From the NCBI GenBank assembly GCA_937919655.1, contig CALFPJ010000063.1, positions 124,001-188,000 of the forward strand: a DNA stretch of 64,000 bases, in the 5' to 3' direction. The translations under genes were made by a program, and so were the position numbers. Of this stretch, positions 1 through 64,000 are shown one piece after another. The DNA is from an uncultured Gemmatimonadales bacterium. GTDB taxonomy: Bacteria; Gemmatimonadota; Gemmatimonadetes; Longimicrobiales; Gaopeijiaceae. Position 1 is the stretch's first letter, and each line of letters begins with the position of its first letter. A model generated the notes under the pieces. It made no database searches. It was not told the origin of the DNA and saw only the letters and a list, made by a program, of their open reading frames with translations.

Positions 1-524
1 ATGGCGACGAACAGGTCGAGGTCGCCGTCCCCGTCGTAGTCGATCCAGGATGCCTGGCGAGTGGTTCCTTCGGCGAGTTCCAGTCCGACCTCACCAGCAA
101 CGTTCACAAATCCATCGCCACCATCGTTGCGGTAGAGCGCCGTAACCGGGGCATCGCCGGCGTACCCCAGGAGAAGGTCTGCGTCACCGTCCGAGTCGAA
201 GTCCCCCCAGGCGGAGGTGCGAACCGCGCGCGTGACGGTCAGGCCGACAGCACCCGCCACGTCTTCGAAGCCTGCGACACCGTTGTTCTTGTAAAGCCGA
301 GATGGCTCTCCGTTGAAGCCGACGAAGCGATCAGGGTCGCCGTCTCCGTCGAAGTCGGCCCACGCATCTGTGAGCGTTCCGCCGAGCCCGAACACCTCGG
401 GCTGTACGCTCGCGAACGCCACCGGCTCCGGTGCACGCGCTGTGTTCCCGCGGAGCCAAAACGTCAGGAAGATGACGAGTAGCAGAGCGGCAGGCCCAAT
501 CACGGTCTTGAGGTTCATGCTCAT
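1..524 (-). CDS. FG-GAP/VCBS-repeat protein, CRTAC1-like, 5' end only
   Basis: The first 174 codons are present; the gene runs off the left edge. The protein starts M-S-M-N and has one hydrophobic stretch at about residues 8-23, a signal peptide or anchor. Three FG-GAP calcium-binding loops follow at about residues 57-67 (DFDGDGDPDRF), 108-118 (DFDSDGDADLL) and 162-172 (DYDGDGDLDLF), and the 'GFEDVAGAVGL' type motif of CRTAC1-family proteins lies between them. These repeats build an extracellular beta-propeller that usually mediates adhesion or binding. The likely location is the periplasm or cell surface. The partner or ligand cannot be told. A second Met lies at 518. The family call is secure; the C-terminal part (often an ASPIC/UnbV domain) is outside the window. 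Confidence 0.8.
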   Translation of the reverse strand, partial: MSMNLKTVIGPAALLLVIFLTFWLRGNTARAPEPVAFASVQPEVFGLGGTLTDAWADFDGDGDPDRFVGFNGEPSRLYKNNGVAGFEDVAGAVGLTVTRAVRTSAWGDFDSDGDADLLLGYAGDAPVTALYRNDGGDGFVNVAGEVGLELAEGTTRQASWIDYDGDGDLDLFVA

Positions 525-937
525 GTGCTGCCCACCCGTGGTGGTTGGCGCCTGACCAGAAGTGCCGGAGTGTGGGCGGGGAAGGTGTGCATGGGTCCTC
601 CAACGGTGATGTGGTTGAGGTCATGCTGGGGTGGGGAGCCACGTTGGGGCAAGTCTGCAAACCCCCACGTGGCGAGGAGGCTAGGGATCTCGATCGAGCC
701 GGCTCACGGCTTCTGGGGCGCTTTCACTGGGTCAGGTAATCGTCCGGAGCTGCGGCCACGGAGCTCTCCGTCAGTCCCTGACCTGACTCCCGCTGGCGAT
801 CATAGGAGCCAGGAGCGCGCCCCGTGCGGAGAGGGGCTGGGACGCCCTTGATGTACCAGCATCTTGGCGTCCAGCGTCCGAATCGGAATATTTACTTCCG
901 ATTAATGGCTGACTTCCGTTCCTGAAGGGAGACTGCA
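525..937. other. 413-bp divergent intergenic region
   Basis: This lies between the left-going FG-GAP gene and the right-going sigma-54 activator, so it should hold both promoters. Short open frames occur on both strands but none resembles a protein and their codon use is unconvincing. The only structured element I can support is the inverted repeat at 881-903. Confidence 0.5.
881..903. promoter_or_regulatory. perfect 8-bp inverted repeat upstream of the sigma-54 activator
   Basis: Arms AATCGGAA (881-888) and TTCCGATT (896-903) are separated by the AT-rich loop TATTTAC. The element ends 34 bp before the GTG start of the activator. The dyad is the right size for a dimeric Fis-type helix-turn-helix, so it may be an autoregulatory operator; it could also fold as a weak leader hairpin. 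No T-tract follows, so a terminator is unlikely. Function is inference. Confidence 0.4.
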
Positions 938-2371
938 GTGCTCGTTCGTACACTCCTGGCGTCCACCGCGTCCAAACTTGGTGAGCGAATCGAGACGTTG
1001 CTCGATTCCAGGGATGTGACCCTGACACGGGCACGGAGCCGAGACGATGTCTGGAGGATCCTCCAGCGGGAGGAGATCGACTTGCTGCTCCTGGATGAGG
1101 CGTTGGGTGTGGGCTCCACGGAGGACTGGATTTCCACGATTCGGGAACTCCCGGAGGCCCCGGACCTGATCATCCTCACTCAGAAGGAAGACCCCCGGTA
1201 CAGGGCCGCGTTGCTGGCGCTCGGGAGCCTCGCAGTCCTGAATACCAGGCTGAAGGACCGCGAGCTACGAGGAACGCTCCGTACCCTGATTCAACGACTG
1301 TCGCAGACTACATCAGCTCGATTGACAGCGCGTACCGAGGACCGGTGGCGCGGGTTTGGCGATCTCGTGGCGCGAAGCGCGCCGATGGCCGAGGTGGTCT
1401 CGGTCGCCAAGCAAGTCGCTGAGTCCGAGAGTTCAGTGCTCATCCTCGGGGAGACCGGCGTGGGAAAAGAGCGGATGGCACGGACTATCCACGCCGGAAG
1501 CGCTCGCGCGAACCATCCGTTCGTGCCAGTCAACTGTGGCGCGATCCCCGAGGGGCTCTTGGAGAGCGAACTGTTCGGCCACGACCAAGGCGCTTTCACG
1601 GGTGCGGTGAGGGCGCGCCGGGGTCACTTCGAGATGGCCCACAATGGCACTCTGTTCCTCGATGAAATCGGCGAGCTGCCGTCACACGTCCAGGTGAAGC
1701 TCCTCAGGGTTCTGGATGACCGTCGCATCCAACGTCTCGGAAGCGAACATTCGGATCGGGTGAACGTCCGGATCCTCGCAGCGACCAATCGGGACTTGGA
1801 GGCCGAAGTCGCGGCCCACCGATTCCGGCCCGACCTGTACTACCGGCTGGCAGTCGTAACGCTCACCATCCCACCGCTTCGTGATCGCGTCGCAGATATC
1901 CCCGAGTTAGCGAAGTATCATCTCGCGAGGATCCGACGGACGCTCTCCAAACCGGTGGGTGGAATCACGGCCCCGGCAATGGAAGCGCTCTGCGCCTATG
2001 CTTGGCCAGGCAACGTCCGTGAGCTGATTAACGTGCTCGAACGTACCGTGCTGCTCGCTGCCGGGGCCGACGTGGACGTGACCGACCTGCCCCCCTCCAT
2101 CGGCAACTCACGAATTCAGGACGGTGGCCGTCGAGGGGGGGGCGGTCGCGGGCAGGGGGGCGCCGACTCCTGTCCCGCGGAGTGGATTGACCTGCCGCTG
2201 GGCGAGGCCCGCCGGCGGGCCGTCGAGGCCTTCGAACACCAATACCTGTCGGCCCTGCTCACCCGCACGCGCGGTCGGGTCGGGCAGGCCGCTGCGCTCG
2301 CCGGCGTGACCCCGCGTGCGCTCCACACGAGACTGAAGGGTCTTGGCATTCGGAAGGAAGGCTTCCGATAA
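938..2371 (+). CDS. sigma-54-dependent transcriptional activator with pseudo-receiver domain
   Basis: A 477-residue NtrC-family enhancer-binding protein. Residues 1-125 have a receiver-like layout and an Asp after 'LLLL', but the acidic pair expected near the N-terminus (here 'LLAST') and the conserved Lys of the receiver are missing, so classical phosphorylation is doubtful. The AAA+ domain covers about 145-375, with Walker A GETGVGKE near 171, the sigma-54 contact loop GAFTGA near 217, a Walker B segment 'TLFLDEIGELP', 'RPDLYYRL' and 'WPGNVREL'. A Gly/Arg-rich linker of about 20 residues leads to a C-terminal Fis-type HTH (about 440-477). The GTG start at 938 is preceded by GAAGGGA at 924-930. 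No histidine kinase is adjacent. It should activate sigma-54 promoters; its targets are unknown. Confidence 0.9.
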   Translation: MLVRTLLASTASKLGERIETLLDSRDVTLTRARSRDDVWRILQREEIDLLLLDEALGVGSTEDWISTIRELPEAPDLIILTQKEDPRYRAALLALGSLAVLNTRLKDRELRGTLRTLIQRLSQTTSARLTARTEDRWRGFGDLVARSAPMAEVVSVAKQVAESESSVLILGETGVGKERMARTIHAGSARANHPFVPVNCGAIPEGLLESELFGHDQGAFTGAVRARRGHFEMAHNGTLFLDEIGELPSHVQVKLLRVLDDRRIQRLGSEHSDRVNVRILAATNRDLEAEVAAHRFRPDLYYRLAVVTLTIPPLRDRVADIPELAKYHLARIRRTLSKPVGGITAPAMEALCAYAWPGNVRELINVLERTVLLAAGADVDVTDLPPSIGNSRIQDGGRRGGGGRGQGGADSCPAEWIDLPLGEARRRAVEAFEHQYLSALLTRTRGRVGQAAALAGVTPRALHTRLKGLGIRKEGFR

Positions 2372-2645
2372 GCCAAGCGAAATCGGTAGGTAGGATTCTG
2401 ATTTTGTTTGGCGGAGCGCGCTGACGGGAGTGGTGCGCACTCCCACGTGTTGACGTAACTGACCTAACGCCAACGCGTTGTACGATCTGGACTCCTGAGG
2501 GCGCCGTCTGGCATGGCGGTTGCACTGAGGACCCCTGAGACTCGTCGGCATTCCGCCGGAGCACTCAGCCCCGCGGCTCGCGGGTGACCCAAGCCCGGAC
2601 GAGCCCCGTTAAGCGGCCGGGATGACAGACCAGGCTAAACACACA

Positions 2646-3242
2646 ATGAGTAGCAATAGGATCCTCCAGGTTGGCGCCCTCGCCTTCGTGACCACCATCG
2701 CAGCTTGCGCCAAGGCACCCGCCGAGGCGATCGGTATGGCGACCCAGGCCGAGGATGCTGCGTCGGCCGCCGGCGCCGTGGAGTATGCTCCCGACGCCAT
2801 GCACGCCGTCACCGAGGCTCGTGCCGCGATGGAAGCTGAGGTCGCGGCCCAAGATGAGCGGATGGCCATCCGCCGGTCGTATGATCGGGCAGAGGAACTC
2901 GCGGTTGCCTATCAGCAGGCTGGCGAGCGCGCCGCGCAGGCCGCTGCCGATGGCCGTCAGGCCGCGCGGACCGAGGCCACGCTGATGATCGAGGAAACCA
3001 AAGTGATGCTCACCGAGGTTCTCACGATGCTTGATACCGCCCCAGTGGGTAAGGGCTCCCACGCCGACCTGGCCGCGATGCGGATCGACCTTGAGGCGGC
3101 CGAGGCTGGCCTCTTGGGGGCGGAGACTTCTATGGCCTCGGAGAAGTTTCTTGAGGCCAAGACGGGCGTGACCGCGACCCGCGAGACTGTCGCGAACGTC
3201 AAGGCGGCGGTTCAACAGGCCCTTGCCATGCGGGTTCGCTGA
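2646..3242 (+). CDS. helical lipoprotein, DUF4398-like
   Basis: The ATG at 2646 gives a clean lipoprotein signal (hydrophobic core, then T-I-A-A-C), so I prefer it to the in-frame ATG at 2622. The mature part of about 180 residues is Ala/Glu-rich and predicted by eye to be almost wholly alpha-helical, with repeated 'EARAAMEAEVAAQDERMA' style heptads, which matches DUF4398-type envelope lipoproteins. It likely sits in the outer membrane facing the periplasm. It stands first in a same-strand cluster with two L,D-transpeptidases 70 bp downstream, suggesting a role in linking or spacing membrane and peptidoglycan, as Braun lipoprotein does. It does not end in Lys, so Lpp-type attachment is not indicated. 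The family call is moderate. Confidence 0.6.
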   Translation: MSSNRILQVGALAFVTTIAACAKAPAEAIGMATQAEDAASAAGAVEYAPDAMHAVTEARAAMEAEVAAQDERMAIRRSYDRAEELAVAYQQAGERAAQAAADGRQAARTEATLMIEETKVMLTEVLTMLDTAPVGKGSHADLAAMRIDLEAAEAGLLGAETSMASEKFLEAKTGVTATRETVANVKAAVQQALAMRVR

Positions 3243-3311
3243 AACACGCGTTAGCCAGAAGAAGTGACCAGGGGCGGGCGTTGGCCGTTGGCCGACGCCC
3301 GCCCATCGCTT

Positions 3312-4475
3312 ATGAAGAGACTCATGACTCGCCCCGTTCTCAGAAGATTAGGTGGACTTGCTGCCCTCCTTGTGGTCGCCACCCTCGCGGCCTCAACCGC
3401 TGGTGGGGCTGGGAGGGGTGATGGCGATATCCAGGCCCACGCGGAGAACACGGCAGAGAGCCTGCGGTCAGCAAAGTCCGCCGGAGCCGCGGAGCGGGCT
3501 CCCCTCACCCTCGCCCTGGCGGAGGACGCATACGCATTGGGCCTACTTCTCCGACGACGGCAGGAGCTTCGACCGGCGTTCCTGAGAGGGGACGCCCGCG
3601 CCATTGAGGCGTTCGAAGCGGCGCGTGTTCACTCCGATGCTGCGAAGGCTGTGGCGTCGAGTGCGAACATCCGAGCTCGCACGCTGGCTGAATTTCGCCT
3701 TACGTCCCTGAGTTCGCTCCTGAATGCGATGGATGCCGTAGACGAGACCGTTTGGATCGAGGCGGGCTCTCGGATCCGCTTGCTGCGTGCGCGTCAGTTA
3801 TCCGCGGACGCCTTCGCGCTCCTCGGATCCGGCATGTTCGACGCGGCCGTCGAACGGGCTGATCGCGCAACGGACGACGCCCGCGCGGTCGCGGCCGCGC
3901 TGGCCGCCGTCACTGGGCGATTCAAGGACGCAGGCCGGATTGAGGCGTGGGAGGGATGGGCTGACGAGACCATCGCGTGGTCCTCCCGAACGGGAAAGCC
4001 CGCGATCATCATCGACAAAGACGCGCACACGGTCGTCCTCTATGAGAGGGGCCGGGTCGCGAAGCGGTACCAAGCGGAGCTCGGATGGAATAACATCGGA
4101 GACAAGCGTCAACACGGTGATGGGGCTACGCCCGAGGGCAGGTACTTCGTGACGCAGGCCAAGAGCGTGGGGCGTTCGCGCTACCACGCGGCGCTCCTGA
4201 TCGATTACCCCAACGCCGCCGACCGCCGCGCACTCGAGGAGTTGAAGCGCACGGGTGCCGTGGCTCGCGGTGCAGGGGCAGGGAGTCTGATCGAAATCCA
4301 CGGGCAGGGGGGGCAGGGTCGGGACTGGACCGACGGCTGCATCGCGGTGACAAACCTGGAGGTCGAGGAGTTGATCCGACGGGCGCCCGTCGGGACCCCG
4401 GTGACGATTGTGGGGAGCCTCACCGGTGCTGGTACCTTTTCCCAAATGTCCGATCGCCTCGGGGCAGCCCGATGA
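3312..4475 (+). CDS. L,D-transpeptidase family protein, YafK-like active site
   Basis: The YkuD catalytic fold lies in the last 150 residues, beginning 'IIIDKDAHTVVLYERG' and ending in the active-site block with 'IEIHG' and 'DWTDGCIAV'; the catalytic Cys is near residue 341. The 'DGCIAV' form, in place of the common S-x-G-C-I-R, resembles YafK/DpaA-type enzymes, which in E. coli cut the lipoprotein-peptidoglycan link. The 200-residue N-terminal region is helical. I chose the ATG at 3312 because it starts a good signal peptide (K-R-L..RR then a hydrophobic run); a GTG at 3264 would add 16 residues. It overlaps the next gene by 4 bp (ATGA). It acts in the periplasm on peptidoglycan stem peptides. 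Confidence 0.8.
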   Translation: MKRLMTRPVLRRLGGLAALLVVATLAASTAGGAGRGDGDIQAHAENTAESLRSAKSAGAAERAPLTLALAEDAYALGLLLRRRQELRPAFLRGDARAIEAFEAARVHSDAAKAVASSANIRARTLAEFRLTSLSSLLNAMDAVDETVWIEAGSRIRLLRARQLSADAFALLGSGMFDAAVERADRATDDARAVAAALAAVTGRFKDAGRIEAWEGWADETIAWSSRTGKPAIIIDKDAHTVVLYERGRVAKRYQAELGWNNIGDKRQHGDGATPEGRYFVTQAKSVGRSRYHAALLIDYPNAADRRALEELKRTGAVARGAGAGSLIEIHGQGGQGRDWTDGCIAVTNLEVEELIRRAPVGTPVTIVGSLTGAGTFSQMSDRLGAAR

Positions 4476-5194
4476 GTTCGTCTCTAGCGTCTTTGCCGCG
4501 AGTTGACTTCATGGACGGTGGCGGGGGCGCCCAGCGGGCGCTGCGATGGCTTGGCTTGATGGTCGGTGTGGGCGTGCTCTGGAAGCTCTTCGCGGGCGTC
4601 GCGCTGGCCGTCTTGTTCGGCTTTTCCCTTGAGGTTGTGCCCGGTCCAGAACACCTGCGGGTCGGCATTGGCGCCGCGGCTCCTCCTGTCAGCGGCTCTG
4701 CGGCCTCTGTGGTAGACAGCCTTGAAACGGTGATGGGTCGGATGAGGCCGCGCCGAACCTACATCGTGATCGATCGAGCCAACAACCGACTCTGGCTGCG
4801 GCGGGACGGGTTGATCCTGAGGGAGGCCGTGGTCTCGACCGGGTCCGGCACCATCCTGAAGGAGTCGGGAGGAGAACAGCGAAGCTGGACCTTCGAGACG
4901 CCGGCGGGCGTCCACAAGATCCGCTCGATGCGGCGGGACCCCGTCTGGACCAAGCCAGATTGGGCGTTCCTCGAAGAAGGGCAGGATCCCCCCAAGCGGC
5001 TCAGTGAGCGGCGGGAGGAGGGGTCGCTCGGGGAGTGGGCCCTGGACCTCGGGGACGGGTACATGATCCACGGAACCCTGTATGAACGACTCCTCGGTCG
5101 CAGCATCACGCACGGGTGCATCCGCGTGGGCCGTGACGATCTGCGCGCGATAGCTAGGGCGGTATCTTCAGGCACGCAGGTGCTCATATTTTGA
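4472..5194 (+). CDS. L,D-transpeptidase (YkuD family)
   Basis: A 240-residue protein with one N-terminal hydrophobic segment (about 30-55), giving a periplasmic anchored enzyme. The YkuD domain starts at 'TYIVIDRANNRLWLRRDG' (about 95) and contains the classical catalytic block: 'MIHGTLYERL' near 199, then 'ITHGCIRV' with the nucleophilic Cys near 214. All key residues (His-Gly, Ser/Thr-His-Gly-Cys-Ile-Arg) are present, so activity is expected: forming 3-3 cross-links in peptidoglycan or attaching lipoproteins. It is translationally coupled on both sides: its ATG overlaps the previous stop, and its stop overlaps the TTG start of the next gene. Confidence 0.88.
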   Translation: MSSSLASLPRVDFMDGGGGAQRALRWLGLMVGVGVLWKLFAGVALAVLFGFSLEVVPGPEHLRVGIGAAAPPVSGSAASVVDSLETVMGRMRPRRTYIVIDRANNRLWLRRDGLILREAVVSTGSGTILKESGGEQRSWTFETPAGVHKIRSMRRDPVWTKPDWAFLEEGQDPPKRLSERREEGSLGEWALDLGDGYMIHGTLYERLLGRSITHGCIRVGRDDLRAIARAVSSGTQVLIF

Positions 5195-5892
5195 TTCGTG
5201 TACTGCGGCGGAAATGGCTCTTCGCGGCGCTCGTCGGCACCGCGCTTATCTCGATTCTCGGGTTGCTCGGTTCCGGCGCGCCAGAAGATCCCGATCACTC
5301 TGGGCCGACGCTCGAGGCCCGAGCGGACGCTCTGCGAGCGGCGACCCAACTCGCCCGCGCCGACCGCAACTTCTTTGTATTGGATCCGGGCCTCGGAGCG
5401 TTGACACTCTACGCGGGTGGCGCGGAGCTTCGCGTCTATCCTGTCGGCGAGGTGCGGGCGGGAAGCCGCAGGGCGATCACGTGGGGTGTCGCTGAGGGTG
5501 CGGACGACTGGCGCACTCGCGTGTGGGCCGACGCACGCATCGACCCACCGATTCATCGCAACCTCAGGGTCATCGTATCGGACTCCGTGGTCGCCCCCGA
5601 TCTCGCGGGCGCTGAGAAGTGGATTCCGCCCACACCTGAGGAGGGGGTCCCAGCGCCCCGCCACTTCATGGTGCATTTCGCCGACGGCCTCGGCGTGGAG
5701 TTCGCGCTTGCCGATGGAGAGGAGGCCCCACGTGACATCAAGGCCCAGCTTCGCGGCTTGCTCGCGCGGATGCTCCCGCGCAACTGGGACCGGCACCGGA
5801 TCCGCGTGGAGATGACGGCGGTCGAGCTGGGTGCTCTTTACCGCGCGTTTCCTCTGGATGCCGCGTTCGTGGCGGTATTGCCCAAGGGCTGA
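5191..5892 (+). CDS. secreted protein, possibly a degenerate L,D-transpeptidase relative
   Basis: It starts with TTG overlapping the previous TGA by 4 bp. The 233 residues begin with R-R-K and a hydrophobic signal or anchor (about 8-27). From about residue 66 the text 'FFVLDPGLGALTLYAGGAELRVYPVGE' mirrors the first strands of YkuD domains ('IVIDRANNRLWLRRDG...' in the neighbour). The expected HG...S-x-GC block is absent; only 'FMVHFADG' hints at the His strand, and there is no catalytic Cys. It may be a non-catalytic partner of the two upstream enzymes. No other family is recognised. The function assignment is weak; coding status is strong from coupling and codon use. Confidence 0.6.
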   Translation: MIRVLRRKWLFAALVGTALISILGLLGSGAPEDPDHSGPTLEARADALRAATQLARADRNFFVLDPGLGALTLYAGGAELRVYPVGEVRAGSRRAITWGVAEGADDWRTRVWADARIDPPIHRNLRVIVSDSVVAPDLAGAEKWIPPTPEEGVPAPRHFMVHFADGLGVEFALADGEEAPRDIKAQLRGLLARMLPRNWDRHRIRVEMTAVELGALYRAFPLDAAFVAVLPKG

Positions 5893-5893
5893 C

Positions 5894-5923
5894 CGGGGCG
5901 CCCGCAGAAGCGGAGGAGCCCCG
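5894..5923 (+). terminator. weak hairpin after the L,D-transpeptidase cluster
   Basis: CGGGGC (5894-5899) pairs with GCCCCG (5918-5923), and an inner CCGC/GCGG pair (5902-5905 and 5910-5913) can stack inside. It follows the stop codon directly. No U-tract follows beyond 'actctgttgt', so it could be a 3' stabilising structure and not a true terminator. Confidence 0.3.
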
Positions 5924-6040
5924 ACTCTGTTGTCCAGTTCGTACTCATCCGGGGTGCTGCGGTCCGCTGACCGCACGGCCCATCGACCTTGAACCCCACA
6001 ACAGAGCCGCTATTCTTCGTGGCTCATCTTTGCACAGGCC

Positions 6041-7414
6041 ATGAAGATGTCTTTCCAGGCGATCAATCCCGCCAACGGCGAGGCGATCGCCACGTATTCG
6101 TCCGCCTCTCTTGAGGAGGCTCGGACGGCGCTGCAGCGCTGCCACACCGCCTACCTCACCTGGGCGACCTTGCCCACCGCCAGTCGTACTGCGCCCCTGA
6201 GTGATTTGGCACGCGTGCTGCGGGACCGCGCTCGACCGCTTGCGGATCTAATGAGCTCGGAGATGGGAAAGCCCTTCGCTCAGTCGGCCGCGGAAGTCGA
6301 AAAATGTGCTTCGGTTTGCGACTACTATGCCGAGCATGCCGAGTCCTTCCTGGCTCCCGTCATGGCGGACACGGACGCGACGCGCAGCTACTGGATGTAT
6401 CGACCGCTGGGCGTTGTTCTCGGCATCATGCCCTGGAACTTCCCGCTCTGGCAGGCCATCCGCTACGCGGTCCCTGCTTTGACCGCTGGAAACGGGGCGC
6501 TCCTGAAGCACGCGCCCAACGTGCCTGGGTGCGCGGCCGCGATGGAGGACCTCTTCCGAGAGGCCGGTTATCCGGAAGGCCTGTTCGTCAACGTATTCGC
6601 GGAGTTAGACACGACTGCGGCGCTGATCGACGATCCGCTCGTTCGCGGTGTGAGCCTGACGGGTTCTGTAGGGGCGGGTAGAGCCGTCGCGGAGCGGGCG
6701 GGTAGGGCGCTCAAGCCGTGTGTGCTCGAACTGGGTGGCAGCGATCCCTCCATCGTCTTGGAGGATGCAGACCTGGAACTCGCGGTATCGAGTTGTGTGC
6801 AGGGCCGCCTGCTCAACGCGGGGCAAAGCTGCATCGCCGCAAAGCGCTTCATTGTAGTGGACGCGGTCCGCGCGGACTTCGAGGCTATGGTGCTTGAGCG
6901 CATGGCGGCCACACGTATGGGTGACCCGATGGACCCGATGAGCGAGATGGGGCCCATGGCGCGGCGCGATCTTCGCGACGGCCTTCATGACCAGGTGACG
7001 CGTTCCATCGCCGCCGGTGCGCTGTTGGCTCTGGGTGGAGTCGTTCCCGAACGGGCGGGCTGGTGGTACCCACCCACGCTCCTGACCGACGTGATGCCGG
7101 GCACCCCTGCGCACGACGAGGAAATGTTCGGTCCGGTTGCGGCCATCGTCCCTGTTCGAGACGAGGCCGAGGCCATTCGTGTGGCGAACCAGACGAACTT
7201 CGGGTTGGGTGCCTCTATCTACACACGGGATGTCGCACGAGGCGAGCGCCTTGCCGCCGATGCGATCGAGGCCGGTAATTGCTTCGTGAACGGCATGGTC
7301 AAGTCCGACCCGCGTCTCCCCTTCGGGGGCATCAAGGACAGCGGCTTTGGCCGCGAATTGTCCCCCCTCGGCATTCTCGAATTCACCAACGTCAAGACCG
7401 TGTGGGTCCGTTAG
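6041..7414 (+). CDS. NAD(P)-dependent aldehyde dehydrogenase, succinate-semialdehyde type
   Basis: 457 residues, the usual length for the short SSADH (Sad/GabD-like) class. It shows 'VLGIMPWNFPLWQ' for the cofactor fold, 'LELGGSDP' with the general-base Glu (about 230), 'NAGQSCIAAKRF' with the catalytic Cys (about 263) and the C-terminal 'LPFGGIKDSGFGRELS'. It oxidises an aldehyde such as succinate semialdehyde or 4-aminobutanal to the acid. An ATG six bases further in (6047) may be the true start. It is the first gene of a five-gene operon: the next starts 13 bp after its stop. The context with an aminotransferase and an amino-acid decarboxylase favours the last step of a diamine/GABA route. 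Exact substrate is not proven. Confidence 0.88.
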   Translation: MKMSFQAINPANGEAIATYSSASLEEARTALQRCHTAYLTWATLPTASRTAPLSDLARVLRDRARPLADLMSSEMGKPFAQSAAEVEKCASVCDYYAEHAESFLAPVMADTDATRSYWMYRPLGVVLGIMPWNFPLWQAIRYAVPALTAGNGALLKHAPNVPGCAAAMEDLFREAGYPEGLFVNVFAELDTTAALIDDPLVRGVSLTGSVGAGRAVAERAGRALKPCVLELGGSDPSIVLEDADLELAVSSCVQGRLLNAGQSCIAAKRFIVVDAVRADFEAMVLERMAATRMGDPMDPMSEMGPMARRDLRDGLHDQVTRSIAAGALLALGGVVPERAGWWYPPTLLTDVMPGTPAHDEEMFGPVAAIVPVRDEAEAIRVANQTNFGLGASIYTRDVARGERLAADAIEAGNCFVNGMVKSDPRLPFGGIKDSGFGRELSPLGILEFTNVKTVWVR

Positions 7415-7427
7415 GAGCGGATCTCAA

Positions 7428-8726
7428 ATGACAACGATGACCAAGCAGGCTGAACTCCTGGAGCGTCGCGCCGCCGCCGTCCCACGTGGGCCGTTCAATA
7501 CGACACCGCTGTTTGCCGATCATGCGTTGGGGTCGCACATCGTGGACACCGAGGGTCGCTCGTACCTCGATTTCTGCGGTGGGATCGGCGTGCTCAACGT
7601 GGGCCACAATCACCCGCGGGTCGTGGCCGCGATCAAGGCTCAAGCTGACAAGCTGATTCATACCTGCTGGCATGTGGCGATGTACGAACCGTACGTCGAG
7701 TTGGCCGAGCGCTTGAACGCGCTCGTGCCCATGCCAGGTCCAAACAAGACGCTCTTTCTCAACAGCGGCGCCGAGGCTGTTGAGAACGCCGTGAAGATCT
7801 CGCGGGCTGCGACCGGGCGGGACGCCGTCGTCGTGTTCGAGCGCGGCTACCATGGGCGGACCCTCCTGACCTTGACCATGACCGGCAAGGTCGAGCCGTA
7901 CCGACGTGGCTTCGGGCCCTTCGCCCCTGAGGTGTACCGGCTTCCTTATGCCCCCTTCTTTACCATCGGAGACGCCCCGGACGAGGCGGTCGCCAAGGGG
8001 GCCAATGAGGCGCTGGCGCGTCTGTTTGCCTATGAAAAGGAAGCCGACGGGATCGCCTGTCTGGTCGTGGAGCCCGTACTCGGTGAGGGCGGATTCTTGC
8101 CCATCCACCCGGCGGCGTTTCGTGTGCTGCGCGAGGTCTGCACCCGACAGGGCATCCTGCTCATCGCAGACGAGGTCCAGTCCGGATTCGGCCGCTGCGG
8201 CGCCTGGTTCGCTTGCGACCGCTACGGCATCGTTCCAGATCTCATGGTGATGGCTAAGTCACTGGCTGGCGGCATGCCGTTGTCTGCGGTTTCGGGCCCT
8301 GCCGACGTGATGGATGCGGCGCAGGTGGGCGGGCTGGGTGGCACCTACGGGGGCAATCCCGTGGCGTTGGCAGCAGCGCTCGCGGTGCTCGACATTCTGG
8401 AGGCCGAGGGGCTCGTCGAGCGCGCAGAAGTGATTGGGCGCCGAGTTGGGGCTTGTTTCGCAGAACTGGCGCGGAGTCATGACTTCTTCGCAAACGCCCG
8501 GGGCCTTGGTGCCATGTGCGCGATCGACATTATTGATCCGCTGAACGGGAATCCTGACCCTGAGCGAGCGGGCCGCCTCGTCGCCGCGGCCCGGGATCGC
8601 GGCCTCCTAATGATGACCGCCAGCGGGTATGTGATCCGTACGCTCATGCCGCTCACGATCTCGGACGCAGACCTTCAGTCGGGGCTCGACATTCTTGCCG
8701 AGGCCGCGGCCGAGGTGGCTGAATGA
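7428..8726 (+). CDS. class III aminotransferase, 4-aminobutyrate (GABA) transaminase type
   Basis: 432 residues. A PLP-dependent fold I enzyme with 'LNSGAEAVENAVKISR' (phosphate contact), 'YHGRT', 'LLIADEVQSGFGR' (Asp that holds the pyridine nitrogen) and 'MAKSLAGGMPLSA' with the PLP Lys near residue 276. The ATG at 7428 is preceded by AGGAG at 7413-7417, so I do not use the longer frame that would start inside the upstream gene. Its stop overlaps the next start (ATGA). The likely reaction is GABA (or putrescine/5-aminovalerate) plus 2-oxoglutarate to semialdehyde plus glutamate, feeding the upstream dehydrogenase. GabT versus a diamine transaminase cannot be decided from sequence alone. Confidence 0.85.
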   Translation: MTTMTKQAELLERRAAAVPRGPFNTTPLFADHALGSHIVDTEGRSYLDFCGGIGVLNVGHNHPRVVAAIKAQADKLIHTCWHVAMYEPYVELAERLNALVPMPGPNKTLFLNSGAEAVENAVKISRAATGRDAVVVFERGYHGRTLLTLTMTGKVEPYRRGFGPFAPEVYRLPYAPFFTIGDAPDEAVAKGANEALARLFAYEKEADGIACLVVEPVLGEGGFLPIHPAAFRVLREVCTRQGILLIADEVQSGFGRCGAWFACDRYGIVPDLMVMAKSLAGGMPLSAVSGPADVMDAAQVGGLGGTYGGNPVALAAALAVLDILEAEGLVERAEVIGRRVGACFAELARSHDFFANARGLGAMCAIDIIDPLNGNPDPERAGRLVAAARDRGLLMMTASGYVIRTLMPLTISDADLQSGLDILAEAAAEVAE

Positions 8727-9634
8727 GGCCGTTCGCGGTGGCCGGTCTGCAGATCGACGTCCGCGCCAAGGAAAACCAAGTCGATGAGATCGAGACCAAG
8801 ATCGATCGACTGATCCTCCACTTTCCGTGGGTGGAGATGGTGGTCCTCTCCGAACTGGCCGTGGGCACACAGGTTCACGCCGACGCTGAACCCATGCCGG
8901 GTCCGACTGAAGCCGCACTCGCCCGCATCGGCGCGAAGCACGGTGTATGGTTCATTCCGGGCTCTTTGTACGAAGCCGATGGCGGGAAGATTTACAACAC
9001 CACGCCGGTCATCGATCCGACCGGGACGGTCATCGGGCGTCACCGGAAGCTCTTTCCTTTCACGCCGTACGAGGCAGGCATCGCGGCGGGCAGCGAGCCA
9101 TTCGTATTCGACGTGCCCAATGTGGGTCGTTTCGGCGTTCTGATTTGTTACGACATGTGGTTCCCGGAGACTTCCCGCTGGCTGATCACGCAGGGGGTCG
9201 AAGTGATTCTTCGGCCGGCGCTCACGGATACCATCGACCGCGAAATCGAGTTGGCTATGGTGCGGGCGACCGCTGCCCAAAATCAGTGCTTTGTCTTGGA
9301 TGTAAACGGACTCGGCGACGGCGGAGTCGGCGGTTCACTCTTCGTCGGTCCGGCCGGTGAGGTGCTCCATCAGGCTGGTTCCTCGCCGGAGGAGATTCCC
9401 TTCGAGATCGACCTCGATCGTGTTACACGGGGTCGTGAAGTCGGCTTACGCGGTTTGGGCCAGCCGCTGAAGAGCTTCCGCGATCGAGCCTTTGAGTTCG
9501 ACTTCTACGCGGAAGGCGCGAAGTCGGACTACTTGAACAGTCTGGGGCCCCTCGAGAAGACTCAACGCGGCAGTCGTGCGGGGCTCGGCGACACGCCCTC
9601 AAAACCACGTCTCTTCGGGAACACGAACAAGTGA
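8723..9634 (+). CDS. carbon-nitrogen hydrolase (nitrilase superfamily amidase)
   Basis: 303 residues with the complete Glu-Lys-Cys triad of the family: Glu44 in 'VLSELAV', Lys109 in 'RHRKLFPF' and Cys142 in 'ICYDMWFPE'. The last 50 residues are an extra, polar tail. It hydrolyses a C-N bond in an amide or N-carbamoyl compound. In an operon with an amino-acid decarboxylase and a GABA-type transaminase, plausible substrates are N-carbamoylputrescine, a gamma-acyl-GABA amide or a guanidino/valeramide compound. Its start overlaps the upstream stop by 4 bp and its stop overlaps the next start (GTGA), so expression is tightly coupled. The enzyme class is certain, the substrate inferred. Confidence 0.85.
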   Translation: MRPFAVAGLQIDVRAKENQVDEIETKIDRLILHFPWVEMVVLSELAVGTQVHADAEPMPGPTEAALARIGAKHGVWFIPGSLYEADGGKIYNTTPVIDPTGTVIGRHRKLFPFTPYEAGIAAGSEPFVFDVPNVGRFGVLICYDMWFPETSRWLITQGVEVILRPALTDTIDREIELAMVRATAAQNQCFVLDVNGLGDGGVGGSLFVGPAGEVLHQAGSSPEEIPFEIDLDRVTRGREVGLRGLGQPLKSFRDRAFEFDFYAEGAKSDYLNSLGPLEKTQRGSRAGLGDTPSKPRLFGNTNK

Positions 9635-12345
9635 CCAAAGCTGCTCGAGTGAGTCGACCGTCTCTCAGTATTTACTACTCAGCGCGCCGCCAGCGCACCG
9701 ATTCGTGGCAGCGTCTGAAGACGCTCGCGGATGAATGGCAGGAAGAAGGCCTTTCAGCGAAGCTGGTGAAAGGAATCGACGAGGAATTGGAGGCACTCGA
9801 CCTCCTCGAGGGCTACTTCGCATATCCGGGAAGAGAAGTCCTGGACCGTCTACGCGATTTCCGTCTGCGCGAGGAGCATGGGGCGTTTTCGACGCTCGCT
9901 CATTTTGTAGTCCGCATGCTCGTGAGCCACGCTTTCAGGCTCTATCTGGAGGAGGATCAGACGTCGGCGTGGCCCGAGACGCACGACGGCGACCCGCTCC
10001 CGGTACACCCGGGGCTGGTGGAGGACGAACGGCCGTACTTCGAAATCCTCGTCGTGGACGACCTGACCACGGCGGAGACGGACCGCCTGAAACAGCGGCT
10101 GCGGGTATTCCGTTCCGACGACGATGACTTCGTGTACGACATCGTGGTCGTACCTTCGTTCGAGGATGCGCTCATCGGGGTCCTTCTCAACTACCACGTT
10201 CAAAGCGTCGTCGTCCGATACGGCTTTCCGCTCCAATCGAAGCACCGGCTCACGATCCTCGACCGGACGCTGTCGCAGTTCAACGCGGCGAGGCTCAAGG
10301 AGGCTGACGTGGGACTGGCCCTAGGTCGCGCGATTCAGGCGCTCAGGCCTGAACTCGATCTCTTTCTCGTTACGGACGCTCCAGTCGAGGAACTCGCGGG
10401 CAAGAGCGGCGACGTGTTTTCGCGTGTTTTCTTTCGCCAAGAGGACTATAGAGAGCTTCACGAGTCGATTCTCAAGGGGATCGAAAGACGGTATCGGACG
10501 CCGTTCTTCAGCGCGCTGCGCGACTACAGTCATAAGCCGACAGGAGTTTTCCATGCGCTTCCTATTGCGCGAGGCAAGTCGGTGACGAAGTCGCACTGGA
10601 TTCGCGAAATGGAGGAGTTCTTCGGCATGTCCCTCTTTATGGCGGAGACGTCGGCGACCACGTCTGGGCTCGATTCGCTTCTCCAGCCGCATGGATCGCT
10701 GAAGGACGCTCAGATGGCGGCGGCGCGGGCGTTTGGCGCCACGTCGACCTACTTCGTCACGAACGGGACGTCGACGGCCAACAAGATTGTCATGCAGGCG
10801 TTAGCCGGACCGGGAGACATTGTTCTGGTCGCCCGCGATTGCCACCAGTCGCACCACTACGCGTTGGCGCTGACGGGCGCCTTCCCCGTTTACCTCGATC
10901 CGTATCCTTTGACGCCCTATTCGTTTTACGGCGGCGTCTCGATCGCCTCGCTCAAGCAGGAGTTGATCGCGCTCCGCGAGGCCGGGAAGCTGGACCGGGT
11001 AAAAGTGCTGCTGCTCACGAACTGCACCTTCGATGGCATCGTCTACAATCCGGAGCGGGTCATGGAGGAGGTGCTGGCGATCCACCCCGGCATCTCCTTC
11101 GTTTGGGACGAGGCGTGGTTTGCGTTCGCTGGCTTCACCCCCATCACCCGCAAACGCACCGCGATGGACGCGGCCAAGTCTTTGAAGTCACGGCTGGCGA
11201 GGAAGGAGTATCGTGCTCGGTACACCGAGTGGCGCAAGCAGTTTGACGCCACGCCGGGCGAGGACAAATGGAACGGGCGCCTCATGGCGGACCCTGATGT
11301 CGCCAAGGTGCGCGTGTACGCCACGCAGTCGACGCACAAGACGCTTACCAGCTTTCGCCAGGGATCCATGATCCACATCCGTGACTCTGAGTTCGGAAGG
11401 CTCGTCTCCGAATCGTTTCACCAGGCATACCTCACGCATACGACCACGTCGCCGAACTACCCTATTTTGGCCTCCCTCGACCTTGGACGAAGGCAGGTGG
11501 AACTCGAGGGCTACGAGTTGGTGCAGAGTGCGATCGAGCTAGCGCTCATTCTGCGAGAGCGGATCAACACGCACCCAGGTATTTCCCGATTCTTCCGAGT
11601 GCTCACGCCTGAGCAACTGATCCCGTCGGAGCATCGCGCGTCCGGCTTTGCGGCCTACCGGGAGGCCCGTACAGACTGGAAACGCATGGAGACCGCTTGG
11701 GAAGAAGATGAGTTCTGCCTGGACCCCACGCGCGTGACGGTGTTCGTCGGTGCGACCGGCATCGAGGGAGATGCGTTCAAGAAGCTTCTCATTGAAGAGC
11801 ACGATATTCAGGTCAACAAGACGAGCCGCAACACGATACTGTTCATGACCCATATCGGCACAACGCGCGGCGCCGTCGCGCACTTGATTGATGTGCTTGC
11901 AAAGATCGCGGACGAACTCGCAGCCACAATCGAGTCCGAGGACGGACACCGGGCGGCGCGCCGGCAGGCCAGGGTTGAAGGTCTCACGAGTCGCATGCCG
12001 CCGCTCCCGAATTTTTCTGCTTTCCACGACGCCTTTCGGGACCTGGATCGTCCAAGCGCAGAGGGCGACCTGCGAGCCGCGTTCACCTTGGCTAGCAAAT
12101 CGAACCTGGTGAAATTTGTGCCCATCGCTGCCGACTTGCGTGCCGCTTTGGACGCGGGGACCCTCTTGGTGTCTGCGTCGTTCGTGACACCGTACCCCCC
12201 AGGCTTTCCGATTCTGGTTCCGGGACAAGTGTTGTCGCGCGAGATCGTGGACTATCTGTCAGCCGTAGATGTCAAAGAGATCCACGGCTACGATCCGGAG
12301 CTCGGCCTGCGACTCTTCACCGATGATGCCTTAGGGGCACCATGA
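9631..12345 (+). CDS. long Orn/Lys/Arg-type PLP decarboxylase
   Basis: 904 residues, well above the 710-760 of the E. coli inducible decarboxylases. Residues about 130-250 contain a receiver-like wing ('FEILVVDDLTTAETDRL'). The PLP core shows 'TNGTSTANKIVMQA', 'RDCHQSHHYAL', 'FVWDEAWFAF' (Asp near 493) and 'STHKTLTSFRQ' with the PLP Lys near 569. The C-terminal domain has 'YPPGFPILVPGQ'. Asp and Lys are about 76 residues apart, against roughly 37 in E. coli LdcI, because of a charged insertion after 'FAGFTPITRKR'. It decarboxylates arginine, ornithine or lysine to agmatine, putrescine or cadaverine in the cytoplasm. The GTG start overlaps the previous stop and its stop overlaps the next ATG. 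Substrate is unresolved. Confidence 0.85.
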   Translation: MTKAARVSRPSLSIYYSARRQRTDSWQRLKTLADEWQEEGLSAKLVKGIDEELEALDLLEGYFAYPGREVLDRLRDFRLREEHGAFSTLAHFVVRMLVSHAFRLYLEEDQTSAWPETHDGDPLPVHPGLVEDERPYFEILVVDDLTTAETDRLKQRLRVFRSDDDDFVYDIVVVPSFEDALIGVLLNYHVQSVVVRYGFPLQSKHRLTILDRTLSQFNAARLKEADVGLALGRAIQALRPELDLFLVTDAPVEELAGKSGDVFSRVFFRQEDYRELHESILKGIERRYRTPFFSALRDYSHKPTGVFHALPIARGKSVTKSHWIREMEEFFGMSLFMAETSATTSGLDSLLQPHGSLKDAQMAAARAFGATSTYFVTNGTSTANKIVMQALAGPGDIVLVARDCHQSHHYALALTGAFPVYLDPYPLTPYSFYGGVSIASLKQELIALREAGKLDRVKVLLLTNCTFDGIVYNPERVMEEVLAIHPGISFVWDEAWFAFAGFTPITRKRTAMDAAKSLKSRLARKEYRARYTEWRKQFDATPGEDKWNGRLMADPDVAKVRVYATQSTHKTLTSFRQGSMIHIRDSEFGRLVSESFHQAYLTHTTTSPNYPILASLDLGRRQVELEGYELVQSAIELALILRERINTHPGISRFFRVLTPEQLIPSEHRASGFAAYREARTDWKRMETAWEEDEFCLDPTRVTVFVGATGIEGDAFKKLLIEEHDIQVNKTSRNTILFMTHIGTTRGAVAHLIDVLAKIADELAATIESEDGHRAARRQARVEGLTSRMPPLPNFSAFHDAFRDLDRPSAEGDLRAAFTLASKSNLVKFVPIAADLRAALDAGTLLVSASFVTPYPPGFPILVPGQVLSREIVDYLSAVDVKEIHGYDPELGLRLFTDDALGAP

Positions 12346-13748
12346 GACCCATGCTCGATGGGCTGTCCGAGATTCGCCAACATTTCTTCCGCGACCCAAC
12401 CCCGGTCTGGCACGTGTGCGCGACGCCCTACACCCTCCTGGGGATGGATGAGTGGGTGCGCGGCTTTCGCTGGATCTCCTATGCCGACTGCTTCGACGGC
12501 GCGCATCCTCGGGTCTTCACTCCCGAGCAACGTACCGACGAGACCTTCCCGTATGACCTGCTGGAGGAGATGAACAACGACCTCCTGCGCCACGAGCAGG
12601 TTCGGGCGCATGTCTCCAAGTTCGGTCCCGGTCAGATCACCGCGCTCATGTTCGATGAGGAGACCTGCGCGCTCGCCGCCGGCCTGGGGTTAGACATGAT
12701 CATGCCTGCGCCGGAGCTACGTCGACGCGTGGACGACAAGTTGGAGACCACGCGCATTGGCGACCGAGCCGGGGTGGCGAGCGTGCCGAACGTGCTCGGG
12801 CGCGTTGCGAACTGGGATGATCTCCAGAAATTGTCGGCGAGCCTGGGTCCCGATGTCGTGGTGCAGACGGCTTTCGGGGATTCCGGCACCACGACGTTCT
12901 TCATTTCGTCTGAGGTGGAGTATCAGCGCTTCGCCGCGCAGATCGCGGCAGAGGTCGAGGTCAAGGTCATGCGCCGCATCAAGCCCGCTCAGGCCGCGAT
13001 CGAGGGTTGTGTGACCCGGGAGGGTACGATCGTAGGTCCGCTCATGACGGAGATCATCGGCTTCCCCGAACTGACGCCCTATAGGGGCGGTTGGGCCGGC
13101 AACGAAGTCGCTCCCGAGGCCTTTACCGACACACAGCGAGAGGCCGCCAGCAAAGGCACCGCGCGTTTCGGAGATGCGCTTCGCGACATGGGGTACAGGG
13201 GCTACTTCGAAATCGATTGGCTCATCGACGGGAACACCGGCGAGATGTACCTGGGGGAAGTGAATCCGCGCCTGAGTGGCGCCAGCCCGTTGACGAATCT
13301 GGCGGCCTTCGCCCACGCTGATGCGCCCCTGTTTCTGTTCCATCTGCTCGAGTACTCGGACGTCGACTTCCGCCTGGACGTCGACCGGCTCAATCGCCGT
13401 TGGGCCCACCCGAGCAATCACGACGATTGGAGTCAACTCATCGTCAAGTACACGGACGCGGACAACCTGCGCCTGACCCATGCACCACCGAGTGGTGTTT
13501 GGCGTCTGGGTGACAATGGCGTTGCCTCCTTCCGTTTCGCTCAGACGCACCGCCGGACGGTGGAAGGGGATCGCGACGCGTTCTTCCTGCGTATTCCCAA
13601 GATCGGGGACCGCATTCGGCATGCCGACGACCTCGGTATTTTGGTGTTTCGAGGGCGGGCGATGACCCGGGAGAGGGACCTTACCGACACGGCCCGCGCG
13701 TGGATAAAGGGAATTCGGGCGCACTTTGCGGGTGAACCGACCGGGTAG
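12342..13748 (+). CDS. ATP-grasp ligase (biotin-carboxylase-like)
   Basis: 468 residues. The ATP-grasp core runs from about 100 to 320: 'DDKLETTRIGDRAGV' precedes the nucleotide-binding lysines, 'PDVVVQTAFGDSGTTTFF' forms the flexible loop, and 'YFEIDWLIDGNTGEMYLGEVNPRLSG' carries the Asp/Glu/Asn metal ligands (given here in overlapping pieces: FEIDW and GEVNPR). Such enzymes join a carboxylate to an amine through an acyl phosphate. No biotin-binding domain is present, so a true biotin carboxylase role is unlikely. It overlaps the decarboxylase by 4 bp and closes the operon, which suggests that it acts on the diamine made by that enzyme, perhaps by acylating one amine. That role is inference. 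Confidence 0.75.
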   Translation: MRPMLDGLSEIRQHFFRDPTPVWHVCATPYTLLGMDEWVRGFRWISYADCFDGAHPRVFTPEQRTDETFPYDLLEEMNNDLLRHEQVRAHVSKFGPGQITALMFDEETCALAAGLGLDMIMPAPELRRRVDDKLETTRIGDRAGVASVPNVLGRVANWDDLQKLSASLGPDVVVQTAFGDSGTTTFFISSEVEYQRFAAQIAAEVEVKVMRRIKPAQAAIEGCVTREGTIVGPLMTEIIGFPELTPYRGGWAGNEVAPEAFTDTQREAASKGTARFGDALRDMGYRGYFEIDWLIDGNTGEMYLGEVNPRLSGASPLTNLAAFAHADAPLFLFHLLEYSDVDFRLDVDRLNRRWAHPSNHDDWSQLIVKYTDADNLRLTHAPPSGVWRLGDNGVASFRFAQTHRRTVEGDRDAFFLRIPKIGDRIRHADDLGILVFRGRAMTRERDLTDTARAWIKGIRAHFAGEPTG

Positions 13749-13810
13749 GGGGAGTCGCAAAAGCAGGCCGCACCGGGGTCGGCGCACACCGGCGACCACG
13801 CGTCCCTTAG

Positions 13811-13842
13811 GTGCCGTGTTGCCGTGTTGCCGTGTTGCCGTG
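13811..13842. repeat. four tandem 8-bp units (TTGCCGTG)
   Basis: GTGCCGTG followed by three exact TTGCCGTG units, ending 195 bp before the SusC start. It is a short slippage-prone array in the intergenic region between the diamine operon and SusC. It does not look like CRISPR (no spacers). Confidence 0.85.
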
Positions 13843-13862
13843 GGGAAGTTAGAAAAAAATCC

Positions 13863-13891
13863 TTGCTCAAAGTGCCCGCGAAACCTAATAT
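13863..13891 (+). promoter_or_regulatory. possible promoter of the SusC/SusD operon
   Basis: TTGCTC (13863-13868) and TAATAT (13886-13891) are 17 bp apart and follow an A-rich run (13852-13859) that could act as an UP element. Both boxes are poor matches to consensus (3 and 4 of 6), so this is a suggestion only. Confidence 0.25.
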
Positions 13892-14036
13892 TGGTCTGAT
13901 AACCGTACCTTCCTGCCCATATCAAGTTTGGTTGTGGGCCCCAGGTATCGGATCCGGCCGGGTGGTCATTCGACTCCCCGGCTAATCGTTTGTGGCAATG
14001 AAGGCTCGGGTCTTACGATCTAGCAAGGGGATTTTA

Positions 14037-17000
14037 ATGGCGTCGAACATCGTTCGAATTAAATCATCAACGTGGCGTGCGAATCTGATGGGTTTGCTAG
14101 TTTTCTCGTTGATGGCAGTAACCTCAGGCGCGCTCGAGGCGCAGACGGGGCAGATTGGTGGAACAGTGACGAACTCCGGTGGTGGAGGTCCACTAGGGGA
14201 AGTGCAGGTCTTCCTGGTGGGGCAGGAAATGGGATCGCTGTCGCGTGCCGACGGCCGCTTCCTGATCTTGAACGTTCCCGTGGGTACGTACGACTTGCGT
14301 GCGGTGCGGATCGGTTACGGCTCCATGACTCAGTCAGTGACGGTTACCGCCGGAGCGACGACGACGTCGGACTTTCCTCTCTCGACTCAGGCGTTAGGCC
14401 TGGACGAGATCGTGGTGACGGGTACGGCGGGTGCGTCGCGGCGCCGCGAGATCGGTAACACGATCGCGCAGGTCAACGTGGCCGACGTCGTGGACCGGCC
14501 AGTGTCGGTCTCCGACATGCTTCAGGCCCAGGCTACTGGCCTGGACATCGTCGGCGGTGGAGCCGAGGCGGGTCAGGGCAAGCAGATCCGTCTCCGCGGA
14601 AACTCCAGCGTCTCGATGACCAACAATCCGATCATCTATATCGACGGAATTCGGATGCGCAGCGAAGCGCTCCCGATCGTAAACAGCCTAGACACGGGCA
14701 GTGGCCGAGGCGCGCGCGTGTCGGCCAGCCCGCTCGACAACCTGAACCCGAACGACATCGACAGGATCGAGATCATTAAGGGTTCAGCGGCAACGACTCT
14801 ATACGGAACAGAGGCGTCGGCAGGCGTGATCCAGGTCTTCACCAAGCGCGGCTCCACGGGGGCTCCGCAGTGGACGATGGACGTCCAGCAGGGCACCGGT
14901 TGGTCTCAGAAGTTCGGGGTCAACGGCATGGACTACCTCAACATGGAGCACTACATGCGTGATCCGTGGTGGGGAGGTGGTTACGAAGGCGGTGACTTCT
15001 CCGTCGACTGCGTGACCGCAGACAACGACGTGAACAATCGTTGGCAGGGCGCGAATTCGTCTACCGACGGCGCGTGCAGCTTCCCGGGTACGTTCTGGAC
15101 TCAGAACTACAACCTGTCCGTGCGAGGCGGGAGCGAGTCGCTCCAGTACTTCATCTCCGGGCAGCTTCAGGATGACCAGTACCTGCTGCCGAACGACGAG
15201 CTCCAGAAGTACAACTTCCGCGGCAACTTCGTGATGTCTCCGATCGCGAACCTCCAACTCCAGTGGAATACGGCCTACTCGAACCAGTGGCAGCAGAACA
15301 CGGCCACTGCGAACAACGCGCAGGGCGTCACGCTGAATGCGTTCCGCCAGGAGCGGAACTACTGGGCAAGCGGCGATCCGGGCCTGATCGCGACTGCACT
15401 TGACTACGACATCCAGCAAAGGGTCGAGCGGTTGACGACCGGCGTGACGGCGACGTACGCGCCAATGGCGAACCTGACCAACCGCTTCACGGTCGGTTAC
15501 GATTTCTCTCAGCAGGAAGGCCGGAACCTGCGGAACTTTGGATTCCCTCAGTTCCCGAAGGGTTCGCTGACGAACGACACGTACCAGAATCGGTTGCTGA
15601 CCTTCGACTACGTGGGCACGTATTCGTTCGACCTGACAGAGACCGTCAAGTCGGACTTCTCGTGGGGCGGCCAGGCGACAGGCGACGAGGATCGTCGGCT
15701 TCAGGGCTACGGCGAGAACTTCCCGGGCGCTGCTCAGCCAACGGTCAGTTCGGCGGCGGTAAGGCGCGCTGAAGAATCCCGCCAGAAGGTGTGGAACGCA
15801 GGCTTCTTCTTCCAGAATGTGCTCGGCTTCTCCGACAAATACTTCGTCACTGGCGGAGTACGGGTAGACGGCAACAGCGCGTTCGGAGAAGGCTTCGGGC
15901 TGCAGGTGTATCCGAAGGTGAGCGGTGTGTGGGTGATCAGCGACGAGTCGTTCTGGAGTGAAGGGCTCGGCACTGTGAAGCTGCGCGGCGCCTACGGTCA
16001 GTCCGGCCGTGCGCCGGGTGCGTTCGACGCGGTGCGGACCTGGAACGCTGCGGGCTTCGCGGGCGCTCCAGCGTTCACTCCAGCGAACCTCGGTAACGCC
16101 GAGCTAGGTCCAGAGGTGACAGCTGAGATTGAGTTCGGCTTCGACGCCTCGTGGATGGACGACCGCCTCACCGCTGCGTTCACGTACTACACGCAGAAGA
16201 CGACGGACGCGCTCATGAGCGTCGCGAGCATCCCGTCGCAGGGCTTCACGTCGAGCCAGCTCAAGAACGTCGGCGCGATCAGTAATAAGGGGATCGAGCT
16301 TCAGCTCAACGCTTCCATGTACCAGAGCGAGAAGTGGGACGTGGACTTGGGACTCGGCATCTCGACGAACAAGTCGAAGGTTCTGAGCCTGTGTCGTGGC
16401 TACGACATCCCGACGGCCGAGGTGCTTGCAATCGACCCGTCCGCGGAGTGCGTCCCCGAATTCAACGGCCTGAGTGGCCGGATTATTGAGGGACAGACCG
16501 TGCCGGTGGAGTGGGACCGACGCGTTGCCAACCCCAATGAAATCGGTCCTTACCAGTACAAGGACAATCCGCTGACGACCGGCGCGTTCAACCCCAGCGT
16601 TGGCGAGGACGTCATCATCGGTCCGCAGCTCCCGACACACTTCATCAACCCGAGCCTCTCGATTCGTGTCCCAGGCAACATCCTGTTGAGTGCGCGGGGT
16701 GAGTACCGGGGCGGGAACTTTGCTGAGGTCAACCCGATCTCGATCGGGCGTTCGGTGCGTTCGCCGTTGTGCTTCCCGTACTACGCCGCGCCGGGTGGCT
16801 TGGCGAGCGGGGACATCAAGACGCTACAACTCAGGGAAGATACCCCCGCGATCTGGCGGGAGCGGTGCTCCGCGAACCGTGGCGACGACTACTGGTTCAA
16901 GGCCGACTACTTCAAGCTCAGAAGCGTGAGCGCGACGATTCCGGTGAACTTCGCCACCCCGGACCGTGTGCAGAACGCGACGCTCACGCTGTCGTTGAAC

Positions 17001-17147
17001 GATGCATTCTCCTGGTACAAGGAAGTGCCGTGGTACGACGTCGAGGTGTTCGGAAACGGAGCCGCGAGCGACAACGGTATCGGAAACGCATCAGAGCGCG
17101 TCCCCTCCCCCGTGACATTCCGGATGTCCCTCCGGCTGTCGTTCTGA
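14037..17147 (+). CDS. SusC/RagA-family TonB-linked outer-membrane transporter
   Basis: 1036 residues from the ATG at 14037, which is preceded by AAGGGG (14025-14030); a GTG at 13992 would add 15 residues without a better leader. The signal peptide ends near 'LEAQ'. A carboxypeptidase-regulatory-like domain follows ('QIGGTVTNSGGGGPLGEV'), then a TonB-box-like 'LDEIVVTGTA', a plug domain ('LDNLNPNDIDRIEIIKGSA', 'TLYGTEASAGVIQVF') and a 22-strand-type barrel ending in '...VTFRMSLRLSF' with the C-terminal Phe typical of outer-membrane barrels. It imports a glycan, peptide or other large ligand with the SusD lipoprotein encoded directly downstream. The ligand is unknown; no glycoside hydrolase lies nearby. 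Confidence 0.93.
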   Translation: MASNIVRIKSSTWRANLMGLLVFSLMAVTSGALEAQTGQIGGTVTNSGGGGPLGEVQVFLVGQEMGSLSRADGRFLILNVPVGTYDLRAVRIGYGSMTQSVTVTAGATTTSDFPLSTQALGLDEIVVTGTAGASRRREIGNTIAQVNVADVVDRPVSVSDMLQAQATGLDIVGGGAEAGQGKQIRLRGNSSVSMTNNPIIYIDGIRMRSEALPIVNSLDTGSGRGARVSASPLDNLNPNDIDRIEIIKGSAATTLYGTEASAGVIQVFTKRGSTGAPQWTMDVQQGTGWSQKFGVNGMDYLNMEHYMRDPWWGGGYEGGDFSVDCVTADNDVNNRWQGANSSTDGACSFPGTFWTQNYNLSVRGGSESLQYFISGQLQDDQYLLPNDELQKYNFRGNFVMSPIANLQLQWNTAYSNQWQQNTATANNAQGVTLNAFRQERNYWASGDPGLIATALDYDIQQRVERLTTGVTATYAPMANLTNRFTVGYDFSQQEGRNLRNFGFPQFPKGSLTNDTYQNRLLTFDYVGTYSFDLTETVKSDFSWGGQATGDEDRRLQGYGENFPGAAQPTVSSAAVRRAEESRQKVWNAGFFFQNVLGFSDKYFVTGGVRVDGNSAFGEGFGLQVYPKVSGVWVISDESFWSEGLGTVKLRGAYGQSGRAPGAFDAVRTWNAAGFAGAPAFTPANLGNAELGPEVTAEIEFGFDASWMDDRLTAAFTYYTQKTTDALMSVASIPSQGFTSSQLKNVGAISNKGIELQLNASMYQSEKWDVDLGLGISTNKSKVLSLCRGYDIPTAEVLAIDPSAECVPEFNGLSGRIIEGQTVPVEWDRRVANPNEIGPYQYKDNPLTTGAFNPSVGEDVIIGPQLPTHFINPSLSIRVPGNILLSARGEYRGGNFAEVNPISIGRSVRSPLCFPYYAAPGGLASGDIKTLQLREDTPAIWRERCSANRGDDYWFKADYFKLRSVSATIPVNFATPDRVQNATLTLSLNDAFSWYKEVPWYDVEVFGNGAASDNGIGNASERVPSPVTFRMSLRLSF

Positions 17148-17161
17148 GGAGAACCAACCCA

Positions 17162-18484
17162 ATGAGACTTTATATGAAACGGACGAAAATTCTGTGTGTC
17201 GCGGGGGTTGCGACTGTCGCACTGCTCGCCGGGTGTGATATCACGAACCCAGGGCCCGTACAGGATCAATTCCTTGCCGAACCTGCTTCTCAGCAAGGTC
17301 TCGTTAATGGATCGATCCGGCGTATGTCAGAGTTGATGGGGTACGGCACGTACTCCCAGGCTCTACTGGCGCGTGAGATCTTCCCGGGAGGCCAGATCGG
17401 TGCCTTCGGGCACGATGTGGTCATGCAGGGCGGGCACGTCAGGCCGGGCACCCAAGAGGCAGGGTACTGGGGCGACGCGCAACAAGCGCGCTTCATCGCA
17501 GAGACGGCGATTAAGCGCTTCACGGAGGTCGGCGCTCCGCCTGCCATGATGCACCAGGCCCACCTTTGGGCCGGTTATGCATACAGGGTGTCGGGCGAAT
17601 GGTGGTGTGACGCGGTGATTGGTGACCAAGATCCGGAGGTCACCACACCGGGTAGCTTCGAGCAGGGAACGAATTCGTACTTCCTGCGAGCCGAACAGAA
17701 CTTCACGGCCGCGCTCGGCTTCGCTTCGACGAATGACCAGCGGTCAGCCGCTCTTGCTGGCCGGGCCCAAGCCCGGGTCTGGCTCGGGAAGTGGGCCGAC
17801 GCCTCGACGGACGCGGCGCAGGTCGCCGACGATTTCGTGTTCTTCGTTCCGTACGACGACCTAGAGCAGGCATACTATAACTCACTTTACTGGGCGAACG
17901 CCTACCTTCCGTATGGGTCCTACACGATGGATTTCACGTGGGCTACGGAGTATTTCGCGGCGTCGGGCGACCCTAGGACCGAGACGGTCAAGGATCCCGC
18001 TTATCCACTCGCCGTCGGGAGTCTCGCCGGTTACGGGCCCGTCCCGTGGAGTAACCAGACGAAGTACACGAGTCGCTCGGACGACCAGCGTCTCGCGAGC
18101 GGCAAGGAGATGCGCTTGATCCAGGCCGAAGCGATCCTGGCGACCAGCGGCGCATTTGCCGGCGCGATGACGTTGATCAACGAGGTCCACACATCCAACA
18201 TCAGTAAGTCGACCGGTGTGGCGCTTTCGGCGGTCACGGCGACGAGCGCGACCGAGGCCTGGACTGCGCTCAAGAACGAGCGCGCGTTTGAGCTCTTCCT
18301 CGAAGGCCGACGACTGGCCGACGAGCGTCGGTGGACTTCGGCAGGGACTCCAGGTACCGTGATTGAGTCCTCGGTCGATTGGAACACGCTGTCCAGCATC
18401 TTTAGTGACAACCCGCGCTCTTTTTGCTTCGACATCCCGAACGCAGAGCGCACCGCCAATCCCAACGTACCAGCGATCGGCTGA
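17162..18484 (+). CDS. SusD/RagB-family substrate-binding lipoprotein
   Basis: 440 residues. The ATG at 17162 follows AGGAG (17147-17151), and the leader ends in the lipobox 'LLAGC', so the mature protein is lipid-anchored at the cell surface. The tetratricopeptide-like helical body fits SusD: 'QGLVNGSIRRMSELMGYG', 'WGDAQQARFIAETAIKRF', 'AHLWAGYAYRVSGEWWCD' and, near the C-terminus, 'LKNERAFELFLEGRRLADERRW', the family hallmark. It caps the SusC transporter encoded 14 bp upstream and holds the ligand. A longer open frame exists upstream but lies inside SusC and lacks the leader. Confidence 0.92.
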   Translation: MRLYMKRTKILCVAGVATVALLAGCDITNPGPVQDQFLAEPASQQGLVNGSIRRMSELMGYGTYSQALLAREIFPGGQIGAFGHDVVMQGGHVRPGTQEAGYWGDAQQARFIAETAIKRFTEVGAPPAMMHQAHLWAGYAYRVSGEWWCDAVIGDQDPEVTTPGSFEQGTNSYFLRAEQNFTAALGFASTNDQRSAALAGRAQARVWLGKWADASTDAAQVADDFVFFVPYDDLEQAYYNSLYWANAYLPYGSYTMDFTWATEYFAASGDPRTETVKDPAYPLAVGSLAGYGPVPWSNQTKYTSRSDDQRLASGKEMRLIQAEAILATSGAFAGAMTLINEVHTSNISKSTGVALSAVTATSATEAWTALKNERAFELFLEGRRLADERRWTSAGTPGTVIESSVDWNTLSSIFSDNPRSFCFDIPNAERTANPNVPAIG

Positions 18485-18494
18485 TCGCAGTGAC

Positions 18495-18528
18495 CTCGGA
18501 CGTGGAGCCGCAAGGCTCCACGTCCGAG
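18495..18528 (+). terminator. 15-bp perfect hairpin after SusD
   Basis: CTCGGACGTGGAGCC (18495-18509) pairs perfectly with GGCTCCACGTCCGAG (18514-18528) across a GCAA tetraloop of the GNRA type. It starts 10 bp after the SusD stop. The following bases (tgtcgttgg) are only slightly T-rich, so it is either an intrinsic terminator with a poor U-tract or a 3' stabilising stem. Confidence 0.7.
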
Positions 18529-18643
18529 TGTCGTTGGAACGGGAAACGGTCGCTCGGAGTTGGCGTATGTAGAGTCGGCACCGGACGGGTCCAGCGAGGC
18601 TCGGGGACCAGAAGGGCGTCGAGTTTCCAAAAAAGGGGGGCGA

Positions 18644-19845
18644 TTGAAAGGCACGCTCGTCGGGCTTCTCTTGATCGCCGTCGCCCCGTTTGTGCCGCTC
18701 CAGTCTGTGAGCGCGCAAGATACTGGGATGGTTTCGGGGCGAGTGGACGACGGAACGACGCTCCGTCCGGTTCAAGACGTTGCTGTTTCCGTGGCAGGAT
18801 CGCAGCCGACGCTCACCGATAACGGCGGCTATTTCGTGGTCGCCGACGTCGCAGCGGGTCCTAGGGCTCTCCCGTTGAACCACTTTGGCTACGGGGAGCA
18901 CACTGAGAGCGTTGTGGTGACGGCTGGAGCCGAGTTCTCCGTTGAGATTCGCTTATCCGCGCAGGCATCGAACTCACACCTTTTGTGGTGGAGGCTGCGT
19001 CGTCGGATGTTGCGCAGCGCCGTCGGTCGTCCGGCAGCGGCGTGAATGAAGTTGCTCGAAGCCAGATCGAAACGGCCGCCCGCTCTGGCATGCGACTTGG
19101 GGAGTTGGTCCGGACGATGCCTGGAGCCATGACGACCGGGGGCAACACGGGCGCGATTTGTGTCATGTATCGGGCGATCCGAACGGGTGGCGGCACCGGA
19201 TGCCGCGAAGTGTCGGTGATCCTGGACGGCGTCCCCGTCGGGAACCCGAGCTATCTCTATAATGCCATGTCACTTAGCGACATCGAGCGCCTCGAGATGC
19301 TCTCGCCAGGGGAGGCCGGCGTACAGTATGGCATGCGCGCCGGACAGGCCGTCCTGCTCATTGAGACGCGGCAGGGCACGGCCGCCGTTCGAAGCGACGC
19401 GAGTCGCTTCGTCACCGGATTCGACCGGGTCGTGGAGGGTCAGACGTACCCCTGGCTGGGTGTACTCAGCTCGACGGCCGCGGTCAACGCCGTCGGCGTG
19501 GGCATCGGCCTCGTGGTCGCACGGCGCTGCCTGTCAACGCCTATGGTCGGATCACTGGGCCTCCGCACCAGTTGTAATGGGCTCGAGACCGCGGGCACCG
19601 GAGTCCTGACGGTCGTGATTCCGGCGCTGGTGAACTCACTCGTCGCGCGGCGGATGGGCTCGACCGAACGGACGCGAAGCCGGATCATGCCGACGGCTCT
19701 CTCTGGCGGCATCGCCTTGGCTTCGGGTTATCTGCTCCTAGTTCACGGGGGGGACCGGGCCATGGCGGCGGGGATCGGTATCCTAAGCTTCGGTGTACCG
19801 GTCACCGTTGCCCTTATCGACCGAGCTTTGCGGGTCCTTCGTTGA
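18644..19845 (+). pseudogene. CarboxypepD-regulatory + TonB-plug protein with membrane tail, frameshifted
   Basis: The first part (18644 to about 18967) starts with TTG after a purine-rich A6G6 tract, has a signal peptide ('LVGLLLIAVAPF...VSAQ') and a carboxypeptidase-regulatory domain ('GMVSGRVDDGTTLRPVQDV'). After 'LSAQA' at about 18967 the reading continues one frame over as 'ELTPFVVEAASSDVAQRRR'; one missing base explains it. The second part has a plug-like segment ('VILDGVPVGNPSYLYN', 'MSLSDIERLEMLSPGEAGV') and then, in place of a barrel, three to four hydrophobic segments (e.g. 'AVNAVGVGIGLVVARR', 'GGIALASGYLLLVHGG'). It may be a real pseudogene or an indel error. It lies 160 bp after SusD and could have been an accessory to that transporter. 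Confidence 0.7.
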
Positions 19846-19917
19846 CCCGATTTTCGCATCGACGCCCTGAAGGGCGAAGTTGCTCGTCCCCTATCGACTA
19901 ACAAGAGGTGCCCGGCC

Positions 19918-20418
19918 GTGGAACGAGTTGTGCGAAGTAGCGTTGCGATTGTGCTGTCAGCAATCTGTTCGTCGGGGTGCTATCAATACACCCCGACGGA
20001 TCTGACGGCGACCCCTCCGGGGCAACAGATTAGGGTCCAGGTAACACGGGAGGGTGCGGCTGAGATGGCCGAGGTCTTTCCGATCGACGCTCGATTTTCG
20101 GAGCTTACGGGCACGCTCACGGGGGTCGAGGGGGGTGACGCGCTCATCCAGATCCCGGTCGCACAGCGGCAAGAAGGATTTCACACCGTCAACCTGAAAC
20201 AAACGATCCGAGTGCCGATCCTGCACGTCTTTACCGCGGAAGTGAAGCGACTCGACAGGATCGCGACCGGGTTCTTGATCGGCGGGACCGCGGCCACTGG
20301 TGTCGGCATCGTGCTTGGCATCGTCAAGGCGTTCAGTTCCACAGGCGGCACCGAAGATCCACCGGACAGTGTGGACCGCCGCCGCCTGCCTATCTTCAAG
20401 ATACCCATCGGGAGATGA
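19918..20418 (+). CDS. small lipoprotein of unknown function
   Basis: 166 residues from a GTG start. The leader ends 'AICSSGC', a plausible lipobox. The middle ('QQIRVQVTREGAAEMAEVFP', 'ELTGTLTGVEGGDALIQIPV') is beta-rich. Near residue 120 there is one hydrophobic Gly-rich segment ('FLIGGTAATGVGIVLGIV'), so it could also span or dip into the membrane. No family is recognised. The next gene starts 4 bp after its stop, so the two are probably co-transcribed. Confidence 0.65.
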   Translation: MERVVRSSVAIVLSAICSSGCYQYTPTDLTATPPGQQIRVQVTREGAAEMAEVFPIDARFSELTGTLTGVEGGDALIQIPVAQRQEGFHTVNLKQTIRVPILHVFTAEVKRLDRIATGFLIGGTAATGVGIVLGIVKAFSSTGGTEDPPDSVDRRRLPIFKIPIGR

Positions 20419-20422
20419 CGTG

Positions 20423-20782
20423 ATGAAACGAATTGTCGGATTGTTCTCCCTGGTAGTCGCGTGTTGGGTCACTGTCGGCTGCCTCGATGACTCGATCACC
20501 GGCACGCGACCGCTCTTCTTGAGCGTCACCGCCACGCCAGTGGCAGCGGCGGTCGACGTCCCGATCACTTTCTCGTACTCCGCCGAGGGCACGCGCCTAA
20601 TACGTGTCATTCTCAACTACGGCGACGGTGTCGTGGACACCGTGACGTTCCCCGGGGTCCCAGTGGCAGTGGCAGGCGAAACGTTCCACAGCTATTCTAT
20701 CTCCGGATCATTCACTACCCGGGCGACGATCGAGGCTATGAACGGCGTGTTCTCTTCAGAAGCCACGGTCCAGATCAACTGA
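20423..20782 (+). CDS. small lipoprotein with PKD/Ig-like domain
   Basis: 119 residues. The leader ends 'WVTVGC', a good lipobox. The remaining 100 residues resemble a single PKD/Ig-like sandwich: 'VDVPITFSYSAEGTRLIRV', 'LNYGDGVVDTV' (the 'xxxDGD/YGDG' turn of PKD domains), 'FHSYSISGSFTTRATIEA'. It is likely a surface or periplasmic binding module. The ATG at 20423 follows GGAG at 20411; a GTG at 20420 is an alternative start. Confidence 0.65.
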   Translation: MKRIVGLFSLVVACWVTVGCLDDSITGTRPLFLSVTATPVAAAVDVPITFSYSAEGTRLIRVILNYGDGVVDTVTFPGVPVAVAGETFHSYSISGSFTTRATIEAMNGVFSSEATVQIN

Positions 20783-20830
20783 CCAACCGGGTGGGGTATT
20801 TGCCCACGGTCCAGACCGATTGACCAACGG
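20763..20830. repeat. imperfect direct repeat across a gene end
   Basis: The copy at 20763-20790 (core CACGGTCCAGA...TGACCAACCGG) recurs at 20804-20830 (CACGGTCCAGA...TGACCAACGG), period 41 bp. The first copy includes the last codons and stop of the PKD lipoprotein gene. It looks like a local tandem duplication of the 3' end. Between the copies GTGGG and CCCAC can form a small hairpin. Confidence 0.75.
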
Positions 20831-20938
20831 ATAGGCCTCCGTCGCGATCGCGCGCCTTCAGCACTCTCCTGGTGCTCGGGGTCGTGATGCGTAAAAGATA
20901 CCGGACCATCCACGCCCCCCCCCGACTTGACGTTGAGT

Positions 20939-21487
20939 ATGAGTGAACAAATTCCAGGACCCGAACATGCCCCTCGCCGCCGCTTCCTAGCGGGCGTGGC
21001 GGCTGTCGTGATAGGCGGCCTAGCGGGCCTCGCACCGCTCCTCAGCGGCGCCGTTTCTCTGCTCGATCCCTTACGCCGCCGACGCGCTGATCCAGGCGTG
21101 GCGTTGGTCACGAAACTTGCGGTCATACCGAAGGACGGGAGCCCGAAAAAGTTCACGATTGTTGCCGATCAGGTTGACGCATGGACGACTCATGCAGATG
21201 CGCCTGTCGGCGCGGTGTATCTGCGGCGGGGGCCGGACGGCGTGCAGGCGTTCAACGTGGTATGCCCGCACGCTGGGTGCTTCGTGGGAGTCGCTCCGGA
21301 CAAGTCTCGCTTCGCGTGCCCGTGCCATAAGAGTTCGTTCGATCTCGACGGCGTGATCAATGATCCCAGGAGCCCGAGTCCACGCAATATGGATGCGCTC
21401 GACGTGGAGATCCGCAATGGCGACGAAGTGTGGGTTCGCTTCCAGAGCTTCCATCCCGGTCGCGCCGAGAAGATCCCCGTCTTATGA
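20939..21487 (+). CDS. Rieske [2Fe-2S] iron-sulfur protein of a bc complex
   Basis: 182 residues from the ATG at 20939 (a TTG at 20927 is in frame). It starts with a Tat-like 'PRRRFLAGVAAVVIGG' leader and anchor. The cluster is bound by 'CPHAGC' (about 108) and 'CPCHKSSF' (about 127), the classical Rieske boxes with both His ligands and the disulfide cysteines. It carries electrons from quinol to cytochrome c in the periplasm. It overlaps the cytochrome b-c gene by 4 bp (ATGA). A run of nine C residues (20915-20923) lies just upstream. Confidence 0.92.
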   Translation: MSEQIPGPEHAPRRRFLAGVAAVVIGGLAGLAPLLSGAVSLLDPLRRRRADPGVALVTKLAVIPKDGSPKKFTIVADQVDAWTTHADAPVGAVYLRRGPDGVQAFNVVCPHAGCFVGVAPDKSRFACPCHKSSFDLDGVINDPRSPSPRNMDALDVEIRNGDEVWVRFQSFHPGRAEKIPVL

Positions 21488-23274
21488 GAGCTCTGTTAGA
21501 GTGGCTCGACGATCGCACCGGATTCAGGGGCCTGCTGCGGGCTGCGCTCTTCGAGCGGATTCCCGGGGGTGCGCGGTGGCGATATGTATGGGGGAGCACG
21601 CTGACGTTTGCGATTTTCGTCCAGTTCGTGACGGGACTCGTTTTGTGGGCAGCGTATAGCGCCAATGCGCAGGGAGCGTGGGAGAGCGTCTATTTCATTG
21701 AGCACGAGATGCTCGGCGGCTGGGTGCTCCGCGGCGTCCATCACTACATGGCTCAGGCGACCATCATCCTGTTGGTCATCCATCTTATGCAGGTGGTGAT
21801 CGACGGAGCCTACCGGGCTCCCCGCGAAGTCAATTTCTGGTTCGGCCTCGGACTCCTGTTCGTCGTGCTCGGTCTTTCGCTCTCAGGGTATCTCCTTCCG
21901 TGGGATCAGAAGGGCTTCTGGGCCACTAAGGTCGCCACGAGTATCGCTGCGATTACTCCTGTAATTGGACCCACGCTTCAACAGATGCTTGTAGGGGGCA
22001 CAGAGTACGGCCACCACACGCTGACCCGGTTCTTCGCGCTGCATGCGGGGGTTCTGCCGGGGCTTCTCATGTTGATGATCGTGGCCCATGTGTATTTGTT
22101 TCGCCGCCACGGAGTGACGGTCGTCAAAAAGCCCGAGGCACGTGACGGCTTCTTTTGGCCGGATCAGGTGTTACGCGACGGCGTCGCGTCGCTCGCGGTC
22201 ATGGTGGCGGTGCTCGTTGTCGTATTTGCGACTGGAGGAGCAGAACTCGGAGCACCAGCCGACCCTACGGAGCCGTACGCTGCTGCGCGCCCCGAGTGGT
22301 ACTTCATGTTCCTATTTCAGTGGCTGAAGTACTTCCCGGCAGGCTGGGAGATCGTAGGGGCGCACCTGATACCTGGTTTCGTTGTTACCCTCCTCGTCCT
22401 GATGCCGATTTTCGCCCGTGCTAGGCTTGGGCATAGGCTGAATCTTGCGCTTCTTGGCTCGGTCATCGTAGGGATCGTGGCACTGACCACATTAGCCTAT
22501 GTCGAGGACGGGGCCGACCCAGACTTCGCCGCCGCCGTCGCCAAGAGTGACGCTCTGTCGGAGCGAATGAACGCACTGGTGGTAGCTGCGCACGGGATTC
22601 CAGCGGGTGGGGGACTTTCTTTGCTCCGCAGCGACCCTATGACGCAGGGGCCAGCCCTGTTTTCGACGCACTGCTCCAGTTGCCATCGAGTGGATGGCCA
22701 CGACGGGTTGGGGGGCCTACTAACCGACGACCCTGCCGCCGCGGACCTGGCGGGCTTCGGAAGTCGCGAGTGGCTCACTGGCCTGCTCGACCCCGAGCGT
22801 TTTGCGACGCCGGAGTACTTCGGCGGTACGCAGCACGTTCGCGGCCGCATGTCTCGCGTGGTCCAGCGAGCCATCGCCTCGTTTGGGCCAGAACAGGTCG
22901 CCGAGCTTGGACTCGTGGTGAAGGCCCTCTCTGCGGAGGCCGCCCTACCTAGACAAGCCGCCGCAGACTCGGTCGACCGGGCGGAGATCGAGGAGGGGGG
23001 AAGGCTCATGGCGACAGAACGCATGAACTGCACCCGCTGCCATCTGTTTCACGGAGTGAATCAGGAGCTGGAAGGCCCGCAACTTACCGGATGGGGCTCT
23101 CGCGAATGGATGCTTGGGATGCTCCAGAATCCGGGGCACGTTTCGTTCTACGGCGATTCAAACGATGGCATGCCGGCGTTCGGCGACGATGCGATTCTCA
23201 CCGAAGCCCAAATGGGATTGATTGTGGATTGGCTCCGGCAGGACTGGTACGAGGTCGAGGCTGGGGGGCGCTAG
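21484..23274 (+). CDS. cytochrome b fused to diheme cytochrome c
   Basis: 596 residues. The N-terminal 210 residues are cytochrome b6-like, with haem-ligand His pairs in 'VHHYMAQATIILLVIH' (13 residues between) and 'LHAGVLPGLLMLMIVAH' (14 between, the b6f-like spacing). A subunit-IV-like part follows with the quinol-site motif PEWY near 269. The C-terminal 230 residues face the periplasm and carry two c-type haem sites, CSSCH (about 397) and CTRCH (about 516), each with a Met-containing downstream segment. This fusion supplies the job of cytochrome c1. With the overlapping Rieske gene it forms a compact menaquinol/ubiquinol:cytochrome c reductase. I prefer the ATG at 21484, which overlaps the Rieske stop, to the upstream start. 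Confidence 0.92.
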   Translation: MRALLEWLDDRTGFRGLLRAALFERIPGGARWRYVWGSTLTFAIFVQFVTGLVLWAAYSANAQGAWESVYFIEHEMLGGWVLRGVHHYMAQATIILLVIHLMQVVIDGAYRAPREVNFWFGLGLLFVVLGLSLSGYLLPWDQKGFWATKVATSIAAITPVIGPTLQQMLVGGTEYGHHTLTRFFALHAGVLPGLLMLMIVAHVYLFRRHGVTVVKKPEARDGFFWPDQVLRDGVASLAVMVAVLVVVFATGGAELGAPADPTEPYAAARPEWYFMFLFQWLKYFPAGWEIVGAHLIPGFVVTLLVLMPIFARARLGHRLNLALLGSVIVGIVALTTLAYVEDGADPDFAAAVAKSDALSERMNALVVAAHGIPAGGGLSLLRSDPMTQGPALFSTHCSSCHRVDGHDGLGGLLTDDPAAADLAGFGSREWLTGLLDPERFATPEYFGGTQHVRGRMSRVVQRAIASFGPEQVAELGLVVKALSAEAALPRQAAADSVDRAEIEEGGRLMATERMNCTRCHLFHGVNQELEGPQLTGWGSREWMLGMLQNPGHVSFYGDSNDGMPAFGDDAILTEAQMGLIVDWLRQDWYEVEAGGR

Positions 23275-23306
23275 CTTCAGCTAGAGGGTGCAGCTGGCGA
23301 GCAAGA

Positions 23307-24283
23307 TCATAGGTGCCTTAGGATATACGCCTTGATTTTCGCTTCCTCCTCCTCGATCAAGCCCTTGACCGGACTAAAGGGAGATCCGTCGAAATACTTC
23401 GCGGTCGTTCCTTGGCCATCGGGGCTTCCATGATCCGCGTCGATTGAGTCGCGCCACGTCACGGCGTGCTCCATCCATTCCGTCTGGTCCACAAGCGAGG
23501 GGGTGGTGAACCAGACGTTCCAATCCAGCACATTTCCCGACTGTAGCATGTTGCCGGAGGCCAGGTTGAAGATCTCCATGACCAGTGTGTTGAATTCATC
23601 GACCATGGCCGTGCCTGGCGGCTCGATTGGCCCGATCTCAACTTCCAGATTGCCAACGGTCTAGGCCTCCGGGTGCTTGGCAAACTCCGGGATCGGAAAA
23701 TTCTGGGTTTCGCCGGAGAGGAGCGGGAAGGCGGGTTGATTTGGGTCTCCCGGCCTGTGGGTGGTGACTCAAATCGCGTGGGTATTGTTCGAAGGAAAGG
23801 GCAGTGCGCTCTTCGCAAACTTTTCCTAGAGCAGCTTGACGTACCCTTTCTGGAGCGCACTCGGACTGAACCAGACTTTACCGGTGACCGTCATGTCGCA
23901 GCGAGCTTTCTGTTCGCCTCGTCCGCCCATCCCCGCTGCCCGGTCACAGTCACCTCGACATTCATGCACCCCAAAGATGGAGAGCAGGCTCCCTGCTGGG
24001 GACAGATGATCGCACAAACCCTGCCCTCATTGGTGTAGCCGAGTCTTGAAATATCGGGCGTGAACATCTGATAGCACCGCTTTGGATCTGGGCTCCCGTT
24101 TTCCGTTGCCCAACTGAACTCAGGCCACAACACCGCCTACTGACGAGTGAGTAGATTGATGTTGGCCATATTTCTCAGCATGAGCAGCGAAGACAAATCA
24201 GGGTCCGGGTACAGAAATGCGGGATCTGATTTGTCGAAGCCGCCGACCCACCCTGGGGGGACGCCTGCTTGTTCGTTTGCCAT
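23307..24283 (-). pseudogene. decayed gene of unknown family
   Basis: Reading the minus strand from an ATG at 24283, 47 codons ('MANEQAGVPPGWVGGFDKSD') end in TAG at 24140-24138. The same frame continues as 'VLWPEFSWATENGSPDPKR...' to another stop, then the text moves frame ('MTVTGKVWFSPSALQKGYVK'). The last part is one frame from 'GDPNQPAFPLLSGETQNFP' through an in-frame TAG (23663-23661) to 'EEEEAKIKAYILRHL'. The segments read like a single Cys-containing protein of about 300 residues, broken by at least two stops and shifts. I do not recognise the family. It sits downstream of the creatininase pair on the same strand and may once have belonged to that transcript. Confidence 0.55.
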
Positions 24284-24313
24284 GGGATTGTCCTTGGTTG
24301 GACGCGGCGAGCC

Positions 24314-25144
24314 CTATCCGCCCCTCGCACGCCGCGGCGGAGCCTTGAGGGCTTGGTACTGCTGCATCGCTGCGACCACCTTGAAGTTGACGACGACTCG
24401 GCCGATCTCAGGCGTCGCTAGCGTGGGATCGCCGGTCACCCCTGCGTCGGGGCGCCCCCCGAAACGGAACCGGCGGTCGTTCCTGACGCCGGCAGCGAAC
24501 ACGTACATGACCGCGGACGTGTCCGTAATGCCCGCGTGGCTCCCGATCGTTTCCATGTCGTAGCCGTACGCTGCCTGTAGCCACGCTCGTGAATACTCCT
24601 GTCCCTTCTGATAGTAGTCGGTAAGCGCGAAGATCTTCGGCGTGCCGCCCTCCCATTCGGTGTTCAGCCTCACGGCGACCTCGTCCATTCCAGCCTGATC
24701 GCCTCCGCTGTCCGCGATGAAGATGATCTCTGTGAATCCGTGCGACTCCAGGCTGCGCGCGGCCGCCTCAAGCAGGTTGTTGTAGCTCGGCGACGGGTTC
24801 GTGATCACGCCTGGTTTGTCGCCGAAGCCTTCGCGCTCGTAGCTGCCCTCAGGGACCCATGCGACGGTCGGCGCGACCAAGGCATCTCCGAGCTGGCTCG
24901 CCATCCGGCCTGCGGCGAAGGTGATGACGTAGTTGTGCTTGCCCATAACCATGTGCGGGCCGTTCTGTTCGGTTCCGCCGATCGGAACGATGACCTTGGT
25001 TTTTCCCGCAGCCATCGCGTCACGGATCTCGGTCCAGGTCATCTGCTCGATGAACGGATCTCCAGTCGTCTGCGCCCTGAGTGGAGCGGCGACGAGGGGA
25101 ATAAGGGCGAATGCGAGAAGGAATCGTCTGTTATACATGATCAT
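24314..25144 (-). CDS. exported creatininase-family protein, copy 2 of a tandem pair
   Basis: 276 residues with a signal peptide ending 'APLRAQ'. It has the creatininase fold landmarks: 'VIVPIGGTEQNGPH' and 'GSHAGITDTS'. Creatininases bind metals through an E-x-H...D pattern; here Glu59 is kept, but the His position is Asn61 and the Asp position is His70 ('GPHMVMGKH'). The usual NGHGGN loop reads 'ADSGGD'. So the metal site is remodelled and the substrate cannot be taken as creatinine. The gene starts 3 bp after its upstream neighbour's stop, with AGGGG before the ATG; 'MYNRR' (25138) is an alternative start. It is likely periplasmic. Confidence 0.8.
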   Translation of the reverse strand: MIMYNRRFLLAFALIPLVAAPLRAQTTGDPFIEQMTWTEIRDAMAAGKTKVIVPIGGTEQNGPHMVMGKHNYVITFAAGRMASQLGDALVAPTVAWVPEGSYEREGFGDKPGVITNPSPSYNNLLEAAARSLESHGFTEIIFIADSGGDQAGMDEVAVRLNTEWEGGTPKIFALTDYYQKGQEYSRAWLQAAYGYDMETIGSHAGITDTSAVMYVFAAGVRNDRRFRFGGRPDAGVTGDPTLATPEIGRVVVNFKVVAAMQQYQALKAPPRRARGG

Positions 25145-25147
25145 CCC

Positions 25148-25972
25148 CTACCGGGCGGCTAGGCTGGCTTGGATCTGAGCCAGCGCGTTGTTGATCTTAA
25201 TGCGGAGCTGCGCTTCTCCCAGCGCGGCGGTGGAGAGTGACGGGTCACCACTCACTCCAGAGCCCTCAAACCCTCCGTCCGGGGCCGCCTTGTCCATGCG
25301 CACGTGGTGGGGGTTCACGAACAGCATCTGCGAGGTGTCGAGGAGGCCAGCGTGGCTGCCGATCTGAGCGTCGGTGAAACCCCGCGCCTTCATGTAGCCG
25401 GTGATGTCCTCGTTGCTCTTCGCGTAATAATCCCCGATGAAGTGCGCGCGCACCGCGGTGCCCGCCCATTCGGCGTTGAGCTGCTCGGTGACCGCGCTCA
25501 TGCCCCGCTGATTCCCACCTGAATCTCCAATGAAAAGGATGTCCGTGAAGCCCCCAGCCGCGTGGCTCTTGGCGGTGTGCACCAACAACTCGCGGAACCA
25601 GTCCTCGGGCAGCGTGATCGTTCCCGGCATGCGCATGTGACCCGTCGGCTCCGCGCCCCAGTTGCCTTCCGGCACGTAGGTCATGATGGGCGATACGAGC
25701 GCGTTCCCTAGAAGGCGCGCTAGCTCGTCCATGGTGTACTCCATGACGTACTTGTGCTCACCCATGACCATATGCGGGCCTTTCTGCTCGGTGCCCGCTG
25801 TCGGGATAATGATCGTCGTGCTGCCCGCATCGATCTCGTCGCGGATTTCTTCCCAGGTTAGGGCCTCGATGAACACCGAGTTGGGCGGAGCCTGACAGAG
25901 CACCGGAGCCGGCGAGAAGAACGGTACCAGGGCGGCCGGTAGTGCGAGGGCTAGGAGTCTACTTCGATTCAT
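25148..25972 (-). CDS. exported creatininase-family protein, copy 1 of a tandem pair
   Basis: 274 residues from the ATG at 25972, which has GGAG nine bases upstream; an ATG at 25981 touches that GGAG and is less likely. A signal peptide ends near 'PVLCQ'. The motif block reads 'TEQKGPHMVMGEH', with Glu62 kept, Lys64 in place of the metal His and His73 in place of Asp; the second loop is 'GDSGGN'. The end 'LAQIQASLAAR' matches the length of its neighbour. The two genes form an operon and are clear paralogs that have drifted far apart. A third relative lies at 41494-42396. Amidohydrolase activity is possible but not shown. Confidence 0.8.
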   Translation of the reverse strand: MNRSRLLALALPAALVPFFSPAPVLCQAPPNSVFIEALTWEEIRDEIDAGSTTIIIPTAGTEQKGPHMVMGEHKYVMEYTMDELARLLGNALVSPIMTYVPEGNWGAEPTGHMRMPGTITLPEDWFRELLVHTAKSHAAGGFTDILFIGDSGGNQRGMSAVTEQLNAEWAGTAVRAHFIGDYYAKSNEDITGYMKARGFTDAQIGSHAGLLDTSQMLFVNPHHVRMDKAAPDGGFEGSGVSGDPSLSTAALGEAQLRIKINNALAQIQASLAAR

Positions 25973-26504
25973 TGACGTCATCTCCAGGGCAAACGTGTGT
26001 CGCGACGGTGCATCAGGCCGCCGTCCAAAGGGCGTACCCTCGCTCAGTATCTGACTTTGTGCCGCATGCGCAAGCGGCGCTGAGGCCGGAATCTTCGCGG
26101 ATCACGGTATCTGCTTGTTTAGCATGAGGATCCGAGCCTTCGGTGTCGTCCTAAAACGGAGATCGTTCCCACTCGACGGTAGCTGCTCGGCGACGAAGGC
26201 TCAGCATTTTGGACGAGAAGCGACCCTTATAGGGGACGCAGGTTGCATAGGTGGATGCACGCCGAGTGCTGCATGGGCCTGGAGCGAAAACGGGGTCGGG
26301 AATGGCTCGTCCCGAGTGGGGATGGCGCCGCCGGTCGGCGCCAGCCAGATTGGCCCGCCGTTGTGGTCAATGGGTCGCCCCGGAGCTCCGCGGAAGATCG
26401 CACGAAAGTAGTTAACCCCTTGCAATGAGGAGGCAGGGGTGAACGCCACCGTCCATGGAACGATGACGCTGGCCGAAACCCTTTGCGGGCCTTAATGTGA
26501 CGTT
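25973..26504. other. 532-bp divergent intergenic region
   Basis: This lies between the left-going creatininase pair and the right-going DUF1592 gene and should hold both promoters. Short open frames exist (for example 26201-26449 on the minus strand, containing 'GAPGRPIDHNGGPIWLAPTG'), but I recognise no family and see no ribosome-binding site, so I call no gene. No RNA gene or strong hairpin is visible. Confidence 0.4.
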
Positions 26505-28955
26505 ATGCATTGGACCATAGGAACACTCCTGTTCGCGGGCGTGCTACTTGTCTCGCTGGCGCCCCAAAGTGTGCCGGGCCGCGCGGTGGACACGATGGCC
26601 CAGGCGCATTTGAGCAGTGAGCAGTCTTCAGAGGACGACGTCATCCAGCAGTACTGTGTTCGGTGCCACAGTGAGCAACGCCTTACCGGCAACCTGTCAC
26701 TCGAAGATTTCGCGCTTTCGTCGGCGCACCTCAAGCGCGAAACCGCTGAGAAGATGATCCGGAAGCTGAGGGCTGGCATGATGCCGCCACCCGGGGCGCG
26801 ACGGCCGACAGGGGACACGCTTCTCGCGCTCGTGGAGACGCTGGAAGGTCTCATGGACCAATTCGCCACAGCGAATCCGGATCCGGGGGCGCGGCCGTTT
26901 CAACGCATGAATCGTGCCGAGTACGAGAGATCGATCTACGACCTCCTCGGCCTGCAGGTAGACGCGGGTGACTATCTGCCGTTGGACACCAAGAGCGCCA
27001 ACTTCGACAACATCGCGGACGTGCAGATGTTGTCCCCGACGCTATTGGATGCGTACCTGAGCGCGGCGGCCGAGATCAGCCGGCTGGCTGTTGGGGATCC
27101 CGAAGCGTCCGCGAGTGAGACGCAGTTCCGCGTGCCGCGCTGGGTATCCCAAATCGAACGGGTCGAGGGCGCCCCCTTCGGGACACGTGGGGGGACGTCG
27201 GTAATGCACACGTTCCCCGCGGACGGCGAGTACGTTTTCCGGGTCTCGTTCCATCACGAGACCACCGGGACGGCGGTGGGGAATGGACGGTCTGCGCTAC
27301 AGACTGCGGACACTCCGGAACAAGTCGAGATCTCGGTCGATGGAGAGCGTCTCGTGCTGCTCGAGATGGACCGGTGGATGAATGTGTCGGACCCCGGAGG
27401 TGCGGAGATCCGCTCGGAGCCGGTCTTCATCAAGTCCGGCTCCCACCGCGTGTCAGCTGCGTTCATTACACACGCCGAGGGCCCGGTACAAGATCTCATC
27501 GCGCCGCACGACTGGTCGCTGGCGAGCACGGCGATCGCGGGCACCTATGGAATCAACTCGCTGCCACACATCCGCGACTTCGTGATTGGCGGCCCGTTGT
27601 CGACGACCGGGGTGTCTGAGACTCCGATCAGGGAGAGGATCTTCACGTGTCATCCGGAGAACGAGTCGGGTGAAAGGGAATGCGCCAAAGAGATCCTCGA
27701 GGCGCTGGGCGCACGCGCGTTTCGACGTCCCCTCACGGAGCGGGACCGCGCCGCTCTGATCTCGTTTTATGAAGAAGGGAGACTCGAAGGCGACTTCGAC
27801 CGGGGCATACGGACGGGGTTGGAAGCAATTCTTGCGAGCCCGCACTTCGTGTTCCGCTTCGAGCAGCCACCTGAAGGTGTGTCGGCGGGTGAAACGTATC
27901 GACTAGCAGGTGTGGCCTTGGCTTCCAGGCTCTCGTTCTTCTTGTGGGGTACGCCGCCCGATCAGGAATTGAACGATCTTGCCGCCTCAGGCTCTCTCTC
28001 TGACGACGAGGCACTCCAAGGTCAGGTGCGGCGCATGCTTGCCGACCCGAGAGCCGAAGCGATGGGCACTCGCTTCGCGGCCCAGTGGCTGCGCCTCCAG
28101 GACCTGGACAAGATCCATCCCGACGTGCGCCTCGAGCCTGACTTTCATCAACAGCTTGCGGACGCGATGCGCCGTGAGACTGAGCTCTTTTTTTACAGCT
28201 TGGTACGGGACGACAGAAGCGTGTTGGACTTATTCGAGGCCGACTACACCTATGTGAACGAACGCCTCGCGCGCCACTACGGAATGGAAGGTGTGGTAGG
28301 GGAGGGCTTCCAGCGGGTCACCTACACCGACGAGAGACGCAGGGGGCTCCTCGGCCACGCCAGCATTTTGACCATGACGTCCCATGCGGGCAGAACTTCC
28401 CCCGTGCTCCGAGGCAAGTGGGTCATGGAGGTGCTGTTGGGCACCCCGCCTCCGCCTCCACCGCCGGGGGTTCCAGATCTAGAAGAGGTCGAGGGATCTG
28501 CCGCGGGTGTGTTGCTGACGACGCGCGAACGCATGGCGGAGCACTCGAGTAGCCCGAGCTGCAATTCATGTCACCGGTTTATGGATCCCATCGGTCTCGC
28601 GCTCGACAACTTCGGCGTGGCGGGGAAGTGGCGCATTCGTGAAAACGGGCAGCCGTTGGACACAAATGGTGAGTTGTATGACGGCACCTCGATCTCCGGT
28701 CCTAGCGATCTTCGCCGCGCGCTCCTAGCGCGGCCGATCCCGTTGGTGCGGACGTTCACCGAGAATCTCATGGCTTACGCTATGGGTCGCCGAGTAGAGT
28801 ACTTCGATCAAACCGCGCTCCGGGCCATTGTGGCAGACGCTGAGCGCCAGGACTACCGTATGTCGGCGTTCATCATTGGGGTCGTGATGAGCGACGGATT
28901 CCGCATGCAGCGTGCCGGCGCAGTTGCCGAACCCGCTTCAGGCGTCGAGAACTAG
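26505..28955 (+). CDS. DUF1587/1595/1592/1588/1585 exported protein with two CxxCH motifs (cassette A)
   Basis: 816 residues with a signal peptide. An N-terminal haem-type CVRCH lies near residue 51, then the Planctomycete-type series: DUF1587 ('FQRMNRAEYERSIYDLLGL'), a carbohydrate-binding-like beta region, DUF1595 ('RAFRRPLTERDRAAL'), DUF1592 ('ASRLSFFLWGTPPD', 'RFAAQWLRLQDLDKIHPD'), DUF1588 ('GHASILTMTSHAGRTSPVLR', seven prolines in a row, then CNSCH near 685) and DUF1585 ('RTFTENLMAYAMGRRVEYFD'). It is probably a periplasmic multidomain cytochrome-like protein of unknown reaction. The next gene starts 11 bp downstream, followed by an ankyrin gene with a 4-bp overlap. A close paralog is at 32253-34721. 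Confidence 0.88.
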   Translation: MHWTIGTLLFAGVLLVSLAPQSVPGRAVDTMAQAHLSSEQSSEDDVIQQYCVRCHSEQRLTGNLSLEDFALSSAHLKRETAEKMIRKLRAGMMPPPGARRPTGDTLLALVETLEGLMDQFATANPDPGARPFQRMNRAEYERSIYDLLGLQVDAGDYLPLDTKSANFDNIADVQMLSPTLLDAYLSAAAEISRLAVGDPEASASETQFRVPRWVSQIERVEGAPFGTRGGTSVMHTFPADGEYVFRVSFHHETTGTAVGNGRSALQTADTPEQVEISVDGERLVLLEMDRWMNVSDPGGAEIRSEPVFIKSGSHRVSAAFITHAEGPVQDLIAPHDWSLASTAIAGTYGINSLPHIRDFVIGGPLSTTGVSETPIRERIFTCHPENESGERECAKEILEALGARAFRRPLTERDRAALISFYEEGRLEGDFDRGIRTGLEAILASPHFVFRFEQPPEGVSAGETYRLAGVALASRLSFFLWGTPPDQELNDLAASGSLSDDEALQGQVRRMLADPRAEAMGTRFAAQWLRLQDLDKIHPDVRLEPDFHQQLADAMRRETELFFYSLVRDDRSVLDLFEADYTYVNERLARHYGMEGVVGEGFQRVTYTDERRRGLLGHASILTMTSHAGRTSPVLRGKWVMEVLLGTPPPPPPPGVPDLEEVEGSAAGVLLTTRERMAEHSSSPSCNSCHRFMDPIGLALDNFGVAGKWRIRENGQPLDTNGELYDGTSISGPSDLRRALLARPIPLVRTFTENLMAYAMGRRVEYFDQTALRAIVADAERQDYRMSAFIIGVVMSDGFRMQRAGAVAEPASGVEN

Positions 28956-28966
28956 AGGAGCGTGAC

Positions 28967-30355
28967 ATGCACATCATGACCGGCAAACACATCCCGAGGC
29001 GGACATTCATTCGTGGCATGGGCGCGTCCGTGGCGTTGCCGCTTCTGGACGCAATGATCCCGGCCGGGCGCCTAAGCGCTCGAGCCGCCCAGGCCGCCGA
29101 TCCCACACGTTTGGTGGCCATCGAGATCGTGCATGGTGCCGCGGGCAGCAACGAATGGGGTGCCTCGCAAAATCTGTGGTCACCGGCAGACACAGGCCGC
29201 GGCTTCGATCTCACCCCAAGCTCTCTTCTCCCTCTGGATCCGTGGCGTGACTATCTGACGATCATCAGCAACACTGACGTCAGGCACGCAGAGGCTGCGA
29301 TGGCCAAGGAGATCGGTGGGGACCACTTCCGATCGAGTTCGGTGTTTCTGACCCAATCGCACCCAAAACAGACCGAAAGTTCGGACGTCGAGGTGGGTGT
29401 GTCTCTCGACCAGATGTACGCGCGGCGTTTCGGCCAAGATACCCCGATTCCGTCCATGCAGCTGTGCATCGAAAACGTCGATCAAGCGGGTGGATGTGCC
29501 TACGGGTACGCGTGCGTTTACACCGACACCATCAGTTGGGCATCACCCACGGAGCCACTTCCCATGGTGAGGGATCCGCGGGTGGCGTTCGATCGTCTGT
29601 TCGGGGCGGGGGGAAGCGCCAAAGAACGTGCGTCGCGCCGCCGCACGAGCCGGAGCATCCTGGACTGGATCGCGGAGGACGTGGCCCAACTGAAGCGGGC
29701 GCTGGGGCCGAACGATCTTCAGCGTCTAGATCGGTATCTGGATAACGTCCGGGAGCTTGAGCGCCGCATTCAGGGCGTGGAGGCGCAGAATTTGTCCGGA
29801 GAAGTTCGCGCGCTCCCGGAGGCGCCTGCCGGAGTGCCGGACTCGTTCAGCGATCATGTGAAGTTGATGTTTGACCTTCAGGCGCTTGCCTTCGCGTCGG
29901 ATATGACCCGCGTCTTCTCTCTGAAGTTGGGCCGCGACGCCTCCTCACGCGTCTACCCGGAGAGCGGGGTCGACACACCGTTCCATCCGTCTTCACACCA
30001 CGGGGGGCGTGAAGCCGCGGTGACGGAGTTCGCGGAGATCAACAAGTACCACGTCGGCTTGCTCCCGTACTTCATGGAGAAGCTCAAGGAGATCGAAGAG
30101 GGGGAGTCAAACCTCCTGGATAAGACGATGATCCTTTACGGCTCCCCAATGGCAGATGGGAACCTCCACAATCACCGGCGCTGCCCGTTGATCGTGCTCG
30201 GAGGGGCGCAAGGCAGGCTGGCCGGGAATCTCCATGTGAAGGCCCCTGACGGTACGCCGATGGCCAACGCGATGCTCACGCTCATGCATGAACTGGGCAT
30301 GGACGACCTTGAGACCTTTGGGGACAGCACGGGCGCGCTGTCTTTGTCGGGATGA
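28967..30355 (+). CDS. DUF1552 exported protein (cassette A)
   Basis: 462 residues. The leader 'RRTFIRGMGASVALPLLDAM' is a twin-arginine-type signal, so the protein is probably exported folded. The body matches DUF1552, a relative of DUF1501 and of the alkaline-phosphatase/sulfatase superfamily: 'VHGAAGSNEWGASQNLW', 'GGDHFRSSSVFLTQSHPKQT', 'DQMYARRFGQDTPIPSMQL', 'HPSSHHGGREAAVTEFAEI', 'DKTMILYGSPMADGNLHNH'. The His/Asp-rich blocks near 'SSHHGG' and 'NLHNH' look like metal ligands. It always travels with DUF1592 proteins; function is unknown. An AGAGGAG run sits before the start. Its TGA overlaps the ankyrin ATG. Confidence 0.88.
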   Translation: MHIMTGKHIPRRTFIRGMGASVALPLLDAMIPAGRLSARAAQAADPTRLVAIEIVHGAAGSNEWGASQNLWSPADTGRGFDLTPSSLLPLDPWRDYLTIISNTDVRHAEAAMAKEIGGDHFRSSSVFLTQSHPKQTESSDVEVGVSLDQMYARRFGQDTPIPSMQLCIENVDQAGGCAYGYACVYTDTISWASPTEPLPMVRDPRVAFDRLFGAGGSAKERASRRRTSRSILDWIAEDVAQLKRALGPNDLQRLDRYLDNVRELERRIQGVEAQNLSGEVRALPEAPAGVPDSFSDHVKLMFDLQALAFASDMTRVFSLKLGRDASSRVYPESGVDTPFHPSSHHGGREAAVTEFAEINKYHVGLLPYFMEKLKEIEEGESNLLDKTMILYGSPMADGNLHNHRRCPLIVLGGAQGRLAGNLHVKAPDGTPMANAMLTLMHELGMDDLETFGDSTGALSLSG

Positions 30356-32160
30356 CCCTCATGACGAGACAAGGCGCAAAGAGACGTAATCCCTTGGGGC
30401 ACAGGCTTCTGTTCGCCGCACTGACGACCACCTTGATGGCGGCGGGGATCCCGACGGACGTTGCGGATTCTCCGGTAGCCGATGCCGCGATGAGGGGCGA
30501 CATCGCCGGAGTGCGAGCACTTCTGGAAAATGGCGCCGACATGGATGCGGCCCAGGGTGACGGGATGACCGCACTCCACTGGGCTGCGGTGACGGGGAAC
30601 GCCGAGTTGGCCGCACTCCTGATTGCCGGCGACGCTTACTTAGAGGGAGAGACGCGGCTGGGGGCCTACCGCCCTCTTCACTTGGCCGCGAAGAACGGCA
30701 ATGCGGCGATTCTGGCCGCCCTTCTGGATGCGGGCGCTGAAGTCGACTCGGAAACGGCAACCGGAGCTGTCACGGCTCTCCATTTCGCGTCGGCTTCTGG
30801 AATCGAGGATGCTGTGCGCACGCTGATCGATCATGGAGCTGACGTCGGGCGCCGAGAGGGAACGTGGGGGCAGACACCCTTGATGTTCGCAGCCGCCTCA
30901 GGCCGGGCCGGTACTGCGAAGCTATTGGTCGACGCTGGCGCGGACCCTGACGTGATTGCAGAAGTCTTGGACATGCCCACGCGTGACGCCCAGGATCGTG
31001 AGGACGAGGCACGATCGCGCGAACTCCGTGGGCAAACCGGGCGTTCGTCGGGGGAGGCGAGTGTTGGAGGGGCGGGCGCGGGGCCGGGCACCCCCCCTAC
31101 TGCGCGGGTCGACCCGAACGAGGCTCAACGGGACCGTGGCGCCCAGCGGCTGTCCGCTGCAGAGCTGATCGGTGGCTATGGGGGATTGAGCGCGCTGTTG
31201 TTGGCCGTGCGCGAGGGACACGTCCAGGCGGCCACTCAGCTTCTGGATCTGGGCGCCGACATCAATCTGGCCAGCGGGGGTGACCATACGACTCCCCTCC
31301 TCATGGCATCCATCAACGGCCATTTCGACTTGGCCATGGAATTGTTCCAGCGCGGAGCGGACCCGAGCATCGCGAGCGGGGCAGGCGCGACGCCGCTCTA
31401 CGTGGTTCTCAATACGGAGTGGATCCCAAAGTCTCGGCACCCGCAGCCCACACACCGGTTGCAGCAAGAAGTCACGTATCTGGACCTGATGCGCGCATTT
31501 CTAGACCACGGGGTGGATCCGAACCTCGGACTCACGAAACAGCTGTGGTTCACGACGTTCGGTGACGACTATCTAGGGGTGGACCGAGGGGGCGCGACTC
31601 CCTTCTGGCGTGCCGCGTACGCATTGGATATCGAGGCGATGCGCATGCTCGTCTCGTATGGTGCAGATTCCTCTTCGCCGACACTTAGGCCGCCTGCGCG
31701 GGCTCGCCGCGGGGGACCAGGCGCCGACGCCCCGGGTGGCGCATCGGGCGGAGACCCCTCAGGGCTTCCACCAGTTCCCGTTGGCGGTCCAGGAGTTTGG
31801 CCGATCCACGCCGCGTCTGGTGTAGGATACGGCGAGGGTTTTGCGGGCAACATCCACCGGCACGCCCCTGAAGCCTGGCTGCCGGCCGTTCGTTATTTGG
31901 TGGAAGAACGCGGCGCAGACGTGAACGCCCGCGACCACAACGGGTATAACGCGATTCACCATGCGGCTTCACGAGGGGACAACGAGTTGATCCTCTATCT
32001 GGTCCAAAAAGGCGGGGACGTTTCTGCCGTGAGCCGGGCTGGGCAGACCACGGTCGACATGGCTAACGGCCCAGCGCAGAGAATTTCGCCATTCCCGGAG
32101 ACGATCGCGCTCCTAGAGGGGCTCGGTGCGAAGAACAACCACAATTGTGTGGGTTGCTGA
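30352..32160 (+). CDS. exported ankyrin-repeat protein with C-terminal CVGC (cassette A)
   Basis: 602 residues. A hydrophobic leader ('LLFAALTTTLMAAGI') precedes ankyrin repeats such as 'GDGMTALHWAAVTGNAELAA', 'YRPLHLAAKNGNAAILAA', 'TALHFASASGIEDAVRTL', 'QTPLMFAAASGRAGTAKL', a low-complexity Gly/Pro linker near 225-255, more repeats, a conserved block with 'WPIHAASGVGYGEGFAGNIH' and terminal repeats. It ends '...NHNCVGC', two Cys spaced by two residues, also found in the second copy. Ankyrin repeats bind proteins; the partner is probably a DUF1592 or DUF1552 protein from the same operon. The ATG overlaps the DUF1552 stop; an ATG at 30361 is an alternative. Confidence 0.88.
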   Translation: MTLMTRQGAKRRNPLGHRLLFAALTTTLMAAGIPTDVADSPVADAAMRGDIAGVRALLENGADMDAAQGDGMTALHWAAVTGNAELAALLIAGDAYLEGETRLGAYRPLHLAAKNGNAAILAALLDAGAEVDSETATGAVTALHFASASGIEDAVRTLIDHGADVGRREGTWGQTPLMFAAASGRAGTAKLLVDAGADPDVIAEVLDMPTRDAQDREDEARSRELRGQTGRSSGEASVGGAGAGPGTPPTARVDPNEAQRDRGAQRLSAAELIGGYGGLSALLLAVREGHVQAATQLLDLGADINLASGGDHTTPLLMASINGHFDLAMELFQRGADPSIASGAGATPLYVVLNTEWIPKSRHPQPTHRLQQEVTYLDLMRAFLDHGVDPNLGLTKQLWFTTFGDDYLGVDRGGATPFWRAAYALDIEAMRMLVSYGADSSSPTLRPPARARRGGPGADAPGGASGGDPSGLPPVPVGGPGVWPIHAASGVGYGEGFAGNIHRHAPEAWLPAVRYLVEERGADVNARDHNGYNAIHHAASRGDNELILYLVQKGGDVSAVSRAGQTTVDMANGPAQRISPFPETIALLEGLGAKNNHNCVGC

Positions 32161-32252
32161 CCGATTTATTCGTGGTATCGCAGGATCTGACAGCGTATAG
32201 TGACTAGCAGAATGTTCACAAATGGGTTCGGGCCCGCAGGGAGGGCTGTTAA

Positions 32253-34721
32253 ATGAGGATACTCAGCGCGATGACGGCGCTCGGCGTTGTGCTTATCGTC
32301 GCGAGTGAATCCACGCCGGATAAGGCGCCTGGATTCTTCTTATCGTCGGCGGCGGTCCCTGTGGACGTGGTCCACGAGCCCGGGCTGCCGTCCGCTGAAG
32401 ACAATGACGTCATTCAGCGCTACTGCGTCCGCTGCCACAGTGATGCCCGTCTAACCGGCAACCTGTCGTTGGAAGCGTTCGATGCCGCAGACCCGGAAGC
32501 GAACGCGGTCATCGCAGAGCGTATGGTCCGCAAGCTCAGGGCGGGAATGATGCCGCCTCCTGGGGCCCGCAGGCCTACTGGCGACACCTTGCTTCAACTC
32601 GTGCAGGGCCTGGAAGCGCGTCTCGATGCATCCGCGGCCGCGAATCCGAATCCCGGCATCCGCACGTTTCAGCGGCTGAACAGAATCGATTACGAACGGT
32701 CCATTCTTGCTCTGCTCGCGCTCGAAGTGAACGCCGGAGCGTTCCTCCCGCTCGACACCAAGAGCGCGAACTTCGACAACATCGCAGACGTGCAGCTGCT
32801 CTCCCCGACGCTGCTCGACGCCTATATGAACGCGGCCACCGAAATCAGCCGCCTCGCCGTAGGTGATGCGGACGCGCTGCCGAGAACGGCCACGTACACC
32901 AACGCTGGCTACGTGACCCAATGGGACCGCGCGGACGGCGCACCGTTTGGCACCCGCGGTGGAATTTCCGTCACACACACGTTCCCGGCGGACGCAGAAT
33001 ACGTGTTCAATTTGGCGTTCGAGCACACGACGACGGGCGGCTTTTTCGGGAGCACGATTCCCGATGAACAGATCGAAATTTCGATCGATGGCGAGCGGGT
33101 ACAGCTTATCGATGTAGATCGATGGATGGACGTTTCAGATCCAAATGGCGTCAACATGCGCTCAGACTCGATCTTCGTTCGAGCTGGCCCGCACCGGGTG
33201 ACCGCTGCCTTTCTCCAGCAGAGCGAGGGGCCGAAGGAAGACCTGGTCTCCCCGCATGCGTGGTCAATCACGGACCGGCAGGTAGGTGCTGGCGGGTACG
33301 GAATCACGGCGCTCGCGCATCTCAAGGACATGGCCGTCGTGGGCCCGTACAACGCCACTGGGGTTTCGGACACGCCGAGCCGCGACCGGATCTTCAGTTG
33401 CCGTCCGACGTCTTCGGGAGAGGCACGTCCTTGCGCCGAGGAGATCATGACGCGGCTGGCCCGCCAGGCGTTTCGGCGACCGGTGACCGGTGCGGACGTG
33501 GACGGTCTCATGTCTTTTTATGACCAAGGCGCCGCCGACGCGGACTTCGAACGAGGCGTACGGACTGGGCTGGAGGCGATGCTCTCGAGCCCCGACTTTG
33601 TGTTCCGGTTCGAGGAGCCAGCGGGTGCGGTCACGCCTGGAGAATCCTACCGGCTCAGTGATGGCGCCGTCGCATCACGACTGTCTTTCTTCCTTTGGGG
33701 CACGCCGCCGGACGAAGAACTCCTGGGTCTTGCAGAACGAGACGCGCTGGGGAATGAGGAGACTTTCCGCAAACAGATCCTTCGGATGTTGGCTGATCCG
33801 CGAGCGGAAGCCCTGGGCACACGGTTCGCGGCGCAATGGCTCCGTCTGGACGACTTGGAGAAGGTCCATCCGGATCGACTCCTCTTCCCGGACTTCCACC
33901 AGCAGCTCGCGGATGCGATGCGCCGGGAGACCGAGCTTTTCTTCAGCAGCCTGGTCCAAGAAGACCGTAGTGCTCTGGAGTTGTACTCGGCTGACTACAC
34001 GTACTTGAATGAGCGGCTCGCCTTCCACTACGGCATTGACGGCGTGATTGGGGACGAATTCCGCCGCGTTGAATATCCAGATGAGACACGCCGCGGCCTA
34101 CTTGGGCACGGGAGTATTCTGACACTCACGTCCCACGCTGGGCGTACATCACCCGTGCTTCGTGGCAAGTGGGTGATGGAGGTGCTGCTTGGAACGCCGC
34201 CGCCGCCTCCTCCGCCTGGCGTGGCAGACCTCGATGAGACGGAGGGCTCCGAAGACGGGCGCTTCCTCACGACGAGAGAGCGGATGGAGATCCACCGCAC
34301 GAGCCCCACGTGTAATTCGTGTCACCGCTTCATGGACCCGATCGGGCTCGCGCTCGACAACTTCGACGTTACGGGCCGGTGGCGGATTCGTGAAAACGGC
34401 ATGCCGCTCGACACTCAGGGCGAGTTGTATGACGGCACCGCGATCACGAGCCCAATGGAGCTACAGCAAGCGCTCGTTGCACGTCCGATTCCGCTTATCC
34501 GGACGTTCACGGAGAACCTCATGGCCTACGCCTTGGGACGCCGCGTAGAACATTTTGATCAACCGACTGTACGTGCCATCGCGGCCCGTGCCGCAGAAAA
34601 CGACTACCGCATGTCTGAGTTCATCATGGGTGTAGTCACGAGTGACGCGTTCCGCATGCAGCGTGCCCCGGACGTGACCGTCGATGGAATCACAAGTGGC
34701 GCCGCCGCGCGGCACCCCTAG
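32253..34721 (+). CDS. DUF1587/1595/1592/1588/1585 exported protein with two CxxCH motifs (cassette B)
   Basis: 822 residues, a paralog of 26505-28955 with the same domain order. CVRCH is near residue 58 and CNSCH near 686. Long blocks are identical in both copies ('RKLRAGMMPPPGARRPTGDT', 'LPLDTKSANFDNIADVQ', 'TSHAGRTSPVLRGKWVMEVL', 'CNSCHRFMDPIGLALDNF'), whereas the beta region at about 200-330 and the leader have diverged. The run of seven prolines in DUF1588 is kept. A purine-rich AGGGAGGG (32238-32245) precedes the ATG. It begins 92 bp after cassette A ends, and the gap contains a TATAGT box (32196-32201) that may be part of a promoter for this copy. Confidence 0.88.
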   Translation: MRILSAMTALGVVLIVASESTPDKAPGFFLSSAAVPVDVVHEPGLPSAEDNDVIQRYCVRCHSDARLTGNLSLEAFDAADPEANAVIAERMVRKLRAGMMPPPGARRPTGDTLLQLVQGLEARLDASAAANPNPGIRTFQRLNRIDYERSILALLALEVNAGAFLPLDTKSANFDNIADVQLLSPTLLDAYMNAATEISRLAVGDADALPRTATYTNAGYVTQWDRADGAPFGTRGGISVTHTFPADAEYVFNLAFEHTTTGGFFGSTIPDEQIEISIDGERVQLIDVDRWMDVSDPNGVNMRSDSIFVRAGPHRVTAAFLQQSEGPKEDLVSPHAWSITDRQVGAGGYGITALAHLKDMAVVGPYNATGVSDTPSRDRIFSCRPTSSGEARPCAEEIMTRLARQAFRRPVTGADVDGLMSFYDQGAADADFERGVRTGLEAMLSSPDFVFRFEEPAGAVTPGESYRLSDGAVASRLSFFLWGTPPDEELLGLAERDALGNEETFRKQILRMLADPRAEALGTRFAAQWLRLDDLEKVHPDRLLFPDFHQQLADAMRRETELFFSSLVQEDRSALELYSADYTYLNERLAFHYGIDGVIGDEFRRVEYPDETRRGLLGHGSILTLTSHAGRTSPVLRGKWVMEVLLGTPPPPPPPGVADLDETEGSEDGRFLTTRERMEIHRTSPTCNSCHRFMDPIGLALDNFDVTGRWRIRENGMPLDTQGELYDGTAITSPMELQQALVARPIPLIRTFTENLMAYALGRRVEHFDQPTVRAIAARAAENDYRMSEFIMGVVTSDAFRMQRAPDVTVDGITSGAAARHP

Positions 34722-34730
34722 GAGAGTCAT

Positions 34731-36137
34731 ATGGAGTTCATCACTGGAAAGCACCTGCCAAGGCGGACATTCTTGAAGGGTATGGGCGCGACGGTTGCGC
34801 TCCCGCTACTTGATGCGATGGAGCCGGCAGGCCGGGTCTGGTCGAAGCTTCCCCGGGCCGTTGACCCGACGCGCCTCGTCACCATCGAGATGGTGCATGG
34901 TGCTGCCGGGAGCAACGAATGGGGTGCCAGTCAGAATCTGTGGGCGCCAGCCGAGGTGGGGCGTGATTTCGATCTCTCCACGAGCGCACTAAGTCCGCTA
35001 GAGCCTTATCGCGATCATCTGACGATCATCAGCAACACAGACGTGCGCATGGCGGAGGCGTTCCAATCGACTGAGATCGGGGGCGACCACTTCCGATCGA
35101 GCGCGGTGTTTCTTACTCAGGCGCATCCGAAACAAACAGAGGGTTCGGATGTGTACGTGGGCACCTCGCTTGATCAGCTCTATGCGAACCGGTTCGGACA
35201 GGACACGCCGATCCCGTCCATGCAATTGTGTATTGAGAACATCAATCAATCGGGCGGGTGCGCGTACGGGTACACGTGCGTCTATACGGACTCGATTAGT
35301 TGGGCGACCCCGACCCAGCCTCTGCCCGTGATCCGCGATCCTCGGGTGGCGTTCGATCAGCTGTTCGGTGCTGGCGGCACGGCAGAAGAACGAGACGCGC
35401 GTCGCAGGACCAACAAGAGCATTCTAGACTGGGTCGCGGGGCGCGTGGCCACACTACGCACGCAACTGGGCCCTAACGACCTCGAGCGGCTGGACAGGTA
35501 CCTCGAGAACGTTCGGGAGATCGAGCGCCGTATTCAGAGTGTCGAGGCGCACAACATGAGTGGCGCTCCGCGCGAGTTGCCTGAGGCCCCGGCCGGTGTT
35601 CCAGATTCCTTCGAAGAGCACATGCGCCTGATGTTCGACATTCAGGCGCTGGCGTTTGCGTCTGACATCACACGTGTCTTTTCCCTGAAGATGGGTCGCG
35701 ATTCTTCCGCCCGTGTTTATTCGGAGAGCGGCTCGGATCGGCCGTTCCACCCGGCGTCACACCACGGCGGCCGAGAGGCCGGGATCCTCGAATTCTCGAA
35801 GATCAACCAGTACCACGTGAGCATGTTGCCTTACTTCTTGGACAAGCTGAAGGATCTCCAGGAGGGTGAGGGCAACATGCTGGATAAAACGATGATCATG
35901 TACGGTTCGCCGATGGCGGACGCGAATTTGCACAACCACCGGCGTGCGCCACTCATCGCGCTGGGCAAGGCTAACGGGGCGCTAGAAGGCGGCGTGCACC
36001 TCCGGGCGCCCGATGGCACGCCGATGGCCAACCCGATGCTCAGCATGATGCACGGACTGGGGATGGACGACATGGAGAGCTTCGGAGACAGCACTGGAGA
36101 GTTCTCGCTCAGCTCCACTACCCGCTCGCAGGGTTGA
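34731..36137 (+). CDS. DUF1552 exported protein (cassette B)
   Basis: 468 residues, a paralog of 28967-30355. The leader is 'RRTFLKGMGATVALPLLDAM', again Tat-like. The metal-like blocks are unchanged ('HPASHHGGREAGILEFSKI', 'DKTMIMYGSPMADANLHNH'), and so is 'GGCAYGYTCVYTDSISWATP'. Conservation of these blocks in both copies supports them as functional. It starts 9 bp after the DUF1592 stop and ends 4 bp before the ankyrin start, so the three genes form one transcript. Function is unknown; a phosphatase/sulfatase-like hydrolase is possible from the superfamily link only. Confidence 0.88.
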   Translation: MEFITGKHLPRRTFLKGMGATVALPLLDAMEPAGRVWSKLPRAVDPTRLVTIEMVHGAAGSNEWGASQNLWAPAEVGRDFDLSTSALSPLEPYRDHLTIISNTDVRMAEAFQSTEIGGDHFRSSAVFLTQAHPKQTEGSDVYVGTSLDQLYANRFGQDTPIPSMQLCIENINQSGGCAYGYTCVYTDSISWATPTQPLPVIRDPRVAFDQLFGAGGTAEERDARRRTNKSILDWVAGRVATLRTQLGPNDLERLDRYLENVREIERRIQSVEAHNMSGAPRELPEAPAGVPDSFEEHMRLMFDIQALAFASDITRVFSLKMGRDSSARVYSESGSDRPFHPASHHGGREAGILEFSKINQYHVSMLPYFLDKLKDLQEGEGNMLDKTMIMYGSPMADANLHNHRRAPLIALGKANGALEGGVHLRAPDGTPMANPMLSMMHGLGMDDMESFGDSTGEFSLSSTTRSQG

Positions 36138-36141
36138 GTCG

Positions 36142-38010
36142 ATGACGGGCACACAGGGAGTGACCGGTGTCGGGCTCCACTTGAGGTCTCTTTGCGCTCT
36201 TTGCGCCGTCCTCGTCCTGACGGCGGCAACCAGCTTCGAAAACTTGCCCGACGCGGTAAGATCAGGCGACGCGGAGCAGGTTCGCGATCTCTTGCGAGGC
36301 GGCGCCGATGTAAATGCCGCCCAAGGGGACGGCATGACCGCGCTCCACTGGGCGGCGGAAGTTGGCAATGCAGAGATCTCTGAAATCTTGATACGCGGCG
36401 GAGCAAAAGTCGGAGCTGTGACTCGGCTGGGGGACTACACGCCCCTCCATCTTGCGAGTCGGAAGGGGCGCGCCGACGTGATGGCTGTTCTGCTCGAGGG
36501 CCACGCGGATCCCAATGCGGCAACGACTTCCGGTGGATCTACCCCGCTGCATTTCGCTGCGTCGGCTGGCAGCGTGGAAGGGATCGACGCGCTTCTGGCG
36601 GCTGGAGCCGCGCCAAACGCACGGGAGTCGAGTCGCGGGCAAACCCCCCTCATGTTTGCTGCCGCCGATGGGAGGACCCAGGCGGTGCTGGCGCTCCTGG
36701 CCGGCGGCGCTGACGCGTCCCTGACGTCACTCGTGGTAGACGTGTCCGAACAGTCTGCCGCTGACCAGGAGGCGGGGAAGCGCCGCGATGAGGAGCTCGA
36801 CCGGCTGCGTGCGGAGGCCGGACCGGTAGGCGAGGCTTGGCGACCGACGCCGAGCCAAGTACAGGCCGCGGTGCACGCGGCTCGTGCGACGCCCGAACCC
36901 GCAAGCGAACTCAGCGACGGCCCTGATGGGGCGCTCGACGCGATGGGGAGGGTCGTCCAGGAGGCTGGTGGACGAGCTACGCCTCCGCAGGAGGGGGTTG
37001 GCGCGGCTGCCGCCGACGGCGAGTCACCCGGCTACGTCGGCGCGGTGGGAACGCTGGGCGGCATGACTGCGTTGCTGCACGCCGTTCGCGACGGTCACGT
37101 CGAAACCGCGGCCGCATTGTTGGACGCGGGAGCAGACATTGATCAGCCCAGCGCGGGGGACGGGACGGCACCGCTCTCGAGCGCGTTGATCAACGGACAC
37201 TTTGACTTGGCGCTGGGGCTTCTTGAACGCGGGGCGGATCCTAATCAGGTGAACGCCGCGGGGGTCGGTCCGCTATTCGCCGTCCTGAATACGCATTGGG
37301 CGCCCAAGGCCCGGTACCCGCAACAGCAGGCGTACAATCAGCAGAACACGACGTATCTTGAGGTAGCCGAGCGCCTCCTCGCGGCCGGTGCCGACCCCAA
37401 CCAGCGGCTCACGAAGCACGTCTGGTTCATGGAGTACACGTTCAGCCAGCTTGGCATCGACATGACCGGTGCGACGCCGTTTTGGCGGGCCGCGCACGCC
37501 CTAGACGTTGATGCGATGAAGCTGCTTGTATTGAACGGAGCGGATCCCAACATCCCGACGGTCAATGTGCCGTCGAGGCGGCGAGGTGGTGGCGGCGAGG
37601 ACCCTTCGGGCTTACCTCCGGCTCCGATTGGGGGGCCAGGCGTCTACGCGATACACGCGGCGTCTGGCCACGGGTATGGCACTGGCTTCGCCGGTAACTC
37701 ACACAGGTACGCACCGGACGGTTGGATGCCTACCATCCGCTATCTGGTCGAAGAGCTGGGCGTAGACGTGAATGCCCGTGATGCGACGGGTTACACCGCA
37801 ATACACAACGCGGCTGCGCGCGGTGATACCGAGATGATCAGCTACCTCGTGGAGCAAGGCGGCGACGTGATGGTTGTGAGTCGCAGGGGCCAGACGACCA
37901 CGGATATGGCCAACGGCCCACAACAACGCACTCAGCCGTTCCCAGAGGCGATCGAGTTACTCATGTCCTTGGGTGCGCAGAACAGCTTCAACTGTGTGAG
38001 TTGCCAGTAG
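36142..38010 (+). CDS. exported ankyrin-repeat protein with C-terminal CVSC (cassette B)
   Basis: 622 residues, a paralog of 30352-32160. A leader ('LCALCAVLVLTAATS') precedes ankyrin repeats ('GDGMTALHWAAEVGNAEISE', 'YTPLHLASRKGRADVMAV', 'STPLHFAASAGSVEGIDA', 'QTPLMFAAADGRTQAVLA'). A variable charged/Pro linker follows at about 205-300, then more repeats, the shared 'YAIHAASGHGYGTGFAGNSH' block and the tail 'NCVSCQ'. The linker differs almost completely from the first copy, while the repeats and the Cys tail are kept. It lies 4 bp after DUF1552. The role is probably protein binding in the periplasm. Confidence 0.88.
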   Translation: MTGTQGVTGVGLHLRSLCALCAVLVLTAATSFENLPDAVRSGDAEQVRDLLRGGADVNAAQGDGMTALHWAAEVGNAEISEILIRGGAKVGAVTRLGDYTPLHLASRKGRADVMAVLLEGHADPNAATTSGGSTPLHFAASAGSVEGIDALLAAGAAPNARESSRGQTPLMFAAADGRTQAVLALLAGGADASLTSLVVDVSEQSAADQEAGKRRDEELDRLRAEAGPVGEAWRPTPSQVQAAVHAARATPEPASELSDGPDGALDAMGRVVQEAGGRATPPQEGVGAAAADGESPGYVGAVGTLGGMTALLHAVRDGHVETAAALLDAGADIDQPSAGDGTAPLSSALINGHFDLALGLLERGADPNQVNAAGVGPLFAVLNTHWAPKARYPQQQAYNQQNTTYLEVAERLLAAGADPNQRLTKHVWFMEYTFSQLGIDMTGATPFWRAAHALDVDAMKLLVLNGADPNIPTVNVPSRRRGGGGEDPSGLPPAPIGGPGVYAIHAASGHGYGTGFAGNSHRYAPDGWMPTIRYLVEELGVDVNARDATGYTAIHNAAARGDTEMISYLVEQGGDVMVVSRRGQTTTDMANGPQQRTQPFPEAIELLMSLGAQNSFNCVSCQ

Positions 38011-38036
38011 GCGTCTCCTGACGACAGGATAAGGCA

Positions 38037-38061
38037 GGGGCCTCCGGGTTTCCGCGGCCCC
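38037..38061 (+). terminator. GC hairpin after cassette B
   Basis: GGGGCC (38037-38042) pairs with GGCCCC (38056-38061) around a 13-base loop, 27 bp after the ankyrin stop. No T-tract follows, so termination strength is doubtful. Confidence 0.35.
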
Positions 38062-38132
38062 GCTTCCATCGATGTCCCGCATCTCAAGCTCGGCCCTCGG
38101 CAGGTAACAGAGGGCGACCTGGGGGATACGTG

Positions 38133-38361
38133 ATGGCCCGTCGTACTCGCAGCTACGACCACGGTGTGCGTCGGGCGTCCCCTCTTGGACATGGCGATCG
38201 GGGAGCTATTCGACGCGACCTTAGCGCGCTTCCGGATCGGGAGGCGCTCATCTCTCGGCATCAGGGGATGCGCTGGACATACGCCGAGTTGAAAGAACAG
38301 GTCGACCGATGCGCGGCCGGCCTGATCTCATTTGGGCTTCAGCCCGGAGCGGGGGCTTGTC
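38133..38361 (+). pseudogene. N-terminal remnant of an AMP-binding acyl-CoA synthetase
   Basis: The start reads 'MARRTRSYDHGVRRASPL' from 38133, then moves one frame to 'LLDMAIGELFDATLARF' (to about 38231), then back to 'PDREALISRHQGMRWTYAEL' and 'KEQVDRCAAGLISFGLQPG'. Joined, this is the typical first 75 residues of a long-chain acyl-CoA synthetase or AMP-dependent ligase. Two compensating frameshifts break it and nothing of the remaining 450 residues follows. It is a truncated relic, probably left by a deletion ending near 38361. Confidence 0.75.
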
Positions 38362-38401
38362 TCGGTCGAGGCAGCGTAGGAAGGGGCTCCGTCAGCGACC
38401 G

Positions 38402-38623
38402 TCAGTCAGCGGCCGAGGCCGTCTGCGAGCGTCGGTACCAAACCACCGCGAAAACCGAGGCACCTACTGCGAGGCTGATACCCAGAACCATGAGTACCAT
38501 CTTGAGGGCGATCGCCAGCATGCCCATGACCCATGCAGTCACTGGCACCATGAGCATCTTCAGGCCTTCCAGGAGAAGGAATGTGATGATCCCGGTTACT
38601 GTCAGGGAGGCCGCGAACTTCAT
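38402..38623 (-). CDS. small membrane protein with two predicted TM segments
   Basis: 73 residues. Two hydrophobic helices ('ITFLLLEGLKMLMVPVTAW' at about 13-31 and 'LMVLGISLAVGASVFAVVW' at about 44-62) are followed by a short polar tail 'YRRSQTASAAD'. No family is recognised. Strong codon bias and amphipathic layout support a real gene in an otherwise decayed stretch. It is transcribed in the same direction as the downstream S9 peptidase but starts far from it. Confidence 0.5.
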   Translation of the reverse strand: MKFAASLTVTGIITFLLLEGLKMLMVPVTAWVMGMLAIALKMVLMVLGISLAVGASVFAVVWYRRSQTASAAD

Positions 38624-38726
38624 GGTATCTCTCAGGTCTATGGAAGCGCCAAACTGCGCTTGTTCTCTAGCCTACGCAAAAACCGCCGTCTGAGTTTTAG
38701 TTGTGTGCTCTATCGGATCTCGTTGC

Positions 38727-41237
38727 CTACGAAATTACAGCTTCTCTGCCAGCATTCTTGACGTATTGGTCGAACCAGCCCGTGAACCTCGCCCACATGT
38801 CAAACTTGTTCTCGATGGCGCGTGGTGTGTGCGATTCGTAAGGGTACTCGTATAGGACGGCGTTCTTACCAAGGATGGTCAGCGCAGAGATCATGCGTCG
38901 GGACTGGATGGGGAACGTGCCAGAGTTGTTGTCGTCTCCGCCGTGATACATCAGCAGCGGCGTCTCGATTTGGTCAGCCTTGAGGAACGGGGACATTTCG
39001 ATGTAGGTCGACTGCGCCTCCCAAATGTTTCGCCCCTCTGCCTGGAAACCGTCAGGCGTGAGCGTCCGGTTGTAGGCCCCGTCGCCAGCGATACCCGCCT
39101 TGAAGAAGGGTGCGTTGGCCAGAACATTCGCGGTGGCGAAGGCCCCGTAGCTGTGCCCGCCGTGGCCAAGACGATCGATGTCGATGACGTCGAGGGCATC
39201 TACGCCTCGGATTGCTCCGTACATAGCATCGACTAAGCTCGAGATGTACGTGTCGTTGTAGTTCTCGCCGATGATTGGGATGTCGGGATACACCAGCGCG
39301 TATCCCGCGGCGAGCCACATGTCCGACCAGCGCAGCCAACTCATGTGCGTGAAGGCATTCCGGTTGCGGGCTCGCGTCGCCGCATGCTCGTACTCCTCTG
39401 CCTGCCTGTATTCCCGGGGGTACGTCCAGAAAATTGCGGGCACCTTGGCATCGCCTGGCTTCCAGCCGACCGGCATAGAAACGCGAGCCTGTACGAGAAG
39501 GCCGTCGCGGCGCTCGAACTCGAAATCCATCCGCCGGGCCGCAGTGATCTCGGGGAAGGGGTCCACATTGTTCGTGAGGTTGGCCCCCCATCCATCGGCT
39601 TCGGACCACAGATAGCTGTCCGGGAAGTCCGTGACTGATTCGCGGCTCGCGATCATGGCGGAGAGGTCAGCGTCGAGGGGCACCAACGGTTGGTCGAACG
39701 TGTTCGCGGCGCCTTCGAAGACGCGCTGCGTTGAACCATCCGCGATCGTCACGCGGTCGACGAAGGGTTGAGGGGTGAACGCATCGTTATACCCCGCGCC
39801 TTCCAAGTAGGCGGCTCGTTCATCTGATGACACGTATGCGTACGCAAGTCCATTGCTGGTCGCGCCCGTAAGCAGCGAACCGGGGAGATCGCTGGGATCG
39901 TCGGTGCCGTGATAGGCCAGGAACGTCGACGCCGTGCCGCCCGCCGCGAGCGCGAAGTGGGTGATTCCCGACTCGCCGCTGTTCGAGACGCTCGCGAAGG
40001 CGTGCCGCCCATTGAGCGAGTAGGTCACGGAATTGATCGGGTGCTCGCTCTCTGCCACGACCCGCGCGGCGCCTATGTCAAAGGGCGCCGTGGCCAACTT
40101 GATATAGTCGGGACGTGACGCGTCCGCGTCGTCGCCGCTCGGAGCGCGTTCAAGGAAGGCGAGCCCGGCACCGTCGGCCCTCCACCCGAACGCGCGTGGG
40201 CCACTGCCGCCACCATCCCCCCGGAATCCGCCGCGACCCTCTGACAATGGCCGGGAGTCCAACACGGCCACTTCGGCGCCGCTTCGTGCCAACACCACGG
40301 TCTTCCTCGGAAAGCCGCTGTAGGAAGTGATGTAGCTGAAAGGACGCTCGATGCGACTGGCAAGGATATGCCCACCGTCCGGCGCCAGCGAAATCGATTC
40401 ATACATGCCCGGCGCGCCGATGTTCTTCGGGGGCCCGTCACCAAGCTCTGTGATCTGGGATGTCGTGTAACGCTCGAAGAGCATCTCGTCATGTTCGTCT
40501 TCGAGCAGATTCGGATAGGTTGGGGAACGGGTCGGCTCCGCACGGGTCCTGCGCGTACGAGGGCCTACCGGAATGCGGCTCCGGTCGGGCTCCGGTCCTC
40601 GGTCTGCGGGCACGAGAAGTGTGATCACCGTGCCTTCGGGCGTCCATTGGAGCATCTGAGACGGGCGGGTGCCCTGGCCCTGCGCGCTGGTGGCGAGCGT
40701 GGCGAGGACGCGACGATCGCTCAAGCTGCGCGTCCGCCCAGACGAGGCCTCGGCGGTCCATACCTCGGTGTGGGTGGGCAAGTGGGCGAGGAAGGCGACT
40801 CTCTCGCCGTCCGGTGACCATGTGAAATCACTCGCGAAGGAACCGGCCGGCAGGTCGACTTCGACGAAGCTTTGGCTGCCCAGCGAGTAAAATCGAAAGT
40901 CGTAGATCCCGTAGGTGTCGAGATGCCAAAGCCGATCCGTCTCTGGCCGAAGCTCCAACTCCCCTAGGCGATACGTCTCCTTTGACATCAACGCCATCGT
41001 CGAGAGTTCGTTGATGACTGGGACGAGGAAGTGATCGCCGTCCGGGCTCATGTACTCGAGCGTCGAGTAGTTCTTGTCCGTCTCGAGAATCCGCTGGATC
41101 TCTGCGGGCGGCGTGACGTACGACGACGCGTCCAGATTGGCGGTCGGGGCGTCCTGTGCGCGGAGTGCGAACGGCGCGGCCGCTGCCAACGAGACGACGA
41201 GTCCAAGGGCACAAACAGAACGGGAGAGCGAATACAC
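38727..41237 (-). CDS. exported S9-family (prolyl oligopeptidase-like) peptidase
   Basis: 836 residues with a signal peptide ending 'FALRAQ'. The first 570 residues are a beta-propeller ('FTWSPDGERVAFLAHLP', 'LAPDGGHILASRIE', 'FGWRADGAGLAFLERA'). The alpha/beta-hydrolase domain follows with the nucleophile in 'GHGGHSYGAFAT' (Ser near 694), Asp in 'MYHGGDDNNSGT' (about 765) and His in 'YESHTPRA' (about 800). It cleaves short peptides in the periplasm or outside the cell. It is transcribed away from the third creatininase-like gene, with a 256-bp shared upstream region in which I see no clear promoter. The cleavage specificity is unknown. Confidence 0.88.
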   Translation of the reverse strand: MYSLSRSVCALGLVVSLAAAAPFALRAQDAPTANLDASSYVTPPAEIQRILETDKNYSTLEYMSPDGDHFLVPVINELSTMALMSKETYRLGELELRPETDRLWHLDTYGIYDFRFYSLGSQSFVEVDLPAGSFASDFTWSPDGERVAFLAHLPTHTEVWTAEASSGRTRSLSDRRVLATLATSAQGQGTRPSQMLQWTPEGTVITLLVPADRGPEPDRSRIPVGPRTRRTRAEPTRSPTYPNLLEDEHDEMLFERYTTSQITELGDGPPKNIGAPGMYESISLAPDGGHILASRIERPFSYITSYSGFPRKTVVLARSGAEVAVLDSRPLSEGRGGFRGDGGGSGPRAFGWRADGAGLAFLERAPSGDDADASRPDYIKLATAPFDIGAARVVAESEHPINSVTYSLNGRHAFASVSNSGESGITHFALAAGGTASTFLAYHGTDDPSDLPGSLLTGATSNGLAYAYVSSDERAAYLEGAGYNDAFTPQPFVDRVTIADGSTQRVFEGAANTFDQPLVPLDADLSAMIASRESVTDFPDSYLWSEADGWGANLTNNVDPFPEITAARRMDFEFERRDGLLVQARVSMPVGWKPGDAKVPAIFWTYPREYRQAEEYEHAATRARNRNAFTHMSWLRWSDMWLAAGYALVYPDIPIIGENYNDTYISSLVDAMYGAIRGVDALDVIDIDRLGHGGHSYGAFATANVLANAPFFKAGIAGDGAYNRTLTPDGFQAEGRNIWEAQSTYIEMSPFLKADQIETPLLMYHGGDDNNSGTFPIQSRRMISALTILGKNAVLYEYPYESHTPRAIENKFDMWARFTGWFDQYVKNAGREAVIS

Positions 41238-41493
41238 TGGACGGCCTCCATCGGCGGTCGAGACGGCACTTTATTGCGAACTAGCAACACGATGTCCCCC
41301 GCAGCGCGAATCCACCAGGGCACGGTAGCCTCTCCGCGACGGAGGTATGGAACGCCAACGGGGACGCCACGGACGACCTCGGGTCGGTGGTGCTTTGCAA
41401 TCAGCGACCAGCAATGCGTTGACGGCGCGGGGAAAGCATCCCAAATCGTATGCAAGGGAGTGACGGACCGCCGAATACTATGAGGAAATATCG

Positions 41494-42396
41494 ATGAAAA
41501 AATGGACCTGCCGCGCGCTTGTGCTCGTGCTTGTTGTCGGAGTCGCGCCGGGCTCCCTAGCCGCTCAAGCGGGCCGTGGCGCCAGACCGCCGATGCCCGA
41601 AGTGGTCCGCCCTGCGGATCAGCGGGTTCCCGCGCCTTACAGCTACGACATGGTGCGCCCCATCGCGATGGCGGACAACGTGTGGATGTCGGAACTCACG
41701 ATCCTAGAGATGCGTGATCTTGTCCGAGAATCCGGATACACCACCGCGCTCATCTTGAACGGGACCATGGAGTCCAACGGCCCCTACCTGACCACTGGGA
41801 AGCACAACCACGTGTTGAAGGTGACCGGCGACGTTATTGCTCGGACGCTGGGCAAGACGCTGGTCGCGCCGATCGTGATGCTCGATGGGGGTGATCCTGA
41901 GGCGACGGACACGCCGGGACGCCTGGTGCTCTCGCCTGCGACGCTAAAAGCAGTGTTGGTCGACATGGCGACGAGTCTGCGGTCCCAAGGGTTCAAGGAG
42001 ATTTTTTTCCTCGGAGACAGCGGTAGCAACCGTGGGATGCTGGCAGACGTCGCCTCGGAGCTCTCACAAGCGTGGGCCGGCGAGGACGTTCTTGTTGCGC
42101 ACATAGGGGAGTACTACAACTACGGCGACGTGCTACGCTACCAGAATGAGGTGCTCGGGAAGGTGGAGTTGAACAAGGACCTCGATGGCTACCACGACGA
42201 CTACTACATCTCGTCGCTCATCATGAACGATAGTCCAGATCATGTGCGGTTGAGCGAACGCAAAAAAGTGAACCTTGACCACATCAATAGCCTTCAAATT
42301 GACGAGAAAGAGGCTCTGGAAATCGGAATGAAAATCGCCCAGTTCCGCGCCGATGTGACCGCTACGGCGATCAATCGATTGAGGGCGGGTCGGTAG
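41494..42396 (+). CDS. exported creatininase-family protein (third copy)
   Basis: 300 residues with a signal peptide ending 'GSLAAQ'. The motif block is 'NGTMESNGPYLTTGKH': Glu93 is kept, Asn95 replaces the metal His and His104 replaces Asp; the second loop is 'LGDSGSNRG'. These are the same changes seen in the pair at 24314-25972, so all three form one divergent subfamily. A longer N-terminal linker and a Tyr/Asp-rich block ('DLDGYHDDYYISSL') are unique to this copy. GAGGA (41482-41486) precedes the ATG. It is likely periplasmic; substrate unknown. Confidence 0.82.
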   Translation: MKKWTCRALVLVLVVGVAPGSLAAQAGRGARPPMPEVVRPADQRVPAPYSYDMVRPIAMADNVWMSELTILEMRDLVRESGYTTALILNGTMESNGPYLTTGKHNHVLKVTGDVIARTLGKTLVAPIVMLDGGDPEATDTPGRLVLSPATLKAVLVDMATSLRSQGFKEIFFLGDSGSNRGMLADVASELSQAWAGEDVLVAHIGEYYNYGDVLRYQNEVLGKVELNKDLDGYHDDYYISSLIMNDSPDHVRLSERKKVNLDHINSLQIDEKEALEIGMKIAQFRADVTATAINRLRAGR

Positions 42397-42490
42397 GCCG
42401 CGACTGTAGTCTTGTGCCCGGTGCCGAGGGTTCGCATCCTGCGTTCCATTTCCGCCGATGCACGTAAGCGTTTGAAACTAGGAGGCTCGG

Positions 42491-43381
42491 ATGACTGAGA
42501 GGAAAAAGGCCAGTGATTTCCCCAAAGAGGTTTTGGCCTTGTTCGATGGTTATGTACACGGGCATATCGAACGCCGTGACTTCCTTACCGGCGCGGCCAA
42601 GGTCGTAGGCGGCGGCGCGGCCGCGCTCGCGGTCCTCGATGCTTTGCAGCCAACGTACGCATGGGCAGCGCATGTGCCCCATGACGATGCACGCATCTGG
42701 GCCGACTACGTCGAATACCCATCGCCCAGCGGTTCAGGGACCATGCGCGGTTACATGGCCGTCCCCGAGGGCGCGACCAGTGCGAAGCCCGCCGTTCTCG
42801 TGATCCATGAAAACCGCGGCCTCAACCCCTACGTCGAAGACGTCGTCCGCCGGTTCGCCGCTGCCGACTTCGTCGCCCTGGGTCCCGACGCCCTAACTCC
42901 GCTGGGTGGCTATCCCGGGAACGACGACGAGGGTCGGACCATGCAACGCGAGTTGGATCGCGATGTCATGATGGAAGACTGGGTGGCCGCGTTCGGCTTC
43001 CTGCGAGACCACGACACAACCACCGGTCGCGTGGGTGCGGTCGGGTTTTGTTATGGCGGTGGCGTCGTGAACGCTCTGGCGGTCCGGCTGCCGGACCTCG
43101 GCGCTGGGGCTCCCTTTTATGGATCGGCCCCGCCGGCGGAGCTGGTCCCGAATATTCAGGCCGCGCTTCATATCCATTACGGTGGACTAGATGAGCGTGT
43201 GAACGCCAGTTGGCCTGAGTACAAGGCCGCACTCGATGCGAATGGAAGACAGTACGAAATGAGCATGTATGAGGGAGCGAACCACGGCTTCCACAACGAC
43301 ACGACCCCGCGCTATGACGAAGAAGCTGCGATGCTCGCCCAGGATCGGACCCTGGCGTTGTTCAACGAGCACCTGCGGTAG
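42491..43381 (+). CDS. dienelactone hydrolase family protein, exported
   Basis: 296 residues. A Tat-like leader ('ERRDFLTGAAKVVGGGAAAL') precedes an alpha/beta-hydrolase with a dienelactone-hydrolase active site: Glu in 'VIHENRG' (about 107), Cys in 'GFCYGGG' (about 186), Asp in 'YGGLDERV' (about 232) and His in 'GANHGFHND' (about 264). The family cleaves lactones and esters such as carboxymethylenebutenolide, but many exported members have other substrates. GGAGG (42481-42485) precedes the ATG. It stands 94 bp after the creatininase-like gene and could share its transcript. Confidence 0.88.
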   Translation: MTERKKASDFPKEVLALFDGYVHGHIERRDFLTGAAKVVGGGAAALAVLDALQPTYAWAAHVPHDDARIWADYVEYPSPSGSGTMRGYMAVPEGATSAKPAVLVIHENRGLNPYVEDVVRRFAAADFVALGPDALTPLGGYPGNDDEGRTMQRELDRDVMMEDWVAAFGFLRDHDTTTGRVGAVGFCYGGGVVNALAVRLPDLGAGAPFYGSAPPAELVPNIQAALHIHYGGLDERVNASWPEYKAALDANGRQYEMSMYEGANHGFHNDTTPRYDEEAAMLAQDRTLALFNEHLR

Positions 43382-43492
43382 CTGGTTGCGGATGTAATGG
43401 GGGGGGCGGCTCGCGGTCGCCCCCTCGGGCTACCCCTCAGCCGCCTCAGTCGCGCCCTCGTGCTGCACCGCCTTGCAGCGCATCTTGGGCGC

Positions 43493-45187
43493 ATGAAGAC
43501 ACTCACCGCTCTGTCCCGCTTGCTGCGCGTCCTTCGCCGCTCCGTCCGGCCCACTACGCTCCTCCTGCCGCTCCTCTTGGCGCTCGTCGTAGGCCTCGTC
43601 GCGTGCGAGCCCGCCTTCGTCGTCGAAGAGACCACGATCGCGGAGATCCACGCCGCCATGGCGGATGGGCGAATCAATGCGGAGTCCCTGGTGCAGGCCT
43701 ATCTGGATCGCATCGAGGCCTACGATAAGGCCGGTCCATTCATCAATTCGCTCATCACGGTGAATGACCAGGCGCTCACTCGGGCGCGAGAGTTGGATTC
43801 CATTTACGCCGCATCCGGCTTCGTCGGTCCTCTACATGGGATCCCGGTGATCGTGAAGGACAACTACGACACCTACGATCTGCCCACGACGAATGGCGTC
43901 CTCGCGCTCAAGCATTCGATCCCCCCCGACGACGCCTTTATGGTGCGCAGAATCCGCGACGCAGGCGCCATCATTCTCGCCAAAGCCAATCTTGCCGAGT
44001 TCGCCACGAGTGGCGCCTACACCGTCAGCTCGGTTCTCCCGGGCTACTCCCGGAATCCGTACGACACGCGCCGGGTGACAGCCGGGTCGAGCGGTGGCAC
44101 CGCGGCAGCAGTGGCCGCGAACCTCGGTGCGGTCGGCCTAGGTACCGACACCGGCAGCTCGATTCGTGGTCCGTCGGCCCACCAAGCCCTCGTCGGTTTC
44201 CGGCCGACGCAGGGTCTGGCCAGCCGTGACGGGATCGCACCCCTGAACGCCGCCCGAGACGTGGGCGGGCCGATCGCCCGTACGGTCGAAGACGCTGTGG
44301 CCGTGCTGCAGGTGATCGCGGGCTACGACCCGGCAGATTCGGTCACCGCGGCGAGCGAGGGAAACGTTCCAGATTCGTACGCGTCATTTATGGACATCGA
44401 TGGATTGGCCGGTGCACGAATCGGGGTGCTAAGGGCCTTCTTCGAGGTCGCAGACGCTGAAGCCACCGGCCCGGAACCCACCCCGTTCGTGCGCGACACT
44501 ACGGATGCCCAGCAGCAGGAGGACGAACCACCTGAGCCACGGAAGGTGCATCCGGAGGTCCTCCGCCTGATCGAACAGGCGCTCGCGGACATGTCGGCTG
44601 CAGGCGCGATCATCGTTGACTCGGTGGAGATCCCCAAGATGGACTCCCTCCGTCGTGCGATCCCGAACATCGGTCGGTGGCGTTACGACTTTGACGTCTA
44701 TATGGCTGCGCGGCCGAATGCGCCCGTGAAGACCATGAAGGACATCCTCGACTCAGGCGACTTCTACTCCCCGCTCCGAGCCAGCCTGGCCCGCGCGGTC
44801 GAACAGGAGGGTGCGCCCGAGGACAACGAAAAGTGGGCTGAGTATTGGACGGCGACCGAAGCGCTGCAGGCCGCAGTCCTGGCCGCTATGGACTCCGCTG
44901 GCATAGATGTGCTCGTGTACCCGACGTACAACTATCCGCCCCGATTGATCGGCGACGAGAACACGACGTACGGGGCGAACAGCGGCACGTTGTCGCCCCC
45001 GACGGGCTTTCCAGCGTTTAACGTGCCGATGGGTTTTTCGTTCGGCACGCTCCCGGCGGGCCTTCAACTGCTAGGGCGTCCCTTTGGAGAGTCGGATCTT
45101 ATCCGCATCAGCTATGCGTACGAGCAGGCAACGCACCATCGGCGGGCTCCTGAGTCGACGCCGCCGCTGGCGCGGGGTAGGCGGTAG
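43493..45187 (+). CDS. lipoprotein amidase (amidase-signature family)
   Basis: 564 residues from the ATG at 43493; an upstream in-frame start would add 32 low-complexity residues. The leader ends 'LVVGLVAC', a lipobox, so the enzyme is membrane-anchored. The Ser-cisSer-Lys triad is complete: Lys in 'VIVKDNYD' (about 121), Ser in 'GSSGGTAAA' (about 199) and the nucleophile in 'DTGSSIRGPS' (about 222). It hydrolyses an amide or ester outside the cytoplasm. A proline/acid-rich insert ('DAQQQEDEPPEPRKVHPE') interrupts the usual fold. It lies downstream of the dienelactone hydrolase and the creatininase-like gene on the same strand, fitting a set of envelope hydrolases. Confidence 0.9.
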   Translation: MKTLTALSRLLRVLRRSVRPTTLLLPLLLALVVGLVACEPAFVVEETTIAEIHAAMADGRINAESLVQAYLDRIEAYDKAGPFINSLITVNDQALTRARELDSIYAASGFVGPLHGIPVIVKDNYDTYDLPTTNGVLALKHSIPPDDAFMVRRIRDAGAIILAKANLAEFATSGAYTVSSVLPGYSRNPYDTRRVTAGSSGGTAAAVAANLGAVGLGTDTGSSIRGPSAHQALVGFRPTQGLASRDGIAPLNAARDVGGPIARTVEDAVAVLQVIAGYDPADSVTAASEGNVPDSYASFMDIDGLAGARIGVLRAFFEVADAEATGPEPTPFVRDTTDAQQQEDEPPEPRKVHPEVLRLIEQALADMSAAGAIIVDSVEIPKMDSLRRAIPNIGRWRYDFDVYMAARPNAPVKTMKDILDSGDFYSPLRASLARAVEQEGAPEDNEKWAEYWTATEALQAAVLAAMDSAGIDVLVYPTYNYPPRLIGDENTTYGANSGTLSPPTGFPAFNVPMGFSFGTLPAGLQLLGRPFGESDLIRISYAYEQATHHRRAPESTPPLARGRR

Positions 45188-45291
45188 GGCCCAGACGCTG
45201 CCTCCCCTCGCAGTACCCTTCCGACCGCCTCAACGTCGGATTAGCATCGGATCCATAACTTCCCCCGATCGCGTCCGCCAAGGTGATTCCA

Positions 45292-45450
45292 GTGAGCAAA
45301 CTCGTCCGGCTCCTCGTGGCCTTCTTCTTCCGGCCCGTTTCGATCTTCCTTAGCAAGGGCGTGGGGAAGGATCTGTTCATCAACATCATCCTCTGCATCT
45401 TCTTCTACCTGCCGGGTTCGCTTCACGCGCTGTGGTTTGAACTCAAGTAG
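45292..45450 (+). CDS. PMP3/YqaE-type small membrane peptide
   Basis: A 52-residue frame: 'MSKLVRLLVAFFFRPVSIFL', then 'SKGVGKDLFINIILCIFFYL', then 'PGSLHALWFELK'. It matches the UPF0057/PMP3 pattern: two helices joined by a 'GxGKDLFINIIL' loop with 'PGxxHALW' at the end. These proteolipids sit in the inner membrane and affect membrane potential and stress tolerance. GTG at 45292 is the likely start (GTG at 45283 is in frame). AAGG at 45280-45283 may serve as ribosome-binding site. The canonical start of the family ('P..AV.L..G') is altered to 'VAFFFRPVSIFLSKG'. Confidence 0.8.
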   Translation: MSKLVRLLVAFFFRPVSIFLSKGVGKDLFINIILCIFFYLPGSLHALWFELK

Positions 45451-46106
45451 GTGAGGGCACGCGTTCTGGGGAACACACTTGGGCCGTCGCCCCCGGAGGT
45501 CTAGGCCGTCTATTGCGGTCCCTCCTCAGGCGTGACGCGGGCTTCTTTGGGGGGGGACCGTGGGTAACTTGCGAGATCGGCTTGAGCGCGGTGGCCTCGT
45601 CTTAGCCCTGGCGGTTTTCAGGGGGTGCGCGACGCCGATCAAGGCCGCGGCGCAACAAGGTCCTCGCGCCGTTTGCGCGACTCCGGGGCCCCTTCGGGAA
45701 TGCCGTTCGTTCATTCTGCTGGAGGTGATCGGGCAGTCACCGTTCGCACCTGCAGTTCGGTCATTGCTACACCAGTCGCTCGGCTCGAATCTGGGGCTAG
45801 CCGCAAACGTGGCCGACGCGTGGGCGGTCGGTGGACGGTCGGATACGAGTTCGCTTCCGAGTCGACTAGGAGGCGAACGGCGGCCCTTAGGATCCGACGC
45901 TGACTGACTCCGAGGATCGGACTGGAGCTTGCTCCAGGCGTTTTGCAGCTGGTGGACAAGGGATTCGCCCCTACCGACGACCGTACCGGATTCAGTGCGT
46001 CGTTCGAACTTCCTGTTTTTCGACGTGGGCCTTGTCGGTGTCCGCATTGACGTCCTACCCGAAAGATCAGGATCTCCCTCCGAGTACGCCGCCTCGGCGG
46101 CCGGAG

Positions 46107-46181
46107 GACTCCGGAGCACGGCTCCGTAGCATCTTCGTGACTGGACAGGTCGCTATGGCGACCGTTCTGCTGGTGACGACT
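46107..46181 (+). pseudogene. scrap of a MacB/FtsX-like (ADOP) permease
   Basis: The 25 codons read 'DSGARLRSIFVTGQVAMATV' then 'LLVTT'. This matches the 'RLRSxLVVxQVALxxVLLVGA' start of the second permease half in acidobacterial-type duplicated orphan permeases. Upstream text near 45943 ('QLVDKGFAPTDDR') may come from the same family. Everything around is broken. Identification rests on one motif. Confidence 0.4.
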
Positions 46182-46468
46182 TCACCTTACTCCTCGCCGT
46201 CGGAGCTGACGCGATAGGCGACGTTCAGGTCGTTCCTGAAGGAGAGAATCCCGACGACATCGAGCCTCTCCTCTCGGTCTCGGATTGGAGCGGGGTGCGC
46301 TTCGCGGATCTCTTCTCCCTTTCGACGGGGGGTTACTTCACAAGTGGCGCCGCGCGGTCGAGTATCGAAGGGGCCGACTCGGGCGGCGGTGAGTGCGCTA
46401 CTTGAACGCGTGCCGACAACGACCGGGGAGCCGCGTACTCCGTCCGTCGAGCATTGGAACAGAACGGG

Positions 46469-46566
46469 CGAGTCCTCATGCCGTTCATTGATGGTGAGAC
46501 TCTAGGCGAGCGGCTGAATACAGAGCGGCAACTCGGTGTTGAAGAGGCCGTCGGCGTCGCTCCGAC
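46469..46566 (+). pseudogene. scrap of a serine/threonine protein kinase
   Basis: In one frame the text is 'GRVLMPFIDGETLGERLNTE' then 'RQLGVEEAVGVA'. This matches the hinge region of Pkn2-type bacterial kinases ('VMPYVEGESLRDRLxREGQL..EEAvriA'). The ATP-binding lobe and the catalytic HRD loop are missing, and stops follow. It is a relic, not a functional kinase. Confidence 0.6.
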
Positions 46567-46672
46567 CGGCTGCGCCAGCGTCGAGCCCCGACGGGGAAGA
46601 AGTTGAACCCGCCCGGCCGCGCGCCCATGTGGTTGTAAATTGGGTCCGTGAGGCTTTGGAGCGCATCGGGAA

Positions 46673-47785
46673 TTAGGTCGTGCGGTGCTTAGCCAGATAG
46701 AGGTGATCCAACGCCCGTCCAAGTGCCTCGAGCCCTGCCTCCAGCACGCTCCGTTCGCCTGCCACGGCCACCCGAAAATGCCCCGGTGCCCCGAACAGAC
46801 CACCAGGCGTCACCCCTACGTCGAACTCGGCCGCCGCCATAGCCGCGAAGGCCTCCGTATCGTCGACGCCGCGCAGGCGCGGAAAGCCTACCGCGCCACC
46901 GATCGGCTCCAGCCAGTCCAGTTCCGGCCTGCCGGCTACGAAGTCACGCATGAGGGCCTGACCCGGCCCGAGCACACCGCGCGCCCGCTCAAGCAGCGCG
47001 TCGAGCTGATCGAAGGCGAGCACGCCAAGCGCTTCGGATGGGATCGAGCCCACAGCGTCGACAACATCCCGGACGCGAAGGGCACGCTCGGTCGTCTCGG
47101 GATCTGCCAGCATCCAACCCACGCGCAGGCCCGCCAGGCCGTAGGACTTTGTCAGACTGTTGGTGGAGACGAAGACGTCGTCTCGGACCGCAGCGGGTCG
47201 GCGGTCGACACTGTCCAGCGCGTCCAAATACACCTCGTCGACGATCACTTTTGCGCCGACGGCGCGCGCTAGCTCTCCCACTGCCGCCAAGGCCTCCGGC
47301 TCTGCGTACGCGCCGGACGGGTTGTGCAGGTTGGTCAGCACAATCGCGCGTGTGCCGTCCGTGAGCGCTGCCTCGACCCGGGCCGGTAACAGCGCGAAAT
47401 GCTCCTCCCAGCCGCGCTGGAAGGTGTTCACGTGAGCCCCGAGGAAGCGAGCCACCCCCATATGAGGGTCGTACCCGGGCCACTCCACGAGCACCGTGTC
47501 ACCGGGGCGCACGAGCGCGGCGAGCGCCATGAAATTTGCACCTGAGGCGCCGGACGCCGTCGCGACACGATCTCGATCCACGCCGAAGCGCCTGGCGATC
47601 GCCTCGACGAGAGGAGGCCATCCGTCGTCGTTACGCCCGTAGATCTCGAGTGCCCGTTCTGCGCCCGGTAGGTCGGCCAGTGTGCACGGTAGGAGGTTCG
47701 AGCCCGTCAGGTCCCAACGGGCCTTCGCGTGGTGTTTGGCCCACGTCATGTAGGGGGCCCAAGTTGTGGGAAAGCGGTCGGTCAT
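46673..47785 (-). CDS. class I/II PLP-dependent aminotransferase
   Basis: 370 residues from the ATG at 47785, which overlaps the stop of the upstream permease gene (ATGA); the frame stays open further upstream but lies inside the permease. Fold I landmarks: 'ATASGASGANFMALAALV', 'LTNLHNPSGA', 'VIVDEVYLDAL' (Asp/Tyr for PLP) and 'TNSLTKSYGLAGLRVGW' with the PLP Lys and phosphate Arg. It ends '...LDHLYLAKHRTT'. It transfers an amino group from an amino acid to an oxoacid in the cytoplasm. Coupling to an amino-acid permease suggests uptake plus transamination of the same substrate. The specificity is unknown. Confidence 0.85.
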   Translation of the reverse strand: MTDRFPTTWAPYMTWAKHHAKARWDLTGSNLLPCTLADLPGAERALEIYGRNDDGWPPLVEAIARRFGVDRDRVATASGASGANFMALAALVRPGDTVLVEWPGYDPHMGVARFLGAHVNTFQRGWEEHFALLPARVEAALTDGTRAIVLTNLHNPSGAYAEPEALAAVGELARAVGAKVIVDEVYLDALDSVDRRPAAVRDDVFVSTNSLTKSYGLAGLRVGWMLADPETTERALRVRDVVDAVGSIPSEALGVLAFDQLDALLERARGVLGPGQALMRDFVAGRPELDWLEPIGGAVGFPRLRGVDDTEAFAAMAAAEFDVGVTPGGLFGAPGHFRVAVAGERSVLEAGLEALGRALDHLYLAKHRTT

Positions 47786-49166
47786 GATGAGGGCGGTCCG
47801 GAGATGTCGGTGTCGACGTGAGTCGGGAGGCGCTTGCTCCAGAACATGTAAGCTGGAATGCCAGCGGCAAGGATTGCGAAACCGATGCCCGGGCGCAGCG
47901 GATTCGCCCACACCACGCTACCAAGAATGAGTAGCGCAACCGCCACGAACAGGTCGGGCACGAACGGGTAACCCGGTGTGGCAAATACGCCTTCGGCGCG
48001 TTGGTCGAGAGGGATTCTCTTCCGGAAGACAAAAAGACTCGCACCGACCAGGCCAAAGAAGAACCAATCTGCAGAGACCACGTAGTCGACGAGTTGCGCG
48101 TATGATCCGGTCAATACCAAGACGATGGCCCAGACCGACTGGATCACGATTGCGACGGACGGTGTGTCGTACTTGGGGTGCAGGCGGGCGACCCGTTCCG
48201 GGAACAGCCCGTCTCGGGCCATCGCATAGTAGGCCCGTGTGGGAGCGAGCATGGTCAGGTTGAGGAAGCCGAACGTGGAGACGGCGATGCCCAGGGTGAT
48301 CAGGAAGTTGCCGGTGCCCCCGAAGAGGAGCGCGGCAGCGTCAGACGCGGGCGTGAGCGTATTGGCGAGGCCGGTGTGCCCGAGCGTCTTCAGGTAGACG
48401 AAGTTCACGAGGCCGTAGACCAGGACCACGATACTCGTTCCGACGAGGAGCCCGACCGGCATGTCCTTGACAGGGTCCTTTATCTCCTCTGCCACGTAGT
48501 TGGCGTTTTGCCAACCGCCGTAGCTGAACATGATGGGGATCAGCGCGGCGCCGAACGCGAAGATCAGAAGCCCGCCCCCGTCAGACGTTCCGATTGCGTT
48601 GAAGGCCCCCGTCGATGCTCCGATGGATGCGCCAGCCGTTGCCGCCTCCACGGGCAGGAGAAGCCCCGCCCCAATCAGCAGTCCGAGCGGAATCAACTTC
48701 AAAATCACGAACGCATTGAGCATGCGGCTGCCGGGTTCCACTCCCACGTAGTTCACGGCTGCGACAACGACGATGCCAACAACGGCGAGGGCCTGACCGT
48801 TCGCCCAGTATTGTTGACCAGGCGCAGCGTGTATTCCGCGAAGGTGATCGCGACGGCTGCGATCGCTCCACCCTCGATCATCAGGAGCGATCCCCACCCG
48901 TAGAGGAATCCCGCCATGGGATGATACGCCTCACGCAGATAAGCTTAGTGACCACCCGCCTTCGGGAAGAGCGTGCCGAGTTCGGCGAAGGTGAGTGCAC
49001 CCGCCAACGCCACGACCCCTCCGGCCAACCACGCGGCCATTACGAGGGCGGGCGAGTCGAGGTGCTGCGCGACGATGTAGGGGTTGATGAAGATGCCCGC
49101 GCCGATGATGCCACCCACAACGACCATCGCGGTATCGAAGCGGCCTAACTCACGGCGAAACGACAC
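47782..49166 (-). pseudogene. APC-family amino-acid permease, nonsense plus frameshift
   Basis: The start at 49166 reads 'MSFRRELGRFDTAMVVVGG', 'IIGAGIFINPYIVAQHL' and 'LGTLFPKAGGH', then TAA at 48954-48952. The same frame resumes as 'AYLREAYHPMAGFLYGWGS', which is where the family has Tyr, so one base changed Tyr to stop. After 'TFAEYTLRLV' (about 48815) the text moves frame to 'QYWANGQALAVVGIVVVAAV' and then stays open to the end ('...HVDTDISGPPSS'), with about nine more hydrophobic helices. Everything else about the permease is intact, so the gene is either freshly dead or misread. Its stop overlaps the start of the aminotransferase. Confidence 0.8.
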
Positions 49167-49279
49167 TGACGCTCCTGGGCTGCAGGTGGGGCCGACGCTC
49201 TAAGAAGGCCGCAGTACTCCTTCGGCCGCCTTCCGGCGCCACGGTAGGCGCCGACACCGTCTCCGCGCCAGGCCTCCAA

Positions 49280-49340
49280 GTGAACTTTCGCGACGGTAGC
49301 CCTCCACCCTGCTGGCGCTCCGGTGAACTTCCACGACGGT
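49280..49340. repeat. two 18-bp direct repeats upstream of the nitroreductase
   Basis: GTGAACTTTCGCGACGGT (49280-49297) recurs as GTGAACTTCCACGACGGT (49323-49340), 16 of 18 bases the same, period 43. It lies between the permease pseudogene start and the nitroreductase start and may be two binding sites for a regulator. Function is inference. Confidence 0.6.
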
Positions 49341-49402
49341 CGGGAGTTCTGTATGCGTCGCGACTCTCCCAGAAACGACCCACCGCCACACGAGGAAGCC
49401 CG

Positions 49403-49963
49403 ATGTCGGTCATGGATGTCATCACCACCCGCCGTTCGATCAAGAATTTCACCGACCGCGTCATCACGAAGGACGAGATCGAGCAGATGTTGGGGGCGGT
49501 GTGCCAGGCACCAAACCATCGGCTGACCGAGCCGTGGCGCTTCTACGTGCTGGGGCCGGAGTCCCGTGAGGGGTACGGACGTGCTCTAGGCATGCGGAAG
49601 GCGAAGAAGGTCGAAGACCCCGAGGCCGCCCAGGCCGTCATTGATAAGGTGGGCAGGTCGCACCGCGCCCTGCCGGGCATGATCATCGTCGCGATCACCC
49701 AGAACGAAAATCTGGAGATCCGAGAGGAGGATTTCGCGGCGGCGTGGATGGGTATCCAGAACCTATCCTTGGCTGCGCACGACATGGGGCTTGGTACGCA
49801 CCTCAAGACCGGTGCAATCATGGATGATCCCAACGGTCGCACGGCGGTGGGGGTGGCCGAGGGAGAGCGCATCGTGGCCGTGATCGAAGTGGGTGAGCCG
49901 GAGTCGATGCCAGAGGGAAGGGCCCGTTGTGCTTCCGGAGATTGGACGACCTGGGTCCCCTAG
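49403..49963 (+). CDS. nitroreductase family protein (FMN oxidoreductase)
   Basis: 186 residues from the ATG at 49403, with GAGGAAG (49392-49398) ahead; the frame is open for 41 more codons upstream, but those read as spacer. Motifs: 'VITTRRSIKNFTDR' (FMN phosphate Arg residues), 'APNHRLTEPWRFYVL', 'AWMGIQNLSLAAHDMGLGTH' (the family core) and 'ERIVAVIEVGEP'. It reduces nitro, quinone or flavin-type substrates with NAD(P)H in the cytoplasm. It lies 58 bp before the M20 peptidase gene on the same strand, a weak operon case. Confidence 0.88.
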   Translation: MSVMDVITTRRSIKNFTDRVITKDEIEQMLGAVCQAPNHRLTEPWRFYVLGPESREGYGRALGMRKAKKVEDPEAAQAVIDKVGRSHRALPGMIIVAITQNENLEIREEDFAAAWMGIQNLSLAAHDMGLGTHLKTGAIMDDPNGRTAVGVAEGERIVAVIEVGEPESMPEGRARCASGDWTTWVP

Positions 49964-50021
49964 GTCTAGGCTGTCACGAAGCGAATTTGGAATCAAGAGT
50001 CGACTACAGAGAGGGATCACG

Positions 50022-51452
50022 ATGAGAAAGATCATTCGCGGGGCGATTGGAGCAGCGGCGGCGTTTGTTGTAACGGCCTCGGTGGCCCAGGCCCAGACGA
50101 TGCCCCCGCAGGAATATCAGGATCTGGCGAAGTCGATCTTCGCAGAACTGATCGAGATCAACACCACGGACTCCGAGCGCGGCAACAACACCATCGCCGC
50201 GCGGGCGCTTGAGCGTCGCCTGCTAGACGCGGGCTTCCCGGCCGAGGACGTCCAGGTACTGGTTCCGGCTGACTCGCCTACGAAGGGCAATCTCGTCGCG
50301 CGTTATCGCGGTCGTGACACCGGCCTCAAGCCGATTCTGCTGCTGGCGCATATCGATGTCGTGGAGGCGCTTCCGGAGGACTGGAGCTCTGATCTCGACC
50401 CGTTCGGATTCCTCGAGCGCGATGGCTTCTACTACGGCCGAGGCGTGACCGACAATAAGGACGAAGCGTCGATCTACACCGCGAATCTGATCCGCATGAA
50501 ACGTGAGGGCTTCGTCCCTGATCGCGACATTATCGTCGCACTCACCGCCGACGAAGAGGGCGGTCCTCGTAACGGTGTCGCATTCCTCATGGCCGAGCAC
50601 CGTGATCTCATTGATGCGGCATACGCGCTCAACGAAGGCGGCGGGGGCATGATGAAGGATGGCCGCCGCATCTCGAACAACGTCCAGGCCGCCGAGAAGA
50701 AGTTCTTGTCGTTCTACTTCACCGCGACGAACCCGGGCGGTCACTCGTCGTTGCCGGTGCGCAAGAACGCGATCTATGATCTGTCGAATGCGCTGCTCGC
50801 GGTCCAGAACTACGACTTCCCGGTGATGATGCATGAGATCACCGAGCAGTTCTTCGGCCGCTCCGCGGACTTGGTTGGCGGCGAGATGGGGGATGCCATG
50901 CGGCGCATCGTCTCGAATCCGAACGACACGGAGGCGTCTAAGGTGCTTGCGGCCGAGCCGGGCTACTACTCGCGCCTGCGAACGACCTGTGTCGCGACTC
51001 TTCTAGAGGGCGGACACGCTCAGAACGCGCTGCCGCAGTTGGCCCGCGCAAACGTGAACTGCCGCATCTTCCCGACGCAGGATCCTGAGGACGTGCAGGC
51101 CAGACTGCAGGCGCTTGCAGCACCGTTCGATGTAACCGTGGAGCCGCGCGGCGCCGCCAACCCGAGCCCCCCGTCTCCGCTCACCGACGAGGTCCTGGGA
51201 CCCATCGAGCGCATCACTGAGCAGATGTGGCCGGGTGTAAAGGTGCTGCCAATCATGTCCACCGGCGCGACGGACGGACTCTATCTGCGCCGCGAGGGCA
51301 TTCCCGTCTATGGCGTCAGCGGCCTGTTCGGCGACATGGATGACGTGCGCGCACACGGGCAGGACGAGCGCATCAGCATTCAGAGCTTTTATGAAGGGCA
51401 GGAGTTTCTTTACCGGCTCGTGAAGGCGTTGTCGGGCGGTGGGATCGCGTAG
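50022..51452 (+). CDS. exported M20-family metallopeptidase
   Basis: 476 residues with a signal peptide ending 'SVAQAQ'. The di-zinc site of the family is complete: His and Asp in 'LLLAHIDVVEA', bridging Asp in 'GRGVTDNKDEAS', Glu-Glu in 'TADEEGGP', Glu in 'ALNEGGGG' and His in the C-terminal region ('MDDVRAHGQDERI'). The dimerisation lid ('TNPGGHSSLPVRKNAIYDL') is in place. It cleaves dipeptides or N-acyl amino acids outside the cytoplasm. The ATG at 50022 follows GAGAGGG. It overlaps the downstream LtrA frame by 14 bp. Confidence 0.9.
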   Translation: MRKIIRGAIGAAAAFVVTASVAQAQTMPPQEYQDLAKSIFAELIEINTTDSERGNNTIAARALERRLLDAGFPAEDVQVLVPADSPTKGNLVARYRGRDTGLKPILLLAHIDVVEALPEDWSSDLDPFGFLERDGFYYGRGVTDNKDEASIYTANLIRMKREGFVPDRDIIVALTADEEGGPRNGVAFLMAEHRDLIDAAYALNEGGGGMMKDGRRISNNVQAAEKKFLSFYFTATNPGGHSSLPVRKNAIYDLSNALLAVQNYDFPVMMHEITEQFFGRSADLVGGEMGDAMRRIVSNPNDTEASKVLAAEPGYYSRLRTTCVATLLEGGHAQNALPQLARANVNCRIFPTQDPEDVQARLQALAAPFDVTVEPRGAANPSPPSPLTDEVLGPIERITEQMWPGVKVLPIMSTGATDGLYLRREGIPVYGVSGLFGDMDDVRAHGQDERISIQSFYEGQEFLYRLVKALSGGGIA

Positions 51453-52599
51453 CCGTCTATGGCCAAACGCCCGGTTATTTCTCCGCACAATCAGAGTGCG
51501 ACCTTTTGAGCTGTTCTTCGATCTGGTTTTCGTCTTCGGGATCACTCAGGTCGTTGTTGTGCTCGAGCATCACCTCAGTTGGGGTGGGGTGGGCCAGGCG
51601 ATCCTGGTCTTCTGGCTTCTGTGGTGGGCTTGGACCCAATTCACCTGGGCGCTGAACGCCGCCGATACAGAACATCCCTGGATCGAATTCGGGACCCTGG
51701 TCGCCACCGCTGTGGCCTTTTTCATGGCGGTGGCGGTGCCTGAGGCTTTTGCCGGAGGTGCGCTCTGGTTCGCCCTTCCCTACGTCGCGGTGAGGGTCAT
51801 CGGCTTGACCATCTACATCGGTGTGATGCGGGAGAACCCAGAGGGGAGGACGGTGGTGCAGTCGTTTGCCACCGCATCGCTCTTCGGCTTGGCGGCGGTG
51901 ATCGTGGGGGCGCTCTTGGGTGGTGAGTACCAAGCGATGCTCTGGGTGCTCGTGATCATCCTGGACATGGTTGCGGCGACCGCTGCGGGTAAGGGCGATT
52001 GGGCGATCCACCCCGAACACTTCGCGGAACGCCACGGGCTCATCGTCATTATAGCCCTGGGCGAATCGCTGATCGTCGCCGCGAGTGGCTTGGTTGGGGC
52101 GGAACGCTCGGTAGATCTTCTCGCCGCGGGTTTTCTGGCCGTCAGCATCACGTGCGCGCTGTGGTGGTCGTACTTCCCTGTGGCGAAGCCTGCGCTCGAG
52201 CGCTCACTCTCACATGCGTCCGGCGTGAAACAAGCCACCATGGCTCGGGATGCCTTCAGCCTGGCCCACTTCCCCATGCTTTGCGGTGTCATCGCGTACG
52301 CCGTGGCGATCGAGGCCGCGGTTGCGCACCCGAGCGACCCGCTCGGCACAGAGGCGCGCGTCGCCCTCGCGCTGGGCTTGCTGCTGTTTATGGGTGGACT
52401 CGCGGTCGCCTATTGGAGAGCGAGTTGCGAGGTCAAGACTTCGCGGGTGGTGGTGTCCGTTGTGACCGCGCTGGGGGTTTTTCTGCTCGCCGATGTGACG
52501 GCTGTCGTGAGCTTGGGCGTGGCTTTCGCCGGGGTCGCGGTCGTGGCGTTTCTTGAGGAGCGGCAGGCGGAGCGGTTGGTTGTGAGAGATTTGGGTTAG
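51439..52599 (+). CDS. low-temperature-requirement A (LtrA) family membrane protein
   Basis: 386 residues with about ten hydrophobic segments. The family opener 'RPFELFFDLVFVFGITQ' is at about 21-37, and 'HFAERHGLIVIIALGESLIV' near 200 is the second signature. LtrA proteins are integral membrane proteins of unknown activity, first linked to growth of Listeria at low temperature. The GTG at 51439 lies inside the end of the M20 gene; a GTG at 51496 directly before 'RPFELFF' is another candidate, because the first 19 residues look unlike coding sequence. Codon use matches the neighbours. Confidence 0.85.
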   Translation: MGSRSRLWPNARLFLRTIRVRPFELFFDLVFVFGITQVVVVLEHHLSWGGVGQAILVFWLLWWAWTQFTWALNAADTEHPWIEFGTLVATAVAFFMAVAVPEAFAGGALWFALPYVAVRVIGLTIYIGVMRENPEGRTVVQSFATASLFGLAAVIVGALLGGEYQAMLWVLVIILDMVAATAAGKGDWAIHPEHFAERHGLIVIIALGESLIVAASGLVGAERSVDLLAAGFLAVSITCALWWSYFPVAKPALERSLSHASGVKQATMARDAFSLAHFPMLCGVIAYAVAIEAAVAHPSDPLGTEARVALALGLLLFMGGLAVAYWRASCEVKTSRVVVSVVTALGVFLLADVTAVVSLGVAFAGVAVVAFLEERQAERLVVRDLG

Positions 52600-52673
52600 G
52601 GAAGTGAGAGATGGGGCGGGGCATCAAACGTTCCACGGTCGCGGCCGACGTCGACGGAGGCGCCCGGGCCCCG

Positions 52674-53120
52674 TCAGTTGAGCACCGACGCGGGGTGGAG
52701 CCGGAATCCGGACCAGGCGGACGCCGCACCGCCGTCCTCGGCCAGCGAAAGCCCCCGCTTGAAGTCCGAGTCGCACGTGAGAAGGGCGACATCCAGGTAG
52801 AGTGCGGTCGCGGCGATCAGGAGGTCGGCGATGGGCAAGGTTTTCCCGGCAGCCCGAGCCTCGCGGCCCAAGCGCCCGGCGCGGTCCGCGACTTCCCTGT
52901 CCGCACCCACGACTGGCAAGTGATCGAGGAGCTTCCGAAGCCGAGCTGCGCCAGCCTCATCTCTCGCTCCTGTCATCAGCTCCGTGACGGTGATTGCCGA
53001 CAACACGGCGGCCTGGTTGTGCAGCACAGATGACGTCGCATCACGAATGTTCTCCGTGCCGGCCGGTGGGTGCCGCCTGAGGAGTGCTACGAGGGCGGAG
53101 GTATCAAGGAGTATGGCCAC
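52674..53120 (-). CDS. vapC: VapC-type PIN-domain toxin (module 1)
   Basis: 148 residues. The four acidic PIN residues are visible: Asp in 'LLDTSALVAL' (about 6), Glu in 'ITVTELMTG' (about 67), Asp in 'LPIADLLIAATAL' (about 117) and Asp in 'LLTCDSDFKRG' (about 136). VapC toxins are Mg-dependent RNases that usually cut tRNA or rRNA. It overlaps the antitoxin gene upstream by 17 bp, the usual vapBC order. The module faces away from the second vapBC pair at 53513-54309. Confidence 0.88.
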   Translation of the reverse strand: MAILLDTSALVALLRRHPPAGTENIRDATSSVLHNQAAVLSAITVTELMTGARDEAGAARLRKLLDHLPVVGADREVADRAGRLGREARAAGKTLPIADLLIAATALYLDVALLTCDSDFKRGLSLAEDGGAASAWSGFRLHPASVLN

Positions 53121-53322
53121 GCCCCACCTGCCTCATCGTCCTGAGGTCCTCCAGCCCGAAGACGACGTCCGAACCTTCGAGGGAGTCGAGTAGCGCACCC
53201 ATTTCCGCGCGCTCGATTGCCTGGTTGAGGGCCGCCTCAATAGCAGCAGTGAAGGTTGGGACGCCCATGGCAGATTTGGCGCGATCGAGTAGGTCGCGAT
53301 CTAGGTCGAGTGTGGTGCGCAT
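53104..53322 (-). CDS. vapB: VapB-type ribbon-helix-helix antitoxin (module 1)
   Basis: 72 residues. The start 'MRTTLDLDRDLLDRAKSAMG' plus 'VPTFTAAIEAALNQAIERAE' is a typical ribbon-helix-helix domain (strand, then two helices), followed by a 25-residue toxin-binding tail. It neutralises the adjacent VapC and represses its own promoter. A near-perfect dyad at 53356-53367 lies 34 bp upstream and could be its operator. AGAGG (53334-53330 on the minus strand) sits before the ATG. Confidence 0.85.
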   Translation of the reverse strand: MRTTLDLDRDLLDRAKSAMGVPTFTAAIEAALNQAIERAEMGALLDSLEGSDVVFGLEDLRTMRQVGRGHTP

Positions 53323-53355
53323 TTAGACCTCTAAACATATGCATCGTGGTGTCAG

Positions 53356-53367
53356 AATATACATATT
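53356..53367. promoter_or_regulatory. AT-rich dyad, candidate operator of vapBC module 1
   Basis: AATAT (53356-53360), AC, ATATT (53363-53367): a perfect inverted repeat in an AT-rich island (53325-53375) that contrasts with the GC-rich surroundings. Ribbon-helix-helix repressors bind such short dyads, and the island should also hold the left-going promoter. Function is inferred. Confidence 0.4.
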
Positions 53368-53477
53368 GAAATCATCGTCCACCACTCCTGCTCCCCAAGC
53401 CGGTGTCGCCCCCAGGCAGTGAGGTTGTTATGGCGGTGATCCAGGGACGGCCGTGAATCCACCCTTGTAACCTTCCG

Positions 53478-53507
53478 TTGACTCGCTTCGGTGAGTGTAT
53501 CATACTC
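53478..53507 (+). promoter_or_regulatory. candidate promoter/operator of vapBC module 2, possibly leaderless
   Basis: TTGACT (53478-53483) and CATACT (53501-53506) are 17 bp apart, close to a sigma-70 promoter (5 and 4 of 6 matches). The start would fall on or next to the ATG at 53513, so the mRNA would have no leader; there is indeed no ribosome-binding site. GAGT...ACTC arms (53493-53507) overlap the -10 box and may be the antitoxin operator. Confidence 0.45.
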
Positions 53508-53512
53508 AAATC

Positions 53513-53917
53513 ATGAGTAAGCGATTGCAGGTCGTGATGACCGAGGAAGAGTACGGGGAGATCCAGTCCACTGCGGACAGACACCGCCTCACGGTGTCCG
53601 AGTGGGTTCGCGACGCGCTACGAGACGCCCGCGAGCGCGAGGTTCGAGGCCCGTCAGCGACCGTGCGAGAAGCCCCGCCCGCCTGCGGGGCCAGCGCCCT
53701 CAAGCGTGTCCGCCTAGAGATGGACGTCAAAGAGGAGCTTCTGGGGGCGGTGCGAGAGCGCTTCCGTTTGCCTACGGATCGGGCGGCGGTCGAATACGCC
53801 CTCCGTCGCGTGGCCATCAAGCCGATGACTAAGGAGGAAGCCCTAGCCATGGAAGGCGTCGGCTGGGACGGGGATCTTGATGCGATGCGCTCGGGAGACC
53901 CCGGAGACCTTTGGTGA
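53513..53917 (+). CDS. double-domain ribbon-helix-helix antitoxin (module 2)
   Basis: 134 residues from the ATG at 53513. The first half ('[20 protein letters not shown]', '[19 protein letters not shown]') is one CopG-like ribbon-helix-helix. After a Pro/Ala linker the second half ('[20 protein letters not shown]', '[20 protein letters not shown]') is a VapB-like RHH with the usual '...[14 protein letters not shown]' toxin-binding tail. Two RHH domains in tandem is unusual, as most VapB proteins have one. It overlaps the toxin start by 4 bp (GTGA). It should bind and inhibit the downstream PIN toxin and repress the operon. Confidence 0.75.
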
Positions 53918-54309
53918 TCGTAGACACATCGGCCTGGGTCGAATATCTGCGGAAGACCGGCAGCCCCGAGCACCTCACGCTCTTCGAGCGAATTCAGTCA
54001 GGCGAGCCGATCGCCACCCCGGCGCCGGTCGTCATGGAATTGCTGGCGGGATGTGGCACAGAACGAGCGGCCGCCGAGCTCGGCCGACTCCTCAGTCGTT
54101 TCGAGATCCTTGACCCGGAAGGCCTGGCGGACTTCGAGGACGCCGCCCTCATCCAGCGGATCTGTCGTCGCGGCGGGCACACCGTACGTTCGATGATCGA
54201 TTGCTTGGTGGCGGTGGCCGCGCTGCGTACCGGCCGACCGCTCCTCGCCCGTGATCGCGACTTCGAAGTGATCGCTGGGAACGTCGAACTGGAGTTAGTC
54301 GGCCGGTAG
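53914..54309 (+). CDS. vapC: VapC-type PIN-domain toxin (module 2)
   Basis: 131 residues from the GTG at 53914; a TTG at 53911 is in frame. All PIN acidic residues are visible: Asp in '[11 protein letters not shown]', Glu in 'PVVMELLAG' (about 43), Asp in '[12 protein letters not shown]' (about 96) and Asp in '[12 protein letters not shown]' (about 114). It is a predicted Mg-dependent RNase toxin. Little similarity to the module 1 toxin beyond the motif residues is visible, so the two pairs are not a recent duplication. Confidence 0.88.
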
Positions 54310-54388
54310 GAATAGATCGCCATGAATGACGGATCCGCGTGGCCCGTCGATCCTTGCTACAGTGCCAAACGTACGACCTCAGTCACGG

Positions 54389-56629
54389 TCAGGAGATCGG
54401 CCGTTCCGCCTTCTTTTCAAGCGTCTCCAGCACCTGCCGCCACTCGAATGTAGAGCCGATTCCCCGAACGTAGTGATCCATCCAGGCCATTTCGCTGACT
54501 GACTTCACGAGCCGGTTGCGGGGGTCGGGGATGCCGTGACTGCGCCCGGGATACATGAACAGCTCGGTCGGCACGTCCAGCTTTTTGAGCGCCATATGGA
54601 GCTCGACGGACTGCGGACTCGGCACTCGCGGGTCGCCCTCCACGACGTGGATCATCGTAGGCGTCTTCGCATTGGCGATGTACTTGAGGGGCGATTGATC
54701 CCAGTACGGCTCGAAGTTTTCGTACATGAAATCGTCGCCGAGGTAGAACTGACGGTTCCGCTGTACATCACTCTGCGCATACATGCTGATCCAATTCATG
54801 GTGCCGGCCCCTGAACTGATCGCCTTGAATCGGTCGGTGTGCGTCAGGATCCAATTGGACCAATGGCCCCCCGCGCTCCAACCGAGCGCACCCATCTGAT
54901 CGCCATCCGCGATCCCGCGGTCGATCAAGTAGTCGACTCCGGTCATGATGTCGTCGAAACCGAGGGTGAAATAGTCGCCAACGATGTCGGTACGGTGTGC
55001 GTTGCCGTACCCGGTCGAACCACGGTAGTTGGGCTTGAGGACGGCGTAACCCGCACCAGCGTACACCTGCGCAGAATAGCCGCCATTAAATGTCAGCAGG
55101 TCGGCTCCCGCGGGTCCGCCGTGGATCGCAACAATAAGCGGATACCTCTGGCCCTCTGTGTACCCCGCTGGATAAACGAGCACTCCACCCACCGTCTTGC
55201 CGTCGGTGGAGGTCCAGTTCACCTCCTCTTCACGGCCGAGCGCCAACTCGGACACTTGCGGATTCATGTCCGTGAGCTGGATCCACGAGGCGCGATCTGC
55301 CAGCCGGTCGATATTCGCCGCGGTGAAAATCGTCTGAGGCGTTGCCGGATCCTGATAATTGATCAGGAGCGTGCCCGTGTCTTCATCCTTGGACACTGTG
55401 AGATTGGCCCGCTCGCTAGTGATCGACTGGACCCGCCCAGTGCGAACATCGACCGAGTGTAGTTGGCGTGTGACTTTGACGGCTGCGTTCGCATAGATGG
55501 TGCTGCCATCGGGCGACCAGAACGCGACGCGAAGGCTATTGTCAAAGTCGCTTCCGAGCTTGCGGAACGAACCGCCACGCTCGCCGACCCCGCGCACGTA
55601 AATGCGGCTTTCAGTCATGGAGTAGGCTTCCATATCGTCCGGCCCCGAGAACGCGATCCAACGACTGTCGGGAGAAAAGCTGGCGCCGTCCTCGCCCACC
55701 TCATAGTTCTCGGTTAGCCGTTCGACCGAGCCGGCGGCGACATCAAGGAGGTACTGGTCGCCGTATAGCCCGGCCCCGGTAATATTGCGCTCGTAGCGTT
55801 CGGGGGATCCACCCGAGAACACGATCCACTGACCGTCGGGGGAGAGGGAAAACCCCGTCACGCTGTACGTGGCGTCACCCGCGACCTGACGCTCTTCTGC
55901 GGTCGCGACGGTAATGGCCCACAGGCTAGACAGCGGCGTGATGGCATTCTTCACATCTACTGAAAACCCCTCCTCCTTCCGGGCAGCCTCGTCCTCGTCG
56001 AAGGAGTCTGGGCGCGATAGGTAGATCGTCGCCCCATCGGGAGACCACTCCCAACTCTCCACCCCGGCGGCGCCTGCCGTGATTTGTGTCGCCGGAGCGC
56101 CGGTCGGGTCTGTCGCGGCCTGCCGATAGAGTTGTTCGCGTCCCGACTCACCGCTTCTGAAGACGAGCCACGTACCGTCAGGGCTGAACGAGAAGCCCGA
56201 GACGCCGTCCTTCGCATCCGTGATCTTGCGAGCCTCGCCTCCGTCGTGGCGCATGCGGTAGAGCTGATTCGTTCGCTTGGGTGCCACTGCGTCCCGATTC
56301 GACGAGAAAACGAAGTACGAGGCATCCGGGGCCCAAGTGGGGTTGGTCTCGTTCTTGTCGCTGGTGTAGGTGAGTTGGCGGGTCGACGAGACACCATCTG
56401 CGAGTGACACGACATAGATGTCGGACTGTGATTCGTCTTCGATCCAATCCGGTGTCGTGATCGTGTAGAGCATCCAAGCCTGGTCCGGGCTCGGGGCCCA
56501 ACTCCCGCCTCCCCGGATTTCCTGAACGTCGAGGAATGTCATGGGCCGGTTTTGCCCAGCGAGAGAGGACGCGGAAGCAGCCAAAACGAAAACAGACGAA
56601 GCGAGCGTGCGGAGCCAAAGCGTGTTCAT
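54389..56629 (-). CDS. exported S9-family (acylaminoacyl/dipeptidyl-type) peptidase
   Basis: 746 residues from the ATG at 56629; a longer frame adds 19 residues that read as spacer. The signal peptide ends 'SSLAGQ'. The propeller part has WD40-like strands ('WAPDASYFVFSSNRD', 'FSFSPDGTWLVFRSG', 'FSLSPDGQWIVFSGG'). The hydrolase domain has 'VAIHGGPAGADLLTF', the nucleophile in 'GALGWSAGGH' (Ser near 585), Asp in 'VEGDPRVPSPQS' and His in 'YPGRSHGI'. It releases short peptides from the N-terminus of substrates in the periplasm. The neighbouring barrel protein is on the same strand, 182 bp upstream. Confidence 0.9.
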   Translation of the reverse strand: MNTLWLRTLASSVFVLAASASSLAGQNRPMTFLDVQEIRGGGSWAPSPDQAWMLYTITTPDWIEDESQSDIYVVSLADGVSSTRQLTYTSDKNETNPTWAPDASYFVFSSNRDAVAPKRTNQLYRMRHDGGEARKITDAKDGVSGFSFSPDGTWLVFRSGESGREQLYRQAATDPTGAPATQITAGAAGVESWEWSPDGATIYLSRPDSFDEDEAARKEEGFSVDVKNAITPLSSLWAITVATAEERQVAGDATYSVTGFSLSPDGQWIVFSGGSPERYERNITGAGLYGDQYLLDVAAGSVERLTENYEVGEDGASFSPDSRWIAFSGPDDMEAYSMTESRIYVRGVGERGGSFRKLGSDFDNSLRVAFWSPDGSTIYANAAVKVTRQLHSVDVRTGRVQSITSERANLTVSKDEDTGTLLINYQDPATPQTIFTAANIDRLADRASWIQLTDMNPQVSELALGREEEVNWTSTDGKTVGGVLVYPAGYTEGQRYPLIVAIHGGPAGADLLTFNGGYSAQVYAGAGYAVLKPNYRGSTGYGNAHRTDIVGDYFTLGFDDIMTGVDYLIDRGIADGDQMGALGWSAGGHWSNWILTHTDRFKAISSGAGTMNWISMYAQSDVQRNRQFYLGDDFMYENFEPYWDQSPLKYIANAKTPTMIHVVEGDPRVPSPQSVELHMALKKLDVPTELFMYPGRSHGIPDPRNRLVKSVSEMAWMDHYVRGIGSTFEWRQVLETLEKKAERPIS

Positions 56630-56725
56630 CGGAGCCTCGTAGGACGTGACCGGTCTCGGGCGCCCAACCCGGCGTTGGGGGCACAAGAGTCACGATGGGA
56701 CGCGGGGCCGGGCGGGGCAAGGTGG

Positions 56726-56780
56726 GTGGATACAGCCGGGCCACGGCGTCGGCTCAGAGTGTGGATACAGCCGGGCCACG
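56726..56780. repeat. two identical 20-bp direct repeats
   Basis: GTGGATACAGCCGGGCCACG occurs at 56726-56745 and 56761-56780, period 35, in the gap between the DUF5916 gene and the S9 peptidase gene. The 15 bp between copies is partly repeated again after the second. It may be a binding-site pair for the peptidase promoter or a small tandem duplication. Confidence 0.8.
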
Positions 56781-56811
56781 CCGCCGCTCAGCGCGTTCCA
56801 GCAGCCCCGCC

Positions 56812-59037
56812 CTAGAAGGCGAAGGCGCGCGTCACCTTAAGGGACAACAATCGGTCCGGAGGCGTCGCGCCGGAGCGATCCCGTCGCTCTGTGAAGACCA
56901 AGAACAGATCTGATAGTGGGGCGTGTACGTAGTTCAGTCGGACGTTGCTGACCACCTCGTTCGTCAACGCGTTGTACTGCACGAAGGCGCTCGTGAAAAA
57001 GCGCGTCGATGCGGCGAACGTTGCCCGTCCGCCGTAGACGCTGGCCGGGAAGGTCTCCAGGCCCGGGAGCGTGATGGCGTTCCGCTCAGCAGAGAAGTCG
57101 AGCGCCAGGTGGTAGTCCACCCGCCAGACGCCACTCACCGACACAGATGAGCGGTCCCCATTGAAGTATCCTCCGCGGGACACGCGCACTCTTCCAGAAA
57201 GCGCTCGCCCCGCGCTGGTGTTGGCCGAGAGGGCGACTGTCCGGAACTCATGGTCCCCGGCCGGAACCACCGCGCCTTCTCGTACGCTGAACGGTGCGTC
57301 CAGCCGCTCGAAGACGTTTGTCACGTCTATGCCGAAGGCTCCGCCCGCCCGGTAGCTCACGTCCAGAGAGCCGGTGACCTGGCGTGTCAGGAGGCGCCCG
57401 TCTAAGTCCGTCACGTAGTCGACCTCGACGAACGGATTGACCTCGTTCAGCCAGGGAATCTGGACGGGGCGCTGGTGCACGCCGACGGTCGCGTAACCCT
57501 CCCGCACGCCGCGGCGCCGGACGAAGCCCACTCTTGGAATGAAGTCATCACCGACCTGCTTGGCCGAGGCAGATACATTCCACAGGGGATCTCGCCAGCC
57601 AATCCAAATCCGGCCGGCCCAGTCTGCGCCTGTCGCAGCGTCATCGACGCCAGAGAGATACGAGTTGATGCGAAGGTAGGGATGGGGGGCAAGGTTGGCC
57701 TCCACTCCGTACGTGCGATTGAAAGAGCCGGTGCCGTCGGAGGCCTGCCGGTTGATGAAGATCGCCCCAACGTCCCCGAGTCCCTCGATGGTCCGTTTCG
57801 CTCGCAGCACGCCAAAGTTTTCGGCCGGGAGCCCCAGCGTGGCCCGGGTCTGCATGTCGAGCGCGCCGATCTCGAAGCCACCGGCTCGCCCCGTGACCCT
57901 TCCTCCTCCCAGGATTGGAATTTCATGGCCCGAAGCGTCTAGGCCGATACGCCGCGAGTGGAAGAGCGTGAACCTCGATAACGAGCTGCCCGACCGGTAG
58001 TTCCGCTCAGAAATATCTCCGAACGAGAACACGCCAGAATTTTCAGTGAAGAAGTCCCGCCGCTCGGGAAAGAAAAGACTGAAGCGCGTGAGGTTCACTC
58101 GCTCCTGGTCGACCTCCACCTGAGAAAAATCGGTTCGCAGGGTGGCGTCGAGTGTCAGTCGTGACGTGAGTCCGTATTTTAGGTCGAGGCCGGCGTCTTG
58201 AGTCCAGGCATTTTCACTCGAGGCGACGCCCACGAGCCGCGACGCCACGGCGTACGGCTTGACCACCAGGTTCCTGCCTGAACGGACGCCTTCTAGGCCG
58301 CGCAGGGTACCCGCCTTGGACATTTTGTGAATGCGGTCTCGCCGGTCGAGCGGCGCCCAGTACGACTCCTCGTTCAGCCGCCTGATACGCCGCATCATGT
58401 TCATGCCCCAGTCTTGGGGAATCCGGTCGGGATCGAAGCGAAGTGTGGTGAACGGAATCGCCCACTCTACGGTCCACCCGTCCTCTTCGATGTGCGTCTT
58501 GACCGTGAAGATCCCCTCCCATGCCGCGTTTTCTTGGCGAGAGTCATCAAAGTCCTGCGCTTCCTTGACCGCCCCTTTGGGGTTCACGAGGAACATGAAC
58601 GCATTGCGACGGTCGAAAAACGTATCGAGCGTGATGCCGAAGATGTCCGAGTTCCCGCTCTCGAAGTCCTGCTCGAGACTCGGGATCACCGCCCGCCCCG
58701 GCTCAGGATCCCACAACTTCACGCCTATGTAGAGGTTGTTTTCGTCGAAAACGATGCGGGCCTCCGTCCGATACGTCGCCGGCATGCCCGCCTCCGGCCG
58801 AGATTGCACAAAGTCGCCCAGTATCTGAGCCTGTAGCCACACCGGTTCATCGAGTATCCCGTCGACCAGGATGGGGTTGGCGGTCCGGACCGCGTGGGCC
58901 TCGGGTCGAGGGGCCGCTTCCACGTCGATGGGAGCGCGCGCGTCACGGCTTGGTGTCGCCTGGGCCAGCAGCGGCACGCAGGTCGCGATTAAAGCGCACA
59001 GAATCGCCGCAGGGCCGGCGCATCGGCGTATGTTCAA
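56812..59037 (-). CDS. DUF5916 outer-membrane protein with CBM9-like N-terminus
   Basis: 741 residues with a signal peptide ending 'VPLLAQA'. Residues about 45-230 are a CBM9-like sandwich ('ILVDGILDEPVWLQAQILGD', 'IVFDENNLYIGVKLWDPEP', 'VEWAIPFTTLRFDPDRIPQD'). The rest is DUF5916: 'PERRDFFTENSGVFSFGD', then amphipathic strands ending in 'LLSLKVTRAFAF' with the terminal Phe of outer-membrane barrels. Such proteins are frequent in Bacteroidota, Gemmatimonadota and Acidobacteriota and are thought to bind or admit glycans or peptides. The peptidase gene downstream on the same strand suggests peptide handling. The function is not known experimentally, as far as I know. Confidence 0.88.
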   Translation of the reverse strand: MNIRRCAGPAAILCALIATCVPLLAQATPSRDARAPIDVEAAPRPEAHAVRTANPILVDGILDEPVWLQAQILGDFVQSRPEAGMPATYRTEARIVFDENNLYIGVKLWDPEPGRAVIPSLEQDFESGNSDIFGITLDTFFDRRNAFMFLVNPKGAVKEAQDFDDSRQENAAWEGIFTVKTHIEEDGWTVEWAIPFTTLRFDPDRIPQDWGMNMMRRIRRLNEESYWAPLDRRDRIHKMSKAGTLRGLEGVRSGRNLVVKPYAVASRLVGVASSENAWTQDAGLDLKYGLTSRLTLDATLRTDFSQVEVDQERVNLTRFSLFFPERRDFFTENSGVFSFGDISERNYRSGSSLSRFTLFHSRRIGLDASGHEIPILGGGRVTGRAGGFEIGALDMQTRATLGLPAENFGVLRAKRTIEGLGDVGAIFINRQASDGTGSFNRTYGVEANLAPHPYLRINSYLSGVDDAATGADWAGRIWIGWRDPLWNVSASAKQVGDDFIPRVGFVRRRGVREGYATVGVHQRPVQIPWLNEVNPFVEVDYVTDLDGRLLTRQVTGSLDVSYRAGGAFGIDVTNVFERLDAPFSVREGAVVPAGDHEFRTVALSANTSAGRALSGRVRVSRGGYFNGDRSSVSVSGVWRVDYHLALDFSAERNAITLPGLETFPASVYGGRATFAASTRFFTSAFVQYNALTNEVVSNVRLNYVHAPLSDLFLVFTERRDRSGATPPDRLLSLKVTRAFAF

Positions 59038-59124
59038 GGGGCGTATTCCCGGATGGTGTCGAGATGAGGGATGCGGACGGCGCCAACATGCTAGATCGTT
59101 GGACGTCTGGCGAGCGAGCGTAGA

Positions 59125-59167
59125 ACAGAGCGTGGGTCGTGAGCGAGTGAGCCGATTGACGCTCTGT
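59125..59167. promoter_or_regulatory. 9-bp inverted repeat between divergent genes
   Basis: ACAGAGCGT (59125-59133) and ACGCTCTGT (59159-59167) are perfect complements 25 bp apart, in the gap between the left-going DUF5916 gene and the right-going lipoprotein locus. A TTGACG box (59156-59161) overlaps the right arm. The arrangement could be a shared operator. No T-tract follows. Confidence 0.4.
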
Positions 59168-59264
59168 GCTTAGCCTACGGAAAGTTGGTGGGTCAGGCGA
59201 CCGATGCCTGCTCCGAGATACCTCTTCCCGCTCCGCTTATCTCCCCCTTCACAGGAGTCAGTCC

Positions 59265-60457
59265 ATGAGCAAGAAAGCTCCCTTTCTCGTGTTCTCTCTC
59301 ATCGTGCTCGTTGCCGTCACAGCGTGCTCAAACGACGGTTTCCTCGGCATCGATCCCCAACTCGCCAAAGGTGGGGGGGAAGGGTGGGCCCGACACCGGT
59401 GGCGATCCCGGTCCGGCTCCTCAGTTGGAGGAGTTCTGGGTCTACGACAATGGAGGCACGGACTACGTGCATATGGTGGTGAGCGGGGATGCCGACGCGA
59501 TCAAGAAGAGCGTCTCGTACGACCATTTCTTCAACGGATGGGTCGACAACGATCCGCCGGTCGACGAGCACTAAGAGTTCTACTACAGCGGAGCGCCGAC
59601 ACCCGCCGCGAGCCCGGTCGGCAACGGCATCCACACCGACTTGCCGTTTCTAGGCGAGCGCTGGGCCATCGACGGTGTGGCCTTCACGTACCGACGACTA
59701 CCCGACCACGGACGTGGACGGCATGAGCGCGGATCCGTTTTCCTTTGGCGTGGCCGCTTTCAAGAGCGGTTCGAGGGTCGCGCGGTGGAAGCCCTTGGGT
59801 GTCGTCTTCAACGGGGAAACGATGAGCGCCGTGGAGGAGGACCTACTCGGCGCGGGGCACTTGCTTGAGCACGCGACTGCTCGCTCGTATGCGACGTGGA
59901 AGGGTGAAACAGCTGCCGGGGATCTGTGGGTGGAGGCGGTCACCCTCGCGTCGAACGTGCGTTGCAGCCTCAGGACCGTCTGGGTAGGAAAGGGGAAGAA
60001 CGCCACGTCGAGCTTCGTCACCGAGGTCTCGGGCTCCATCGATGTCGCTCTCGGTCGTGACCCGATGATCCCGGCGGATCCGGAGAATCCGGAATGGGAG
60101 TACGTCTGGTGGGAGGGGCACTTTTACGACGTGAACTCCGGCGCCCTTTCCGAGCGCTTCACCTACAACAACGGGAGCGGGTCCCAGACGCTTTCGCTCA
60201 CGATGCCGGCTGACTGGAGTGGAGGGTTCGTCGCCTTCGTTGTGGACTACATGGTCCCCAGTGCCAGCGTCGCCCCCAGTGCCGGCAGCAACCACAACGC
60301 CATCGCCAACTATGTCTATAACCCCGAGCTCAACGGCGTGCCGACCACAGCGGGGCATGCCGGCGGAGCGTGGAGCAACCTTCAACCGTCGACGTCGGTG
60401 GGAGACGGGCGGTATCCTCTGGCGCGGAGTGCCGCGTTCGACGTGAGCTGTAATTAG
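59265..60457 (+). pseudogene. secreted lipoprotein gene broken by two frameshifts and one stop
   Basis: The ATG at 59265 follows AGGAG and starts a lipoprotein leader ('FLVFSLIVLVAVTAC'). After 'DPQLAKGG' a run of seven G (59373-59379) shifts the frame; six G would keep it open. The text goes on 'GPDTGGDPGPAPQLEEFWVY' to '...DNDPPVDEH', TAA (59572-59574), 'EFYYSGAPTPAASPVGNGIH', then near 59690 a second shift leads to 'TDDYPTTDVDGMSADPFSFG' and an open frame to 60457 ('...SAAFDVSCN'). The reassembled protein is a beta-rich surface lipoprotein of about 395 residues with no family I recognise. The second part has no start of its own. Confidence 0.65.
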
Positions 60458-60485
60458 TGCCCCCGAGTTCCAGTGGTCCGGGAAG

Positions 60486-60929
60486 ATGACGATGAGGAGA
60501 GCACTTTTCCCGATGTGCGTATCGCTATCCTTCCTTGCGGCGTGCGGCAGCGACGAGGCCCCGACGGAGACTGTGGCGAACCGACCGTATCAGGTCTCAC
60601 TGTTCTCACTGACAGCGCATCACATTCAAAACGATTCGGCGCTCCTCGTGCTGAGTGTAGACGTGGATGATCCGGACGGTGACCGCGTGAGCGTCTCCTG
60701 TCACAATCCGAATAGAAGCAGCGGTGAACCAGATCCGTTTGGGCGGCCCGATAGCGAGGGGGACTTCACCGCGCCGTTCGTCGACTCGGCGATGATCGCC
60801 CGTGCACCCGCGGACTTCGAGCACGCGGTCCGCTGCAATTTCTCGGACCGCGCCTTCAGAGGTGAAGTATCGGCCGACAACCGTCTCCCAAAAGAAAGTG
60901 TTGCGCTCGTTCGGGCGAAGGGGAGTTAG
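60486..60929 (+). CDS. small lipoprotein of unknown function
   Basis: 147 residues. The leader ends 'LSFLAAC', a lipobox. The mature part has an Ig/cadherin-like strand pattern ('QVSLFSLTAHHIQNDSALL', 'LSVDVDDPDGDRVSVSCHN'), where 'DVDDPDGD' resembles a calcium-binding loop. Two more Cys residues could form a disulfide. It lies 28 bp after the broken lipoprotein gene and was probably in the same operon. Confidence 0.65.
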   Translation: MTMRRALFPMCVSLSFLAACGSDEAPTETVANRPYQVSLFSLTAHHIQNDSALLVLSVDVDDPDGDRVSVSCHNPNRSSGEPDPFGRPDSEGDFTAPFVDSAMIARAPADFEHAVRCNFSDRAFRGEVSADNRLPKESVALVRAKGS

Positions 60930-61437
60930 AGGTTTGGTGTCAGGAGTGGGATGATCCGCACGGTCCAGTCATTATTTGTCCCGCCTTTCTTGGGCTTTCT
61001 CCGAGTTAGCGCTTAGGGATTCCTATCCAGGGGGGGCGTCCGAGGCTCCGCCGTCAGTCACATTCGAACGGGGCGGTCGCCCACCACCCTCCGCGTTCGA
61101 ACTTCCTGTCCATCACTCCCTCACCCAAACCGGTGTCGAGTCGAAGACGTCCACGCCCGCAGAGATGTCGGAGAGATTCGTGAGCCCTGTTCCATCGATT
61201 CCGATCACGAAGATGTGGCGATTTCCATTCGGCCGATGTGCTCCGCCCGCGATGCCGACCTGAAATAGCACCCGTTGTCCATCGGGGTGCTATGATGGGT
61301 CGCACGGGTGGCGGGCCGCTGTATTTCTTCAACAGCCTTCTAGCGAGACGTCGCCCTGACTGTGGATCCACTTGCGGCGGTGCGTGGGCGCAGCAAGTTG
61401 CTCGCATGACACCAACCTGTAGCGATTCGCCGCGCTA
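60930..61437. other. 508-bp stretch without intact gene
   Basis: It contains the minus-strand propeller remnant at 61113-61300 and no intact gene. The 140 bp before the symporter start should hold its promoter, but I cannot name the boxes with any confidence. Confidence 0.5.
61113..61300 (-). pseudogene. C-terminal scrap of a TolB/PD40-type beta-propeller protein
   Basis: On the minus strand the text is 'HPDGQRVLFQVGIAGGAHRP', 'NGNRHIFVIGIDGTGLTNLS' and 'DISAGVDVFDSTPVWVRE', then a TGA (61115-61113). 'IFVxxxDGtGLTNLS' and 'sWHPDGQRVLF' are the WD40-like PD40 repeat. Just upstream the expected Trp codon is TAG (61292-61290), so the remnant is cut off from any start. It is the 3' end of a lost gene. 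Confidence 0.6.
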
Positions 61438-62643
61438 ATGCCAGAACCAACCGCCCGCTCCGGCCTAGGTCTCGGTACCCAGATCCTGATTGGGATGGTC
61501 GTCGGGTCGGCGCTTGGCGCCTTCTTCGGTGAGCGCGTCGCGGTTATCCAGCCATTAGGCGACCTGTTCATCCGCTTGCTGGTCTTGGCTGCGGTGCCGC
61601 TCATCTTCTTTAACCTGCTCGCGGGCCTGACCACCCTCTCCGACGTGCGCACCTTTGGGCGACTCGCGGGAAAGATCATGAGCTACTTCGTGATCACAGA
61701 CCTGTTTGCCCTGTCGCTCGGCATGGGGGCCATGATCGTCCTAAAGCCGGGCGTCGGCATGCAGCTCACGGGGGCGGTCGATCGCGCCGTTGGTGAAGTC
61801 CCGTCTGTCGCGGACGTGCTCCTGGGCATGGTGCCCACGAACATGTTCGAGGCGTTCTCATCAGGGAACGTCGTGCAATTGGTGGTCGTCTCTGTGCTCC
61901 TCGGGGTGGCGACGCTCATGCTCTCGGGGCCGGTCAAGGAGAGGCTCAGTCAGGGCTATCAAGACCTGGCGACCCTTCTTCGCAGGCTGGTGGACCTGAT
62001 CCTCGTGATCTCCCCGATCGGAATCGGGGCGCTGATGGCCGTTACGGTGGGGCGCTACGGCTCCGAGCTGATCGGTCCGCTGACTAAGTTCCTCGTCGGT
62101 GTTTGGGGCGGGCACCTCGTCGTCTTCTGCGGCTATATGGTGCTGCTGGGGGTCTTCACCGACCGACGGCTGCTGCATTTCTTGCGCGATACGGGGCCGT
62201 TGTGGGCCACCACCGCGGCCACAACCTCCAGCTTGGCCTCGCTCTCCGTGGGTCTCGAGATGGCTGAGAAGATCAAGCTGCCTCGGCCGATCTATTCGTT
62301 CACGCTTCCCCTTGGCGCGCAGCTTAATAAGGACGGCACCTCGGTCATGCTCGGCGCGGTGCTCATCTTTACGGCGCAGGCGGCAGGGGTGTCCTTCGCC
62401 CCGGCCGCGTTCCTGACCCTGCTCCTGGTCGGGCTCCTGCTCTCGGAAGGTTCAGGCGGCATCCCGGGAGGCGGATTCGTCATCGCTCTCGTCTACGTGC
62501 AGGCGTTTAACCTGCCCATTGAGATTGCCGCGATCGTCGGGGGCATCTACCGGCTCGTTGATATGAGCAATACGACGCTCAACATCATGGGCGACATGGT
62601 CGGTACCGCGCTCGTTGCACGCTCGGAGGAGACACGTGCATGA
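61438..62643 (+). CDS. dicarboxylate/amino-acid:cation symporter (DAACS family)
   Basis: 401 residues with about eight transmembrane helices and two hairpin loops. Family motifs: the Ser/Thr-rich loop 'TTAATTSSLASLSVG' (hairpin 1), 'LPLGAQLNKDGTS' (the N-x-D-G-T cation site), 'GSGGIPGGG' (hairpin 2) and 'LVDMSNTTLNIMGDMVG' with the Asp/Asn ligands of helix 8. The usual Arg in helix 8 that picks acidic substrates is not evident ('DMSNTTLNIMGD'), so neutral amino acids are possible. It imports its substrate with Na+ or H+ across the inner membrane. The ATG at 61438 gives the expected length. Confidence 0.9.
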   Translation: MPEPTARSGLGLGTQILIGMVVGSALGAFFGERVAVIQPLGDLFIRLLVLAAVPLIFFNLLAGLTTLSDVRTFGRLAGKIMSYFVITDLFALSLGMGAMIVLKPGVGMQLTGAVDRAVGEVPSVADVLLGMVPTNMFEAFSSGNVVQLVVVSVLLGVATLMLSGPVKERLSQGYQDLATLLRRLVDLILVISPIGIGALMAVTVGRYGSELIGPLTKFLVGVWGGHLVVFCGYMVLLGVFTDRRLLHFLRDTGPLWATTAATTSSLASLSVGLEMAEKIKLPRPIYSFTLPLGAQLNKDGTSVMLGAVLIFTAQAAGVSFAPAAFLTLLLVGLLLSEGSGGIPGGGFVIALVYVQAFNLPIEIAAIVGGIYRLVDMSNTTLNIMGDMVGTALVARSEETRA

Positions 62644-62680
62644 GGCGCCAAGTCTGAGGTGGAGCGCCAGGCACGCGCCA

Positions 62681-62760
62681 GGCACGCAGGTGAAGCTCCA
62701 TGCACGCACATGAAGTCCCAGCCACGCACCTGAACTCCCAGGCACGCATATGAATCCGGA
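62681..62760. repeat. four tandem 20-bp repeats over the start codon of the next gene
   Basis: GGCACGCAGGTGAAGCTCCA (62681-62700), TGCACGCACATGAAGTCCCA (62701-62720), GCCACGCACCTGAACTCCCA (62721-62740) and GGCACGCATATGAATCCGGA (62741-62760). The constant core is CACGCA-NN-TGAA. The fourth copy contains the ATG (62750) of the class V aminotransferase. A truncated fifth unit may precede at 62671. No ribosome-binding site is visible inside the array. Confidence 0.85.
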
Positions 62761-63949
62761 AGTGAGAGCGCTGTTCCCTGGAGCCGGTGGACGCGTCTAC
62801 CTGGACACGTCCGCGCGTGGGTTGATGCCCGACCCGGTGCGAGAGGCCATTGAGGCACATGTGCGTGTGCGTCAGTACGAGGGCGGGGACAAGGAGAAAC
62901 TGTGGTCCATCGTCGAAGCCACACGTAAAGGCTTCGCCAAACTGATCAACGCGGATCCCGACGAGGTCGCGATCACCAAGAATGTCTCCGAGGGGCTCAA
63001 CCTCTTCGGGGCCAGTCTTCCGTGGCAGGCAGGCGACAACGTGGTCGTCTGCCCAGAGTTGGAGCATCCGAACAACATCTATTTGTGGTACAACCTGGCG
63101 AAGTTGCACGGGATCGAGGTTCGGACTGTGGGAGCGGATGCGGGGGCGCTTTCCGTGGAAGCTATGAGCGCCGCCATGGACGAGCGCACGCGCCTTGTCA
63201 CGCTCCCCACCATCTCATTCGCGCCGGGCTTCATTTCCGACACGGCCGGCGTGGTTGCCGCGGCCAGGCGGGTCGGGGCACTCACGCTGGTGGACGCGGC
63301 CCAATCAATTGGGGCAATCGACACGGACGTGCGGGCCTTGGGTGTCGACGCGCTCGCGGTGGCCGCGCAGAAGTGCATGATGGCCGACTACGGATCCGGG
63401 TTTCTCTACATCCGCCGTGAGGTCGCCGACGGCCTCGTTCCGATTCATGTGGCTCGGTATGGCATCGACTTGGATGGGGCCCACGAGACCGCCTTTTCCG
63501 AGGGCGAACTCAAGTACAAGTCTGGGGCGCTCCGCTTCGATCTGGGGAACTACAACTATCTCGGGATGGCCGGGGCCGGGGCCGCGATCAAGTTGCTCAA
63601 CGACTGGGGGATGGTCGCGGTTGAATCACACCTGCGGGGGCTCGCGGCTCGACTCGCGGACGGCTTCTTGGAGTTGGGGCTGCCTGTGGCCGGTGGCGCG
63701 CCCGGACCGCATCTGGCGCACATCGTGTCAGTGGGGAAGAGCGGGGGAGGGCGTCATTACTCGGCGGATGACCCCGCCATGAATTCGCTGCGTGGGTTTC
63801 TGACGACCGAAGGCGTACACCACTCGATTCGAAGCGGAGTGCTGCGGTTCTCGGTTGGGGTATTCAACGATGACCGGGATGTGGGACGGGCGCTGGAGGT
63901 GGCGGGGCGCTGGGTGGCTAGCTCTGTGCCGTTGGGTGAACCCCGTTGA
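62750..63949 (+). CDS. class V aminotransferase (cysteine desulfurase/epimerase-like)
   Basis: 399 residues. PLP fold I class V signatures: 'VYLDTSARGLMPDPV', 'AITKNVSEGLNLFG', 'PELEHPNNIYLW', 'LTLVDAAQSIGAID' (Asp/Gln for PLP) and 'LAVAAQKCMMADYGSGFLYI' with the PLP Lys. The tail 'GVHHSIRSGVLRFSVGVFND' is typical. The family includes cysteine desulfurases, isopenicillin-N epimerase-like enzymes and serine-pyruvate transaminases. No Fe-S assembly genes are near and no clear catalytic-Cys loop is seen, so a transaminase or epimerase role is as likely as a desulfurase. It follows the symporter gene by 106 bp. From 63950 to the end nothing is seen. Confidence 0.85.
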   Translation: MNPEVRALFPGAGGRVYLDTSARGLMPDPVREAIEAHVRVRQYEGGDKEKLWSIVEATRKGFAKLINADPDEVAITKNVSEGLNLFGASLPWQAGDNVVVCPELEHPNNIYLWYNLAKLHGIEVRTVGADAGALSVEAMSAAMDERTRLVTLPTISFAPGFISDTAGVVAAARRVGALTLVDAAQSIGAIDTDVRALGVDALAVAAQKCMMADYGSGFLYIRREVADGLVPIHVARYGIDLDGAHETAFSEGELKYKSGALRFDLGNYNYLGMAGAGAAIKLLNDWGMVAVESHLRGLAARLADGFLELGLPVAGGAPGPHLAHIVSVGKSGGGRHYSADDPAMNSLRGFLTTEGVHHSIRSGVLRFSVGVFNDDRDVGRALEVAGRWVASSVPLGEPR

Positions 63950-64000
63950 GCCCTCGATCCCGCGCCCTCGCTAGGGTCGGCACCATCACCGCACCGTCCA

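Follow-up and report, generated by a model that had tools for sequence, protein, structure and literature searches.

The locus described here raises the question of whether an ankyrin-repeat gene can be a true partner of a DUF1592-type gene and a DUF1552 gene or merely lies beside them. We know of no activity for either the DUF1592-group or the DUF1552 proteins. The stretch of 64,000 nucleotides that was analysed (the window, G000:C63:124001-188000) is part of a 3.77-Mb draft genome, and its named relatives are mostly Gemmatimonadota MAGs. At 26505-38010, the ORF listing gave six plus-strand ORFs forming two head-to-tail C-D-A triads, where C denotes the DUF1587/1595/1592/1588/1585 gene, D the DUF1552/HXXSHH gene, and A the ankyrin gene. 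The first triad (copy A) consists of C (26505..28955), encoding a putative diheme PSCyt3/DUF1592-type protein of 816 aa with a Sec-like leader, CxxCH motifs at residues 51-55 and 686-690, and a CBM-like beta-sandwich at ~204-369; D (28967..30355), encoding a DUF1552 protein (PF07586 HXXSHH) of 462 aa with an RRTF twin-arginine leader and HPSSHH at 340-345; and A (30352..32160), encoding an ankyrin-repeat protein of 602 aa, predicted to be exported, with the C terminus ...NNHNCVGC. The second (copy B) consists of C (32253..34721; 822 aa, likewise a putative diheme PSCyt3/DUF1592-type protein), D (34731..36137; a DUF1552 protein of 468 aa), and A (36142..38010; an ankyrin-repeat protein of 622 aa, also predicted to be exported, ending in ...NSFNCVSCQ).

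An earlier note on this DNA had reported the C-D-A order twice head to tail, with gaps of 11 and −4 bp in copy A and 9 and 4 bp in copy B, and both the order and the gaps were exactly reproduced by the ORF coordinates. Its assignment of export leaders to all six products, with a Tat-like one on DUF1552, was borne out on inspection of the sequences, with a hydrophobic leader seen in six of six and an RRTFL-type twin-arginine motif in both D proteins. The triads are separated by 92 bp (32161..32252), in which a consensus scan found no plus-strand terminator-like site; a single six-gene transcript is therefore possible.

The partnership of the ankyrin gene was assessed in 80 stretches around relatives' DUF1552 genes together with the third triad of the window's own genome, on contig C95. 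This genome has exactly three DUF1552 genes, three DUF1592 genes, and four genes for ankyrin proteins, all but one of the last being in triads. Among the family relatives, A lay directly downstream on the same strand for 83 of 90 D genes; three of the remainder had an ankyrin gene nearby on the opposite strand, and four had none. Where D had an adjacent C, an ankyrin gene was found within 4.5 kb in 84 of 85 cases. The reverse count gave the same picture, with D directly upstream of 106 of 109 ankyrin relatives. DUF1501, another Tat-exported family, was chosen as the negative control; under a 1.5-kb rule, an ankyrin gene was present at 0/23 of the relatives' DUF1501 loci versus 25/30 of their DUF1552 loci.

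The most informative genome was G066 (Acidobacteria by record title), with 36 DUF1552 genes in ~3.6 Mb. Of the 24 DUF1552 genes examined there, 22 had their own adjacent ankyrin gene, which was placed downstream in 14 cases, upstream of C on the same strand in 3, divergent from C in 4, and by a D-C order in 1. Adjacency has thus outlasted rearrangement through four arrangements, and this was deemed the strongest evidence because paralogues are not independent. Among the matches listed, 32 of the 34 distinct ankyrin ORFs of this genome were beside a C-D pair, and the paralogue distances of C, D, and A within it were correlated (r 0.79-0.86, p 0.0005). The earlier note had named chance adjacency in other genomes as one outcome that would speak against its three-part complex, and the association survived this comparison in the forward count (83/90), the reverse count (106/109), the DUF1501 control (0/23), and the rearranged G066. 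A search for gene fusions of C with D, C with A, or D with A found none, and at two loci (L068 and L103) one A was common to two D or C-D genes. Sequence and comparative data show the C, D, and A genes to be one evolutionary unit, with the ankyrin gene as the dedicated third member.

The A proteins matched Pfam as ankyrin throughout, with multiple repeats (E ~1e-49 to 1e-56). Sixty-seven full-length relatives could be aligned over their entire length; C599 and C602, at the very C terminus, were invariant, as were several Trp and His residues. A C-terminal CxxC was present in 142 of 151 complete ankyrin proteins encoded beside a main-type DUF1552 and lay a few residues earlier in 3 more. Ankyrin proteins beside the distant DUF1552 group were mostly without it, and some of these "distant" partners are probably truncated main-type proteins. 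In the aligned set, the terminal CxxC is near-invariant and, together with the full-length conservation, is tied to the DUF1552 clade.

The two copies in the window are ancient paralogues. The "long identical blocks" that had been noted between them were overstated: there was no long identical DNA, the best stretches being 300 nt at 70-75% and 66 nt at 83%. Protein identity between the copies was 63% (C), 74% (D), and 52% (A), and third-position identity was 38-45%. By NG86, dN was 0.30 (C), 0.20 (D), and 0.44 (A), with a saturated dS of 1.7-2.2, giving a dN/dS of ~0.1-0.2. The suggestion that both copies are under selection is upheld in the form of purifying selection, since dN is well under the saturated dS. 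In a tree of 158 DUF1552 proteins, copies A and B fell in separate groups, both of them supported and both also containing close neighbours from elsewhere than the window's genome. In other genomes with two adjacent triads, the first was often A-like and the second B-like for all three proteins, in transcription order; this was clearest in L081 (G020) and was also seen in L068/L130, L121, L122, L129, and L133. The separate groups and the recurring order indicate that the tandem is an old inherited pair, and a recent tandem duplication is ruled out by the saturated dS and by the A-type-then-B-type order kept elsewhere. Different targets for the two copies, as the earlier note proposed, would fit this ancient and conserved divergence. 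Its list of diverged regions held in part: the beta region and the ankyrin linker do differ between copies A and B, whereas family-wide the beta domain and the remainder of C are conserved to about the same degree. A hypervariable target selector in the beta domain is accordingly unsupported across the family.

For both C copies, Pfam assigned PSD3, PSD5, PSD4, PSCyt3, and PSD2 in this order, all above cut-offs; the PSCyt3 and PSD domains were reportedly first found in Rhodopirellula baltica. The N-terminal CxxCH domain itself was below the Pfam cut-off. The two CxxCH motifs per DUF1592 protein that had been noted were found in both copies, and both motifs, one N-terminal and one in the PSCyt3 domain, were invariant in 52 of 52 aligned C proteins. 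Met93 was also invariant in this alignment and is the likely distal ligand, by which the N-terminal heme would be His/Met-ligated. From these features, C looks like a two-heme electron-transfer protein. In the model of C (pLDDT 80), the closest solved structures to the beta-sandwich at ~204-369 included CBM35 and CBM6, at E 1e-2 or worse; the helical heme-bearing parts had no match among PDB structures, and no sequence relatives of C or D were found in the PDB.

Both D proteins matched PF07586 over their full length (E 7e-84 and 4e-85), and the HXXSHH motif corresponds to H340, S343, H344, and H345. H120, H340, and H401 were invariant, and H344 nearly so, even in the distant DUF1552 proteins of Planctomyces and Sphingobium. 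The model of D (pLDDT 70), in which the invariant and putative active-site stretches were the least confident, was matched by Foldseek nearly always to sulfatases and related enzymes. This likeness to the alkaline-phosphatase/sulfatase superfamily (E 3e-5, probability ~1) is weak, with TM 0.40 or less. Alignment across the wider DUF1552 set revealed no invariant Ser, Thr, or Cys at the expected nucleophile position, so D is at most a putative hydrolase. In the alignment, no invariant Asp was recognised after the first strand of D either. A relation of D to DUF1501 (PF07394) was also considered and rejected, as the profiles, which were shallow, showed none (hhalign probability 4%).

There was no constant fourth gene at the triads, the commonest other neighbour family, PQQ-dehydrogenase/cytochrome, being found in only 11 loci. 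The next commonest were TonB receptors, beta-propeller proteins, and creatininase-family amidohydrolases, and polysaccharide-degradation genes were not among the triad neighbours in the family. At 20927-23274 in the window, the gene for a Rieske protein precedes that for a cytochrome b protein carrying a c-type heme domain, a bc-type complex operon ~3 kb upstream of the triads. Three creatininase-family (PF02633) genes flank the triads at 24314-25981 and 41494-42396, the first two with export leaders, and creatininase genes adjoin the triads in eight related loci. A TonB receptor and SusD-like pair is at 13992-18484; a Plug-domain ORF at 18985-19845, behind which short ORFs in different frames extend to 20782, looks like a broken TonB receptor gene. 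Just past copy B, at 38130-38693, an ORF judged by eye begins like an acyl-CoA synthetase N terminus and then loses the match, and is possibly a gene remnant.

The close DUF1552 type was found in 112 of 298 sampled genomes of the window's phylum, and the C-D-A triad recurs across several bacterial phyla, up to ~36 copies per genome; this recurrence points to the ankyrin protein as a third part. An alphaproteobacterial triad is present in Novosphingobium sp. KACC 22771. A second genome that is Acidobacteria by record title, G063, has 31 DUF1552 genes in ~3.2 Mb, and ankyrin genes number in the dozens in both it and G066; the expansion in these two genomes is very large. Gemmatimonadota-like triads at L125, L159, L164, L178, L184, and L185 carry the titles Gammaproteobacteria or Euryarchaeota and are probably from mislabelled or mixed MAGs. 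Two lineages have the C-D pair without ankyrin. On Sphingobium plasmids (NZ_CP020539, AP027325), genes for cytochrome c' and cytochrome b561 come after C and D, and the C protein there retains its PSCyt3 heme site while its N-terminal heme region and beta-sandwich are absent. On a plasmid of Planctomyces sp. SH-PL62, the gene in third place encodes DUF1080. The ankyrin protein is hence not universally required, and since the third genes differ, the core consists of C and D, with a third gene that varies by lineage. The Sphingobium clusters L236 and L238 are near a TonB receptor, and L236 also has Rieske, flavin monooxygenase, and VOC genes, of the kind seen in aromatic or steroid catabolism. 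A paper on a tomatine-degrading Sphingobium does not mention the genes of the C-D cluster.

The reading we favour, at a little short of an even chance, is that the triad is a self-contained exported (periplasmic) redox module. D, exported folded via Tat, would be the substrate-handling and probably metal-binding subunit. C would dock beside it and shuttle electrons between the D active site and the respiratory chain, by way of cytochrome c' and cytochrome b561 in sphingomonads and other cytochromes here. A would serve as an adaptor or assembly solenoid, keeping C and D together or maturing them, and its terminal dithiol would either cap the solenoid or exchange disulfides. The presence of tandem and multiple copies may then reflect paralogous modules for different substrates. 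This redox reading is supported by the two invariant CxxCH motifs and Met93 of C, by the cytochromes encoded beside the Sphingobium C-D pair, and by the PQQ-dehydrogenase/cytochrome family as the commonest other neighbour, though at only 11 loci; the invariant histidines and the fold match of D were also counted in favour of the module. Weighing against it are the middling model of D, least confident in its invariant regions; the Planctomyces and Sphingobium pairs that do without A; the missing terminal CxxC in most of the distant ankyrin proteins; and the want of a constant fourth neighbour that would point to the substrate. The ankyrin protein appears to be a genuine third component of an as yet uncharacterised redox system. 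A bolder form of the proposal, which we regard as possible and rather doubtful, is a periplasmic redox enzyme class undescribed before, in which an ankyrin solenoid whose C terminus carries a dithiol would be the obligate subunit joining a diheme cytochrome to a DUF1552 catalytic subunit, with up to ~36 substrate-specific copies per genome, like polysaccharide-utilisation loci.

The main rival, itself unlikely, is that A serves C, the heme protein, as a cofactor chaperone or maturation factor rather than being a stable subunit of the working complex. The near-invariant terminal CxxC of A and its several invariant Trp and His residues would suit such a role, as would the single A serving two D or C-D genes at L068 and L103. 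CxxCH hemes are attached by the general Ccm machinery, which argues against a dedicated factor, and the copy ratio is nearly 1:1:1 even at ~36 copies per genome, unusual for a helper. A precedent exists in Campylobacter, where the ankyrin protein Cj1386 binds heme and delivers it to the catalase KatA, but this trafficking is described as cytoplasmic and for non-covalent heme (PMC11442138). It is less probable again, and we consider it distinctly improbable, that D acts on polysaccharides as a hydrolase of the sulfatase or phosphatase type, with C binding glycan by its CBM-like domain and the hemes being secondary. The Foldseek matches of D and the resemblance of the C beta-sandwich to CBM35/CBM6 favour this, and in Verrucomicrobia PSCyt genes are near sulfatases and carry CBMs (PMC5615132). 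The low TM of the D matches, the lack of an invariant nucleophile among D relatives, the poor E values of the CBM matches, the absence of polysaccharide-degradation genes among triad neighbours, the invariance of both heme sites, and the loss of the beta-sandwich from Sphingobium C all argue to the contrary.

Two further alternatives would deny the ankyrin protein any part in the system. In the first, the ankyrin proteins are effectors of a eukaryotic-like kind, directed at sponge or coral hosts and encoded merely beside C-D, a view prompted by several carriers, Palauibacter among them, whose MAGs seem to come from sponges or corals. This is very improbable, as the near-absolute association was also found in a soil Novosphingobium and in many MAGs without a host-associated label, and the terminal CxxC and full-length conservation follow the DUF1552 clade. 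Chance adjacency amplified by the duplication of one locus could draw on the fact that many triads are paralogous by descent and the counts non-independent; given the varied gene orders in G066, the alphaproteobacterial triad, and the zero rate at DUF1501 loci, it is scarcely credible.

DUF1592-group and DUF1552 proteins reach tens of copies in some bacteria, so their long-standing obscurity matters. In the portions of the literature accessible to the search, no function was given for either family, and the literature searched, with subscription papers outside its range, held no description of an ankyrin partner of C-D or of its CxxC tail. The near-obligate ankyrin partner, its C-terminal CxxC, and the sphingomonad versions, in which cytochrome c' and cytochrome b561 accompany the pair, provide handles on function, and Novosphingobium sp. 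KACC 22771, a proteobacterial triad carrier with a complete plasmid sequence, lets the role of DUF1592/DUF1552 be tested.

Among known systems, the DUF1501-DUF1800 pairs resemble the triad in that a Tat-exported protein of unknown function is paired with another unknown protein (PMC5122149); they differ in that the shallow profiles showed no relation of DUF1501 to D and that its loci have no ankyrin gene. The Cj1386-KatA system likewise links the function of a bacterial ankyrin protein to that of a heme protein, but, unlike the exported triad, it is described as cytoplasmic, serves a non-covalent heme enzyme, and has no DUF1552 (PMC11442138). The PSCyt3/PSD-domain protein of Verrucomicrobia is like C in its domain string and adjoins a conserved gene of unknown function; that study describes no ankyrin gene there, whereas ankyrin is fixed here (PMC5615132). 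The Planctomyces sp. SH-PL62 pair has DUF1080 in the third position, where ankyrin stands here, and D here has an extra insertion after the first strand. The Sphingobium cluster (DUF1592-DUF1552-cytochrome c'-cytochrome b561) has the same C-D core in the same order, but its C is shortened as described, separate cytochromes take the place of ankyrin, and its D is only ~24% identical. What is new here, relative to these systems, is a dedicated third component added to a known but uncharacterised C-D pair.
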